Shown: piece after piece, positions 1 to 49,185 of the stretch
Layout of the letters: every line of letters starts with the position of its first letter
Numbering within the stretch: the first letter of the stretch is position 1
Source: Bacteroidaceae bacterium
GTDB lineage: Bacteria; Bacteroidota; Bacteroidia; Bacteroidales; Bacteroidaceae
Direction of reading: 5' to 3'
DNA: 49,185 nucleotides
NCBI GenBank assembly: GCA_017534815.1
Contig: JAFXVS010000029.1
Span: 1-49,185, forward strand
Notes under the pieces: model-generated
What the model was told of the DNA's origin: nothing
Databases searched by the model: none
The model's input: only the letters and a program-made list of their open reading frames with translations
Program-made: the position numbers and the translations under genes

Positions 1-40
1 ATTCTCTTCTGTTTCCGTCAATACCGGAAAAAGATATATT

Positions 41-150
41 CAGGTGGCTTTGGCCCCGGTGTTCCACCTCTTCCCATCCCGAACAGAGAAGTTAAGCCCG
101 GGCGCGCCGATGGTACTGCACCGCAATGCGGGAGAGTAGGTCGCCGCCTT
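41..150 (+). rRNA. rrf: 5S ribosomal RNA
   Basis: The segment carries the core 5S pattern: GTTCCACCTCTTCCCAT, then CCGAACAGAGAAGTTAAGC, then GCCGATGGTACTGC and GGGAGAGTAGGTCGCCGCC. The 5' and 3' ends are set by the complementary GGTGGC/GCCGCC region, so each boundary may be off by a few bases. It is probably the last gene of an rRNA operon whose 16S and 23S genes lie before the window. A terminator hairpin follows within 10 bases. Confidence 0.95.
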
Positions 151-157
151 CTTGATG

Positions 158-195
158 AGAACCTCTGCAATACAATATTGCGGAGGTTCTTTCGT
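158..195 (+). terminator. Rho-independent terminator of the rRNA operon
   Basis: A 14-bp stem (158-171 with 177-190, one G-U pair) closes a 5-base loop and is followed by a short T-rich run (TTCGTTATT). It sits directly after the 5S gene, so it very likely ends the rRNA transcript. Confidence 0.85.
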
Positions 196-238
196 TATTA
201 ATAATAGATGTTTCATTATAGTATTAATAGGAATATAG

Positions 239-1414
239 ATGTTTGAGAGGGTTCGTAATATTAGATATGTGTTGGTCCTGTTTGCTATGTTGATAGCGAT
301 GGGGTCATTGTTTACGTCTAATTATCTGATTGCGGATTTGGAGCTGGAGGAACGAAACCGTATGGAGGTTTGGGCGGAGGCTATGCGTTCCTTGAATGCT
401 GCAGATGAGAATACGGATATGAACCTGGTGTTGAAGGTGATAAACGGAAATCATACCATTCCTGTGATCATCGTAGATAAGGAAGGAGCGGCGATGTCTT
501 CGCGGAACATTTCTAAATCCTTTATGATGGATGAGGATTCTATAGAATATTTGACCTCGTTGGCGAAGGAGTATCGTGCTGATGGACGTGCTATCCGCAT
601 TGATATGCCTCAGGAGTTTGACCCTGATGATTACATCACTATTTGTTATGATGAGTCACTGATGCTGAAGCGGTTGGCGATATATCCATACATCCAGTTG
701 GGTGTAGTCGTACTGTTTGTACTCATTGCCATCTTCGCTATTTTCTCGGCTATGAAGGCAGAGCAGAACAAAGTGTGGGTGGGACTCTCGAAGGAGACTG
801 CGCATCAGTTGGGCACTCCTATATCGAGTTTGATGGCCTGGCATGAAGTGTTGAAGGAAACCTATCCCGATGATGCTTTGCTGCCCGAGATGGAGAAAGA
901 CATCAAACGATTGGAGCGTATTGCTGACCGATTCTCCAAGATAGGTTCCATTCCTGAACCGAAACCTGAAGACATACTGGAAGTGATTGATAGGGTGGTG
1001 GTTTATATGCGGAAACGTACATCGAACAAGGTAATCATTACAACCCATTACCCTGCTGATTCTGTGATTGTTAGTCTAATTGCAAGTCTCTTTGAATGGG
1101 TGGCTGAGAATCTGTGTAAGAACGCTGTGGATGCGATGGATGGTGCGGGTTCCATTGATATCACTGTGGAAGAGGATGAGAAAAGGGTGTATGTGGATGT
1201 GAAGGATACGGGGAAGGGTATAGCGAAGGGCAATTTTGATTCAGTGTTCAAGCCTGGATTTACGACGAAGGAACGTGGTTGGGGACTTGGACTTTCCTTG
1301 GCAAAGCGAATTGTCGAGGCCTATCACAAGGGCAGAATTTATGTTCTTGATTCCGAGGTGGGTGTGGGTACGACCTTCCGAATTGAGTTGCCGAAAGCCC
1401 CCCCTGAGGCGTAA
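239..1414 (+). CDS. Membrane sensor histidine kinase, orphan
   Basis: A 391-residue two-component sensor kinase. Transmembrane segments are visible at about residues 10-31 and 147-171 and enclose a roughly 110-residue extracytoplasmic sensor region. The H-box reads ETAHQLGTPISSL with the phospho-acceptor His189. The HATPase part shows the N box (NLCKNAVDAM, Asn295), G1 (DTGKGI, Asp323) and G2 (GWGLGLSLAKRI, from 347). No HAMP domain is evident between the second membrane helix and the H-box, which is only about 15 residues away. No response regulator gene adjoins it, so its partner and signal are unknown. The gene follows the rRNA terminator and has no clear TAnnTTTG box before it. The family call is safe; the role is open. 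Confidence 0.9.
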   Translation: MFERVRNIRYVLVLFAMLIAMGSLFTSNYLIADLELEERNRMEVWAEAMRSLNAADENTDMNLVLKVINGNHTIPVIIVDKEGAAMSSRNISKSFMMDEDSIEYLTSLAKEYRADGRAIRIDMPQEFDPDDYITICYDESLMLKRLAIYPYIQLGVVVLFVLIAIFAIFSAMKAEQNKVWVGLSKETAHQLGTPISSLMAWHEVLKETYPDDALLPEMEKDIKRLERIADRFSKIGSIPEPKPEDILEVIDRVVVYMRKRTSNKVIITTHYPADSVIVSLIASLFEWVAENLCKNAVDAMDGAGSIDITVEEDEKRVYVDVKDTGKGIAKGNFDSVFKPGFTTKERGWGLGLSLAKRIVEAYHKGRIYVLDSEVGVGTTFRIELPKAPPEA

Positions 1415-1472
1415 AATCCTGCAGCAAACAAGCGAAAATCCCTTCAAGACAGAAAAAGTTGCAGTTTTTTCA

Positions 1473-1502
1473 TTTGTGTTAGGAAATAAATTTGTACCTT
1501 TG
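1473..1502 (+). promoter_or_regulatory. Bacteroidota-type promoter of yceD-rpmF-fabH
   Basis: TTTG at 1473-1476 and TACCTTTG at 1495-1502 (spacing 18) match the -33/-7 consensus of the Bacteroidota primary sigma factor. The predicted start of transcription (about 1508-1510) falls immediately before the ATG at 1511. Confidence 0.65.
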
Positions 1503-1510
1503 CACTCCAA

Positions 1511-2101
1511 ATGGGTATGATGGATACATATAAGATTGATTTATTGAGTTCTGGACTCGGAGGCAAGACCTTTGAATACGAGATTGGCGATGCTTTTTTC
1601 GCTAAAATCGGCGGACTCATTCAGCGCGGCAACATCCACACGACGGTGGCATGTTTGAGTGCAGGTTCAGTCTTTAAGTTCCAAATCCATAGCGTTGGCA
1701 CAATCATTGTTCCTTGCGACCGTTGTCTGGCAGATCTCGAATTGCGGATTGAGACGTCAGATGTTTTAGACGTGAAGTTAGGCGATGAGTATGCTGACGA
1801 AGGTGACTGTGTGGTAGTTCCTGAGGCTGAAGGTTATCTTGACCTTGCACAGTTCATCTATGAGTTCATAGCGCTCAGCATGCCGATGTCGTGTTGTCAC
1901 GAACCTGGGAAATGTGACGATGCGATGATGCACGAACTCAGCCGTCATCAGCCCACCCGAAGTGGGTATGAAGATGCAGAGCGGGAGGATTCAGCAGAGA
2001 ATGGTGACGCACAGGATGTGTCGGTGGGGGAGGATTCCGACGAACCCGTTGACAGTCGTTGGGCGGCACTCAAACAACTTAAAGAACAACTAAAAAAATA
2101 A
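1511..2101 (+). CDS. yceD: YceD/DUF177 family protein
   Basis: A 196-residue DUF177 (YceD) protein. This family is almost always encoded just before rpmF and is linked to 23S rRNA accumulation or large-subunit assembly. The family's Cys pair is visible as CDRCLADLEL (about residue 74), with a second CC/C group near residues 125-132 (SCCHEPGKC). The C-terminal 50 residues are acidic and probably disordered before a Lys-rich end. ATGs lie at 1511, 1517 and 1520; the promoter placement makes 1520 a reasonable alternative start. It is 7 bases from rpmF and forms the classical yceD-rpmF-fabH operon. Confidence 0.88.
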   Translation: MGMMDTYKIDLLSSGLGGKTFEYEIGDAFFAKIGGLIQRGNIHTTVACLSAGSVFKFQIHSVGTIIVPCDRCLADLELRIETSDVLDVKLGDEYADEGDCVVVPEAEGYLDLAQFIYEFIALSMPMSCCHEPGKCDDAMMHELSRHQPTRSGYEDAEREDSAENGDAQDVSVGEDSDEPVDSRWAALKQLKEQLKK

Positions 2102-2108
2102 AAAGAAA

Positions 2109-2294
2109 ATGGCACATCCTAAAAGAAGACAGTCAAAGACTCGTACAAGAAAAAGAAGAACTCATGATGTAGCAGTAGCTCCAACACTTGCAGTTTGTCC
2201 AAACTGCGGTGAATTCTACGTATATCACACAGTATGCCCTTCTTGCGGTTACTACCGTGGTAAGGTGGCTATCGTCAAGGAAGCTGCAATCTAA
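2109..2294 (+). CDS. rpmF: 50S ribosomal protein L32
   Basis: A 61-residue L32. It has the basic N-terminus MAHPKRRQSKTRTRKRRTH, then the zinc-ribbon pairs CPNC (residues 30-33) and CPSC (43-46). The length is normal for the family. It is the middle gene of yceD-rpmF-fabH, with 15 bases to fabH. Confidence 0.97.
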   Translation: MAHPKRRQSKTRTRKRRTHDVAVAPTLAVCPNCGEFYVYHTVCPSCGYYRGKVAIVKEAAI

Positions 2295-2309
2295 AAATCC
2301 TCCTCTCTC

Positions 2310-3395
2310 ATGGGAAAAATCAATGCTGTTATAACCGGTGTAGGTGGATGGGTTCCAACATACATCCTTGACAATGAGGAGATGTCCACCCTTGTCGATA
2401 CTAGCGACGAGTGGATCATGGAGCGCATCGGCGTCAAGACCCGCCACATCCTGAAGCCCGAAGAAGGTGCTGGAACCTCGTTCATGATGACCAAGGCTGT
2501 GAAGCAACTCCTTGACAAGACGGGTGCCGACCCCGACTCCATTGAGGCTGTGATTGTTGCAACGACAACTCCTGACTACCATTTCCCTTCAACCGCATCG
2601 CTCATCATTGGCAATCTCGGCATGAAGAACGCCTTCGGTTTTGACATGGAGGCTGCTTGTTCAGGTTTCCTCTATGCGATGGAGACCGGCGCTGGCTTTA
2701 TTCGCAGCGGACGCTATAAGAGAATCATCGTGTGCGGCGGTGACCACATGTCGTCTATGACGAACTATCAGGATCGCAATACCTGTCCCATCTTCGGTGA
2801 CGGTGCTGCATGTGTGCTGATGGAGGGTACTGAAGAGGAATACGGACTCATGGACAGCTATTTCCGTGTGGACGGCAAAGGTTACGAACACTTACACATG
2901 GCAGCAGGTGGCTCGGCCAACATGCCAAGCCATGAGACGGTTGACCAGCGGCTCCACTTCGTCTATCAGGAAGGTCGCGCTGTGTTCAAGCACGCTGTGA
3001 CCGATATGTCTGACGCTGTGGAACTTGTGGCCAAGCGCAACAACCTGACGAAGGACGACATTGCATGGATTATTCCTCACCAGGCCAACGTCCGCATCGA
3101 GAGTGCGGTGGCACGTCGCATCGGCGTGGAGGAAGGCCACGTGATGATCAACGTCGATCACATGGCCAACACCTCTGGCGGTACGCTTCCCCTTTGCCTT
3201 TGGGAGTATGAATCTCAGTTGAAGAAGGGCGACAAACTCATCTTCACCGCCTTCGGCGCAGGCTTCACATGGGGCGCAAGTTACATGATTTGGGGCTACG
3301 ATGGCAGCGAGTTTGCTGATACCCCTGCCGAGTTCTACAAGGAGGGTACCATCAGCCGCGAAGAGTGGTACGCCAAGAGAGGCTGGAAGAAATAA
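2310..3395 (+). CDS. fabH: Beta-ketoacyl-ACP synthase III
   Basis: FabH condenses acetyl-CoA (or another primer) with malonyl-ACP to start type II fatty acid synthesis. The catalytic triad is complete: Cys117 in EAACSGF, His257 in IIPHQAN and Asn287 in MANTSGGT. At 361 residues it is longer than typical FabH (about 315-335). The excess is a C-terminal tail after the conserved [15 protein letters not shown], ending in an aromatic and basic stretch. The gene follows rpmF, an arrangement common across bacteria, and a terminator follows it. Confidence 0.95.
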
Positions 3396-3420
3396 GAATA
3401 TAGAGATAAGATAAAGAAGG

Positions 3421-3451
3421 GGCGCATCGCACAAAACGGTGCGCCTTTTTT
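3421..3451 (+). terminator. Terminator between fabH and era
   Basis: GGCGCATCG at 3421-3429 pairs with CGGTGCGCC at 3437-3445 (one G-U), followed by six Ts. No promoter box is visible between this hairpin and era, so termination may be partial and era may depend on read-through. Confidence 0.8.
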
Positions 3452-3468
3452 CTTGAAAAGAACGATCA

Positions 3469-4350
3469 ATGCATAAATCAGGATTTGTAAACATCGTAGG
3501 CAACCCGAACGTGGGGAAATCTACGCTCATGAACCAATTGGTTGGTGAGCGCATTTCCATTGCCACGTTCAAGGCACAGACCACACGCCATCGCATTATG
3601 GGTATTATCAATGATGATGATGCCCAGATTGTGTTTTCTGACACTCCTGGTGTCTTGAAGCCCAATTACAAGTTGCAGGAATCCATGCTCGCTTTCTCTG
3701 AGAGTGCGCTTGTCGATGCCGATGTGCTCCTCTATGTCACTGACCCAATGGAGAAGATTGACAAGAACGGTGACTTCCTGCAGAAGGTGGCGAAGATGGA
3801 CGTGCCTGTGCTCGTGCTCATCAACAAGATTGACTTGACGGACGAGAAGAACCTCGTGGCTCTCGTTGAGCAGTGGCACGAAATCCTTCCCAAGGCCGAG
3901 ATCCAGCCCATCTCAGCCCTGCACAAGTTCAATGTCCAGTCCGTGTTGGCACGCATCAAGGAACTCCTGCCAGAGTGTCCGCCATACTTCGACAAGGATC
4001 AGCTTACTGACAAGCCTGCCAAGTTCTTCGTGTCTGAGATCATCCGCGAGAAGATTCTCCTTTATTACGACAAGGAGATCCCTTATGCTGTCGAGGTGGG
4101 TGTGGAGAGTTTCAAGGAAGATCAGACCCACATCCACATCCGTGCCGTCATCAATGTTGAGCGTGATTCTCAGAAGGGCATCATCATCGGTCATCAGGGC
4201 AAGGCTCTCAAAAAGGTGGGTACTGAAGCCCGCAAGAGCCTTGAGAAGTTCTTCGGCAAGAGCATCTACCTTGAGACTTACGTCAAGGTGGACAGGGATT
4301 GGCGCAACTCTACTAAAGAATTGAATCTTTTCGGATACAATCCTGAGTGA
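3469..4350 (+). CDS. era: GTPase Era
   Basis: A 293-residue Era GTPase, which binds the 3' end of 16S rRNA and helps 30S assembly. G1 is GNPNVGKST (11-19), G3 is DTPG (58-61), G4 is NKID (119-122) and G5 is SAL (149-151). The C-terminal KH domain has its GHQG loop at 241-244. The length is normal. The start ATG at 3469 gives the expected short N-terminus before G1. It lies 17 bases after the fabH terminator and is followed by a terminator-like hairpin. Confidence 0.97.
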   Translation: MHKSGFVNIVGNPNVGKSTLMNQLVGERISIATFKAQTTRHRIMGIINDDDAQIVFSDTPGVLKPNYKLQESMLAFSESALVDADVLLYVTDPMEKIDKNGDFLQKVAKMDVPVLVLINKIDLTDEKNLVALVEQWHEILPKAEIQPISALHKFNVQSVLARIKELLPECPPYFDKDQLTDKPAKFFVSEIIREKILLYYDKEIPYAVEVGVESFKEDQTHIHIRAVINVERDSQKGIIIGHQGKALKKVGTEARKSLEKFFGKSIYLETYVKVDRDWRNSTKELNLFGYNPE

Positions 4351-4374
4351 GGAATATATCTTTTATTGGAAGTC

Positions 4375-4425
4375 CCACAGAAACATTTCCTTTATTTTCG
4401 TTGTTTCTGTGGAACTTTTATTTTT
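4375..4425 (+). terminator. Probable terminator after era
   Basis: An 11-bp perfect inverted repeat (CCACAGAAACA at 4375-4385 with its complement at 4402-4412) encloses a 16-base loop. It is followed by AACTTTTATTTTT. The position 25 bases after the era stop fits a terminator. Confidence 0.65.
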
Positions 4426-4450
4426 CATTGAAAGTTTTGGAGGATATTTT

Positions 4451-4481
4451 TTTGTGTTTTGAGGGATAATCCGTATCTTTG
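4451..4481 (+). promoter_or_regulatory. Promoter of the nitroreductase gene
   Basis: TTTG at 4451-4454 and TATCTTTG at 4474-4481, spacing 19, match the Bacteroidota -33/-7 consensus. The leader would be about 28 bases. Confidence 0.65.
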
Positions 4482-4515
4482 TCGCCGAAATCATCATTAA
4501 AAATAGAATAAAACT

Positions 4516-5052
4516 ATGGAGAATTTCAGAGAATTGGTGCAGATGCGCCGCAGTGTGAGGAAGTTTACGGATGAAGAAATCAAGCCAGAGGACTTGCAGA
4601 CGATTTTAAGGGCTGCGCTGATGGCTCCGACGAGCAAGGGTACGAGGGCTTGGCACTTTGTTGTGGTGGATGACAAGACGATGCTGGAGAAAATATCGCT
4701 GTGCCGTCCGATGGGTAGTCAGTTCATTGCCGGTGCAAAGGTGGCTGTTGTCGTGCTGGGTGATAGAGTCGTGACGGATGCCTGGTGTGAAGATGCTTCG
4801 ATTGCAGCCGTGACGATGCAGTATCAGACGGCAGATTTGGGTTTGGGCTCATGTTGGTGTCACATCCGTAACCGTTTTATGGAAAATGGAGACCCTTCAG
4901 ACAATGCGCTGCGGTTCTTGCTGCATTATCCTGAGAATCTGACAGCGGAGTGTGTCATTGGTATCGGTTATCCAGCCATCGAGCGTAAGCCGCAGGATGA
5001 AGATAAACTGAAATGGGAGAATGTACATATAGGAGGATTCCCTGAGGAGTGA
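4516..5052 (+). CDS. Nitroreductase family flavoprotein
   Basis: A 178-residue FMN-dependent nitroreductase-fold protein. The FMN phosphate-binding motif RRSVRKF lies at about residues 10-16. The conserved GTRAWHFVVV follows near 41, and the family's GLGSCWCHIR lies near 116-125. Members reduce nitroaromatics, quinones or other electrophiles with NAD(P)H; the natural substrate here cannot be read. It has its own promoter and is separated by 44 bases from the DUF2520 gene. Confidence 0.85.
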   Translation: MENFRELVQMRRSVRKFTDEEIKPEDLQTILRAALMAPTSKGTRAWHFVVVDDKTMLEKISLCRPMGSQFIAGAKVAVVVLGDRVVTDAWCEDASIAAVTMQYQTADLGLGSCWCHIRNRFMENGDPSDNALRFLLHYPENLTAECVIGIGYPAIERKPQDEDKLKWENVHIGGFPEE

Positions 5053-5096
5053 AGAGTTTCGGGTTTAGAACTTGGTGTGAATAATCTTTTTCGTTT

Positions 5097-5861
5097 ATGA
5101 GGGTTGCATTGATTGGAGCTGGTAATTTGGCCACAAACTTGGGAAAGGCACTAATTCGTGCGGAGCATGAGGTGGTGCAAGTGTGGAGCCGGACGGAGGA
5201 GTCGGCGGGCGCATTGGCAATGGTGCTGAAGTGTTCGTGGACAACGAATCTGGAGGAGGTTGTGAAGAATGCGGATGTGTTCATCATTGCGGTGAAGGAC
5301 TCGGTGTTAGCATTGGTGGCGTCGGCATTGAAGGAGGGTAGAGAGGGACAGCTGATGGTTCATACAGCGGGGAGCCTGCCGATGGGTGTACTGCCGACAG
5401 AACGTCGTGGAGTACTTTATCCGATGCAAACCTTTTCAAAGAATAAGGAGGTGGATTTCAGAGTGATACCTTGTTTCGTTGAATCATCGAAAGAGAAGGA
5501 TCTGGCATTGCTTAAGACGCTCTCGAGCACAATCTCAAACACGGTTTATGAATTGGATGGAGAGAACAGGAAGTATTTGCATTTGGCGGCTGTGTTCTGC
5601 TGCAATTTCGCTAATCACTGCTTCACTTTGAGTGCGGATTTGCTGAAGAAACATGGTGACTTGCCGTTCAGTGTGATGCTTCCGCTCATTGACGAGACAG
5701 CGGCGAAACTTTATGCGATGTCACCTCGTGAAGCTCAGACGGGACCTGCTGTGCGGTGGGATGAGAACGTGATGGCAAAGCAGTTGCAACTTTTGGCTGA
5801 TGAGTCTAACATGCAGAAGATTTATGAACTCATGAGCAAAAGCATTCATGGGATGATTTAG
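5097..5861 (+). CDS. Rossmann-like / DUF2520 protein
   Basis: A 254-residue protein with an N-terminal dinucleotide-binding motif (IGAGNLATNLGKAL, residues 6-19). Its C-terminal half matches the DUF2520 helical domain (for example DLPFSVMLPLIDETAAKL). The architecture resembles NADP-dependent 6-phosphogluconate or pyrroline-5-carboxylate reductase-type enzymes, but no substrate is established for the Bacteroidota group. It lies directly upstream of a KdsC-type phosphatase and Maf; this order is familiar from related genomes. Confidence 0.8.
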   Translation: MRVALIGAGNLATNLGKALIRAEHEVVQVWSRTEESAGALAMVLKCSWTTNLEEVVKNADVFIIAVKDSVLALVASALKEGREGQLMVHTAGSLPMGVLPTERRGVLYPMQTFSKNKEVDFRVIPCFVESSKEKDLALLKTLSSTISNTVYELDGENRKYLHLAAVFCCNFANHCFTLSADLLKKHGDLPFSVMLPLIDETAAKLYAMSPREAQTGPAVRWDENVMAKQLQLLADESNMQKIYELMSKSIHGMI

Positions 5862-5922
5862 GGTTGCGAATATAGAGTTGAGAGTTTAGGGTATAGAGTA
5901 TAGAAATTAGAGTTGAAAAGAT

Positions 5923-6441
5923 ATGATAAATTATGATTTGAAGAAGATACGGGCCGTGTTTTTCGATGTGGACGGGGTCTTGTCATGCGAGACCATTCCG
6001 CAGCATCCGAACGGTGACCCAATGCGCACGGTGAACATCAAGGATGGTTATGCCATGCAGCATGCGGTGAAGTGCGGACTCAAACTTGCCATCATCACGG
6101 GTGGCAGGACGGAGGCGGTGCGCATCCGTTACGAGGGTTTGGGACTGAAGGATGTGGTGCTCGGTGCGGCTGTAAAAATTAAGGCGTACAGGGAACTGAA
6201 ACGGAAGTACCATCTGAAGGACGAACAAATCGTTTATGTGGGCGATGACATCCCCGACTATGAAGTGTTGAAGACCTGTGGGCTGCCATGCTGTCCTGCT
6301 GATGCCGCTCCTGAAATCAAGGACATCTGTACCTATATCTCCCATAAGAATGGTGGGCAGGGATGTGCTCGCGATATCTTGGAACAAATATTAAAAGCAC
6401 AAGACAAATGGATACACGACAGCACAGCGTTCGGTTGGTAG
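5923..6441 (+). CDS. kdsC: KdsC-family HAD phosphatase (3-deoxy-manno-octulosonate-8-phosphatase type)
   Basis: A 172-residue HAD-superfamily subclass without a cap domain. The nucleophile and acid/base aspartates are Asp15 and Asp17 (FFDVDGVL). The second motif is IITGGR (57-62), the lysine motif lies at KIKA (85-88), and the metal motif is GDD (107-109). NIKDGYAM and the C-terminal GGQGCARD align with KdsC, which releases Kdo from Kdo-8-phosphate for lipopolysaccharide. The second residue after the first motif differs from classic KdsC (SCET), so substrate identity is inferred. Its 3' end overlaps maf by 34 bases. Confidence 0.82.
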
Positions 6442-7022
6442 ATTACAAGGTCATCCTCGCCAGCAACTCGCCGCGTCGTAAGGAACTTCTGGGCGGACTT
6501 GGCCTTCCGTTCGAGGTCAGAACTCTGAAGGACATTGACGAGAGTTATCCGGAGACGTTGAGGGGTGAGGAGATACCCAAGTTCATCTCTGGCAAGAAGG
6601 CGGAAGCCTATAAGCAGACGATGGCGGATGACGAGATGATCATTACCGCCGACACCATCGTCTATGACAACGGACAGGTGCTTGGCAAGCCGAAGGATAG
6701 GGTAGAGGCCATGCAGATGCTCCGTGAACTCTCGGGTCATGCCCATGAGGTCATCACGGGTGTTAGCATCGTCACGAAAGAGAAGACCGTGCAGTTTGCC
6801 TCCACGTCGAAGGTCTATTTTGCTGACCTGACGGACGAAGTGATTACATACTATGTAGATTATTATAAGCCCTTCGACAAGGCTGGCGCATACGGTATTC
6901 AGGAATGGATTGGCTATGTGGCTGTCACCCGCATCGAAGGCTCCTATTTCAACGTTATGGGCTTGCCCATTCAGAGACTTTACACAGAATTGAAACAATT
7001 TTCAGGTTCTATAAGATTATAA
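6408..7022 (+). CDS. maf: Maf family nucleoside triphosphate pyrophosphatase
   Basis: Maf proteins hydrolyse non-canonical or selected NTPs to monophosphates. The signature [13 protein letters not shown] (16-28), the [17 protein letters not shown] block and the ITGVSI segment are all present. I start at ATG 6408, giving 204 residues. The frame is open to an ATG at 6363, but that would add 15 residues lacking family similarity. The start lies inside the kdsC 3' end, so translation is probably coupled. Confidence 0.92.
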
Positions 7023-7055
7023 GTTCGATAAGACCTGTTCAAAAACTATTTATCA

Positions 7056-7529
7056 ATGGAAACTTACATTCACGAACTCGATGACATTGATTTGCAGATA
7101 CTGCGAATCGTTCAGGACAACAGCCGTATGACTACCAAGGAATTGGCGCAGAAGATTCACCTCTCCGTCACTCCTACCTATGAGCGTCAGCGTCGCCTCG
7201 AACGCATGGGCTACATCAAGGGCTATGTGGCTGTGCTCGATGCCAACAAGATGGAGCGTGGCTTCATGGTCTTTTGCAACGTCTCCATGAAGCAGATTAA
7301 CAAGCAGATTGCCAACAGCTTCCGCGAAACAGTAGGTTCGTGGAACGAGGTGACAGAGTGCTACAACATCTCTGGCGATGGCGACTATTTGCTGAAGATT
7401 TGCGTGAGCAGCATGCAGAAGTACCAGCAGTTCATCCTCGACAAACTGGGCGACTTCCCCTACATCTCGCAGGTGCGCTCCTTCTTCGTGATGGACACGC
7501 TCAAGCTTACTTACGGATTCCCATTGTAG
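7056..7529 (+). CDS. Lrp/AsnC family transcriptional regulator
   Basis: A 157-residue regulator. The N-terminal winged helix-turn-helix (LDDIDLQILRIVQDNSRMTT, KELAQKIHLSVTPTYERQRR) is followed by an RAM/ligand-binding alpha-beta domain (about 65-150), with the conserved GDGDYLLKI segment. Such proteins sense amino acids or similar ligands and bind as octamers. The target genes are not evident. Its 3' end overlaps the convergent DUF3298 lipoprotein gene by 23 bases. Confidence 0.92.
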   Translation: METYIHELDDIDLQILRIVQDNSRMTTKELAQKIHLSVTPTYERQRRLERMGYIKGYVAVLDANKMERGFMVFCNVSMKQINKQIANSFRETVGSWNEVTECYNISGDGDYLLKICVSSMQKYQQFILDKLGDFPYISQVRSFFVMDTLKLTYGFPL

Positions 7530-8343
7530 TGCTGATGATGTCCCGCACGTCCTCGTAGCTTACACAGATGGTGCAAGCGCCCGAGGCGTAGGGGGCGATG
7601 TCATATTCGTTGTAGTGGAACTCGATACTGTCCTCCCGCATGGCGAAGTTGTTGCTGATGAACATGTCGGCCATCTCCAGGATGCCCTTCTGATGCAGCT
7701 CGTCCAATGAGCGGACATGCTGATCCTCCATCAGTTTGGCCAGCAGGATGTCCTGCAGTTGCGGCTGGTTGGAGGTGGGGAAGACATCGTCGAGGGTGAT
7801 GAACTCGCCCGTCTTGGCATTGAAGCGCAGGATGGTGGTCTGCTTGCTGGGATGCGCACCCCCCGTGAAGACATCCTCCAGCAGCCAGTAGTTGATGACA
7901 TTCTTCATCCCGTATTCGGCGCGTCCCGTCAGGTGGTCATGATAGACATTCGCGATCCTGTCGCCATGAAATTCCGTCTTCACATCCTCGATGTATTGCG
8001 CGACCGCCTCGTCTATGCTCAGTTCGCTCGACTGTTTCAGCAGCAGCTCGATCAGCTGTCCGTTGATGAGGTTGCACGCCTTCTCGTTGGCGACGTTCTC
8101 CGACCGCATGAACTGCATATCCACCTTCACGTCCATCTTGCGGTTCTCCAGCTCGTGCAGCAGTCCGAAGCTCGTCGTGTCCGCCTCCTCTCCGTCCAGC
8201 GGCTTCTCGGTCAGCTGCTCCATCTTCTCCACGTTGTAGAACTCGATGTCCTTCCAGTTTGTGCCCGAATTGCATGCAGTGGTGAGGGTGGCGAGCGACG
8301 TTCCTAAAAACATATATATGTAATGTGTAAGATGCCTTTTCAT
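7507..8343 (-). CDS. RsiV-like DUF3298 lipoprotein
   Basis: I start at ATG 8343 because the following residues form a signal peptide (MKRHLTHYIYMFLGTSLATL) ending in a Cys (TTAC), as in a lipoprotein. The mature part of the 278-residue product carries the DUF3298 region found in the anti-sigma factor RsiV. The diagnostic parts are VFTGGAHPSKQT and FNAKTGEFITLDDVF, then FISNNFAMREDSIEFHYNEYDIAPYASG split over the C-terminus. It is probably a periplasmic-facing lipoprotein; ligand and partner are unknown. A -7 box (CAAAGGTA on the plus strand, 8367-8374) lies just upstream. Its 3' end overlaps the Lrp gene tail to tail. Confidence 0.8.
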   Translation of the reverse strand: MKRHLTHYIYMFLGTSLATLTTACNSGTNWKDIEFYNVEKMEQLTEKPLDGEEADTTSFGLLHELENRKMDVKVDMQFMRSENVANEKACNLINGQLIELLLKQSSELSIDEAVAQYIEDVKTEFHGDRIANVYHDHLTGRAEYGMKNVINYWLLEDVFTGGAHPSKQTTILRFNAKTGEFITLDDVFPTSNQPQLQDILLAKLMEDQHVRSLDELHQKGILEMADMFISNNFAMREDSIEFHYNEYDIAPYASGACTICVSYEDVRDIISTTMGIRK

Positions 8344-8366
8344 TGTTCTTCCTTCAAATTCGGGCG

Positions 8367-8374
8367 CAAAGGTA
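8367..8374 (-). promoter_or_regulatory. -7 box for the DUF3298 lipoprotein
   Basis: CAAAGGTA on the plus strand reads TACCTTTG on the minus strand, a full match to TAnnTTTG. I see no clear -33 TTTG at the expected distance. Confidence 0.5.
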
Positions 8375-8417
8375 CGATTTTTCTCCCGATGATGAATGTT
8401 ATTCCGATAAGAATGTC

Positions 8418-8425
8418 TAATTTTG
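8418..8425 (+). promoter_or_regulatory. -7 box for the zinc-ribbon membrane protein
   Basis: TAATTTTG at 8418-8425 matches TAnnTTTG and lies 28 bases before the ATG at 8454. It is back to back with the minus-strand box at 8367-8374, so the two genes share a divergent control region of about 110 bases. Confidence 0.45.
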
Positions 8426-8453
8426 CCGCCGAAAATAATCAATAGGTTCAGAT

Positions 8454-9536
8454 ATGTCACTTATTAAATGTCCTGAGTGCGGCAACGAGATCAGCGATTT
8501 GGCCGCGTCATGTCCACAATGTGGATGCCCTATCAATTCCCAAACAGTGCCATCCCTCAAGCAGAAGCCAGCATCGTCGGCTCAGCAGCCGGCGCCCAAC
8601 GCTCCTGCCAAGAAGCGTGCGGGGGCGACGATTGCCATCGTGTCGGTGGCCATCCTCATCCTGGCAGGTGCGGCCGCGTGGTTCCTCTTCTTCCGTGGCG
8701 GTACTGATGACGATGAGCGCAGAGCCTACGACGCCATTATGCGGTATGAGAATGCCCATCAGCTCGATTCGCTCAGCGAGGCGCTCAATGATTATTTTGA
8801 CACCTACAACTCCGACGCCTACCACTATTCCCAACTGAAGGGGCTGCACGACCGCTTCTTCACCGAGCGTGCCGATTGGCAGGCCGCAGAGGGGATACTC
8901 TCCATAGAGTCCGTGCGTCATTTCCTCGACGTGCATCCCGATGGATTCTTCCTCAAGGACGCCAAGCAGAAACTCGATTCCCTGTCCTACAAGGATGCCA
9001 AGGAGGTCAACACTCGCGAGGCGTTTGAGCACTATCTCAGCCAGTTTCCCCAAGGCAAGTACACTGCCGAGGCGAGGAATTTGCTCTCCGACCTGGATAG
9101 CGAAGAACTGAGCGTAGAGGAGAAAGCGTCCGTGAAGGAAGCGCTGACAGCCCATTTCGACGCCCTCGGCGACAATGACAAGGAGGCCATCGCCTCCACT
9201 TTGGCCGACGAGATCAGTTCCTACATCGGCAAGTCCAATCCCGAGCTGGAGGACATTTACGCCTACATGACCAACATGCACTCCTCCGGCCGCATCATCG
9301 TCTTCATCGTGAAGAACCTCAACATCACCAAAGTCGATGCCGCCGGACGAACCATCTACAACGCCCAGTTCTCCCTCGACGAGGAGGCCTACAAGCGCGG
9401 TCATCACTCCGGACTCGACACCGAGGCTGGCGAACCGACGGAGAACACCGAGGAACCTGCCGAGGTCAAGCACTTCTCCGGCACCGCCGTGTTGAACAGC
9501 TCGATGAAAATAACATCATTAGTTTTGAGGAAGTAA
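8454..9536 (+). CDS. Zinc-ribbon single-pass membrane protein
   Basis: A 360-residue protein. A double-CxxC zinc ribbon opens it (CPEC at 6-9 and CPQC at 20-23), followed by a Pro/Ala/Gln-rich linker and one transmembrane helix (about residues 57-80). The rest is a roughly 280-residue mostly helical region that includes TPR- or tetratricopeptide-like Ala/Asp/Tyr helices (for example FEHYLSQFPQGKYTAEARN). The zinc ribbon would be cytoplasmic and the helical domain exported. The function is unknown. It diverges from the RsiV-like lipoprotein and ends in a bidirectional terminator. Confidence 0.75.
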   Translation: MSLIKCPECGNEISDLAASCPQCGCPINSQTVPSLKQKPASSAQQPAPNAPAKKRAGATIAIVSVAILILAGAAAWFLFFRGGTDDDERRAYDAIMRYENAHQLDSLSEALNDYFDTYNSDAYHYSQLKGLHDRFFTERADWQAAEGILSIESVRHFLDVHPDGFFLKDAKQKLDSLSYKDAKEVNTREAFEHYLSQFPQGKYTAEARNLLSDLDSEELSVEEKASVKEALTAHFDALGDNDKEAIASTLADEISSYIGKSNPELEDIYAYMTNMHSSGRIIVFIVKNLNITKVDAAGRTIYNAQFSLDEEAYKRGHHSGLDTEAGEPTENTEEPAEVKHFSGTAVLNSSMKITSLVLRK

Positions 9537-9577
9537 AAAGAAAGGGATGCATCAGCCGACGCATCCCTTTCTTTTTT
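9535..9577. terminator. Bidirectional terminator
   Basis: A 16-bp stem (9535-9550 with 9561-9576) has A/T runs on both flanks, so it can act on either strand. It separates two convergent genes and overlaps the stop of the zinc-ribbon gene. Confidence 0.88.
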
Positions 9578-9578
9578 A

Positions 9579-10166
9579 TCAGACCGCATCCTCGCTCGGA
9601 TCCACGTTCAGTCCCGGTCGGAGCGGCTCCGTTTCCAGGTTCTCAGCCTTCTTGATCGAGAAGGAACCGTCGGTGGCCACCTTCAGCTCAAGCGGGTAGG
9701 CCATGTTGTCCGACGTCTCGTCGGGGTCGCCCACGGTGAGGATGAAGTAGAAGGCGGAGCGGTCGTCAATCTTCATGTAGTTGTAGTTGACGCCCACCAC
9801 GGTGGAGGTCTTCAGGAAGTTGGCGGGCACATAGTCGCGGAAGTTGTTCTTGTAGAACGTCTTGCTGAACACCTTCGTGCTGTCGCGCGTGATGGTGACG
9901 GTGGCGCGGCTCTCGTGATACTCCAGTCCCTGCGTGTTGATGAGCACGGGCATCGAGTCCACGTGCTCGAACCGTAGCGAGTAATTGTAGCGTTTCCCGT
10001 TGATGCTGATGGTGTCGGCCAGCGTGTAGTCGCGCAGGGAGATGATGCCCGTCTTCGGATCCACATCCTCCACGATACGTTCCTGTACGGGTGGCTGCTT
10101 TTCCCCGTTGCAAGCCATCATCAGCATAGTGAGCAGTACGATGCCAGCGCATTTCATATTCTTCAT
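9579..10166 (-). CDS. Small lipoprotein, possibly DUF4738
   Basis: A 195-residue product with a lipoprotein signal (GIVLLTMLMMACNGE, Cys19). The mature part is predicted beta-rich, with repeated hydrophobic-polar strands (TISINGKRYNYSLRF, ATVTITRDSTKVFSKTF). It resembles the Bacteroidota DUF4738 lipoproteins from memory; I cannot confirm this. A -7 box lies 28 bases upstream and a palindrome array begins about 100 bases upstream. No function can be assigned. Confidence 0.75.
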   Translation of the reverse strand: MKNMKCAGIVLLTMLMMACNGEKQPPVQERIVEDVDPKTGIISLRDYTLADTISINGKRYNYSLRFEHVDSMPVLINTQGLEYHESRATVTITRDSTKVFSKTFYKNNFRDYVPANFLKTSTVVGVNYNYMKIDDRSAFYFILTVGDPDETSDNMAYPLELKVATDGSFSIKKAENLETEPLRPGLNVDPSEDAV

Positions 10167-10193
10167 TGGTCAGTCAGTTTTGGTTTACGGCGG

Positions 10194-10201
10194 CAAAGGT
10201 A
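10194..10201 (-). promoter_or_regulatory. -7 box for the small lipoprotein
   Basis: CAAAGGTA on the plus strand (TACCTTTG on the minus strand) sits 28 bases before the ATG at 10166. The -33 position is AT-rich without a clear TTTG. Confidence 0.5.
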
Positions 10202-10263
10202 CAAATAAGTGAGGGAAATACCAAATAAAAATGTATTTTCTTTTTTTTTTCCCCTCGACGGAC

Positions 10264-10400
10264 TTTTACAGCCTGTAAAAATCAGAGAAGGCCTCCTCGG
10301 CAAACTTTTACAAACTGTAAAAATCAGAAAAGACCCCCTTGGCCGACTTTTACAGCCTGTAAAAGAAAAAAAATAGGCTATTTGTTAAACTTTACACCTG
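10264..10400. repeat. 42-bp-period tandem array of TTTTACA-N3-TGTAAAA palindromes
   Basis: Three copies of TTTTACA-N3-TGTAAAA start at 10264, 10306 and 10348, exactly 42 bases apart. The segments between copies are also related (ATCAGAGAAGG versus ATCAGAAAAGA, then C/T-rich). A degenerate fourth copy (TTTACACCTG) begins about 10391. The array lies in the 324-base non-coding stretch 10167-10490, after the trmD stop and upstream of the minus-strand lipoprotein promoter. Nothing else in that stretch looks coding. A 14-base T run precedes the array. Confidence 0.85.
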
Positions 10401-10422
10401 TTTTTTATGTTTCCAAATGCAG

Positions 10423-10447
10423 GGCGGCACGCGAGATGCGCACAGCC
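10423..10447 (-). other. Stable hairpin in the trmD 3' region
   Basis: A 10-bp GC-rich stem with one mismatch and a 5-base loop lies 43 bases after the trmD stop. There is no T run after it on the minus strand, so it is not a clear intrinsic terminator; it may protect an mRNA 3' end. Confidence 0.5.
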
Positions 10448-10490
10448 TGGCCGTTTTGATGATTTTGAACCGTTTTTCAAGTTGGGTTGT

Positions 10491-11186
10491 TCAATTGAGC
10501 AGGTCGGGACGCAAGGCTTTTGTTCTTGCCAAGGCTTGTTCGTATTCCCACTCACGGATTTTGGCTTCGTGGCCAGAGAGGAGGATTTCGGGCACAGCCC
10601 AAGTCTCGTCGGGATTGCTGATGGGATGATACTCGGCAGGACGTGTATAGACGGGTGGCTCGAGCAGGTTGTCCTGAAAGGAGTCGGATAGGGCGCTCTC
10701 CACATCGCCTATCACGCCAGGGATGACACGCACGATGGAGTCTGCCATCACGGCTGCGGCCAGTTCTCCGCCTGTGAGCACGTAGTCGCCGATGCTGACC
10801 TCGCGGGTGATGAGGTGCTCACGGATGCGGTAGTCTATGCCCTTGTAGTGGCCGCAGATAATGATGATGTTTTCTTTCAATGAGAGTTCGTTAGCCATCG
10901 GTTGGTCGAACTTCTCTCCATCAGGAGCCGTGAAGATAATCTCATCATAATGGCGTTCTGCCTTCAGGGCTGAGATGCAGGCGTCGAGCGGTTGGCATTG
11001 AATGAGCATGCCGGCGGCCCCGCCAAAAGGATAGTCATCCACACGGCGATGCTTATCGGCTGTGTAGTCGCGCAGGTTGTGCACATGAATCTCTGCCAGT
11101 CCTTTCTTCTGGGCGCGTCCAAGAATGCTCTCTTGGGTGAATGGCTCTATCAGTTCGGGCAGAACCGTGATGATGTCTATTCTCAT
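10491..11186 (-). CDS. trmD: tRNA (guanine(37)-N1)-methyltransferase
   Basis: A 231-residue SPOUT methyltransferase that makes m1G37 to prevent +1 frameshifting. The knot motifs are visible: GHYKGIDYR and [31 protein letters not shown] and [12 protein letters not shown] are the typical N-terminal features, and YTRPAEY is the C-terminal signature. It is the last gene of the glmS-carA-carB-trmD run and starts 33 bases after carB. Confidence 0.95.
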
Positions 11187-11219
11187 GTAAGATGTGAAAT
11201 GTTATGTGTACAATGTGAA

Positions 11220-14200
11220 TCAGAACTCGCTCCAAGCCTTGATTTCGATGTCATCGAGCGTCTTGTTGCAGAAGGCATCGATGAATGCAGAGGCCAGTCG
11301 GGAGTTGGTGATGAGGGGAATGTTGAGGTCGATGGCGGCACGACGAATCTTGTAGCCGTTGGTCAGTTCACCCACGGAGAGGTTCTTGGGTACATTCACC
11401 ACCATGTCTATCTCGTGGTTGTGGAGCAGGTCGAGCGCCTGAGGCTGCTGACCCTCTTCGCTTGGCCAATGGACAAGGGTGTTTTCGATGCCGTTTTCCT
11501 GCAGATAGCGAGATGTGCCTCCTGTGGCATAGAGCTGGTAGCCATGCTGGATGAGTTGCTGGGCAGCTCGAAGCATGTCGGCCTTCTGCTTGCCTGGGCC
11601 CGTTGAGAGCAGGACACCCTTCTTGGGAATGCGGTGACCGACGGAGAGCATGGCGCAGAGTAGGGCAGAGGCGGTGTCGTCGCCGATGCAACCCACTTCG
11701 CCAGTCGATGCCATATCGACACCCAGCACGGGGTCGGCTTTTTGCAGGCGGTTGAAGGAAAACTGCGATGCCTTGATGCCCACGTAGTCGAGGTCGAAGA
11801 GGTTCTTCTCTGGACGTTCGAAGGGCAGACCCAGCATAATCTTTGTGGCCAACTCGATGAGGTTCAGTTTCAGCACTTTCGACACGAATGGGAATGAACG
11901 TGAGGCTCGCAGGTTGCACTCGATGACACGCAGGTGGTTCTGCTCAGCTAGGAACTGGATATTGAATGGTCCAGAGATGTTCAGTTCCTTGGCAATCTTT
12001 CGAGAGACTTTCTTGATCTGACGGACGGTCTCCACGTAAATCTTCTGTGGTGGGAACTGGATGGTGGCATCGCCTGAATGTACGCCAGCGAACTCGATGT
12101 GCTCGCTGATGGCGTAAGCGATGATTTCACCATCCTTGGCCACAGCGTCCATCTCAATCTCCTTGTTGTGCTCATGGAATTTGCTGACAACAACAGGATG
12201 TTTCTTGCTGATGTTGGCAGCCAATTGGAGGAAACGCTCCAACTCGTCCTGGTTGGAACATACGTTCATGGCTGCACCGCTGAGCACGTAGGAAGGACGC
12301 ACCAATACAGGGAACCCGACTTTCTCGATGAACTGGTTGATGTCATCCATAGATGTGAGTGCAGCCCATGCTGGCTGGTCAACCCCAATGCGGTCACACA
12401 TGGCAGAGAACTTGTCGCGGTCTTCGGCATTGTCGATGCTCTTGGCAGAGGTGCCGAGGATGGGCACACGCTCGTTGTCAAGACGCATGGCCAGGTTGTT
12501 CGGAATCTGTCCACCTGTAGAGACGATGACGCCATGCGGATTCTCCAGTTCGATAATATCCATGACGCGTTCGAAGGTCAGCTCATCGAAATAGAGACGG
12601 TCGCACATATCATAATCAGTAGAAACGGTCTCAGGGTTGTAGTTAATCATCACAGAACGGTAACCGTTCTTTCTGATGGTATTAAGTGCCTGAACGCCAC
12701 ACCAATCGAACTCAACACTTGAGCCAATTCGATAAGCGCCCGAACCGAGCACGATGATGGAGTTGCGGTCGTTCTCGTAGGTGATGTCGTGGGCTGTACT
12801 GTTGGTTGCGGCAGAGTCGCAATGAACGGAACCACAGCCTTGATAAGTCAGATAGAGGTAGTTGGTCTGTGCTGGGTATTCAGCAGCCAGGGTGTCTATT
12901 TGCTTCACTACTGGGAGGATGCCCATCTGTTTGCGGAGTTCGCGTACCAATTTCGTGGCAATCTCTGCGTCGATGAGTGCTTCCAGACCAACGGCACGGG
13001 ATATCTGAAAATCTGTGAAGCCTTGTACCTTAGCGCGACGCATGAGATCGGCATCCACATGTTGGATGGCTCCCTTCTGCTGCAACTCAACGTAGGTGTT
13101 GAGGATGTTCTGCAACTTGTAGAGAAACCACTTGTCAATTTTGGTGAGGTCGTGAATCTGGTCGATGGTATAGCCCATGTGCAGCGCTTTCTCAACCACC
13201 AATATGCGTTTGTCTGTCGGAGCTTTGAGGGATGCTTCCACGTCTTCAATCTGCAATTCCTTGTTGCCGACAAAGCCGTGCAATCCTTGTCCAATCATGC
13301 GAAGACCTTTCTGAATGGCTTCCTCGAAGGTGCGGCCAATCGCCATCACTTCGCCGACGGATTTCATGGAGGAACCTAATTCGCGGTCAACACCACGGAA
13401 CTTACCCAAGTCCCAACGAGGAATCTTGCAGACTACATAGTCAAGGGCTGGCTCAAAGAAGGCTGATGTGGTCTTCGTGACAGAGTTCTTCAGGTCGAAG
13501 AGCCCGTATCCTAATCCAAGTTTTGCTGCAACAAATGCCAGAGGATAGCCTGTCGCCTTTGATGCCAAAGCCGAAGAACGGGAGAGTCGGGCATTCACCT
13601 CAATCACACGGTAGTCTTCGCTTTCAGGGTCGAAAGCATATTGCACGTTACACTCGCCAACGATGCCGATGTGACGAATAATCTTGATGGCGAGGGCACG
13701 GAGTTTGTGGTATTCGCTGTTGGTGAGTGTCTGAGATGGAGCAATAACGATGGACTCACCTGTGTGAATGCCGAGTGGGTCGAAATTCTCCATGTTGCAG
13801 ACTGTGATGCAGTTGTCAAAGCGGTCGCGCACCACTTCATACTCAATCTCTTTCCATCCCTTCAAAGACTTCTCCACCAACACTTGTGGGGAGAACGAGA
13901 AGGCTTTCTCAGCCAATTTGTTCAGCTCTTCTTCTGTGTCGCAGAAACCAGAGCCCAGTCCACCAAGTGCGTATGCTGCACGGATGATGACGGGGTAGCC
14001 AAGGTCTGCTGCAGCCTTTCGTGCCTCGTCAATAGTCTCGCAGGCATGGCTCTTGATGGTCTTTACCTCAATCTCGTCCAACTTCTTGACAAAGAGTTCA
14101 CGGTCTTCTGTATCGATGATTGCTTGGACAGGCGTGCCCAAGACCTTCACATTATATTTCTCAAGAATCTTTTGCTGATAGAGTGCTACACCACAATTCA

Positions 14201-14483
14201 ATGCCGTCTGTCCGCCAAATGCCAAGAGAATGCCCTGTGGTTTTTCTTTCTGAATCACTTTCTCCACAAAGAACGGCGTGACAGGCAAGAAATAAATCTT
14301 GTCAGCAACTCCCTCTGAGGTTTGTACGGTGGCGATGTTGGGGTTGATGAGCACGGTCTCGATGCCCTCTTCTTTCAGCGCTTTCAGTGCTTGGCTGCCC
14401 GAATAGTCAAATTCTCCAGCCTCACCAATCTTTAAGGCTCCTGAGCCTAAGAGAAGAACTTTCTTTATATTTGAAACCATCAT
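11220..14483 (-). CDS. carB: Carbamoyl-phosphate synthase large subunit
   Basis: A 1087-residue CarB, the expected size. It holds two homologous ATP-grasp halves: bicarbonate phosphorylation in the N-terminal half, starting KKVLLLGSGALKIGEAGEFDYS, and carbamate phosphorylation in the second half, restarting at NSIIVLGSGAYRIGSSVEFDW. The C-terminal MGS-like allosteric domain follows from about residue 945 (KKGVLLSTGPGKQKADMLR). It supplies carbamoyl phosphate for arginine and pyrimidines with CarA, whose gene ends 12 bases upstream. Two ATGs in a row open the frame. Confidence 0.97.
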   Translation of the reverse strand: MMVSNIKKVLLLGSGALKIGEAGEFDYSGSQALKALKEEGIETVLINPNIATVQTSEGVADKIYFLPVTPFFVEKVIQKEKPQGILLAFGGQTALNCGVALYQQKILEKYNVKVLGTPVQAIIDTEDRELFVKKLDEIEVKTIKSHACETIDEARKAAADLGYPVIIRAAYALGGLGSGFCDTEEELNKLAEKAFSFSPQVLVEKSLKGWKEIEYEVVRDRFDNCITVCNMENFDPLGIHTGESIVIAPSQTLTNSEYHKLRALAIKIIRHIGIVGECNVQYAFDPESEDYRVIEVNARLSRSSALASKATGYPLAFVAAKLGLGYGLFDLKNSVTKTTSAFFEPALDYVVCKIPRWDLGKFRGVDRELGSSMKSVGEVMAIGRTFEEAIQKGLRMIGQGLHGFVGNKELQIEDVEASLKAPTDKRILVVEKALHMGYTIDQIHDLTKIDKWFLYKLQNILNTYVELQQKGAIQHVDADLMRRAKVQGFTDFQISRAVGLEALIDAEIATKLVRELRKQMGILPVVKQIDTLAAEYPAQTNYLYLTYQGCGSVHCDSAATNSTAHDITYENDRNSIIVLGSGAYRIGSSVEFDWCGVQALNTIRKNGYRSVMINYNPETVSTDYDMCDRLYFDELTFERVMDIIELENPHGVIVSTGGQIPNNLAMRLDNERVPILGTSAKSIDNAEDRDKFSAMCDRIGVDQPAWAALTSMDDINQFIEKVGFPVLVRPSYVLSGAAMNVCSNQDELERFLQLAANISKKHPVVVSKFHEHNKEIEMDAVAKDGEIIAYAISEHIEFAGVHSGDATIQFPPQKIYVETVRQIKKVSRKIAKELNISGPFNIQFLAEQNHLRVIECNLRASRSFPFVSKVLKLNLIELATKIMLGLPFERPEKNLFDLDYVGIKASQFSFNRLQKADPVLGVDMASTGEVGCIGDDTASALLCAMLSVGHRIPKKGVLLSTGPGKQKADMLRAAQQLIQHGYQLYATGGTSRYLQENGIENTLVHWPSEEGQQPQALDLLHNHEIDMVVNVPKNLSVGELTNGYKIRRAAIDLNIPLITNSRLASAFIDAFCNKTLDDIEIKAWSEF

Positions 14484-14495
14484 AGTCTTTGAGTC

Positions 14496-15596
14496 TTAAA
14501 GGAGTTTCACAAAATCATCAAAAAGGAATTCCGTATCAACTGGTCCACTGGCCGCTTCTGGATGGAACTGGGCTGAGAACCAAGGATACTGTTTGTGACG
14601 GATGCCCTCATTGGAACCATCATTCATGTTGATGAAGAGAGGCTCCCAATTATGAGGAAGGGTAGTGCCGTCCACCGCATAACCGTGGTTCTGTGAAGTG
14701 ATGAAGCATCGGTTCGTACCCACCTGTTGCACGGGCTGGTTGTGGGAGCGGTGACCGTATTTCAGTTTGTAGATGGTGGCACCCGCAGCCTTGGAAAGTA
14801 GTTGGTTGCCCATGCAGATACCCATGCAAGGACGGACATTGCCACCATTCTTTGCTTTCTCCTTCTCAGAGGTCAAGAACTGCTTAATGTGTTTCACTGT
14901 CTCTACAGCAGTGTCAGGGTCGCCAGGTCCATTGGCCAAGAAAAGTCCATCGAACTCAAGCGTGTTGAAATCGTAGTCCCAAGGCACACGAATCACTTCA
15001 ACGCCACGTTTCAGCAAACAACGAATGATGTTGTTTTTTACACCACAATCGACCAGAACAACTTTTTTGCTTGCACCTTCACCATAGCGGGAAACTTCTT
15101 TGCAAGACACTTTAGCAATATAGTTCACACCCTCATATTGAGCGGTAGGGATATTGTTAGGTTCATCATCGAAAAGAATCTTACCCATCATCACTCCCTG
15201 TTCGCGCAGCACCTTGGTGAGTTGGCGTGTGTCAATGCCTGTAATGCCAGGAACCTGTTCCCGTTTCAGCCAATCTGCAAGGCTTTCCTTTGCATTCCAG
15301 TGTGAATATTCTGTGCTGTAGTCGCTGACGATGATGGCTTCGGCGTGAATATTTTCGCTTTCCATGAATGTGGCGATGCTATTAGGCTCGATACTGAATG
15401 GCGGCACACCATAGTTGCCGACAAGAGGGTAGGTGAGCACCATCATCTGACCTGCATAAGAAGGATCGGTCAGACTCTCTGGATAGCCCATCATGGCTGT
15501 ATTGAAGACCACCTCACCTGCCACAGGTTTCTCGTAGCCAAAAGACTTGCCATGGAAAGCAGTGCCGTCTTCTAATAGAAGTGTTACGTTTCTCAT
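14496..15596 (-). CDS. carA: Carbamoyl-phosphate synthase small subunit
   Basis: A 366-residue glutamine amidotransferase subunit that feeds ammonia to CarB. The N-terminal CarA domain is followed by a class I amidotransferase domain with nucleophile Cys261 (GICMGNQLL), His345 and Glu347 (AQFHPEAA). The motif reads CMGNQ rather than the frequent CLGHQ, but the catalytic residues are kept. It lies 15 bases after glmS. Confidence 0.96.
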   Translation of the reverse strand: MRNVTLLLEDGTAFHGKSFGYEKPVAGEVVFNTAMMGYPESLTDPSYAGQMMVLTYPLVGNYGVPPFSIEPNSIATFMESENIHAEAIIVSDYSTEYSHWNAKESLADWLKREQVPGITGIDTRQLTKVLREQGVMMGKILFDDEPNNIPTAQYEGVNYIAKVSCKEVSRYGEGASKKVVLVDCGVKNNIIRCLLKRGVEVIRVPWDYDFNTLEFDGLFLANGPGDPDTAVETVKHIKQFLTSEKEKAKNGGNVRPCMGICMGNQLLSKAAGATIYKLKYGHRSHNQPVQQVGTNRCFITSQNHGYAVDGTTLPHNWEPLFINMNDGSNEGIRHKQYPWFSAQFHPEAASGPVDTEFLFDDFVKLL

Positions 15597-15611
15597 TGAT
15601 GTGTTTGTTTT

Positions 15612-17456
15612 TTATTCTACTGTCACAGATTTTGCCAGGTTACGTGGCTGATCCACATCCTTGCCCTTTGCCACAGCGATGTAATAGGCGAGCATCTGGA
15701 GAGGAATGGATGCCAAGAGGGGTTCGAGGCATTCTTCTGTAGGTGGCAGCTCAATGACTGCATCAGCCATCTTGCGGATGGTTTCGTCGCCTTCACTTAC
15801 AATAGCGATGACGCGTGCCTTTCTGGCTTTGATTTCTTGAATGTTGCTGACCACCTTCTCGTAAAGCACATTACGTGTGGCCACCACCACCACAGGCATC
15901 TCATCGTCAATCAGGGCGATAGGCCCGTGTTTCATCTCAGCAGCAGGATAGCCTTCTGCATGGATGTATGAGATTTCTTTGAGCTTCAATGCACCTTCCA
16001 ATGCTACAGGATAGTTGTAACCACGACCTAAATAGAGGAAGTTGTGTGCATAGGTGAAGACACGGCTGATATCCTTGATGGCATCGCCCTGCTTCAGCAG
16101 TTGTTCCATCTTCTCTGGTATCTCATTTAAGGCTGTCAGCACTTTTGAGTAGCGTACATTGTCAATCGTTCCTCTTTCTTTGCCTAAAGCCAATGCCAAC
16201 ATCGTGAGTACTGTCACCTGACCAGTAAATGCTTTAGTGGAGGCCACACCAATTTCGGGTCCTACGTGAATGTATGAACCTGTATTGGTGGCACGTGGAA
16301 TGCTTGAACCAATGGCGTTGCAAATACCATAGATGAACGCCCCCTTGCTCTTTGCCAATTCAATGGCAGCCAAGGTGTCGGCTGTCTCACCAGACTGACT
16401 GATAGCAATCACAACATCCTGTTCATTGATGACGGGTTTGCTGTAACGGAACTCACTGGCATACTCCACTTCAACGGGGATTTGGCAGAAATCTTCGAGC
16501 AATTGTTTTCCAATCAGACCAGCATGCCAAGAGGTGCCACAAGCTACGATGATGATACGTCGTGGATTGATGAGGTACTTTCTGTTATCGATGATGGCAG
16601 ACAACACTACGTTGTTTGCCTCTACATTCACACGTCCTCGCATGCAGTCTTTTAGACAATCGGGCTGTTCAAAAATTTCCTTCAACATGAAGTGTGGAAA
16701 TCCGCCTTTCTCAATCTGTGCCAAATTAAGATCCACTTTGGTCACTTCGTGCTCCATCTTCTCATTGTTGAAGTCAACAACTTCCACTTCCTTGCCACGA
16801 CGGATTACAGCGATGTCTTTGTCATCCAAATAGATGACCTTGTCTGTGTATTCAATGATGGGGCTTGCATCAGAACCAAGGAAAAACTCTTCCTCGCCGA
16901 TGCCCACCACCAATGGACTACTTTTACGAGCCGCAATGATTTGGTCTGGGTCGTTCTTGTCGAGAATCGCGATGGCATAGGCACCAATCACAGAACGTAA
17001 GGCAATGCGTACAGCTGTTAAGAGATCAACATTCTTCTTCGTGCGTACATATTCTATTAATTGTACCAGCACTTCCGTGTCCGTATTGCTCTTGAAAGCA
17101 ATACCATGCTCTTGCAACTGCTTCTTCAGTACAGCATAGTTCTCGATGATTCCATTGTGGATGATGGCCAGATTGCCCGTATAAGAAATGTGTGGGTGAG
17201 CATTGGTGGAATTGGGCTCTCCATGCGTCGCCCAACGAGTGTGGGCGATACCGACGGTTCCTGTGGTGTCCTTATCCGAAGCGAAAGTCTCCAAATCCGC
17301 CACCTTTCCCTTGGTCTTATATACTCTTAAATCTCCATTCTCAGTCAGAAGAGCCACTCCTGCACTGTCATAACCTCTGTATTCCAATCGCTTAAGTCCC
17401 TTGATCAAAACAGGGTAGGCGCTGCGTTTGCCTAAATATCCAACAATTCCACACAT
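15612..17456 (-). CDS. glmS: Glutamine-fructose-6-phosphate aminotransferase
   Basis: A 614-residue GlmS making glucosamine-6-phosphate for peptidoglycan and lipopolysaccharide. The class II amidotransferase nucleophile is Cys2 (MCGIVGYLGKR). Two SIS sugar-isomerase domains follow (ACGTSWHAGL and the YLGRGYNYPVALEGALKLKE region), and the end carries the conserved LAKSVTVE. It heads a minus-strand run with carA, carB and trmD. The -7 box CAAAGGTA lies 24 bases upstream. Confidence 0.97.
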   Translation of the reverse strand: MCGIVGYLGKRSAYPVLIKGLKRLEYRGYDSAGVALLTENGDLRVYKTKGKVADLETFASDKDTTGTVGIAHTRWATHGEPNSTNAHPHISYTGNLAIIHNGIIENYAVLKKQLQEHGIAFKSNTDTEVLVQLIEYVRTKKNVDLLTAVRIALRSVIGAYAIAILDKNDPDQIIAARKSSPLVVGIGEEEFFLGSDASPIIEYTDKVIYLDDKDIAVIRRGKEVEVVDFNNEKMEHEVTKVDLNLAQIEKGGFPHFMLKEIFEQPDCLKDCMRGRVNVEANNVVLSAIIDNRKYLINPRRIIIVACGTSWHAGLIGKQLLEDFCQIPVEVEYASEFRYSKPVINEQDVVIAISQSGETADTLAAIELAKSKGAFIYGICNAIGSSIPRATNTGSYIHVGPEIGVASTKAFTGQVTVLTMLALALGKERGTIDNVRYSKVLTALNEIPEKMEQLLKQGDAIKDISRVFTYAHNFLYLGRGYNYPVALEGALKLKEISYIHAEGYPAAEMKHGPIALIDDEMPVVVVATRNVLYEKVVSNIQEIKARKARVIAIVSEGDETIRKMADAVIELPPTEECLEPLLASIPLQMLAYYIAVAKGKDVDQPRNLAKSVTVE

Positions 17457-17479
17457 AATAGCATTTCATTTTGTTTGTG

Positions 17480-17487
17480 CAAAGGTA
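17480..17487 (-). promoter_or_regulatory. -7 box for glmS-carA-carB-trmD
   Basis: CAAAGGTA on the plus strand reads TACCTTTG on the minus strand, 24 bases before the glmS ATG. No good -33 TTTG is visible. It is the only likely promoter for the four-gene run. Confidence 0.55.
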
Positions 17488-17605
17488 AGGATTTATTTTC
17501 TTTTTATCATCTTTTTCTCCGTATTTTTTTACATTTGAAAGTGAAAAGATGATTTTTTGTGACTAAATGTCACGAAGGAGATGTTTTTGTTCGCACTTTA
17601 TTGCA

Positions 17606-17645
17606 TAAAAAAGGGCTACCCCTTTTCTCGCGAAAAAGAATAGCC
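17606..17645 (-). terminator. Terminator downstream of galE
   Basis: On the minus strand, GGCTATTCTTTTTC pairs with GAAAAGGGGTAGCC (14 pairs including G-U) around a GCGA tetraloop and is followed by C and six Ts. It lies about 100 bases after the galE stop and before the glmS promoter. Confidence 0.85.
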
Positions 17646-17679
17646 ACAACACAAACACAAAATAAAACACGACAAACGA

Positions 17680-17738
17680 TTCTGGTACTCGACCAGAACG
17701 TTGTTCTGGTACGTATAGGGGTGTGCTAGTTCCTATAC
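17680..17738 (-). other. Hairpin-rich galE 3' region with alternative pairings
   Basis: On the minus strand a 7-bp hairpin (arms 17713-17719 and 17732-17738) is followed by ACCAGAA, TTCTGGT and ACCAGAA (plus-strand positions 17704-17710, 17692-17698, 17680-17686). The middle segment can pair with either neighbour. The whole stretch 17457-17746 (290 bases) holds these hairpins, the terminator and the glmS promoter, and no ORF. Confidence 0.6.
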
Positions 17739-17746
17739 CTTAATCT

Positions 17747-18781
17747 TTATTGCACACCGTCGGCACGAAGTTTCTCTTGCCATTTCCACGCAGAACGTAG
17801 AATGTCATCAAGTGGGGTGTCTGCACTCCAGCCCAATACCTTGTTGGCTTTATCTACATTGCCCCAGATGGCCTCGATGTCGCCTTCGCGACGTGGTGCA
17901 TATTCCCAAGGGAGTTTCACACCTGTTGCCTTCTCGAATCCTTCCACTATCTCAAGTGTGGAATATCCATGCCCCGTACCGATATTGAAGACTTCAACAG
18001 GGTCTGTTTCCTGTTCAAGTACTCGCTGCATTGCCTTCACATGTGCTTTGGCAAGATCCACCACATAGATGTAGTCGCGGATGCAGGTCTTGTCGGGTGT
18101 GTTATAGTCGTTTCCAAAGACTTTCAATTGTTTGCGGATGCCAATGGCGGTCTGAGTGACAAATGGTATCAAGTTCATAGGTACGCCATTGGGCAACTCC
18201 CCAATGAGTGCTGATGGGTGGGCACCGATAGGATTGAAGTAACGCAGGATGATAGACTTGATAGGTGCCCCTGAGTGGATATAATCCTGAATGATTTCCT
18301 CGTTAATCTGTTTCGTGTTCCCGTATGGAGACAAGGCTTTCTGAATAGGTGCCTGCTCCGTCACTGGAAGATTCTCTTTGGTCGGCTGTCCATATACTGT
18401 GCAGGAAGAGGAGAAGATGATGCCCTTGCCGTTATATTTGGTCATGAGTTCCAACACGTTCATGAGCGAGTTGAGATTGTTGCGATAATAGAGCAATGGT
18501 TTTTCCACAGATTCTCCTACTGCTTTCGATGCGGCGAAATGGATACATCCTTTAATAGGATATTTTTTGAAAACGGATTCTGTTGCCTCAAAGTCATTCA
18601 AATCTACTTTTTCAAACGCAGGACGTATGCCAGTGATCTTCTCTATGCCGTCAATGACAGATGCGTTGGAATTAGATAAATTGTCTATAATCACCACTTC
18701 ATAGCCTGCCTGTTGCAGTTCTACTGTGGTGTGGGAACCAATAAAACCTGTTCCACCTGTTACAAGAATTGTTTCTTTCAT
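17747..18781 (-). CDS. galE: UDP-glucose 4-epimerase
   Basis: A 344-residue short-chain dehydrogenase-type epimerase converting UDP-glucose and UDP-galactose. The NAD site GGTGFIGSH lies at 9-17, the catalytic serine region is SSSCTVYG (124-131), and the YxxxK pair is Tyr153/Lys157 (SPYGNTKQ). It supplies galactose for surface polysaccharides. It is transcribed separately from the large upstream minus-strand genes and is preceded by a promoter enclosed by an inverted repeat. Confidence 0.96.
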   Translation of the reverse strand: MKETILVTGGTGFIGSHTTVELQQAGYEVVIIDNLSNSNASVIDGIEKITGIRPAFEKVDLNDFEATESVFKKYPIKGCIHFAASKAVGESVEKPLLYYRNNLNSLMNVLELMTKYNGKGIIFSSSCTVYGQPTKENLPVTEQAPIQKALSPYGNTKQINEEIIQDYIHSGAPIKSIILRYFNPIGAHPSALIGELPNGVPMNLIPFVTQTAIGIRKQLKVFGNDYNTPDKTCIRDYIYVVDLAKAHVKAMQRVLEQETDPVEVFNIGTGHGYSTLEIVEGFEKATGVKLPWEYAPRREGDIEAIWGNVDKANKVLGWSADTPLDDILRSAWKWQEKLRADGVQ

Positions 18782-18808
18782 GTCCGTGTATTTTATATTG
18801 TTTTAAAA

Positions 18809-18887
18809 TGAATGACGAAGAGTGATCTTCTTTGTTTTCATATTTGGATTGCAAATATAGAACAAATTATTCATTCTTCGTCATTCA
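18809..18887. repeat. 17-bp inverted repeat enclosing the galE promoter
   Basis: TGAATGACGAAGAGTGA (18809-18825) and its near-complement (18871-18887) match at 16 of 17 positions. They enclose a 45-bp segment that contains the minus-strand -7 box TATATTTG (plus 18852-18859). The segment is itself partly symmetric (ATATTTG-GATTG-CAAATAT). Confidence 0.75.
18852..18859 (-). promoter_or_regulatory. -7 box for galE
   Basis: CAAATATA on the plus strand reads TATATTTG on the minus strand, a full match to TAnnTTTG. It lies 70 bases before the galE ATG and inside the inverted-repeat segment. Confidence 0.5.
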
Positions 18888-18942
18888 ACGTTCAATTATT
18901 TTTGCGAAAACTGTGCTTTACATCACCAAATACCTTTTTTTC

Positions 18943-21900
18943 TTACTTTATGACGAATTTGATGTGGCATTCATCGCCATCTTCTGTAGTGGCACTTACA
19001 AGATAGATTCCCTTGGGAAGTGATGCCACGCTGATAGAAACGAACGTGTTTCTTCTGTGTGAGAAACTTGCTGCACTCATCTTCATGCCAGACATATTGT
19101 AGATGTCAGCAGTCTTGATGGGGGAGTCTTCGCTCTTGATGTTGACGGCTCCGTCCACATAGGCAATGGTGATGCCTCCCTCTTTGGTGTAGGACTGGAT
19201 GGCGTCTGGTTCTGGAGTCGGTTTGACAGGCTTCACATAATAAGTATCGTAAGAACCGATCTTGTTGGTCTTTGCGATGGTCGGAATGTTCATCACGTAA
19301 ACGTCGTTGGCACCATCAGGATAACGTCCATAAGTCTGTGTGCCCAGATGCTGTTCGTAAGTCAGCGTGTCCGTATATTCCTCACCCATGACGATGATGG
19401 CGTCTCCACCCTTGGTCTCCAGTTTGAAGCCTGTATGGATGTCAGACCCGATGATATCGAGTTTGTCACACCAAATGATTTTGTAGCCGTGTGCAGGGAT
19501 AATGGTATTGAGATTCACATCGTTCGATGGAACTTTATATTCATGCCATTTCTCATTCTTTGACTTGTCGGTGGAAAGGATGATGTCCATTCCCTTGATA
19601 TCGATGTCCTCATTTGTGGTGTTGTACAGCTCCATCCAGTCGTTCTTTTTGTAGTAGTCGTTGATGTAGATTGAGTTGGCTGCGCTCACCTCATTAATGC
19701 GAACAGGGGTGATGCCTTTTGCCAACATCTCGTCTTCGGAAATCTTTTCAAACACGGCTACGACATTTTGTTCACCACTCTCAGGAAGTGTGTATTCAAC
19801 ATCAGTTGTGAGTAAACTATTTCCATTCTTCCAGCCCACAAATTTGTAGCCCGTAGGTGCAATCGCCTTCAATTTGACAGGGGCGAAGAGATAACCATCA
19901 AATTCTGCGTAGGGAAGGTCAAGGTCATTGTAGGTGATCTTGGCATCTTTCGTATCAGCAGAAATGGTGACCTTCTGCTTGCTAACACTTGAAAGTTTGA
20001 TCTCGGAGCGATTCTTCAGAGTGTTGGTGAGTTTGTCGTTCCAACTTTTAGTGAACTTGTTGATGACATAGTTGGAGGAGATGGATGGGTCGAATCTGTC
20101 TTCCTGATGGGCGTTGACACCTGCTTGTATCTTATTCTTCATCTCATTAGCAATCTCCTTTATATATTTTTGTTGCATCACAGAGCCACCCATAATGCAA
20201 TAGGTGTCAATGAATTGCTTGCGGAATTGGTCGTTCTTCAGCATATTCTTGAACAGCGTGACGAAGGTGTTGGTGTATGAGCGTGTTGTCCCTTCAAGAT
20301 TCTGATCTAAAGCATAATTGTAGCCAACCAATCCGTGTTCCGATTGGAATTCTTCCTTGTTGAAGAAGTTCTTGAATGGGTCGTTGTATTTTGAATCTCT
20401 GTCAGAATCATAAACTTGGCCGGCAAAGTCTTGGTCGAACAGGATAAAGTGGAATTTACCTCCGTTACGGTCACGGTAACCCTTCACATTGTTGTGTGGC
20501 CAGTCTGTGCCTCCCAAATAGAATTCCGCAGCCATCAGGTTGGTGTACTCGTCAATGTCTAACAATTGGCGGATTTCAGCGTATGTTTCTTCATCGTCAG
20601 CGGTCTGACTGAGTTCAACCAGATGAAGCCATGCTTCATCCGTTCCTTCCATTTGTACATAGCCTGAATCTGCACATATCTCGAATTGATCCATCTCGTC
20701 GGTGTCAATGCCATAGTTGGCGTAAGCATGGTGTTTGTTGTTGGGCTCACGCATGCTCAATGTCCCGTGGTATTTACCGTTGACGAGTACATGCACGGGT
20801 TGCCACTCCTGATAGTCGATGTTCAAGCCACTACGTGCAACAATCTGCTGCAGGATGGCATCTCTGATGCGACCTCCTAACTGGTTGTATGTCTGAACGT
20901 CATTACCTCCGTTTCGGATCTGTAATGTCTTGTTCTTGTTGTAGGGCTTGTTCTCGAACAGTTGCGCGGCAAAGAAGTTCTGGAAATCATATTCTTTTCC
21001 AGCTTTGAGCTTGAATGAATGTGGGTTCCACGCGCGGCTCCATCCACCACACATGGTCAAATCGCACTCTTGAGAGACAATACATTCATTGTCAGCTGTG
21101 ATGTATTCAAATGAGACGGGACGATCCCAGTCCATGTTCCAGTTGGCTGGAGCAGCATTGGGGTCACCTCCCTTTTTACCATTTCCACTACCTTGTACGA
21201 AAACTCCATATTCCTGTGAGTTCAGATTCTTGTCGTCTGTGACCACTGAAATGATGGGAAGAGGATAGGAAGACTTACTACCATATATATATGTACGCGT
21301 AACGACAGGAGAAGGTAGATAGCCATCTTTGAAAACACGGAAACGGTAACAAGTGGTCTTATTTTGTGTTTTGAACACGCCTGTTAATGATGTTTGACCA
21401 TTGGTTAGCGTTGGGGCAGTACCATCAGTAGTGTATTTTAAGGTGGATCCTGTTGGAATATTGACGATCACATTTAAAGTTCCAGAATATACCTGCGCAT
21501 CTTTGTTCACGACAGGTGGATCAAGTTGGTATTCTGCGAACTTACCATCTTGATTGGATGCACCTGGTGTCGGATTGCCAGCGTATCCCCATTCTTCTCC
21601 GCCATCAGTGGTTAGAGCATATGAAATGCGTGAGATGGCTTGCCCATATTCAGCCTCTGCTAAGATGTTTGTACCGTCTGAGATGATGATTTCGCCACCA
21701 TCGCAATCTAATTTGTCATCAATCTGTCGATAGGATGCTTTTGTGAAGACATCGAAGTGATCAAAATTCAGGACTGCAAACCCTTTTGCCGGAAGATAGC
21801 CGTAAGAATCAATCAGACGATGTTTCTTTAGATTATTCCGATCATCTGTAACATACAGACCACCTAAGGAGAATCCGACATCTGATTTATTATAGAGTTC

Positions 21901-22659
21901 CACCCAACTGCCGTAGTTGAATGATGGGTCGAGATAGACATCCACATTGGCTGCCATGATTTCATTGATGACGATTGCGTCTTTAATTTCACTCGCATCG
22001 CCCCAATACTCCAATTTCCAATTGTCCAGGCATGTCCAGTCCTCGTTGATCTTTGAAGATTTTTTGATACCAATCGTCAAAGTGCCATCATTTTGAACTG
22101 TACATTCGATGGTGTTTGTGTATTTGCCATCTTTAAAGGCATAATCTGCAGCCTTCATGTCATCTGGGATGTAGTAAGAGGGAGTGCCCCACCAGCCCCA
22201 TCCACCGTTATCATCTTTCACCTCTTTCCATGATCCTACAGTTGGTTTTTGGTCATATTTCTCTGGTGAGGCGGGAACAATGGCTACTGATTTTGTGCGT
22301 ATGCCATTGTTTGTCTTGACATACAGGTTTGCCTTTTGATAATCTTCGTAATCGCCCTTGGACAGTTTGTAGTCATTGCTGGCACTTCCCATGCGATAGA
22401 AAGCGTTGACACTAACACGGTAATTACCAGGCTTCAGTCCAGTGAGCTTTTGGTAGGTGTCATAATTGTTGTTGTTGTAATGTTGGGCGTTTTCCGCCGG
22501 GTTTTGTTTGCCGAATTCGGTACCTTCCCAACCTGTTTTAACATCATTGTTGTCAAATCTTGGATTGGTGACATACTTGTCAGTCACATCAATCCATACT
22601 TGCGCAAAGCCTGCCAGCGAAGCTGCGGCCATCAGCAGTGTAGTAAATAGTTTCTTCAT
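18943..22659 (-). CDS. CotH-domain surface protein with lamin-tail, chitobiase-like and T9SS domains
   Basis: A 1238-residue secreted protein. A signal peptide (1-19, cut before Gln20) is followed by an N-terminal beta-rich domain, then a lamin-tail domain (about 227-370, INEIMAANVDVY). A chitobiase C-terminal-like domain (about 380-455, LKYTTDGTAPTL) precedes a CotH kinase-like domain (about 463-890, with VNGKYHGTLSMREPN and FHFILFDQDFA). An InlB-like strand repeat, a second lamin-tail domain (about 985-1130) and a type A T9SS sorting domain (1165-1238) complete it. CotH proteins are atypical kinases; activity here is unproven. The 5' gene is a longer paralogue. A surface protein or adhesin-type role is inferred. 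Confidence 0.88.
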   Translation of the reverse strand: MKKLFTTLLMAAASLAGFAQVWIDVTDKYVTNPRFDNNDVKTGWEGTEFGKQNPAENAQHYNNNNYDTYQKLTGLKPGNYRVSVNAFYRMGSASNDYKLSKGDYEDYQKANLYVKTNNGIRTKSVAIVPASPEKYDQKPTVGSWKEVKDDNGGWGWWGTPSYYIPDDMKAADYAFKDGKYTNTIECTVQNDGTLTIGIKKSSKINEDWTCLDNWKLEYWGDASEIKDAIVINEIMAANVDVYLDPSFNYGSWVELYNKSDVGFSLGGLYVTDDRNNLKKHRLIDSYGYLPAKGFAVLNFDHFDVFTKASYRQIDDKLDCDGGEIIISDGTNILAEAEYGQAISRISYALTTDGGEEWGYAGNPTPGASNQDGKFAEYQLDPPVVNKDAQVYSGTLNVIVNIPTGSTLKYTTDGTAPTLTNGQTSLTGVFKTQNKTTCYRFRVFKDGYLPSPVVTRTYIYGSKSSYPLPIISVVTDDKNLNSQEYGVFVQGSGNGKKGGDPNAAPANWNMDWDRPVSFEYITADNECIVSQECDLTMCGGWSRAWNPHSFKLKAGKEYDFQNFFAAQLFENKPYNKNKTLQIRNGGNDVQTYNQLGGRIRDAILQQIVARSGLNIDYQEWQPVHVLVNGKYHGTLSMREPNNKHHAYANYGIDTDEMDQFEICADSGYVQMEGTDEAWLHLVELSQTADDEETYAEIRQLLDIDEYTNLMAAEFYLGGTDWPHNNVKGYRDRNGGKFHFILFDQDFAGQVYDSDRDSKYNDPFKNFFNKEEFQSEHGLVGYNYALDQNLEGTTRSYTNTFVTLFKNMLKNDQFRKQFIDTYCIMGGSVMQQKYIKEIANEMKNKIQAGVNAHQEDRFDPSISSNYVINKFTKSWNDKLTNTLKNRSEIKLSSVSKQKVTISADTKDAKITYNDLDLPYAEFDGYLFAPVKLKAIAPTGYKFVGWKNGNSLLTTDVEYTLPESGEQNVVAVFEKISEDEMLAKGITPVRINEVSAANSIYINDYYKKNDWMELYNTTNEDIDIKGMDIILSTDKSKNEKWHEYKVPSNDVNLNTIIPAHGYKIIWCDKLDIIGSDIHTGFKLETKGGDAIIVMGEEYTDTLTYEQHLGTQTYGRYPDGANDVYVMNIPTIAKTNKIGSYDTYYVKPVKPTPEPDAIQSYTKEGGITIAYVDGAVNIKSEDSPIKTADIYNMSGMKMSAASFSHRRNTFVSISVASLPKGIYLVSATTEDGDECHIKFVIK

Positions 22660-22741
22660 TTTTTGTTATGGTTTGTTTTTTAGATTATTTCTTGCCATTA
22701 TATGTTAGATGCAATTTCTCGGCTTTTGTTTAATTGTCCTA

Positions 22742-25700
22742 TCACTTGATGATGAATTTGATGTGGCATTCCTCACCATCTTCGGTGGTGGCACTCACCA
22801 AATAGATTCCCTGAAGCAATGTTGTCACATTTAAAGATACAAACTTGTTCCCTCCATGCGAGAAACTTGTCGCCCCCATCTTGATACCCGACATGTTGTA
22901 GATATCAATGCTCCTGACAGGGGAGTCCTCGCTTTTGATGTTGACCGCTCCGTCCACATAGGCAATGGTGATGCCTCCCTCCTTTGTGTAGGATTGGATG
23001 GCATCTGGTTCAGGAACCGGTTTGATGGGCTTCTCATAATACGTGTCGTATGAACCGATCTGGTTTGTTTTCGCGATAGTCGGAATGTTCATCACATAGA
23101 CGTCGTTGGCACCATCAGGATAACGTCCATAAGTCTGTGTGCCCAGATGTTGCTCATAAGTCAGTGTGTCTGTATATTCTTCTCCCATGACGATGATTAT
23201 TTCGCCTCCCTTGGTCTCCAACTTAAAGCCCGTGTGGATGTCCGCTCCGATGATGTCGAGTTGGTCACACCAAATGACCTTATAACCCCGTGCAGGAATG
23301 ATAGTGTTGAGCATCACGTTGTCTGACGGAACCATATATTCGTGCCATTTCTCCTTCTTCGACTTGTCGGTGGTATGGATGATATTCATTCCCCCAATGT
23401 CGATATCCTCATCCGTTGTGTTGTACAGCTCCATCCAGTCGTTCTTTTTGAAGTGATCGTTGACATAGATGGAGTTAGCTGCGCTCACTTCATTGATGCG
23501 CACAGGGGTAATGCCTTCTGCCAGCAGCTCATCCTCTCGCATCTCTTCAAATTCCGCAAGGAGTTTCTGGGCACCAGATGATGGTAATGTATATTCAGCG
23601 TCGGTCGAAACATAATCTTGTTCCACTTGTGTCACTATCGCCTTGAGCGATGCATCCCAAAGAATGTCACTCGACGTGGTGCTGTTGTTGTGTACTTCAA
23701 TGGCAATTACATTCTTTCCCTTGTTGAAGAGCGAACCCTTCAGTGTCATCTGACCCGTGTCAGGATTGCCATGAGCATATTCGGTTGCCATCGTGTTGTA
23801 TGATGCGTTCCCAGAGGGCATATTGTACCGTCCTGCTTCCACTCCATTGACATAAACAATCATTCCATCATCGATGATGTAGTCCAGGATGAACTCATCC
23901 GTAGTGGATGGGGCTGTGTCGAGGTTAAAGGTTTTACGGAAATAATACGTTGGCAGATACCCAGCCATTTCGGTATTCATACCTGTGTGCCACTGGTTGT
24001 AGTCGTACCCCAAACGTGCTGAACCATTTCCCCATTGAGCGTCGTTATATGAGGGCGCCTTCCAATTCTCACGGTCGAGTGCCCCCTGATCATAATACTT
24101 CCAAGTTTCACCCATGCCAAACACGCTTTTCGTCTGAGTGGAACCCGTATTCACCCATCCTGCAAAGCGGTAACCTGCAGGAGCTTTTGCCTTCAAGGTG
24201 ACATTTCCAAATAGATACCCGTCAAATTCCGCGTATGGAACTTCCATGTCGTTCAACAAAATGGTGGCCTCGGGCACATTTGCTGAGAATTTCACCTGCT
24301 GACGTTCCACACCCTCCAACTGCATGTGTGAGCAATTCTGCAAAGCCTGAGTGGCGTTGTTGTTGCGAGACCCCAATTTGTTCATCACCTGATTGGCCGT
24401 GTTCCACGGATTCACAAAGTCATTCGTGCTCAGATAGTCGGCCACGTCATAGACGATCTCCTCCACTTTGTACTGCTGGAACACTGAACCACCCACAATA
24501 CAGAATGAGTCTATGAATTTTTTGCGGAACGTAGCGTTCTTTAATAAATTCTTGAAGAGGGTGACGAATTCAATCTGTTTACGGTTGCGTTTCCCTTCGA
24601 TGCTTTCACCTTTAGAATAGTCATATCCATGCAAGGTGTCAAACTCATAATTTTCCTTTTCGAAGAACTTGTTGAACACTTCGCCCGAGCTAACATTGAA
24701 CGCACCGTCTAAGTCAAACAGCACGAAATGGAATTTTCCGTCATTTACCCCACGGAAACCCTTCACGTTGTTCTGCGGCCAGTCCCAGTTGCCAATATGA
24801 AGCTCCACTGCCAGATAGTTGATGAACTCATCCACATCAAGCATCTGCATGATCTCCTCATACGTGTCCTCATTCTCGGCATCTTTACTGAGCTCCAGCA
24901 GACGGTTGAACGCATCCTTCGATCCCTCCATCTGCACATATCCCGAATCAGGTGAAATCTCAAACTGATCCATTTCATCCGTGTCCAACCCATAATTGGC
25001 ATACGCATGATGTTTGTTGTTCGGTTCACGCATGTTCAATACGGCGTAATGGCTACCATTGATGAATACGTGGACTGGTTGCCATGCCTGATGGTCTACA
25101 TACAGTCCGCTGCGAGCAACCACCTGTTGAATGGACGCGTCCAGCACACGGCAACTCCCGTCATTGCCGCCATTACGAATTTGCAATGTTTTATTTTTAA
25201 TATAGGGCTTCTCCTCAAAGAACTGCGCCTTGAAGTAATTGTTGAGGTCGTACGTCTTCGTTGCCTTCAACTTAAATGACTTCAGACTGGATGCCCTAGT
25301 CCAACCTCCACATACCGACAAGTCACATTCCTGCGAGAGCACATACTCATTCCTGTCTGTGATATATTCGAACGATACAGGACGATCCCAGTCCATGTTC
25401 CAATTGCAGTTGCTTGTTTGTCCATTACCTGGACGACCATTGGAACCCTTTTGGAACACACCATAGGCAGTTGAGTAGAGATTGTTGCGGTCAGTCACGA
25501 TAGAAATGATGGGGAAGGGGTATTGACGGTCTTTGTGTATATAAGAGCGAGTCACAACAGGGGAGGGAAGATAACCGTCTTGAAACAGGCGAAACCTGTA
25601 ACAGACCGTTCCATTCACGGTGAAGAGTCCTGTTTCAGATGTTTCTCCATTGGTGAGTGTGGGGCACGTACCATTTGTGGTGTATTTTAACATTGCCCCC

Positions 25701-27139
25701 TGAGGAATGTTCACACATACTTCTATCGTCCCATTGAAAAGTCCTCCGTCTTTATCTACTATGGGTGCGTCAAGTTGTTCTTCTGCAAAATATCCATTGA
25801 CATCGTTGGACGTACCTGGTGTGGGGTTGCCCGATCGTTTCCATTCTTTTTTACCATCTGGGGTTCGGGTGAGTGCATAAGATGTGCGTGCAATGGCATA
25901 TGGATATGTTTCTTGTGCAATAATGTTGGTACCATCAGAAATGATGATGGTGCCTCCGTCACAGTCCAGTTTGTCATCAATTTGTCGATAAGAAGCGGCA
26001 GTCCATACTTCATGATGGTCGAAGTTGAGTAGTGCATAGCCATTAGCAGGAAGAGCGTCATATGAATCAGGCAAACGGTTCTTCTTTAGATTGTTTGGGT
26101 CATCAGTGATATATAGGCCACCCAATGCAACGATTTTATCAGTGGGATTGTACAATTCTACCCAGCTACCATAATTATAGGAGGGATCCATATACACATC
26201 CACATTGGCGGCCATGATTTCATTGATTATCAGATTTTCAGACGTGGCAGGTTCTCTTTTGACGGTCACCCTGCATCGTGCTGTAATTCCACTGCCATCT
26301 TTGGCTGTGGCAATGATGGAGCATGAACCGACTCCAACTGCAGTAATCTGCCCTTTGCTGTCCACGGTGGCCACACTCTCTTTAGTTGATGACCATGTGA
26401 CATTTTTATATGTAGCATCAGATGGAGATATGGTCGCCGTTAAGTCATGTTTTTCTGCCTGCATCAATTCCAAACTGCGTTCGGAAAGAGTAATGGATGT
26501 AACATTAATAAGCGTACCCCAATATTCCAATTTCCAGTTATCGATGCATGTCCAATCATATTGAACCCACTCATCTTTTCGGATTCCAATAGTAAGACCT
26601 CCATCATCCTCCACCTCACAATCTACATAATTGTAATAATAATCTGCTTCAAACCAATTGTGAGCAGCTTCCATATTGTCGGGGATATAAAAGCTCCCCA
26701 CATGTTGGGTCGCTCCGCCAAGAGAACTTCCGAGTGCTGCGGATGAGGCCAATACAATAGGGGAATCGTAATATCCTTTGTTTGACAAGGCATATAGGCG
26801 GGCATACTGATACTCTTTGAAGTTGCCCGAGGTGTAGGTGTTATAATCATTGCTTGCATTTCCATAACGATATAGAGCATTAAGGCTAACGCGATAGAAA
26901 CCTGCCTTTAATCCGGAAATGTTCTGGTACGAATTGTAGGTCTTGTTGTAGTGCTCGGCGTTCTCTACAGGGTTATATGCTCCCAATTCAGTCCCTTCCC
27001 ATCCCGTAGTGACATCATTGTTGTCATATCTTGGGTTGATGATGTACCCATCAGTAACATCAACCCATTCCTGCGCATAGCATGATAGCGATGCGCATAA
27101 CAGAAAGAGGCCATAAAGTGTTTTCTTCATTCTTGTCAT
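22742..27139 (-). CDS. Larger CotH-domain T9SS protein, paralogue of the next gene
   Basis: A 1465-residue secreted protein, starting MTRMKKTLYG with a signal peptide cut near CYAQ; ATG 27130 is an alternative start. It has the same order as its shorter neighbour but carries two additions. A bacterial Ig-like (BIG2) domain occupies about 211-294 (VTWSSTKESVATVDSKG). A jelly-roll-like segment sits at about 1000-1170 (DDGMIVYVNGVEAGRYNMPSG, GKNVIAIEVHN). The CotH core is at about 545-945 (FINGSHYAVLNMREPN, FHFVLFDLDGA). A second lamin-tail domain and a type A T9SS tail end it. Sequence identity with the neighbour is high in the last 260 residues. Confidence 0.87.
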   Translation of the reverse strand: MTRMKKTLYGLFLLCASLSCYAQEWVDVTDGYIINPRYDNNDVTTGWEGTELGAYNPVENAEHYNKTYNSYQNISGLKAGFYRVSLNALYRYGNASNDYNTYTSGNFKEYQYARLYALSNKGYYDSPIVLASSAALGSSLGGATQHVGSFYIPDNMEAAHNWFEADYYYNYVDCEVEDDGGLTIGIRKDEWVQYDWTCIDNWKLEYWGTLINVTSITLSERSLELMQAEKHDLTATISPSDATYKNVTWSSTKESVATVDSKGQITAVGVGSCSIIATAKDGSGITARCRVTVKREPATSENLIINEIMAANVDVYMDPSYNYGSWVELYNPTDKIVALGGLYITDDPNNLKKNRLPDSYDALPANGYALLNFDHHEVWTAASYRQIDDKLDCDGGTIIISDGTNIIAQETYPYAIARTSYALTRTPDGKKEWKRSGNPTPGTSNDVNGYFAEEQLDAPIVDKDGGLFNGTIEVCVNIPQGAMLKYTTNGTCPTLTNGETSETGLFTVNGTVCYRFRLFQDGYLPSPVVTRSYIHKDRQYPFPIISIVTDRNNLYSTAYGVFQKGSNGRPGNGQTSNCNWNMDWDRPVSFEYITDRNEYVLSQECDLSVCGGWTRASSLKSFKLKATKTYDLNNYFKAQFFEEKPYIKNKTLQIRNGGNDGSCRVLDASIQQVVARSGLYVDHQAWQPVHVFINGSHYAVLNMREPNNKHHAYANYGLDTDEMDQFEISPDSGYVQMEGSKDAFNRLLELSKDAENEDTYEEIMQMLDVDEFINYLAVELHIGNWDWPQNNVKGFRGVNDGKFHFVLFDLDGAFNVSSGEVFNKFFEKENYEFDTLHGYDYSKGESIEGKRNRKQIEFVTLFKNLLKNATFRKKFIDSFCIVGGSVFQQYKVEEIVYDVADYLSTNDFVNPWNTANQVMNKLGSRNNNATQALQNCSHMQLEGVERQQVKFSANVPEATILLNDMEVPYAEFDGYLFGNVTLKAKAPAGYRFAGWVNTGSTQTKSVFGMGETWKYYDQGALDRENWKAPSYNDAQWGNGSARLGYDYNQWHTGMNTEMAGYLPTYYFRKTFNLDTAPSTTDEFILDYIIDDGMIVYVNGVEAGRYNMPSGNASYNTMATEYAHGNPDTGQMTLKGSLFNKGKNVIAIEVHNNSTTSSDILWDASLKAIVTQVEQDYVSTDAEYTLPSSGAQKLLAEFEEMREDELLAEGITPVRINEVSAANSIYVNDHFKKNDWMELYNTTDEDIDIGGMNIIHTTDKSKKEKWHEYMVPSDNVMLNTIIPARGYKVIWCDQLDIIGADIHTGFKLETKGGEIIIVMGEEYTDTLTYEQHLGTQTYGRYPDGANDVYVMNIPTIAKTNQIGSYDTYYEKPIKPVPEPDAIQSYTKEGGITIAYVDGAVNIKSEDSPVRSIDIYNMSGIKMGATSFSHGGNKFVSLNVTTLLQGIYLVSATTEDGEECHIKFIIK

Positions 27140-27167
27140 TGTTTGGGTTTTGTTTGTGGCGTCAAAT

Positions 27168-28295
27168 TTAACTTCTCGGTCGTGGCTTTTTCCAAAAATT
27201 CACGCCTATCATATATTTTAACGTTCCATAAGTGTTTGTCAGACCAAATTTGTCCTTTCGATAATCGTAAGTGTGTGCTTCGAAAATGAGACCGCTGAAC
27301 ATTCTTGTGTTGTTCCAAAAAAGAGACATGCGCAGATTTAAGTCTGTAGACATGTTATTTAAGATGGAACGGCCTTGATTCTGGGCCTCGGTGATATTTG
27401 ACCGTCGATAGCCAATGCTGGGAATGGCAGAGATGGCAAAGAGCACATTGCGTCCAAGTACGCAGTTGTAATTGTATCCCACGCTCACACTGTAGTCGTG
27501 GTAGTTGACTCGATTGAACAGGAGCGTTGAGTCGATGTCTTCTTTGATATAGTTTGGCAGTTCTTCTTTGTCGAATGTAATGTCCTGATGATTGTACTGG
27601 AAACCGACGCTCCAACTTCCACAGCTCTTTCTTTGTACCGCATTTGCTCCAAAAGCGGCTGGCCATGAAAAATGGCGGTTGTTGAACATGTACACAGCAC
27701 TGAATCCGTTACATCTGGAATCCAAACCATGGAAAGATCTTTCTTTCCCTTTGGTGTCTATGCCGCTTACACTCCTGATTTCAGCGCCTTTTCCTGAATT
27801 AAAGAGATAGTATTCGGCAAAGATTTTTGCTGTATGAATGACAAAGGTTTGTCGTAATGATGTCCCGTTTGTCTTGCCCGCCTTGATACCAATATCGTTC
27901 AGATTCCACACTGCTCCATAACCAAAGATGCTGTAATAGACGAATCCTCCGAGAATGACTGACGGGTCAGACTGTATCACCATGGTGTTGCCTGTCTGGG
28001 ATGAGCGCAGGAAATAGTAATCGTGCCAGTAGGACAATTCCATTTGGGCGGTCATGTTGTACTTCTGGGGTGTCACATAATTGGTGTCGCATCCCATAAA
28101 GAAATTTTCAACTCCGGTTATGATACGTAAAGGTAGGGGCGCTTTTTTTCTTTTTTCTGTCACCACCACGCTGTCAAGGGGGTGTCCTTCGACCTCCCCA
28201 ATAGCCTGTAGGGAATCCTCTTGTGCATTCACGATCTGACACACAGCTGTCGCCAACAATGCTGCACACAAGATTCTTATCAGTCCCTTACGCAT
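27168..28295 (-). CDS. DUF4421 outer-membrane-like protein
   Basis: A 375-residue exported protein with a signal peptide (1-24, cut after VNA) and many alternating aromatic/polar strands ending in an aromatic segment (GVNFWKK). The DUF4421 hallmark GCDTNYVTPQKYN is present. It is probably a beta barrel in the outer membrane with unknown function. It begins 20 bases after the upstream oxidoreductase gene and ends 28 bases before the CotH pair, so all four minus-strand genes may be co-transcribed. Confidence 0.8.
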   Translation of the reverse strand: MRKGLIRILCAALLATAVCQIVNAQEDSLQAIGEVEGHPLDSVVVTEKRKKAPLPLRIITGVENFFMGCDTNYVTPQKYNMTAQMELSYWHDYYFLRSSQTGNTMVIQSDPSVILGGFVYYSIFGYGAVWNLNDIGIKAGKTNGTSLRQTFVIHTAKIFAEYYLFNSGKGAEIRSVSGIDTKGKERSFHGLDSRCNGFSAVYMFNNRHFSWPAAFGANAVQRKSCGSWSVGFQYNHQDITFDKEELPNYIKEDIDSTLLFNRVNYHDYSVSVGYNYNCVLGRNVLFAISAIPSIGYRRSNITEAQNQGRSILNNMSTDLNLRMSLFWNNTRMFSGLIFEAHTYDYRKDKFGLTNTYGTLKYMIGVNFWKKPRPRS

Positions 28296-28315
28296 AACTC
28301 TGCCTTTTTGTCTTC

Positions 28316-29311
28316 TTAGATTTTACCTAATACACGATCCATCACCCAATTGGTGGGAGTGGCACTCATGGAGTCACAATCACACTTTTCCTTTCCCTGC
28401 AAATGTCTCACCACCTTTTCAATCAGTCCCATCTGCACATGCGGTGGATTCGGTACGATGATTTGTTCCTGTCCCCGTTCTGTGTCCAATACGATAGGCT
28501 CGTAGTCAAATACAGAGAAGACAATTTTACCTCTCGTACCGACAATGGAGATTCGGTCTCTACGCGCTGATTCATGGGCTACAAAACACCATGAAGCACT
28601 GCCCGTCAGTCCGTTGCTGAAACGAAAACAGGCATTGAACGTATCTTCCACCTTATACAGTCCAGCCATGTTCTGACAGAATCCCTCTGCCTCGACAATG
28701 GGACCGAACCAGTATTGCAGCAGGTCTATTTGGTGTGCCGCGAGGTCATAGAAGTATCCACCTCCTCCAGCCACTTCTGGCTGTAATCTCCACGGCAGTT
28801 CTTTTCCGCTTTGGTAATCCAACTCTCTGGGGGGGACAGCAAAACGTATCTGTACCGTCAACACTTTCCCGATTTCTCCACCCATCACAATTTGCTTCAC
28901 CCGCTCGAAATAGGGCAGGTAACGTCGATAAAATGCCACGAAACATGGAATCTCTGTGAGTCCGCTGATACGGTTTACCCTCAAACAATCCTCGTAGCTG
29001 GCAGCCAATGGCTTTTCGATGTAAGCGGGTTTCCCAGCTTTCATGGCCATGATGGCAAAGGTGGCATGAGAGGATGGGGGAGTGGCAATGTAAACAGCGG
29101 TCACCTCGGGGTCGCTCACCAATGCCTGCGCATCAGAATAATATTTCTTGATGCCATGGCGCTCCGCATAGGATTTTGCCTTTGCTTTGTCACGACTCAT
29201 CACCGCTACGACTTCGCTTCCCTCAATCATACTGAATGCGGGGCCACTCTTCTTCTCCGTCACTTCACCGCAACCTATAAATCCCCATTTCACAATGTTT
29301 TGATATTCCAT
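28316..29311 (-). CDS. Gfo/Idh/MocA family NAD(P)-dependent oxidoreductase
   Basis: The start is ATG 29311 (MEYQNIVKWGFIGCGEV), because the frame to 29353 would run into the promoter box. The 331-residue product has the Rossmann motif GFIGCGEV, the typical EKPLAAS segment and the GGGYFYDLAAHQIDLLQYWFG block. This family oxidises sugars or their derivatives; no substrate can be read. Its -7 box is at 29351-29358, and it appears to be the first gene of the CotH locus. Confidence 0.88.
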   Translation of the reverse strand: MEYQNIVKWGFIGCGEVTEKKSGPAFSMIEGSEVVAVMSRDKAKAKSYAERHGIKKYYSDAQALVSDPEVTAVYIATPPSSHATFAIMAMKAGKPAYIEKPLAASYEDCLRVNRISGLTEIPCFVAFYRRYLPYFERVKQIVMGGEIGKVLTVQIRFAVPPRELDYQSGKELPWRLQPEVAGGGGYFYDLAAHQIDLLQYWFGPIVEAEGFCQNMAGLYKVEDTFNACFRFSNGLTGSASWCFVAHESARRDRISIVGTRGKIVFSVFDYEPIVLDTERGQEQIIVPNPPHVQMGLIEKVVRHLQGKEKCDCDSMSATPTNWVMDRVLGKI

Positions 29312-29350
29312 TTTTCTTGCAAATATGACAAAAAGCAACTTTTTGCTTTG

Positions 29351-29358
29351 CAAAGGTA
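29351..29358 (-). promoter_or_regulatory. -7 box for the oxidoreductase and CotH locus
   Basis: CAAAGGTA on the plus strand matches TAnnTTTG on the minus strand, 39 bases before the ATG at 29311. It shares a divergent region with the rlmD box at 29402-29409. Confidence 0.5.
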
Positions 29359-29401
29359 GAGATAAATTCTCAAATATGAAGACTTAATCCCCAAATATTC
29401 T

Positions 29402-29409
29402 TACCTTTG
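29402..29409 (+). promoter_or_regulatory. -7 box for rlmD
   Basis: TACCTTTG at 29402-29409 matches the consensus and lies 31 bases before the rlmD ATG. The -33 element is not clear. Confidence 0.5.
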
Positions 29410-29440
29410 CAGCCAAATTAACATTATATGACACATTTTT

Positions 29441-30871
29441 ATGGCTCGTAATAAAAAGAAACAGCTTCCGTTGATTGAAAATGTCACCATCACAGCATGT
29501 GCTGCGGAGGGGAAGGCTTTGGCGCGAATCGATGACAAAGTGGTCTTTGTGCCTTTTGTGGTTCCTGGCGATGTGGTGGACCTGCAAGTGAAGAAAAAGA
29601 AGAGTTCTTACATGGAGGCCGTGGCCGTCAACATCCATGAGAAGTCTCCGCTTCGTACCGAACCGCGTTGCCGACATTATGGCGTGTGCGGAGGATGCAA
29701 GTGGCAGTGTCTTCTATATGAAGAACAACTGCGTGCCAAACAACAGCAAATCTATGACAACCTGACGCGCATCGGAAAGATTGAACTGCCTGAGTTCATG
29801 CCGATTCTGGGTAGCAAGAAAATCTATGGTTATCGCAACAAACTCGAATTTGGTTTTTCCAATAAAAGATGGCTCACGGAAGAGGAGGTAGCTTGGCCGG
29901 ATGGAGAAAATAGACCGATGCGTGGCCCTGCTGTGGGATTTCATATCACGGGGGCTTTTGATAAGATTTTGGACATTACAGAATGCCATTTGATGGATGA
30001 CATCAACAACCAAATTCGTAATGATATCCGCCAATATGCCCTCCAACATGATCTTGAATTTTATGACCTCCGACAGAACCAGGGACTTCTCCGCTCACTC
30101 ATGATTCGCACCTCTAATACGGGTGAACTCATGTTCCTTGTACAGTTCCGTATTGACTCTCCTGAAGCACAAAAACAAGCAGATGATTTGATGCAGCATC
30201 TGAGTGAAACCTTTCCTCAAATCACTTCACTCCTTTACGTTGATAATCATAAAGCTAACGATACATTCTCTGATCAGGAGATTCATGTGGTGAAAGGGAA
30301 GGATTATATCTTTGAAAAGATGGAGGACTTGCGCTTCAAAGTGGGTCCAAAATCGTTCTATCAGACCAATACCGAACAGGCATACGAGCTTTATAAGGTG
30401 GCACGTGACTTTGCTGGTTTGACAGGTCATGAACTGGTGTATGATTTATACACGGGTACTGGCACGATTGCCAACTTTGTGGCACATCAGGCACGTCAGG
30501 TCATCGGTATCGAATATGTGCCTGAGGCGATAGAGGATGCCAAGGTCAATTCTGACATCAATGGTATCACCAACACACTTTTTTATGCAGGTGACATGAA
30601 GGACATCCTGAACACGGATTTTATTGAAGCGCATGGCCGTCCTGATGTCATCATCACAGATCCGCCTCGTGCTGGCATGCATCAGGATGTCATCAACACC
30701 ATCTTGTCCGCAGCTCCCCGACGCATCGTCTATGTCAGCTGCAATCCTGCCACACAAGCCCGTGACCTCCAACTGTTGGATGTCGATTACAAAGTAATGA
30801 AAGTACAACCCGTCGATATGTTCCCGCATACCCAACATGTGGAAAATGTCGTTTTATTGGAAAAAAGATGA
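29441..30871 (+). CDS. rlmD: 23S rRNA (uracil(1939)-C(5))-methyltransferase
   Basis: A 476-residue RlmD (RumA). A TRAM domain opens the protein. The Fe-S ligands are Cys77, Cys83, Cys86 and Cys182 (CRHYGVCGGCKWQC and TECHLMD). The SAM site is DLYTGTGTIANF and DPPRAGMH, and the catalytic cysteine is Cys435 (VYVSCNPAT). Its ATGA end overlaps the following pseudouridine synthase by 4 bases, so both rRNA/tRNA modification genes are probably translated together. Confidence 0.95.
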   Translation: MARNKKKQLPLIENVTITACAAEGKALARIDDKVVFVPFVVPGDVVDLQVKKKKSSYMEAVAVNIHEKSPLRTEPRCRHYGVCGGCKWQCLLYEEQLRAKQQQIYDNLTRIGKIELPEFMPILGSKKIYGYRNKLEFGFSNKRWLTEEEVAWPDGENRPMRGPAVGFHITGAFDKILDITECHLMDDINNQIRNDIRQYALQHDLEFYDLRQNQGLLRSLMIRTSNTGELMFLVQFRIDSPEAQKQADDLMQHLSETFPQITSLLYVDNHKANDTFSDQEIHVVKGKDYIFEKMEDLRFKVGPKSFYQTNTEQAYELYKVARDFAGLTGHELVYDLYTGTGTIANFVAHQARQVIGIEYVPEAIEDAKVNSDINGITNTLFYAGDMKDILNTDFIEAHGRPDVIITDPPRAGMHQDVINTILSAAPRRIVYVSCNPATQARDLQLLDVDYKVMKVQPVDMFPHTQHVENVVLLEKR

Positions 30872-31788
30872 GTACCTATTCTGACTACAAAGCAGCCAAT
30901 CATTATACGACCTACACCGTCAAGGAACCCACGGAACTGATGACATTCCTCATGACGGCTATCGCTGGTATCTCACGTACAAAAGCCAAGGAATATCTGA
31001 GTCAACGTATGGTGTATGTCAATAAGGAAATCACGACACAGTACAATTACCTCCTTCAGCCAGGACAGATTGTGCAAGTGGCCAAGAACCGTCATAAACA
31101 TGCGTTTTCCAGCCCTTGGGTGCGCATCATTTACGAAGATGCTTTTCTGTTGGTGGTGGAGAAGAAGGAGGGTGTCCTCACCAATGCCATGCCTGGCGAT
31201 CGCCACGAGAATGTGAAGTCAATACTGGACGAATATGTCAAGCGACAAAATCGCACGTTTTCTGTCCATACCGTTCATCGTCTTGACCGAGGGACTTCCG
31301 GATTGCTGCTCTTTGCCAAGCGCCGTGACATCCAGAAAACTTTTACCGATTATTGGCAAGAAATCGTGACGGATCGCCGATATATTGCAGTAGTGCAGGG
31401 CGAGATGGAGAAGGATCGAGGTACAGTTACTTCGTGGATTAGCGATAACCGTATGTTCATCTCTTACTCAACACCTTATGACAATGGCGGCAAACAGGCT
31501 GTCACGCATTATCGTACTTTGCAACGCAAGAATGGTTTCTCGTTGGTGGAATTTAAACTCGAGACAGGACGTAAGAACCAGATCCGTGTTCACATGCACG
31601 ATTTGAATCATCCCATTGTCGGAGATCACAAATATGGAAGCACCGTTGAGGCTTATGGCGATCGAAGTAACCCTGCCGGGCGTTTCTGTCTGCATGCTTA
31701 TCGCCTTGCCTTCCGTCACCCCATTACTGGTGAAGAACTTAAATTCGAGACACCTTATCCGGATGCTTTCATGCGCTTGCTAAAGTGA
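30868..31788 (+). CDS. RluA family pseudouridine synthase
   Basis: A 306-residue synthase. An S4-type RNA-binding domain occupies about residues 20-75. The catalytic motif is HRLDRGTSG with Asp140. GRKNQIRVHMHDLNHPIVGD and the C-terminal FCLHAYRLAF block complete the RluA pattern. The exact target uridine, in rRNA or tRNA, cannot be told from sequence. It overlaps rlmD by 4 bases. Confidence 0.92.
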   Translation: MSTYSDYKAANHYTTYTVKEPTELMTFLMTAIAGISRTKAKEYLSQRMVYVNKEITTQYNYLLQPGQIVQVAKNRHKHAFSSPWVRIIYEDAFLLVVEKKEGVLTNAMPGDRHENVKSILDEYVKRQNRTFSVHTVHRLDRGTSGLLLFAKRRDIQKTFTDYWQEIVTDRRYIAVVQGEMEKDRGTVTSWISDNRMFISYSTPYDNGGKQAVTHYRTLQRKNGFSLVEFKLETGRKNQIRVHMHDLNHPIVGDHKYGSTVEAYGDRSNPAGRFCLHAYRLAFRHPITGEELKFETPYPDAFMRLLK

Positions 31789-31877
31789 AAAGACGTGGAT
31801 GAAGGGGCCTTCAGAAATCGCTTTTTGTGGTCGATAAACTAAAAAGGACGTTCTTTCATCATAAATTATGTGAAAGT

Positions 31878-31909
31878 TTTGAATTATTCAGAAAAAATTC
31901 CTATATTTG
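31878..31909 (+). promoter_or_regulatory. Promoter of the primary sigma factor gene
   Basis: TTTG at 31878-31881 and TATATTTG at 31902-31909, spacing 20, match the Bacteroidota -33/-7 pattern. The leader would be about 17 bases to the ATG at 31932. Confidence 0.65.
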
Positions 31910-31931
31910 CACGCTTTTTTACGCGTAAAGT

Positions 31932-32801
31932 ATGAGACAATTAAAAATTACCAAGTCAATCACGAACCGTGAGAGTGCTTCGTTAGATAAGTACTTGCAG
32001 GAAATTGGTCGTGAGGAGTTAATCACTGTAGAGGAAGAGGTTGAGCTGGCAGCGAAGATTCGCAAAGGCGGTATCGAAGGCCGAAGAGCCTTGGAGAAAC
32101 TGACAAGAGCGAACCTTCGTTTCGTCGTTTCTGTGGCAAAGCAGTATCAAAATCAGGGATTGAGTTTGCCCGACCTGATAAATGAGGGCAATTTGGGTTT
32201 GATCAAAGCTGCTGAGAAATTTGACGAAACTCGTGGATTCAAGTTCATCAGTTATGCTGTGTGGTGGATTCGTCAGTCTATTCTGCAGGCATTGGCTGAA
32301 CAAAGCCGTATTGTGCGTTTGCCTTTGAACCAGGTGGGTTCGCTCAACAAGATCGGCAAGGCTTTCTCTAAGTTTGAGCAGGAGAATGAGCGCCGTCCTT
32401 CACCAGAAGAATTGGCGGCACAGCTCGATTTGCCTGTCGACAAGGTGGCTGACACGATGAAGGTGAGCGGTCGCCATATCAGTGTGGATGCACCTTTCGT
32501 GGAAGGCGAGGATAACAGTCTGTTGGATATCTTGTCCAATCCGGATTCTCCTTCGGCTGACCGCACCTTGGTGACGGAATCTTTGCAGAAAGAGATTGAA
32601 CGTGCTCTTGACACCTTGACTACTCGTGAAAAGGAAATCATCAAGATGTTCTTTGGTTTGGGTGAACCTGAGAAGACTTTAGAAGAGATTGGCGATCGTT
32701 TTAATTTAACTCGTGAACGTGTACGCCAAATTAAGGAGAAGGCTATTCGCCGTCTGCGCTCCCACTCGAAGAGTCGTTTGTTAAAGACTTATTTAGGATG
32801 A
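31932..32801 (+). CDS. rpoD: RNA polymerase primary sigma factor (RpoD/SigA)
   Basis: A 289-residue sigma70-family factor of the short Bacteroidota primary type. Region 1.2 starts at about residue 12 ([12 protein letters not shown]). Region 2 holds the -10 recognition helix ([17 protein letters not shown]), with regions 3 and 4 following. Region 4.2 reads [20 protein letters not shown]. It recognises the TTTG/TAnnTTTG promoters seen in this window. Its stop overlaps the next ATG (ATGATG at 32798). Confidence 0.96.
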
Positions 32802-33220
32802 TGAGGAGGTTTTTGTTCGTGGTGATGCTGCTTTTGCCATTGTTAGTGATGGCGAAACAAAAGGCGTCACAATATGGTAGAGGAGCTGGGAAGGTGTATC
32901 TGTTTGGCGTGAGTCAGCAGTTGACAGACTCAGTGGTTTACATCACATTTATCAATGAGGTAGACAGCCTTGATTTGATGAAGAAGACGAAGTTCCTGCC
33001 TTTCCGTTCTGAGTTCAGTTTGCAATTGAAAGAGCACATGGAGGGTACTTTGAAGAAAGATCATCAGACTACATGTGTGTATTTTTCGACCAGTCGGAGA
33101 AAACTTTCGAAGAAGTATTACAAGATTAAGAAGCGCTTTCTGGATAATCCATATACAAAGGTGATGCCTTTGGAAGGCTTCCAGTTTAAACATCCGTTGG
33201 ATTCTTTTGTCAAAGAGTGA
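32798..33220 (+). CDS. Small exported protein of unknown function
   Basis: A 140-residue product with an N-terminal signal peptide ([20 protein letters not shown]) and no lipobox. The mature part is basic, with an odd Lys/Arg/Ser-rich centre ([18 protein letters not shown]). I recognise no domain. It overlaps rpoD by 4 bases and the next gene starts 2 bases after its stop, so it is probably co-transcribed with the sigma factor. A shadow of translation coupling is likely. Confidence 0.7.
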
Positions 33221-33221
33221 A

Positions 33222-34472
33222 ATGAATAGGTTCTTCCAGAGGGTATATGGCACAGTTGCAGTAATGGTATATGCTATTGCTGCAACTTGTTCGTTTTCTG
33301 CCTGCTCTGACAACGATGATGCTCCGCCACCACCTCCTCCTTATGCCGAAAGCCGTACTGTGATGGTTTACATGGTGGCGGAGAACTCTCTTGCCTCTAA
33401 TGCGGCTTCGGATATAAGAGAGATGTTGGAAGGCATGAACAACGATTCATTGTATGCGGGTGACAAATTGGTGATTTATTTGGATGATATGGATATGCCT
33501 CGTATTTATGTAATTGATAAAACAACCAAGAAAAGTGCGTTGTCCGATTTGGAGCCAGATATGATGTATGACGAGGTGAACTCATCTTCCTCCACTCAAT
33601 TGGCTACATTTATTGACTACGCTAAAACTCATTGTCATGCTGACAGTTATGGATTGGTGCTGTGGTCGCATGCGTCGGGTTGGTTGCCCTCCAGTTATGG
33701 TGGTGATCAAAACCGTGGGGAGTATTCCAGAAGGAAGACTTTTGGGGTGGATAATGGTCGGAATACTTCTTCTAACCAAGGACATCAGATGAACATTGAC
33801 GATATGGCTGATGCATTGGCTGATGTATTGAATGGAGAAACGTTAGATTTCCTATTCTTTGATGCTTGTTCTATGCAGAATATTGAAGTGGCATACGAAT
33901 TACGTAAAATCACTAAATATTTGATAGCATCTCCTGCTGAGATTCCTGCGTTAGGTGCTAACTACAAGACGATGACGAAGGCGATGTTTAGGAAGGATGA
34001 TTATGTGGAGCGGATGCTTTCTGCTTATGATATGGAATATCGTGATTCGTATGGTCTTGTCATTTCTGCAGTGAACACAAGTGAACTGAAAGACTTCACG
34101 GCTTATATGAAGGAAGTGGTTTGGGCTCACAAGTCAGAGATGCTGGCGTTGAACACATCATCCATGCTGAATTATCTTCACTATGGCGAGTGGCGTAATG
34201 ATCTTCCTGACTTTCTCGACATGCAGAGCATCATGCTGAATGTGCTTAGCGAGGATGAGTTTGCGGAATGGAAAACAGAGGCAGACAAAGTTTTCAGCTG
34301 TAAGCACGCTGGACGTTGGTATAGCATTTACAAGAGGAGGAACGAAATTGATGATGCCCAATGTTGTGGGGTTTCTATGTTCATCCCGTTTAATAAGTAT
34401 GCATCCAAATCTTTCAATGCCGACTATTACAAAACGTCTTGGGCAAAGGCCGTATGGCTCATGTCAGAATAG
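33222..34472 (+). CDS. Clostripain-family (C11) cysteine peptidase lipoprotein
   Basis: A 416-residue protein started at ATG 33222; the frame runs to a TTG at 33207, which I reject as start. A lipobox ends at Cys28 (SFSACSD), followed by a proline run. The C11 peptidase core shows the catalytic pair His150 (LWSHASGW) and Cys216 (FFDACSMQN), the typical spacing of clostripains, which cleave after arginine or lysine. A surface-anchored or periplasmic enzyme is likely. It is 14 bases upstream of the HprK-like gene and shares its stop codon with a direct repeat. Substrate unknown. Confidence 0.88.
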   Translation: MNRFFQRVYGTVAVMVYAIAATCSFSACSDNDDAPPPPPPYAESRTVMVYMVAENSLASNAASDIREMLEGMNNDSLYAGDKLVIYLDDMDMPRIYVIDKTTKKSALSDLEPDMMYDEVNSSSSTQLATFIDYAKTHCHADSYGLVLWSHASGWLPSSYGGDQNRGEYSRRKTFGVDNGRNTSSNQGHQMNIDDMADALADVLNGETLDFLFFDACSMQNIEVAYELRKITKYLIASPAEIPALGANYKTMTKAMFRKDDYVERMLSAYDMEYRDSYGLVISAVNTSELKDFTAYMKEVVWAHKSEMLALNTSSMLNYLHYGEWRNDLPDFLDMQSIMLNVLSEDEFAEWKTEADKVFSCKHAGRWYSIYKRRNEIDDAQCCGVSMFIPFNKYASKSFNADYYKTSWAKAVWLMSE

Positions 34473-34487
34473 TTAAGGTGAAGGTTA
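34467..34487 (+). repeat. Direct repeat, left copy
   Basis: GAATAGTTAAGGTGAAGGTT plus A matches the copy at 36127-36147 at 20 of 21 bases. It contains the stop codon of the C11 peptidase gene and ends at the HprK-like start. Confidence 0.85.
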
Positions 34488-35392
34488 TGAGAACATATTA
34501 TCGAGTAGGGCGTCATCATTATTGTGTGAACTTCTGTGATGACAAGAACACGGCAGCTTTATTGCCATCGAGCGAACCATTTCGCGTGGCCGATGCTCCA
34601 ACGGAGGAGCCATTACTCTTTGAACTGACGGTAGATGATACTTGGCGTCCTGTACGGAAGGGTAAGGAGATTGGACAGTTCGACTGTGGTGGCAATAATC
34701 ATGGTGTCTATCGACTGGAGGATGGGTCATATCAGATTTTGTTGAGTGATGTGAATGGAAACCATTGTTGTCTGATGCAGGCGTCGGCAGATTTCTCCTC
34801 TGCCACGGTATGTCTGAATGGTGATGATTCGATGCGTCAGTTTGGTCTGAATAATGCCTTGATGATGATGTATGCTTTTGCGGGTGCTGACAAGATGACG
34901 GTGCTGATGCATGCGTCCGTGGTGAGAAAGGACGGCATGGGGTATCTCTGCCTCGGTGTGAGTGGCACGGGCAAAAGCACTCATACACACAATTGGCTCC
35001 AGTATGTGCCCGGTACGGATCTGATGAATGATGATAATCCTGTGGTGAGGGTGTGTGAAGATGGCGTGGCACGTGTGTTTGGCTCTCCTTGGAGTGGTAA
35101 GACACCTTGTTATCGCGATGTGGAAGCGCCCATAGGAGGATTCCTGCAACTGAAACAGGCGCCTTACAACAAGATTGAGCGGATGAGGGTTGTAGATGGT
35201 TATGCCTCCTTGCTACCTTCGTGCTCGGTGATGAAGTGGGATAGACGTGATCATGTGGGAACCAGCGACACCGTGGCGAAACTGCTGGAACTGGTACCCG
35301 TGTATTTCTTGGAGAACTTGCCGAATGAGGAGGCTGTGAAGATGAGTTATGAAGCCATGACGGGAAAGAGATATGGACAGATTGACGGTTGA
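34487..35392 (+). CDS. HprK-like kinase (P-loop, serine-kinase type)
   Basis: A 301-residue protein started at ATG 34487; the open frame reaches a TTG at 34439 that I do not use. The P-loop GVSGTGKST lies at 157-165, followed by the HprK-type DD pair (LMNDDNPVV, 182-183) and SPWSGKTPCYRD. The family includes bacterial HPr kinases and the HprK-like enzymes of lasso-peptide clusters that phosphorylate the precursor. The C-terminal HprK signature loop is not evident. It overlaps the S26 peptidase gene by 20 bases. Confidence 0.78.
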   Translation: MRTYYRVGRHHYCVNFCDDKNTAALLPSSEPFRVADAPTEEPLLFELTVDDTWRPVRKGKEIGQFDCGGNNHGVYRLEDGSYQILLSDVNGNHCCLMQASADFSSATVCLNGDDSMRQFGLNNALMMMYAFAGADKMTVLMHASVVRKDGMGYLCLGVSGTGKSTHTHNWLQYVPGTDLMNDDNPVVRVCEDGVARVFGSPWSGKTPCYRDVEAPIGGFLQLKQAPYNKIERMRVVDGYASLLPSCSVMKWDRRDHVGTSDTVAKLLELVPVYFLENLPNEEAVKMSYEAMTGKRYGQIDG

Positions 35393-35846
35393 AAACGCTG
35401 TATTCTTGCCTCAGGTGGTACAACTGATTCGGGAGGGACATACGGCTACGATGATGGCGCGGGGCAACAGCATGAGACCCTTCATCGAAGATGGAAGGGA
35501 CAAGTTGGTGTTCGGACAGGTGGATACCCTTGCTGTAGGGGATGTGATACTGGCGGAGGTGACGGAAGGGCATTTTGTGTGCCACCGTATTGAAACCATC
35601 CAATCGGGTTTGGTGACGATGAGAGGCGATGGAAATGTCGCAGGGACAGAAGTGTTTCCCATAGCAAATGTGCGGGCGAAGTTGCTACAGGTGGTGCGAA
35701 AGGGGAAGACCTACACATTGGCCACCTCTCGGACGTGGAAATACTATTCAGCTGTGTGGCCAAAATTGTTACCCATGAGGAGATATCTCTTGGCTCTTTA
35801 TCGTCTCCTGTGGCTCCACCAATGGCCAGAACGATGGAAGAAGTGA
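35373..35846 (+). CDS. S24/S26 family peptidase, SipW-like signal peptidase
   Basis: A 157-residue protein. The nucleophile region is GNSMRPFI with Ser33. A His takes the place of the usual general-base Lys (CHRIETI, His71), and Asp86 lies in MRGDGN. This Ser-His-Asp arrangement is that of SipW and archaeal type I signal peptidases. There is no N-terminal membrane anchor; a hydrophobic, Trp-rich C-terminus may associate with the membrane. It overlaps the HprK-like gene by 20 bases. Confidence 0.82.
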   Translation: MDRLTVENAVFLPQVVQLIREGHTATMMARGNSMRPFIEDGRDKLVFGQVDTLAVGDVILAEVTEGHFVCHRIETIQSGLVTMRGDGNVAGTEVFPIANVRAKLLQVVRKGKTYTLATSRTWKYYSAVWPKLLPMRRYLLALYRLLWLHQWPERWKK

Positions 35847-35865
35847 TATACATTACTAATATAAT

Positions 35866-36132
35866 ATGAAGATTAAAGAAGGTTTTGAATTGCGCAACGT
35901 GTGTGGTGAGAACATCATTATTGCACATGGTGTGGAGAATATTGACTTTACGAAAGTCATCACATTGAATGAATCTGCAGCTTTTATCTGGAGGCATGTG
36001 GAAGGCAAGGATTTTACGGAGGAAGACATGGTTCAACTGCTCCTTGATGAATATGAGGTGGATGCCCCCCAAGCTCAAGCTGATGTCCAACAACTGCTGA
36101 ATTCCTGGCTTCAAGCAGGTCTTGTGGAATAG
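35866..36132 (+). CDS. PqqD family protein (RRE-type peptide-binding)
   Basis: An 88-residue winged-helix protein. The PqqD pattern is visible: an N-terminal beta region, then LNESAAFIWRHVEGKDFTE (residues 33-51) and the QQLLNSWLQAGLVE tail. PqqD proteins and RREs bind leader peptides of ribosomally made, modified peptides and deliver them to the maturase. No radical SAM enzyme, cyclase or obvious precursor gene lies near it. It follows the S26 gene by 19 bases. Confidence 0.85.
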   Translation: MKIKEGFELRNVCGENIIIAHGVENIDFTKVITLNESAAFIWRHVEGKDFTEEDMVQLLLDEYEVDAPQAQADVQQLLNSWLQAGLVE

Positions 36133-36147
36133 TTAAGGTGAACGTTA
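36127..36147 (+). repeat. Direct repeat, right copy
   Basis: GAATAGTTAAGGTGAACGTT plus A, 1660 bases downstream of the left copy, differs at one base. It includes the PqqD stop codon at the same place that the left copy includes the C11 stop codon. The bases after it continue as a GTTAAGGTT-type simple repeat up to about 36170. Confidence 0.85.
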
Positions 36148-36175
36148 AAGTTAAGGTTAGCGTTAAGGTTAAAAG

Positions 36176-36841
36176 ATGGCAAAGGTACAAATTGAATCCA
36201 CATGGCTCGAGAAACTGCAACCAGAGTTTGACAAGCCTTATTTCGAACAATTGATCCAGTTCGTGAAGGCTGAGTATGCTCAGGGTACATGCTATCCTCC
36301 AGGCGCACTCATCTTTAACGCTTTCAATCTCTGCCCATTGCCTAAGGTGAAGGTGGTGCTTATAGGACAAGACCCCTATCACGAACCCCAACAGGCTCAT
36401 GGTTTGTGCTTTTCCGTCAATGATGGCATACCCTTTCCCCCATCACTCCGCAATATCTTTCAGGAGATTCAGACAGACCTGGGTAAACCGATTCCACAGT
36501 CTGGCAATTTGACTCGATGGGCTGAACAGGGTGTTCTGCTGCTCAATGCCACCTTGACTGTTCGTGCGCATGCTGCTGCCAGCCATCAGAAGCGTGGATG
36601 GGAGGAATTCACGGATGCGGTCATTCGTCTGGTCAGTGCTGAACGGGAACATGTAGTTTTCATCCTTTGGGGCAGTTATGCACAGAGTAAGGCGTCGCTG
36701 ATAGATGCCTCTAAACATTGCATTCTGCGTTCCGCACATCCATCACCACTATCTGCTTATCGTGGATTTTTCGGTAATCACCATTTCAGCATTTGCAATC
36801 AATATTTACAACAACATGAAATAAAACCCATCAATTGGTAA
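36176..36841 (+). CDS. ung: Uracil-DNA glycosylase
   Basis: A 221-residue family 1 UNG that removes uracil from DNA. The active site is GQDPYH with Asp66, and His188 lies in HPSPLSAYRGFFG. The product is intact and of standard length. It follows PqqD by 43 bases, with the repeat-rich spacer between. Confidence 0.96.
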   Translation: MAKVQIESTWLEKLQPEFDKPYFEQLIQFVKAEYAQGTCYPPGALIFNAFNLCPLPKVKVVLIGQDPYHEPQQAHGLCFSVNDGIPFPPSLRNIFQEIQTDLGKPIPQSGNLTRWAEQGVLLLNATLTVRAHAAASHQKRGWEEFTDAVIRLVSAEREHVVFILWGSYAQSKASLIDASKHCILRSAHPSPLSAYRGFFGNHHFSICNQYLQQHEIKPINW

Positions 36842-36845
36842 GAAC

Positions 36846-38072
36846 GTGAGAAGGATTATATTCATATTGATGCTCTGTGTCCCGTTGATGTCATCCATTG
36901 TGCATGCACAGACCTCCGACTCTCTGATGGCAGCTCATCTGCGGTCGAGGGGTGTGAACATCTACGATGGTAATTCCGTGCATCTGTTGAAGACGGGGCA
37001 TGATAAATTTGAGGATCTATTTGAAGCGGTGCGTAATGCCCAATCGTTCATCCATCTTGAATACTTCAATTTCCGCAACGATTCCATCGCAGGACTTCTC
37101 TTCCATCTATTGGCGCAGAAAGCAGCTGAAGGGGTGGAGGTGCGTGCGCTCTACGATGCTTTTGGCAATTCTTCCAACAATCAACCAATCAAAGCCCACA
37201 TGCACGATTCTATCAATGCCTTGGGCATCAAGTTGGTGAAGTTCGATCCCATCCGTTTCCCATGGGTGAATCACATCATTCCACGTGATCACAGAAAGAT
37301 TGTGGTCATCGATGGAAAGATTGCCTATACGGGTGGTATGAACGTGGCCGATTATTATATCGAAGGCATTCCAGAGATTGGTGATTGGCACGATATGCAC
37401 ATGCACATCGAGGGACCCGTGGTGAACGAATTGCACGACATCTTCTGTCGTATGTGGTACAAAGCCACCAAGGAACTCATTTCAGGAGCCAAGTATTTCC
37501 CTGCTGAAATTCCGAGCAATGACAACCAACGTTTGGCTATCATTGACCGTCATACAGGGAAGACGCCAGATGCTATCCGTGACCTCTTTGCAGAGATGCT
37601 CAACACGGCTCAACATAAGGTGCTTCTCATCAATCCGTATTTTGTGCCCACCCATCGTGTAAGGAAAGCGCTGAAGCGTGCCATCGACCGTGGAGTGGAT
37701 GTACAGATACTGCTTTCTGCCAAGAGCGATATTCCTCTGACACCAGAAGCATCCCATTATGTGGGAAATAATCTGGCAAAGCGAGGTGCCAAGGTTTATC
37801 TCTTCCACGGCGGTTTCCATCATACGAAAATCATGATGATAGATGACCTCTATTGCACGGTAGGTTCCAGCAATATGGATGCTCGTTCTTTACGTTGCGA
37901 CTACGAGGTCAACACCGTCATCTTCAGCAAGAAGACCACCCAAGAACTGACTGACCTCTTCAACGAGCAACTCAAGTCAGCCACTCCTATGGAGAAGGGC
38001 TATTGGAGCACACGTACCACAGGCAAGAAGTTCCAAGGTTGGTTTGGTAACCTCCTCACCCCCTTCCTCTAA
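36846..38072 (+). CDS. Exported phospholipase D / cardiolipin-synthase-type protein
   Basis: A 408-residue protein from GTG 36846 (MRRIIFILMLCVP). It has a cleavable signal peptide (cut after VHA, residue 21) instead of the two N-terminal membrane helices of standard cardiolipin synthases. Both HKD motifs are complete: His149-Lys151-Asp156 (HRKIVVID) and His326-Lys328-Asp333 (HTKIMMID). It is therefore probably active, but at the periplasmic face of the membrane. Substrate and product are inferred only from the family. It starts 4 bases after ung. Confidence 0.85.
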   Translation: MRRIIFILMLCVPLMSSIVHAQTSDSLMAAHLRSRGVNIYDGNSVHLLKTGHDKFEDLFEAVRNAQSFIHLEYFNFRNDSIAGLLFHLLAQKAAEGVEVRALYDAFGNSSNNQPIKAHMHDSINALGIKLVKFDPIRFPWVNHIIPRDHRKIVVIDGKIAYTGGMNVADYYIEGIPEIGDWHDMHMHIEGPVVNELHDIFCRMWYKATKELISGAKYFPAEIPSNDNQRLAIIDRHTGKTPDAIRDLFAEMLNTAQHKVLLINPYFVPTHRVRKALKRAIDRGVDVQILLSAKSDIPLTPEASHYVGNNLAKRGAKVYLFHGGFHHTKIMMIDDLYCTVGSSNMDARSLRCDYEVNTVIFSKKTTQELTDLFNEQLKSATPMEKGYWSTRTTGKKFQGWFGNLLTPFL

Positions 38073-38091
38073 ACTCTAACCCCTCAACTAT

Positions 38092-39579
38092 ATGAAGCGT
38101 ATTCTATTACTTTTAGTTGTTGTTTTCTCATTTTTAGTTTCCTACGCAGCAAACCCCAAACGTGAGTTTCGCGGCGCATGGATTCAGTGTGTCAATGGAC
38201 AATATCTTGGCAAAACACCAGCTCAGCTTCGCCAGATGCTCTCCAATCAACTCGACACTCTTCAGCTGTGTGGCATCAATGCCATCCTCTTTCAAGTGCG
38301 TGCTGAGGGAGATGCTCTCTACGAGTCTTCTTATGAGCCTTGGTCACGTTATCTGACAGGCACACAGGGGGTGGCTCCTGCCGATGGCTGGGATCCTCTC
38401 GCTTGGATGGTTGCTGAATGTCACAAACGTGAGATGGAATGTCATGCATGGATCAATCCTTATCGTGCCAAGACCAAAGGAACGACAGCTTTGGCTCCTA
38501 ACCATGCTATGGTGCGCCATCCTGAGCGTATGTTTGAATACGACGGGCTCTACATCTTCAATCCTGCGATTCCTGAGAACCGCACCTACACCTGCATGGT
38601 GGTGGAGGATATCCTTGAGCATTACGATGTTGATGGCATCCACATGGATGATTATTTCTATCCATACCCAGTAAAAGGACTTCCCTTGCCAGACCAATCT
38701 TTCTATGAGGCTGATCCACGTGGCTTCTCGTCCATTGAAGATTGGCGACGTGACAATGTCAACCTGCTCATCCGTGACCTCCATGAACTGGTACATGACA
38801 TCAAACCATGGGTGAAATTCGGCATATCTCCCTTCGGCATCTATCGCAACAGCCCTACAGGACAGAACTGCAAAGAGGGTAGTGCCACCTCGGGTACCCA
38901 GAATTATGATGACCTCTATGCTGACATCGTCTATTGGGTGAAGCAGGGATGGATTGACTATAACATTCCACAGGTCTATTGGAATCTCGGCACCAAGGCT
39001 GCTGACTACGAAGTGTTGGTGAATTGGTGGAACGACTATTGCGGAGACCGTCCGCTTTTCATTGGACAGGACATTGAACGTACGGTGCAGGGCGTTGATC
39101 CCAATAACCCAAACTCCCATCAGATGCTCATCAAGTATAACCTCCAGCGTTCTCTTCCCAACATTCAAGGCTCCTGCCAATGGTATGCCGCCGCTTGTGT
39201 CAACAATCCTGGAAACTATCGAACGGTACTTCAACAGGTCTATCATTCTACACCTGCGCTCCAGCCTTTGATGCCTTTCATAGACAAGAAGGCGCCGGGT
39301 AAACCCAAGAATGTGAAGGCTGCCAAGTACGCTATGTCTGGTACCGTCCTTACGTGGGGGGCTCCCAATGCCAAGAAAGAACTTGACCGTGCACGACAGT
39401 ACGTTGTTTATCTATTCGAGAAAGGAGAGAAAATCAATTTGGAGGATGCTGACCACATCAAAGCCATTACCAGTGCCCATACCATCACACTTCCTGATTT
39501 GGAAAAGGGCTCCACACTTGTGGTCACAGCGCTCGACCGTCTTCACAACGAATCCAAACCCGTGAAGGTGAAACTCTAA
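38092..39579 (+). CDS. GH10-like (DUF187/GHL10) secreted hydrolase
   Basis: A 495-residue protein with a signal peptide (cut after SYA, residue 19), a TIM-barrel glycosylhydrolase-like domain and a C-terminal FN3-like domain (from about 397). Typical GHL10 features are EFRGAWIQCVNG near the N-terminus, LFQVRAEGDALY and the acidic motif HMDDYFYPYP (Asp186/Asp187). The family is poorly characterised; some members act on peptidoglycan-related sugars. It is the last plus-strand gene before a terminator. Confidence 0.86.
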   Translation: MKRILLLLVVVFSFLVSYAANPKREFRGAWIQCVNGQYLGKTPAQLRQMLSNQLDTLQLCGINAILFQVRAEGDALYESSYEPWSRYLTGTQGVAPADGWDPLAWMVAECHKREMECHAWINPYRAKTKGTTALAPNHAMVRHPERMFEYDGLYIFNPAIPENRTYTCMVVEDILEHYDVDGIHMDDYFYPYPVKGLPLPDQSFYEADPRGFSSIEDWRRDNVNLLIRDLHELVHDIKPWVKFGISPFGIYRNSPTGQNCKEGSATSGTQNYDDLYADIVYWVKQGWIDYNIPQVYWNLGTKAADYEVLVNWWNDYCGDRPLFIGQDIERTVQGVDPNNPNSHQMLIKYNLQRSLPNIQGSCQWYAAACVNNPGNYRTVLQQVYHSTPALQPLMPFIDKKAPGKPKNVKAAKYAMSGTVLTWGAPNAKKELDRARQYVVYLFEKGEKINLEDADHIKAITSAHTITLPDLEKGSTLVVTALDRLHNESKPVKVKL

Positions 39580-39583
39580 GAAT

Positions 39584-39615
39584 AAGGCTTTCCTTTGGAG
39601 GAAGGCCTTTTTTAT
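39584..39615 (+). terminator. Terminator after the GH10-like gene
   Basis: AAGGCTTTCCT pairs with AGGAAGGCCTT (11 bp, one G-U) around a 4-base loop, followed by a run of Ts. On the minus strand the flanking run is weaker, so it acts mainly on the plus-strand transcript. Confidence 0.8.
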
Positions 39616-40637
39616 TTCTTTGATGATTGACGATTCCCGACTTTTATCAGCAACAGACCGAGGGCGGTGAAGAAGAGTTCGCGGACGCGGCAGATGATGC
39701 TGACGAACATGCCGATGTCAGCGGTCATCCCCATTTGGGCGACGGACATGGCAAAGCCGCCTTCTCGTCCGCCGAGTTGGAGTGGCAGGAAGAAGAGCAG
39801 ATTGGCGAAGAGGCTTGTGAAGGAAAGAATGAGGAAGGCATAGACGAAAGTGAGTGTTCCTCCTGTACCTGCATCGAAGAGGAGTAGCATGAAGTAAATC
39901 TCGAAACTCTGGAGCGTGCGACCAATGTACTCAAGAGCGAAGCTGGCGTAGAAACTGCGTTGGTTTTGCCCCTGTAGTTCAGATATCTGACGGTCTATCT
40001 TTTGGAGGTCTTCTTGATGATTTTCAGCAAAGGTGCGCGCCCAGCGTTTCAGTCCTGGTATATGGCTGAGAAACCGGATAAGTTTGACGACCATACCATT
40101 CTTGTAGCCGCGGATGAAGAGATAGATGCCTCCACCGCAGAAGCAGGTCATGAAGAAGAGGACGATGCCCATGCCGATATCGATGGGCAGGATGTGGAAA
40201 AGGGCGAGAGCAACATAGATGATGATGCTGGTTGTCCAGAACCAGAAGTGGGCAAAGATGTGCATCATGGCAAAGAGCAGCACGCTGGAGGTGGCGCGCT
40301 GGGTGCCAATGAATGGCTTGAGTTCCATGATTTTGTAGGGTTCACCACCCATGAGTCCAGCAGGTGTGGCGTAGTTGAGAGCGAAGCCTGTGATGGTGAG
40401 CTTGAGGATTCGCCAGAAGGGGATAGGGCATGGACCTGAACCGCGGATGATGATGCGCCAAGTCCATGCGTTCATGATGTAGAGGATGATCCAAAGCCCG
40501 AGGATTGCCCAAAGCCAATAGCCTGCATGACAAATGTCTGCCCAGAGTTGGGCGAAGGACACCTTGAAAGTGAACAGCATCACGATGACCGCAATGAGTC
40601 CGAAGGCGAAAAAGATGTTGCGGGTCTTGTTCTTCAT
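39612..40637 (-). CDS. Lysylphosphatidylglycerol synthase TM region / flippase-like membrane protein
   Basis: A 341-residue integral membrane protein with about 8 hydrophobic segments. The family features include ALNYATPAGLMGGEPYKIM and the late LPLQLGGREGGFAMS segment, as in the UPF0104/YbhN group. Such proteins are thought to move lipids or lipid-linked intermediates between leaflets. It lies 21 bases after pdxA. Its transcript ends close to the neighbouring terminator. Confidence 0.82.
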   Translation of the reverse strand: MKNKTRNIFFAFGLIAVIVMLFTFKVSFAQLWADICHAGYWLWAILGLWIILYIMNAWTWRIIIRGSGPCPIPFWRILKLTITGFALNYATPAGLMGGEPYKIMELKPFIGTQRATSSVLLFAMMHIFAHFWFWTTSIIIYVALALFHILPIDIGMGIVLFFMTCFCGGGIYLFIRGYKNGMVVKLIRFLSHIPGLKRWARTFAENHQEDLQKIDRQISELQGQNQRSFYASFALEYIGRTLQSFEIYFMLLLFDAGTGGTLTFVYAFLILSFTSLFANLLFFLPLQLGGREGGFAMSVAQMGMTADIGMFVSIICRVRELFFTALGLLLIKVGNRQSSKK

Positions 40638-40658
40638 AAAGTGAAAAACAAAAAACTT

Positions 40659-41747
40659 TTAGTTCTCCTCTTCTTCCACTTGGTCGAGTTTCAATTTGTC
40701 AGAATCGTCGTGCTTGGCGACGTACTGCTTCTGGAGGGGATTGGAACGTTCCTTGTCGAAACGCATACGGTTGCGAGCCACATCAATGGCGGTGTAGATG
40801 GCTTGGCGGAGGGGCTGCACGTCTTCAAGCATACTCTTGCCTGCTATGTCGTAGCCGACACCGATGGCTGGTGCTGTGCGCAGGATAGGAAGACCGGCTG
40901 TGTAGTTGATGCCTTCGTCGTGAGCGATGGACTTGAAAGCTGAGATACCTTGGTCATAGTACATGGCGAGAACAGCATCGAAGTGCTTGTGGTTTTCAGT
41001 TCCGAAGAATTCGTCGGCAGGGTAGGGACCTACACAACGGACACCACGTTTGAAGAGTTCATCGATGACGGGCTTGATGATTTCCTGCTCTTCCTTGTCA
41101 TCAGCATGAGGGTTGAGCGCCAGCACCGCGATGCGTGGGTTGTCGATGAAGAAGTCGCGCTTCAGGGTATTGTGCAGGATGACGAGCCGTTCTGCCAGCG
41201 AATCCTTGGTGATGTGAGCAGGGATTTCGGAGACAGGCATTTTGTCGGTGGCGAGGGCGATACGAAGGTTTCCTGAGATGAATATCTTCAGCGCCTTCCT
41301 TTCCTGACCTGTAACCTCTTCGATATAGGTCGTCTGACCCTTGAAAGTCTTTCCTTCCGCAAGTTGGATGGTGGCGTTGTTGATTGGCGATGTGACGAGG
41401 GCGTCAATCTTCCCTTCTTGCAAGTCGGCCAATGCGGCATCTAAGGAGATGAGTGCTGCCTGACCCGCCTCGTCTGTGGCCTGTCCGAGTTCTATCTTCG
41501 ATTCATCTTCGCCGAAGCAGTTGACCATATTGAGGTGTCCTTCCTTGGCTCTGTCTGCTGAATCTACCACCTGAAAACTGGTCTGCAGACCGAGACTCTT
41601 ACGGTGGTAGGTTGCCACCTTGGGGGAACCGTAAATGACTGGCGTGCAGAGGGACGCCATTTCTTCTGTCTCGAATGTATTCAGTATCAGTTCGTAGCCG
41701 ATACCATTGATGTCACCTTGTGTGATGCCTATTTTAATTCTTTCCAT
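40659..41747 (-). CDS. pdxA: PdxA-like dehydrogenase with altered active site
   Basis: A 362-residue PdxA homologue, started at ATG 41747 within the tail of the previous gene (14-base overlap). PdxA oxidises 4-phosphohydroxy-threonine for vitamin B6. The fold is clear (ITQGDINGIGYE, ALNPHADD, FDAVLAMYYDQG). Compared with E. coli PdxA, the metal-ligand position in TTHLP reads TDKMP (Lys169), that in MYHDQG reads MYYDQG (Tyr264), and the substrate His in TGHTEF reads KGQTTY (Gln138). His214 is kept. TSxDHGT reads TAPAIGV. A catalytic defect or a changed substrate is possible. Confidence 0.82.
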   Translation of the reverse strand: MERIKIGITQGDINGIGYELILNTFETEEMASLCTPVIYGSPKVATYHRKSLGLQTSFQVVDSADRAKEGHLNMVNCFGEDESKIELGQATDEAGQAALISLDAALADLQEGKIDALVTSPINNATIQLAEGKTFKGQTTYIEEVTGQERKALKIFISGNLRIALATDKMPVSEIPAHITKDSLAERLVILHNTLKRDFFIDNPRIAVLALNPHADDKEEQEIIKPVIDELFKRGVRCVGPYPADEFFGTENHKHFDAVLAMYYDQGISAFKSIAHDEGINYTAGLPILRTAPAIGVGYDIAGKSMLEDVQPLRQAIYTAIDVARNRMRFDKERSNPLQKQYVAKHDDSDKLKLDQVEEEEN

Positions 41748-42768
41748 TATCTTGTTTGTCACTTGGAGTTTCTAATGTATATAGTGCCGCTTCGAGTCTG
41801 CGGATCATGGTGCGCTTCATCTTGTCGGGCGCATAGACGAATCCCTCGACTACGATGACACGGTTGTTCTTCTGGTCAAGTCTTGTATGACTGACAAAGG
41901 GACCGCCCATCGCGTCGTTGCGCATTTCCCAAAGACCACGTGCTTCCATCGCGAACTCACCGTTCACCGTGATGTTCTTTGTCCATACGAACTCGGCATT
42001 GGTCTGCATCCATTGTGTAGGCTTTTCGCCTGGGATGTTGCGCTTCATCATCGTGTCGCGCAGGGCGATGTAAGGTCCCTTCGTGAACATCTTCTCGCTC
42101 ACGTAGGGTAGGGAATAGATGCAGATGTTCTGGATGGAGGAAAGGCCGTCGTCACTTGCCCAGATGAAATCCTCGCCCACCTTCATCTTCTTGATATCGA
42201 CAGGGATGTAGAACTCGCAGTCGAACATCTCCTTCACTTTCTTGGCAAACTTCACGTTGTGCTGGAAATAGAGGTCATTGGCGGTGCGGTTGATTTCCTC
42301 GCTGGCGATGAGTCCCTCGATACCTTTGGCATGCTCCGTGATATAAACGGAAGCCTCCACCTGATTGGGGGCATTGAGCGTCAGGATCATCTGCGGCGTG
42401 GAGTGCACATCCTTCTCCACCGTCAGTTTCGCTTTCGTGTATTCGCGTCCAATCTGGATGCGGAAGATGTTGCGGAACAGGTTCGTGATTTTGTCATAAT
42501 GCGCCAGGGTGATATGGCTCTTATGGAACTGCGGTTCTTGCTGAGGAAGTCCCAGCAGAGGCTTGTCGAGTACACGCTGCAGCGCGGCTCCTGCATAGCC
42601 GTTCCACACGCTGTCATCTGCCACCACCATCACCTCGTAGGGATTGCCCGACGACACGGGGGTGAGCAGGCTGGCACTCCTGCGGCGACGTCCATTCTTC
42701 GTGGGTTCATCGCAGGCGGCAAAGGTCAGGGCGACCAGCATCAGTATGGCAAAGATTTTTAGTTTCAT
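41734..42768 (-). CDS. DUF4837 family lipoprotein
   Basis: A 344-residue lipoprotein (signal to Cys19 in FAACDEP) followed by a basic linker (GRRRRSASL) and the DUF4837 domain, with segments such as GNPYEVMVVADDSVWNG and the C-terminal NRVIVVEGFVYAPDKMKRT. Function unknown in the phylum. It is commonly found beside rlmN and is encoded between rlmN and pdxA here. It overlaps pdxA by 14 bases. Confidence 0.86.
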   Translation of the reverse strand: MKLKIFAILMLVALTFAACDEPTKNGRRRRSASLLTPVSSGNPYEVMVVADDSVWNGYAGAALQRVLDKPLLGLPQQEPQFHKSHITLAHYDKITNLFRNIFRIQIGREYTKAKLTVEKDVHSTPQMILTLNAPNQVEASVYITEHAKGIEGLIASEEINRTANDLYFQHNVKFAKKVKEMFDCEFYIPVDIKKMKVGEDFIWASDDGLSSIQNICIYSLPYVSEKMFTKGPYIALRDTMMKRNIPGEKPTQWMQTNAEFVWTKNITVNGEFAMEARGLWEMRNDAMGGPFVSHTRLDQKNNRVIVVEGFVYAPDKMKRTMIRRLEAALYTLETPSDKQDNGKN

Positions 42769-42799
42769 GTAGTCGTTTTGACGTTTAGGTGTTATATCG

Positions 42800-43843
42800 T
42801 TATTCCGATGTTTGTCGGCTGGTGCTCAGCAATCCGCAGGCGGCTTCGATGTCTTGTCCTCTCGATGCACGTATTGTGGTGGGGATGCCATGATTGTTCA
42901 TGTAGTCGCGGAAGTGCTCCATCGTCTCCATCTCTACCTCCTTCAACGGCACGTCTGGAACCCGATGCCAGCGGATGAGGTTGACGCGACAGAAGAGTTC
43001 CCTCAGCAGTTTAGCCAGTTCCTTGGCATGCAGGGGCGAGTCGTTGGTGCCGCCAAACATCGTGTATTCGAAGGTGATGCGTCGTTGATGACTCCAGTCG
43101 TATTCCTTGAGTAATGCTACGATGTCGGCGATGGGGAATTGCTGTTCGGCAGGCATCAGTTGCAGACGTTGCTCATGGATGGGAGAGTGGAGCGACACAG
43201 CCACGTGACATTCGCTCTCATCCAGCAATCTCCGCATGTTCTTCTTCAATCCCACAGTCGAGATGGTGATGCGATGTGGACTCCAAGCCCAACCGTAGTC
43301 GGCAGTCAGAATCTCTGTCGATTTCAGCACATTGTCCAGGTTGTCGAGCGGTTCGCCTTGACCCATATAGACAATGTTGCTCAGCGGCGTCTTGCCTTCC
43401 TCTGCGATGAGCTGATCGACGGTATAGATTTGGTTGAGGATGTCCCTTACCGTCAGGTTGCCCTGCCATCCCTGCTTACCTGTCTGACAGAAGAGGCAGT
43501 TCATCTTGCATCCCACCTGACAGCTCACACACAGCGTGGCACGATCCCCCTCGGGGATGTAAACGGTCTCCACACACTTCCCGTTCTCAGTAGGGAAGAG
43601 ATACTTCACCGTCCCGTCCTTGCTGCGGCTTGTCTCCATCGGGGCAGCACATCCCACACAATACGACGCTGCCAACTTCTCGCGGTTTGCCTTGGAGATG
43701 TTGGTCATCTCATCAATGGTATGCACATGCTTGCCATACATCCACTCTGCCATTTGCTTGGCCGTGAATTTAGGCATAGAGAGTTGCAGGCACACGTCCT
43801 GCAACTCTACTAATGTCATACCTATGAGAGATGTCTTACTCAT
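42800..43843 (-). CDS. rlmN: Dual-specificity 23S rRNA/tRNA (adenine-C2)-methyltransferase
   Basis: A 347-residue radical SAM methylase that makes m2A2503 in 23S rRNA and m2A37 in tRNA. The iron-sulphur motif CKMNCLFC gives Cys112, Cys116 and Cys119. The conserved Cys105 precedes it, and the methyl-carrier cysteine is Cys336 (EAACGLLS). Length is normal. It is 31 bases upstream of the DUF4837 gene. The spacer before it carries a tandem palindromic repeat. Confidence 0.95.
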   Translation of the reverse strand: MSKTSLIGMTLVELQDVCLQLSMPKFTAKQMAEWMYGKHVHTIDEMTNISKANREKLAASYCVGCAAPMETSRSKDGTVKYLFPTENGKCVETVYIPEGDRATLCVSCQVGCKMNCLFCQTGKQGWQGNLTVRDILNQIYTVDQLIAEEGKTPLSNIVYMGQGEPLDNLDNVLKSTEILTADYGWAWSPHRITISTVGLKKNMRRLLDESECHVAVSLHSPIHEQRLQLMPAEQQFPIADIVALLKEYDWSHQRRITFEYTMFGGTNDSPLHAKELAKLLRELFCRVNLIRWHRVPDVPLKEVEMETMEHFRDYMNNHGIPTTIRASRGQDIEAACGLLSTSRQTSE

Positions 43844-43854
43844 TTATTATACTT

Positions 43855-43922
43855 GCCGGATGGAGAAAATCGCCCAGCGCGTGGGCTGGCCGGATGGAAA
43901 ACTACGCCCAGCGCGTGGGCTG
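43855..43922. repeat. 34-bp tandem duplication with GCCCA-GCGCG-TGGGC hairpins
   Basis: Two adjacent 34-base units (43855-43888 and 43889-43922) agree at about 30 of 34 positions. Each carries the palindrome GCCCAGCGCGTGGGC. The array fills the spacer between the glyA stop and the rlmN start. It looks like a REP-type extragenic palindrome rather than a terminator, since no T run follows on either strand. Confidence 0.85.
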
Positions 43923-43923
43923 G

Positions 43924-45204
43924 TTACCATGCAAAGAGAGGGTAGTTCTTCATGGTCTCGTTCACCTCGCCGCGAACCTTGGCAATAACAGCCTCGTTCT
44001 CTGGGTCGTTGAGCACCTCCTCAATCCAGGCGGCAATCTTCACCATGAGATCCTCCTTGGCACCACGCGTCGTGATGGCAGGTGTGCCAAGACGGAAGCC
44101 AGAAGTCTGGAAGGCAGAACGTGTGTCGAACGGTACCATGTTCTTGTTGATGGTGATATCAGCAGCCACGAGTGCATTCTCAGCCACCTTACCCGTCAGG
44201 TCAGGATATTTCGTGCGCAGGTCAACCAGCATAGAGTGGTTGTCAGTACCGCCGCTCACAATCGCGAAACCACGCTTCGTCAGCTCCTCAGCCAACACAG
44301 CAGCGTTCTTCTTCACCTGCTTAGCATACTCCTTGAACTCTGGCTTCAGCGCCTCGCCGAAAGCCACAGCCTTGGCAGCAATCACATGCTCCAGAGGACC
44401 GCCCTGCTGACCAGGGAACACGGCAGAGTTCAGCAGCTGAGACATCTTCTTCACCACACCCTTTGGCGTCGTGTAGCCCCAAGGATTGTCGAAGTCCTTG
44501 CCCAGCAGAATCAGACCGCCACGAGGACCACGCAGCGTCTTGTGCGTCGTTGTCGTCACGATGTGCGCATATTTCACAGGATTCTCTAGCAGACCTGCCG
44601 CGATGAGACCAGCAGGGTGAGCCATATCAATCATCAGCAGCGCACCCACCTCATCAGCAATCTTGCGCATGCGGGCATAATCCCACTCGCGGCTGTAGGC
44701 AGAACCACCACCGATGATGAGCTTAGGCTTGTGCTCCTTAGCGAGGGCTTCCATCTCATCATAGTCCACACGACCCGTCTCCTTGTTCAGGTTGTAGCCC
44801 ACAGGCTTGTAGAGGATACCTGAAGTGTTCACCAACGAACCGTGAGACAGGTGACCGCCGTGATCCAGATTCAGACCCATGAACACGTCGCCTGGCTTCA
44901 GCACAGCCAGCAGTACAGCAGCATTAGCCTGCGCACCAGAGTGAGGCTGCACGTTGGCATACTCAGCGCCGAACAACTGACAAGCGCGGTCGATGGCCAA
45001 CTGCTCAATCTCGTCCACCACCTGACATCCGCCGTAGTAGCGGTGGCCGGGGTAACCTTCTGCATACTTGTTAGTGCAGTAGCTGCCCATAGCTTCCATC
45101 ACCTGGTCGCTCACGAAGTTCTCCGATGCAATCAATTCGATGCCTTTCAGCTGACGCTGATGTTCCTTCTCAATCAATGAGAAGATGAGGTTGTCTCTTT
45201 CCAT
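43924..45204 (-). CDS. glyA: Serine hydroxymethyltransferase
   Basis: A 426-residue PLP enzyme converting serine and tetrahydrofolate to glycine and methylene-tetrahydrofolate. The PLP lysine is Lys222 ([14 protein letters not shown]). The N-terminal IELIASENF and [15 protein letters not shown] segments are canonical. It has a well-formed promoter at 45267-45298. The gene heads a minus-strand series that continues to rlmN. Confidence 0.97.
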
Positions 45205-45266
45205 TTTCCTTTAATTATAATAGTTTATGATTATTGTTTGCGTTGCATGTTCCAACTAAAAACGTG

Positions 45267-45298
45267 CAAAAGTACGAATAAATCCTGGAATGGGCAAA
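45267..45298 (-). promoter_or_regulatory. Promoter of glyA
   Basis: CAAAAGTA at 45267-45274 (TACTTTTG on the minus strand) and CAAA at 45295-45298 (TTTG), spacing 20, form a complete minus-strand consensus. The leader is about 55 bases. Confidence 0.65.
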
Positions 45299-45416
45299 TG
45301 AATGAAAAAAAAGTTATCCCTTTGCCGCGAAATAATCCCCTAAACCATTTATTTCTCCGAACCAATCCATGATGAAGAACCAATCTTTCGCCCCACCACA
45401 AAAAACTGAAGAATTA

Positions 45417-45448
45417 TTTGGAAGTGTGGAGAAAAGGGTGTACCTTTG
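45417..45448 (+). promoter_or_regulatory. Plus-strand promoter without a downstream gene
   Basis: TTTG at 45417-45420 and TACCTTTG at 45441-45448, spacing 20, match the consensus fully. The transcript would start near 45455 and reach a terminator about 110 bases later. Confidence 0.65.
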
Positions 45449-45454
45449 CATCAT

Positions 45455-45575
45455 CGATATATATCATATTGTTGAACAATCATAACCTGATGCCTATGAA
45501 ATAGAAAAGATGGATTGAAAAGGACATATATAATGAGCCCGTGCAGCGTGTTGCACGGGTTCATTTGTTTGTGTA
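45455..45575 (+). ncRNA. Candidate small RNA
   Basis: A full promoter and a stable hairpin with a T-rich tail delimit a transcript of about 115-120 bases. The only reading frames in it are very short (for example ATGCCTATGAAATAG). I recognise no known RNA family. A short peptide-coding message or a transcript of a decayed element are alternatives. Confidence 0.45.
45535..45570 (+). terminator. Terminator of the candidate small RNA
   Basis: GAGCCCGTGCA (45535-45545) pairs with TGCACGGGTTC (45552-45562), 11 bp with one G-U, followed by ATTTGTTTGTGT. Confidence 0.75.
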
Positions 45576-46097
45576 TTGATGTGGGAAAAAACGAATGCAA
45601 TGCAATATTGCAATATGGATGGTTCTGAGTCCAACTTTACATCGCCAAGATGGCTCGCAGGGTTGTGTCAGTGAACGTCCGCCATATTTGTAGCTTAATG
45701 GGTTTGTAGTCTTCAAAAAGTTGCTTCAGGAAACTGATTTCAAACACCAGACGGAAATCGTTCTCGTCACATTCCTGCCGAACCTCATGCTTACTATGCC
45801 AGGCTATGCTTCGCTCTACTTTACAGGATTTACGCTTTCGCAACCTGGATGCAAAATTACGACAAATGTTTGGAACGAAAAAACAATTCTCGTCTTTTTT
45901 CAATAAGGCACGCTTATTTCTCAGCAGAGGCGGGTTATTTGGCAATAAGGCAAGGTTATTGGACGAAGAAAGGTTTGGTGGTTCTCGTAAGGCTCGATGA
46001 AAAATAGTGTTTTTGTCATATTGTTGATTGTCAACGAATTATGTGATTAGTTGTTTCAGAGATTAGAGTATCCAGTACTTTTTTACTTAAATTGCCG
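45576..46097. other. Non-coding or decayed stretch before the primase genes
   Basis: Apart from the doubtful remnant at 45637-45945, this stretch shows no supported gene. It contains the palindrome GCAATATTGC (45602-45611) and a duplicated AATAAGGCA motif near 45904 and 45943. No tRNA, integrase or clear attachment site is visible. Confidence 0.5.
45637..45945 (-). pseudogene. Possible gene remnant, 102-codon frame
   Basis: The minus-strand frame has protein-like composition only in its last half (FRLVFEISFLKQLFEDYK, then PIKLQIWRTFTDTTLRAIL). The first half reads through a -7-like box (TAATTTTG, plus 45852-45859) and has no internal ATG. I do not recognise a family. It may be a degraded gene fragment or a chance frame. 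Confidence 0.2.
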
Positions 46098-46105
46098 TAT
46101 CTTTG
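46098..46105 (+). promoter_or_regulatory. -7 box for the helicase-primase genes
   Basis: TATCTTTG at 46098-46105 lies 54 bases before the ATG at 46159. The -33 element is not well matched. Confidence 0.5.
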
Positions 46106-46158
46106 CAGTAATAAAAATTTAGAAATAAAATAAAAACATTAATACATATATATTTAAT

Positions 46159-47628
46159 ATGAGAACAAAAGAAACAAAAAACGCTCTGGAACAAGAGTTG
46201 ACTACAAAGCACCAAGAGTTGGAGTCACAGCGAAAGGTGCGTGAAGACCAGTTGGTGGATTTGACCCTTGGCAGAATACTTAGTTCCATTACATCCCAAG
46301 CCCAAGCTATCGAAACGGTGATGGAACTGACCAAAGGCAAGGGCCAGAAGAAGGTTATGCAGATCGTAGAGAGCGAGATAATCCGTGTAGCCAAAGATAT
46401 GCTATGGTGTCCTGACCATTCCAGTAGCCGACATGAAAATCAGGATATGAATTGCTATGTTGGAACTCACTGGCTGTCGGTGGAATCTCCTGCATGGAAG
46501 GATTTTGTCCGACAATGCGCAGAGAAATGTGGACTCCCTCAAGAGTTTTTGATAGATGCTGATTTCATGAAGAAATTGGTCTATAATACTGCTTACGGTT
46601 TCTTCCACTCTATCAAGTCGAATAGGCCTGATGACGAAGTGTGGCTGAATATGCCCAACGGCACAATGGTTATCAAGGGCGACGGAAGTGTGTCACGGCA
46701 TGATCATCGTCCCGAAGACCTATTCTATTATTGCCTGTCCTATAACTATGACCCCAATGCTGAATGTCCCACTTGGCAAGCGTTTCTCGACCGTGTTTTA
46801 CCGGAAAGTGAAGCTCAGCAGGTGCTGGCCGAATACTTCTGCTATATATTGATGAAGAGCCATCGCTATTCTAAAATGCTATGGCTATATGGTCCGGGGC
46901 AAAATGGAAAATCAACAGTGTTAAATATACTAGAAGCGCTTATCGGTTCTGCTAATATTAGTTGTATCAGCCTTTCCCAACTCACCAAAGATCAGAAACT
47001 TCGTCATGGCATAGAGCACAAAATGGTCAATATAAGTTCTGAGAATGGAAAGAATGTTGAGCCTAACACGCTGAAACAACTTGCTGAGGGAGAGAAGGTC
47101 ACTGTAGAGAAAAAATACCATGATGCCCGTCAGACAGACGATTATGGCAAGTTCGTCATTGCTACCAACAGCATGCCAAAGCCTGAAGACACGATTGCGT
47201 TCTATCGTCGTATGATTATCATGCCATTTCTAATTGTCATCCCTGAAAAAGAAAAGGACGTACATCTGATAGATAAACTGAAGCAAGAGCTTGCTGGCAT
47301 TTTGAATTGGACAGTTTCGGCTTTTCCTGCGCTTCTTAAGCGTGAAGACTTCACAGAGAGTGAATTATGCAAGAATGCACTCCATCAGTATAAGGCTCAG
47401 GCCAATAGCGTACAGGTGTTTGTTGAGCAGATGTGTGAGCAATCTACAACGACCATCCGGGGAGATGAACTGTTTGACGCATACCAGAACTATTGCCGAT
47501 ATATGAACTTTGACAGTGACAGGAAAGTCGGGCGTAATGATTTTTATAAACAATTAGCAAAACTTGGGTATCTGCCTGTCCCTAATGGAAACAACTGCAA
47601 ACTATTCCATCTAAAACTCTCTGAATAA
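46159..47628 (+). CDS. P4-type SF3 DNA helicase/primase
   Basis: A 489-residue replication protein of phages, plasmids and integrated elements. An N-terminal charged helix (about 5-35, coiled-coil-like) and a central D5_N-type region (from about 80) precede the SF3 helicase core. That core has the Walker A GPGQNGKS (245-252), a Walker B-like MVNISSE (289-295), motif C (KFVIATNSMP) and FYRR. A polymerase-type primase domain is not seen in it; priming is probably done by the next gene. Its stop (TAA) overlaps the ATG of the next gene by one base. Confidence 0.88.
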   Translation: MRTKETKNALEQELTTKHQELESQRKVREDQLVDLTLGRILSSITSQAQAIETVMELTKGKGQKKVMQIVESEIIRVAKDMLWCPDHSSSRHENQDMNCYVGTHWLSVESPAWKDFVRQCAEKCGLPQEFLIDADFMKKLVYNTAYGFFHSIKSNRPDDEVWLNMPNGTMVIKGDGSVSRHDHRPEDLFYYCLSYNYDPNAECPTWQAFLDRVLPESEAQQVLAEYFCYILMKSHRYSKMLWLYGPGQNGKSTVLNILEALIGSANISCISLSQLTKDQKLRHGIEHKMVNISSENGKNVEPNTLKQLAEGEKVTVEKKYHDARQTDDYGKFVIATNSMPKPEDTIAFYRRMIIMPFLIVIPEKEKDVHLIDKLKQELAGILNWTVSAFPALLKREDFTESELCKNALHQYKAQANSVQVFVEQMCEQSTTTIRGDELFDAYQNYCRYMNFDSDRKVGRNDFYKQLAKLGYLPVPNGNNCKLFHLKLSE

Positions 47629-48668
47629 TGGAAAAATACGAGCAATTCGACCTTTCACGCATCAACAATTTAGACATTGTTGAAGTAGCCCAACGATTGG
47701 GCGTCAACTTGCGTCGCTCAGGTTCACACTACCTGATGCTCTGTCCTTGGCATGACGATACGCATCCATCCTTAGTGCTATATAACCACAGCGGCGACAT
47801 GCACTGCCACTGCTATAGTTGCGGTGCACACCACTCAGTCATTGATCTCGCCATGGCACTTGAGGGTTGGTCTTTCCAAGAGGCCTGCCAGTGGCTGTCC
47901 ACGGAATTTGGGATCGGCATCCTGCCATTTGGAGTTTATGCGCCCAAGCCTAAACGTAAACCTATGGAGATCGTCAAAGAACCAGAATACACTTACATCT
48001 CCATGCCTATGGTTGATGAACTGGTTACGGTCAGAAATCCACTGTGCCGTTGCCTGATGCGAATGGGCAAATTTCCGCCTGAGCAAATAGAGTGGCTTAC
48101 AGAGGAATACCGTCTGGGATGCTATGTGCTCAATGAAGATGAGGAATGGACTGTGTTTCCTTGCATAGATGGCTTTGGTCGAGTTTACAACCTGAAAATC
48201 CAACTCTATGACACCGATCCTACATCGACTCGGTTCGGACATAGTTTGGAAAACAGTTATTGGTTAGGGGGAATGTGGAGAAATGATGGCCGCTTCCCTG
48301 AAAAAGCAGTATTTCATTCTGCCTGTATGTTCGGTGAACATCTCTTGACTAAAAACCCCAATAGTCGGGTGGCACTTGTGGAAAGCCCGAAAAACGCATT
48401 GTTTGGTGCCTTGTTTGACCCATCGATGACATGGTTGGCTGTCGGCAGCAAGGGTATGTTGAAGCGTGATGTGCTGCAGCCTCTACAAGGTCGCGATGTT
48501 ATGGTCATTCCCGACCGCGATGCCATCATTGAATGGACTGATGCGCTTAGGGGAATGGCAGATATTGCCAATTTCACCGTCAGCGATTTTTGCCTGCGTT
48601 ATGCTCCAGAAGGAGAACTGAAGTTCGACATTGCCGACTATCTGCAACAACTATGGGCCGAGAAGTGA
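47628..48668 (+). CDS. CHC2 zinc-finger and Toprim primase
   Basis: A 346-residue DnaG-like primase fragment. The CHC2 zinc ligands are Cys39, His42, Cys62 and Cys65 (LCPWHDDTHPS, CHCYSCG). A Toprim-like region follows at about 245-300, with Glu252 (LVESPKNALFG) and Asp296/Asp298 (IPDRDA) as the metal-binding residues. It lacks the large DnaG C-terminal half. It probably pairs with the upstream helicase to replicate a mobile element, because such pairs are typical of elements and not of the chromosome. Confidence 0.85.
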   Translation: MEKYEQFDLSRINNLDIVEVAQRLGVNLRRSGSHYLMLCPWHDDTHPSLVLYNHSGDMHCHCYSCGAHHSVIDLAMALEGWSFQEACQWLSTEFGIGILPFGVYAPKPKRKPMEIVKEPEYTYISMPMVDELVTVRNPLCRCLMRMGKFPPEQIEWLTEEYRLGCYVLNEDEEWTVFPCIDGFGRVYNLKIQLYDTDPTSTRFGHSLENSYWLGGMWRNDGRFPEKAVFHSACMFGEHLLTKNPNSRVALVESPKNALFGALFDPSMTWLAVGSKGMLKRDVLQPLQGRDVMVIPDRDAIIEWTDALRGMADIANFTVSDFCLRYAPEGELKFDIADYLQQLWAEK

Positions 48669-49008
48669 GGGACTTTTGCGGGATTTCTTATTGCTGACTT
48701 TTTCCGTGAACGTTCTCATTTACAATTGATTATTGTAGATCCTATGGAATTATACTCTCTATTTCATTAAAACTCTTTATTTTTTTTCTTTCTTTTTTAT
48801 TTTTGGGGAAAGAAGAATAAAAAAACTCCTCTAATAACCATGTAGGGAATTGGTATCCAAATATTTGTGAGCCATTTGGGTATATCAAAAATCCCAATAA
48901 ACCTCCCATTCTTCCTCCATCTCTAAATCGTTTATTCCACTAACCGAAATTTATCTTCTTTTCTTTCTAAAAATTCTTCATAATTTACTGAAAATAAGTA
49001 GGAAAAGG
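48669..49008. other. AT-rich non-coding stretch after the primase
   Basis: No gene is supported here. It contains a T-rich run (48776-48805) with a partly complementary A-rich run (48810-48832), which can form a weak hairpin and may terminate the primase transcript. Palindromes such as CAAATATTTG (near 48859) also occur. An element replication origin in this AT-rich stretch is possible but not shown. Confidence 0.4.
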
Positions 49009-49040
49009 TTTGGATATGTCGAAAAAAAGTCGTAACTTTG
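49009..49040 (+). promoter_or_regulatory. Promoter pointing out of the window
   Basis: TTTG at 49009-49012 and TAACTTTG at 49033-49040, spacing 20, form a full consensus promoter. Transcription would begin near 49046 and run beyond 49185 into sequence not shown. Confidence 0.65.
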
Positions 49041-49050
49041 TAGCGTAGTT

Positions 49051-49126
49051 GAGGAGGAATTTTTACGGGGACGCGTTCTAAATATTTCTGCGCCGCGGAG
49101 GAGAAAAATCTGGGACGGGTTCTGGA
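49051..49126 (+). repeat. Imperfect direct repeat in the leader of an unseen gene
   Basis: GAGGAGGAATTTTTACGGGG, then ACGCGTTCTA, at 49051-49080 resembles GAGGAGAAAAATCTGGG, then ACGGGTTCTGG, at 49098-49125. The pair lies right after the promoter. Confidence 0.55.
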
Positions 49127-49185
49127 AAAAAGGACATCGGAGACTGCATGAGTTAGTTAACAAAAAGTGAAACCCAACTAAAAAA

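Follow-up and report, generated by a model that had tools for sequence, protein, structure and literature searches.

Three of the four genes at 33222-36132 of the window (the whole stretch of DNA analysed, 49,185 nt) look like a machine for recognizing, phosphorylating and trimming small peptides, a type so far described from Bacillota. The three genes encode an HprK-like P-loop kinase (K), an S26, SipW-like serine peptidase (S) and a PqqD-type RiPP recognition element (RRE, here B). We consider it probable that K-S-B is the Bacteroidota counterpart of the machinery for linear polyphosphorylated peptides (LPP), which is encoded by lppAKBSDN in Paenibacillus alginolyticus (PMC13381572), and that it would act on several scattered precursors by the steps proposed below. 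Small genes dispersed over the genomes of gut Bacteroidota are likely to encode its substrates; of the ones examined, most adjoin the gene of a large exported protein. This reading builds on observed gene association, conserved catalytic residues, a family of candidate precursors, the co-occurrence of that family with the kinase, and motif spacing. The literature searched, largely without subscription papers and preprints, holds no description of a K-S-B system in Bacteroidota; in the accessible part of a study on RiPP mining in Bacteroidales, S26 is not mentioned and the kinase passages concern a histidine kinase (PMC10352776).

Gene layout and families of the module

The locus comprises the following features:

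32798..33220, + strand: u140, secreted, function not known; neighbour of rpoD, judged outside the module
33222..34472, + strand: C11 (clostripain-family) lipoprotein peptidase (PF03415); judged a neighbour, outside the module
34467..34487, + strand: 21-base direct repeat, left copy, across the C11 stop codon; the pair brackets K-S-B
34487..35392, + strand: K, HprK-like P-loop kinase, LppK-like (family matches; invariant catalytic residues)
35373..35846, + strand: S, S26 / SipW-like serine peptidase, LppS-like (PF00717, TIGR02228; invariant Ser33/His71/Asp86)
35866..36132, + strand: B, PqqD-type RRE, LppB-like (PF05402)
36127..36147, + strand: 21-base direct repeat, right copy, across the PqqD stop codon

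The four genes from C11 to PqqD and their spacings were correctly described in the initial annotation, with all coordinates borne out: a 14-base gap separates C11 from the kinase, the kinase and S26 genes overlap by 20 bases, and a 19-base gap leads to PqqD. The same run includes u140, which that annotation omitted; it shares 4 bases with rpoD and stops 1 base short of C11. We judge the module to consist of kinase, S26 peptidase and PqqD protein (34487-36132), with C11 excluded. For the repeat pair, 0.01 matches are expected in shuffles; its right copy extends into the first part of an 18-base tandem array (36131-36172). The repeat was considered as a footprint of the first insertion of the cassette, a reading we reject because relatives with the cassette do not carry the 11-base core, of which exact copies were sought. 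An Rfam scan of 31700-37000 gave no match.

The best NCBIfam matches of the kinase are to ScmC/ScmD and HPr-rel-A systems, namely TIGR04249 (E 4e-5, 23.0 of 125 bits) and TIGR04352 (E 4e-4), and ScmD (TIGR04248, 21.8 of 100 bits) is among the matches of the PqqD protein, but every one of these scores is far under its curated cut-off. The matches of the kinase to HPr kinase/phosphorylase (PF07475, E 0.022, 14.7 of 33.3 bits; TIGR00679, 13.5 of 240 bits) are likewise under cut-off. Residues H142, S159-T165 (Walker A), N181-D183 (including DD182-183) and S203-K205 (SGK203-205) are invariant in 25 of 25 aligned sequences, out of 39 collected, and presumably have the roles known from HprK. The loss of catalytic residues from all homologues, which the initial annotation had named as evidence against its own reading, is not observed.

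The S26-like protein matches PF00717 (E 3e-4) and TIGR02228 (E 6e-6), both below the curated cut-offs, and S33, H71 and D86 are invariant in 25 of 25 aligned sequences (36 collected). Its third catalytic residue is uncertain: the invariant D86 lies at His+15 and a nearly invariant Glu at His+22, while the catalytic D93 of LppS lies 25 residues past its His (PMC13381572). The PqqD protein scores above cut-off in PF05402 (E 2e-19, 69.9 bits). Its Asn35 and Asp73, identical in all 38 alignment rows, align weakly with the Asn and Asp of the lasso RRE TfuB1; from this alignment and from their spacing (38 versus 37) we infer that they are the equivalents of N33 and D70, the YxxP-binding residues of LppB (PMC13381572). 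The residue pair expected to hold YxxP is kept in this protein.

A homologue of the kinase occurs in 315 of the 399 genomes of the window's GTDB family. From 38 named kinase loci, S could be extracted in 35 and B in 37; of the loci lacking S, L056 is cut inside the S26 gene by the locus end, and L074 and L079 gave no S26. In 20 distant kinase loci, S26 is found in 15 and PqqD in 18, together with an NTP_transf_5 gene in 11 and an ABC75-type exporter in 12. The three families therefore travel together as the initial annotation had proposed, less strictly at distance. Its remark that a transporter is missing is accurate for the window locus, but exporter and NTP-transferase are system genes in many relatives. 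The window's own genome has an NTP_transf_5 gene on another contig, none at the window locus, and a module-type ABC exporter could not be pinned down in this assembly (75% complete).

Candidate precursor peptides and their partner genes

Candidate precursors are ORFs of 35-93 aa with YxxP, encoded in trans to the module. They combine a YxxP N-terminus, a conserved Ser and a variable C-terminus, the Ser being placed at Y+18 to Y+20 (mostly Y+19) in 65 of 67 candidate peptides. The collected peptides were picked by a profile and the pattern [YF]xx[PL], and YxxP is therefore partly a result of selection; in L087, which is among the first nine peptides, FEPL takes its place. When four of the small peptides were scanned, none scored above a Pfam cut-off and none was found in NCBIfam.

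The first precursor profile was built from 9 peptides. In a leave-one-out analysis 7 of the 9 were recovered at E 0.0062 or better, and shuffled ORFs all stayed at E 2.8 or worse. At E 0.05 this profile matched 28 of the 31 genomes that have the kinase and 3 of the 32 that lack it, and 21 of 24 kinase-positive genomes when the source genomes and G272 were left out; at E 1 the contrast is weaker (29 of 31 versus 9 of 32). Two of the kinase-negative matches look false on reading and are kept in the count of 3: a 172-aa protein in G230, which we take to be ParB-like, and an odd 95-aa frame in G323. An enlarged profile, trained partly on genomes within the 399-genome sample, finds peptides in 279 of the 315 genomes with the kinase and in 20 of the 84 without it (plain counts, kinship ignored), leaving 36 of the 315 without a match. 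Among the 20 kinase-negative genomes with peptides, three have a completeness of 93% or more and also lack a PqqD match (G311, G323 and G356). At the level of genera, all 22 with peptides fall among the 25 with kinase, compared to none of the five without kinase.

The profile search found no precursor in the 49-kb window. The initial annotation was thus right that the window lacks one, but seven matches are located elsewhere in the same genome. It had also suggested looking for small ORFs near homologues, and peptide genes do lie near the module in some distant relatives; in G393, L083 and L087 they lie among the module genes. A stretch of about 51 kb in G393 holds K, S, B, NTP_transf_5 and nine peptide genes, each of the nine ahead of a lipoprotein gene. 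The peptide-maturation role first suggested for this locus is backed by candidate precursors that co-occur with the kinase and carry the YxxP that such RREs bind.

Most peptide genes examined adjoin a gene for a larger protein, with short gaps or small overlaps. Of 19 peptide genes in the window's genus, 18 follow a large gene, and 17 of these 18 large genes encode a shared tail with the pattern YxLxGxx ... KGIYIxNGKKVxxK (counted by eye; a strict pattern caught 11 of the 18). Five of the seven matches in the window's own genome lie directly behind the gene of such a tail protein. Outside this genus, 28 of 35 peptide genes precede a lipoprotein gene; the partner count omits two of 56 peptides (L174, L175). 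The tail has what we take to be a likeness to type IX sorting tails. A type IX assignment was not adopted and the tail is left unnamed, because Pfam and NCBIfam recognized none of the eight tails scanned.

An improbable alternative is that the module modifies an exopolysaccharide or its export, and that the YxxP peptides form a family of their own that happens to occur in the same lineages. A Wza-type export protein is encoded in 6 of the 20 distant loci (one of them the query source), an UpxY antiterminator precedes the kinase in L083, LPP clusters of Bacillota likewise sit in capsule loci (PMC13381572), and the co-occurrence of kinase and peptides was counted irrespective of kinship. A separate peptide family would, however, have to be reconciled with the established binding of leader peptides by PqqD-type RREs, with a YxxP placed at near-LPP spacing to Ser, with peptide genes among the module genes in the three cases named above, and with the nesting by genus (22/25 versus 0/5). 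We give little credence to small YxxP genes being translation-coupling or regulatory ORFs for the adjoining exported-protein genes rather than substrates: the short gaps and small overlaps fit such a role, but lineages differ in where the peptide gene lies (behind its partner in the window's genus, ahead of it in most others), the amino-acid motif is common to several genera, and coupling leaves the co-occurrence with the kinase unexplained.

C11 and u140 as neighbours

The C11 gene matches the clostripain-family C11 peptidases (PDB 6mzo, 6n9j, 5dyn, 3uws), with a PF03415 score well above cut-off (E 4e-43, 148.7 bits versus 25.8). In the initial annotation all four genes formed one unit. If this were a surface peptide or protein maturation pathway, C11 would cut the exported product, and C11 does separate u140 from the kinase in 30 of the 32 named loci with the module at rpoD. 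The unit fails for C11: rpoD-u140-C11 stands without an adjoining module in 14 of 20 fetched loci, six of these from kinase-negative genomes, and C11 is therefore judged to lie outside the module. Conversely, K-S-B is found at rpoD-u140 without C11 in L193, L098, L065 and L078. A joint four-gene pathway is thus very unlikely. The u140 gene is present in all 27 family genomes tested, 12 of which lack the kinase, and in none of the eight taken from elsewhere, kinase-positive G002 included; it is rejected as substrate or component because it occurs irrespective of the kinase. The apparent four-gene operon may thus combine two separate histories.

Comparison with known systems and proposed pathway

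The LPPs were reported in 2026 as patchy in Bacilli and restricted to Bacillota, with no known role (PMC13381572). Their core combines an HprK-like kinase, a discrete RRE and a SipW-like leader peptidase, all with likely counterparts in the module, with an NTP-transferase and an MsbA-like pump, for which many of its relatives have candidates. The company of capsule loci is shared as well. Precursors are alike in their conserved YxxP N-terminus, variable C-terminus and downstream Ser; in LppA the phosphorylated Ser lies at Y+18 and cleavage occurs three residues ahead of it (PMC13381572). The likeness to LppA and LppB is judged from published residues and spacings rather than from a sequence alignment. 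Of the defining LPP features, the discrete RRE with its Asn and Asp, the HprK-like kinase with intact catalytic residues and the YxxP precursor family are found here; a precursor inside the cluster is not found in the window. In contrast to LPP, the system belongs to another phylum, the window carries K-S-B alone, and precursors are encoded in trans, several per genome, most of those examined adjoining an exported-protein gene.

Paeninodin-like lasso peptides (kinase, NTP-transferase, B1 RRE, B2, cyclase, pump) share the HprK-like kinase, the PqqD-type B1, the NTP-transferase, the ABC pump and a YxxP/WxxP leader, whereas the module has an S26-type peptidase. A lasso peptide identity was rejected, as no macrolactam cyclase or B2 peptidase was noticed in the loci read, neither among the window neighbours scanned nor on visual inspection of ORF lists.

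For the module we propose a sequence of binding, phosphorylation, cleavage and export. The PqqD protein would grip the precursor's YxxP via Asn35 and Asp73, the kinase would phosphorylate the conserved Ser about 19 residues past the Tyr, and the SipW-like peptidase would remove the leader by cutting just ahead of that Ser. Where present, the NTP_transf_5 enzyme may decorate the phosphate with a sugar or another group, and the MsbA-like ABC pump may export the product. The version in the window's lineage would be minimal, a K-S-B cassette next to rpoD-u140-C11, one machine that would serve several genome-scattered precursors, most of them directly behind the gene of a large secreted protein.

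The kinase of an LPP-type gene set is found in most genomes of the family, in contrast to the patchy LPPs of Bacilli, and S26 and PqqD adjoin it in nearly all named loci examined. Its candidate substrates are small genes of no recognized family, many tied to genes of large exported proteins. They offer a large natural substrate set for kinase and peptidase and, together with K-S-B, a testable entry into what LPP-type peptides do in bacteria of gut and rumen. Tentatively, Bacteroides- and Prevotella-type bacteria might possess a cell-wide peptide-tagging system, in which one machine acts on many dispersed precursors, each dedicated to the adjoining large exported protein. Once phosphorylated, and perhaps carrying a sugar or polymer, the peptide would then act for this protein on the cell surface; it might, for instance, anchor the protein, tie it to exopolysaccharide or assist its maturation. 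If true, a RiPP pathway would here be part of envelope physiology rather than of secondary metabolism.

Gene neighbourhood of the kinase cassette

The four closely spaced plus-strand genes of the initial annotation are recovered with the spacings and coordinates it gave; the secreted-protein gene u140, upstream of C11, had been left out. The resulting gene order is as follows:

31932-32801, rpoD-type sigma factor gene, 5' of the four genes
32798-33220, u140, secreted 140-aa protein, 5' of the four genes
33222-34472, plus strand, C11 (clostripain-family) peptidase, over Pfam cut-off
34487-35392, plus strand, HprK-like kinase (K), matches only below cut-offs
35373-35846, plus strand, S26-like peptidase (S), matches only below cut-offs
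35866-36132, plus strand, PqqD-type RRE (B), over Pfam cut-off

Genes for a uracil-DNA glycosylase and a cardiolipin-synthase-like protein follow downstream. Contig C55, which is the window, belongs to a 2.3 Mb genome (94 contigs, 75% complete) with one kinase and one PqqD. Bacteroidales assemblies supply the closest named loci, and several are titled as rumen or other animal gut samples.

K, S and B had been proposed to form, together with C11, one peptide-maturation unit, with a check of their co-travel across genomes. The three do travel together: of the 38 named loci with a kinase, 35 yielded S26 and 37 PqqD (L056 ends inside S26; L074 and L079 yielded no S26). The cassette stands behind rpoD and u140 in 32 of the 38 loci, with C11 in between in 30 of these 32. 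The proposal fails for C11. Among 20 stretches fetched around u140, 14 show rpoD-u140-C11 without adjacent K-S-B, six from kinase-negative genomes (L177-L181, L183) and eight from genomes with the kinase elsewhere (L186-L188, L190-L192, L194, L195); L193 has rpoD-u140-K-S-B and no C11, L176 rpoD and u140 only, and L182, L184, L185 and L189 u140 alone at the sensitivity used. All 27 family genomes tested have u140, 12 kinase-negative ones included, and none of eight genomes outside the family has it, one of these eight being kinase-positive. Because rpoD-u140-C11 so often stands free of the module, we infer that the association of C11 with rpoD is the older one and that the K-S-B cassette settled beside C11 afterwards.

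We note several further features of these loci. A 21-base direct repeat (34467-34487 and 36127-36147, 20 of 21 identical) flanks K-S-B, each copy covering a stop codon and the right copy extending into the beginning of an 18-base tandem array; the 11-base core of the repeat matches, in 203 loci searched, only the window's own two loci and two others, L135 and L191. Other tandem repeats lie at 10251-10364 and 43855-43923 (units of 42 and 34 bases). The S26-PqqD gap of L062 (9424-11228) measures 1.8 kb, with only ORFs up to 142 aa called, compared to about 310 bases or less in other rpoD-linked named loci, and the PqqD reading of L071 (4975-5235) has an in-frame stop codon, the surrounding order being kept. 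Two adjacent minus-strand genes (18943-22659 and 22742-27139) encode very large proteins in which CotH kinase and lamin-tail domains are joined by a match, below cut-off, to PF18962, the type IX sorting domain; the pair is possibly another extracellular phosphorylation function in the window.

Candidate precursor peptides

The kinase occurs in 315 of 399 family genomes (159 of 207 near-complete ones) and in 25 of 30 genera, and in only 10 of 247 phylum-wide genomes, the window's own genome counted (single-sequence search). Conserved small ORFs had been suggested as a target in homologous neighbourhoods. Small ORFs up to about 8 kb away from distant kinases were read, and nine peptides with a [YF]xx[PL] motif emerged from eight distant loci. 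In a leave-one-out profile test on 9874 small ORFs, seven of the nine score E 0.0062 or better, the remaining two E 0.58 and 20. At E 0.05 the first profile has matches in 28 of 31 kinase-positive versus 3 of 32 kinase-negative genomes, two of the latter three looking false on reading; at E 1 the counts are 29 of 31 versus 9 of 32. Leaving aside the six source genomes of the training peptides and, as a precaution, G272, 21 of 24 kinase-positive genomes are matched (p 2e-9, phylogeny uncorrected).

Further peptides were read from 70 loci, and 52 of the 56 listed were aligned. A second profile, trained on genomes inside the sample, finds kinase and peptide in 279 of the 399 genomes, kinase only in 36, peptide only in 20 and neither in 64 (E 0.01, phylogeny uncorrected). 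Near-complete genomes carry the peptide in 143 of 159 kinase-positive versus 4 of 48 kinase-negative cases (p 9e-27, phylogeny uncorrected). All 22 peptide genera fall within the 25 kinase genera, with none among the five kinase-free genera (p 4e-4, phylogeny uncorrected). Two kinase-negative, peptide-positive genomes (G620, G288) have a full-length PqqD match; a PqqD search of six others (G311, G323, G356, G554, G383, G431) gave no match. One PqqD-family gene each is found in the kinase-negative family genomes G238, G230, G299, G318, G254, G281, G303 and G252, the match starting, except in G238, only at profile position 13-15.

Every one of the 52 aligned peptides has the Tyr and the Pro, in part by selection, since peptides were taken by profile and [YF]xx[PL] pattern; the L087 peptide, one of the first nine, reads FEPL. 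The position of Ser was no criterion of choice: Ser falls at Y+19 in 49 of 67 peptides and at Y+18 to Y+20 in 65 (Y+21 in the remaining two), while constituting only 13% of residues in that region. The residues leading up to this Ser are hydrophobic at first and then small. The remainder is variable and Ser/Gly/Asp/Glu-rich, with Trp among the last eight residues in 31 of 67.

Of 19 peptide genes examined from the window's genus, 18 sit within 130 bases downstream of a large open frame, and 17 of these 18 large proteins have in common, counted by eye, a C-terminal tail of the type YxLxGxxV ... KGIYIxNGKKVxxK. A strict version of the tail pattern matches 11 of 18, and none of 227 long ORFs from the window and L042-L072, which make up a narrow background. 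Eight tails scanned with Pfam and NCBIfam are recognised by no model. Large secreted proteins of this genus ending in KGIYIxNGKKVxxK include those of L156 (1314-4484), L157, L161, L164, L165, L173 and others. The window's own genome has seven peptide matches at E 1 (three at E 0.01), five of them directly behind a tail protein. For 31 of the 35 peptides from other genera, a large gene follows within 140 bases; 28 of the 31 encoded proteins carry a lipobox-like signal at their start. In genome G393, about 51 kb of DNA holds K, S, B and NTP_transf_5 together with nine pairs of a peptide gene and a lipoprotein gene.

Relation to linear polyphosphorylated peptides

According to PMC13381572, the core of linear polyphosphorylated peptide (LPP) systems consists of an SpI-like peptidase, a discrete RRE, an HprK-like kinase, an NTP-transferase and an MsbA-like pump, frequently close to capsule loci. 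Core Ser3 receives phosphates from the kinase, the peptidase depends on the RRE, and D70 and N33 of the RRE LppB hold the YxxP of the leader (PMC13381572). The authors describe LPPs as restricted to Bacillota and their own peptidase cluster as predominantly Bacillota; 'Bacteroid' is absent from that text (PMC13381572). The literature searched gave no description of a K-S-B/YxxP peptide system in Bacteroidota.

The full gene set of distant relatives of the window equals the LPP core. Among 20 distant loci (L080-L099; genes named from Pfam and NCBIfam matches of examples), S26 is found in 15, PqqD in 18, NTP_transf_5 in 11 (ten adjoining the module, L097 farther away), an ABC75-type exporter in 12 and a Wza-type export protein in six, the query's own source being one. 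The window's own genome has NTP_transf_5 at a contig edge (37% identical to an L075 relative over 326 residues); no exporter in this 75% complete genome could be tied to K-S-B. PqqD Asn35 and Asp73 are kept in 38 of 38 rows, row L071 containing a stop codon, and both align with the lasso RRE TfuB1 (weak match, E 0.026). In the precursor LppA, Tyr is residue -16, and Ser +3, the one that is phosphorylated, corresponds to Y+18 (PMC13381572), whereas most Bacteroidota candidates have Y+19. In L079, an uncultured Clostridia assembly, a 47-aa ORF with EYKEP (1510-1653) precedes genes for a shorter relative of the kinase, for PqqD and for an ABC exporter (1729-5969). This set may be a relative of the system from Bacillota; the window's S26 has no match in L079.

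Judged by association, residues and motif spacing, an LPP-type pathway whose precursors are dispersed is the reading that fits best. B would bind the YxxP of the precursor, K would phosphorylate the Ser near Y+19, and S would cleave just ahead of that Ser; NTP-transferase and ABC pump, where present, would complete the pathway.
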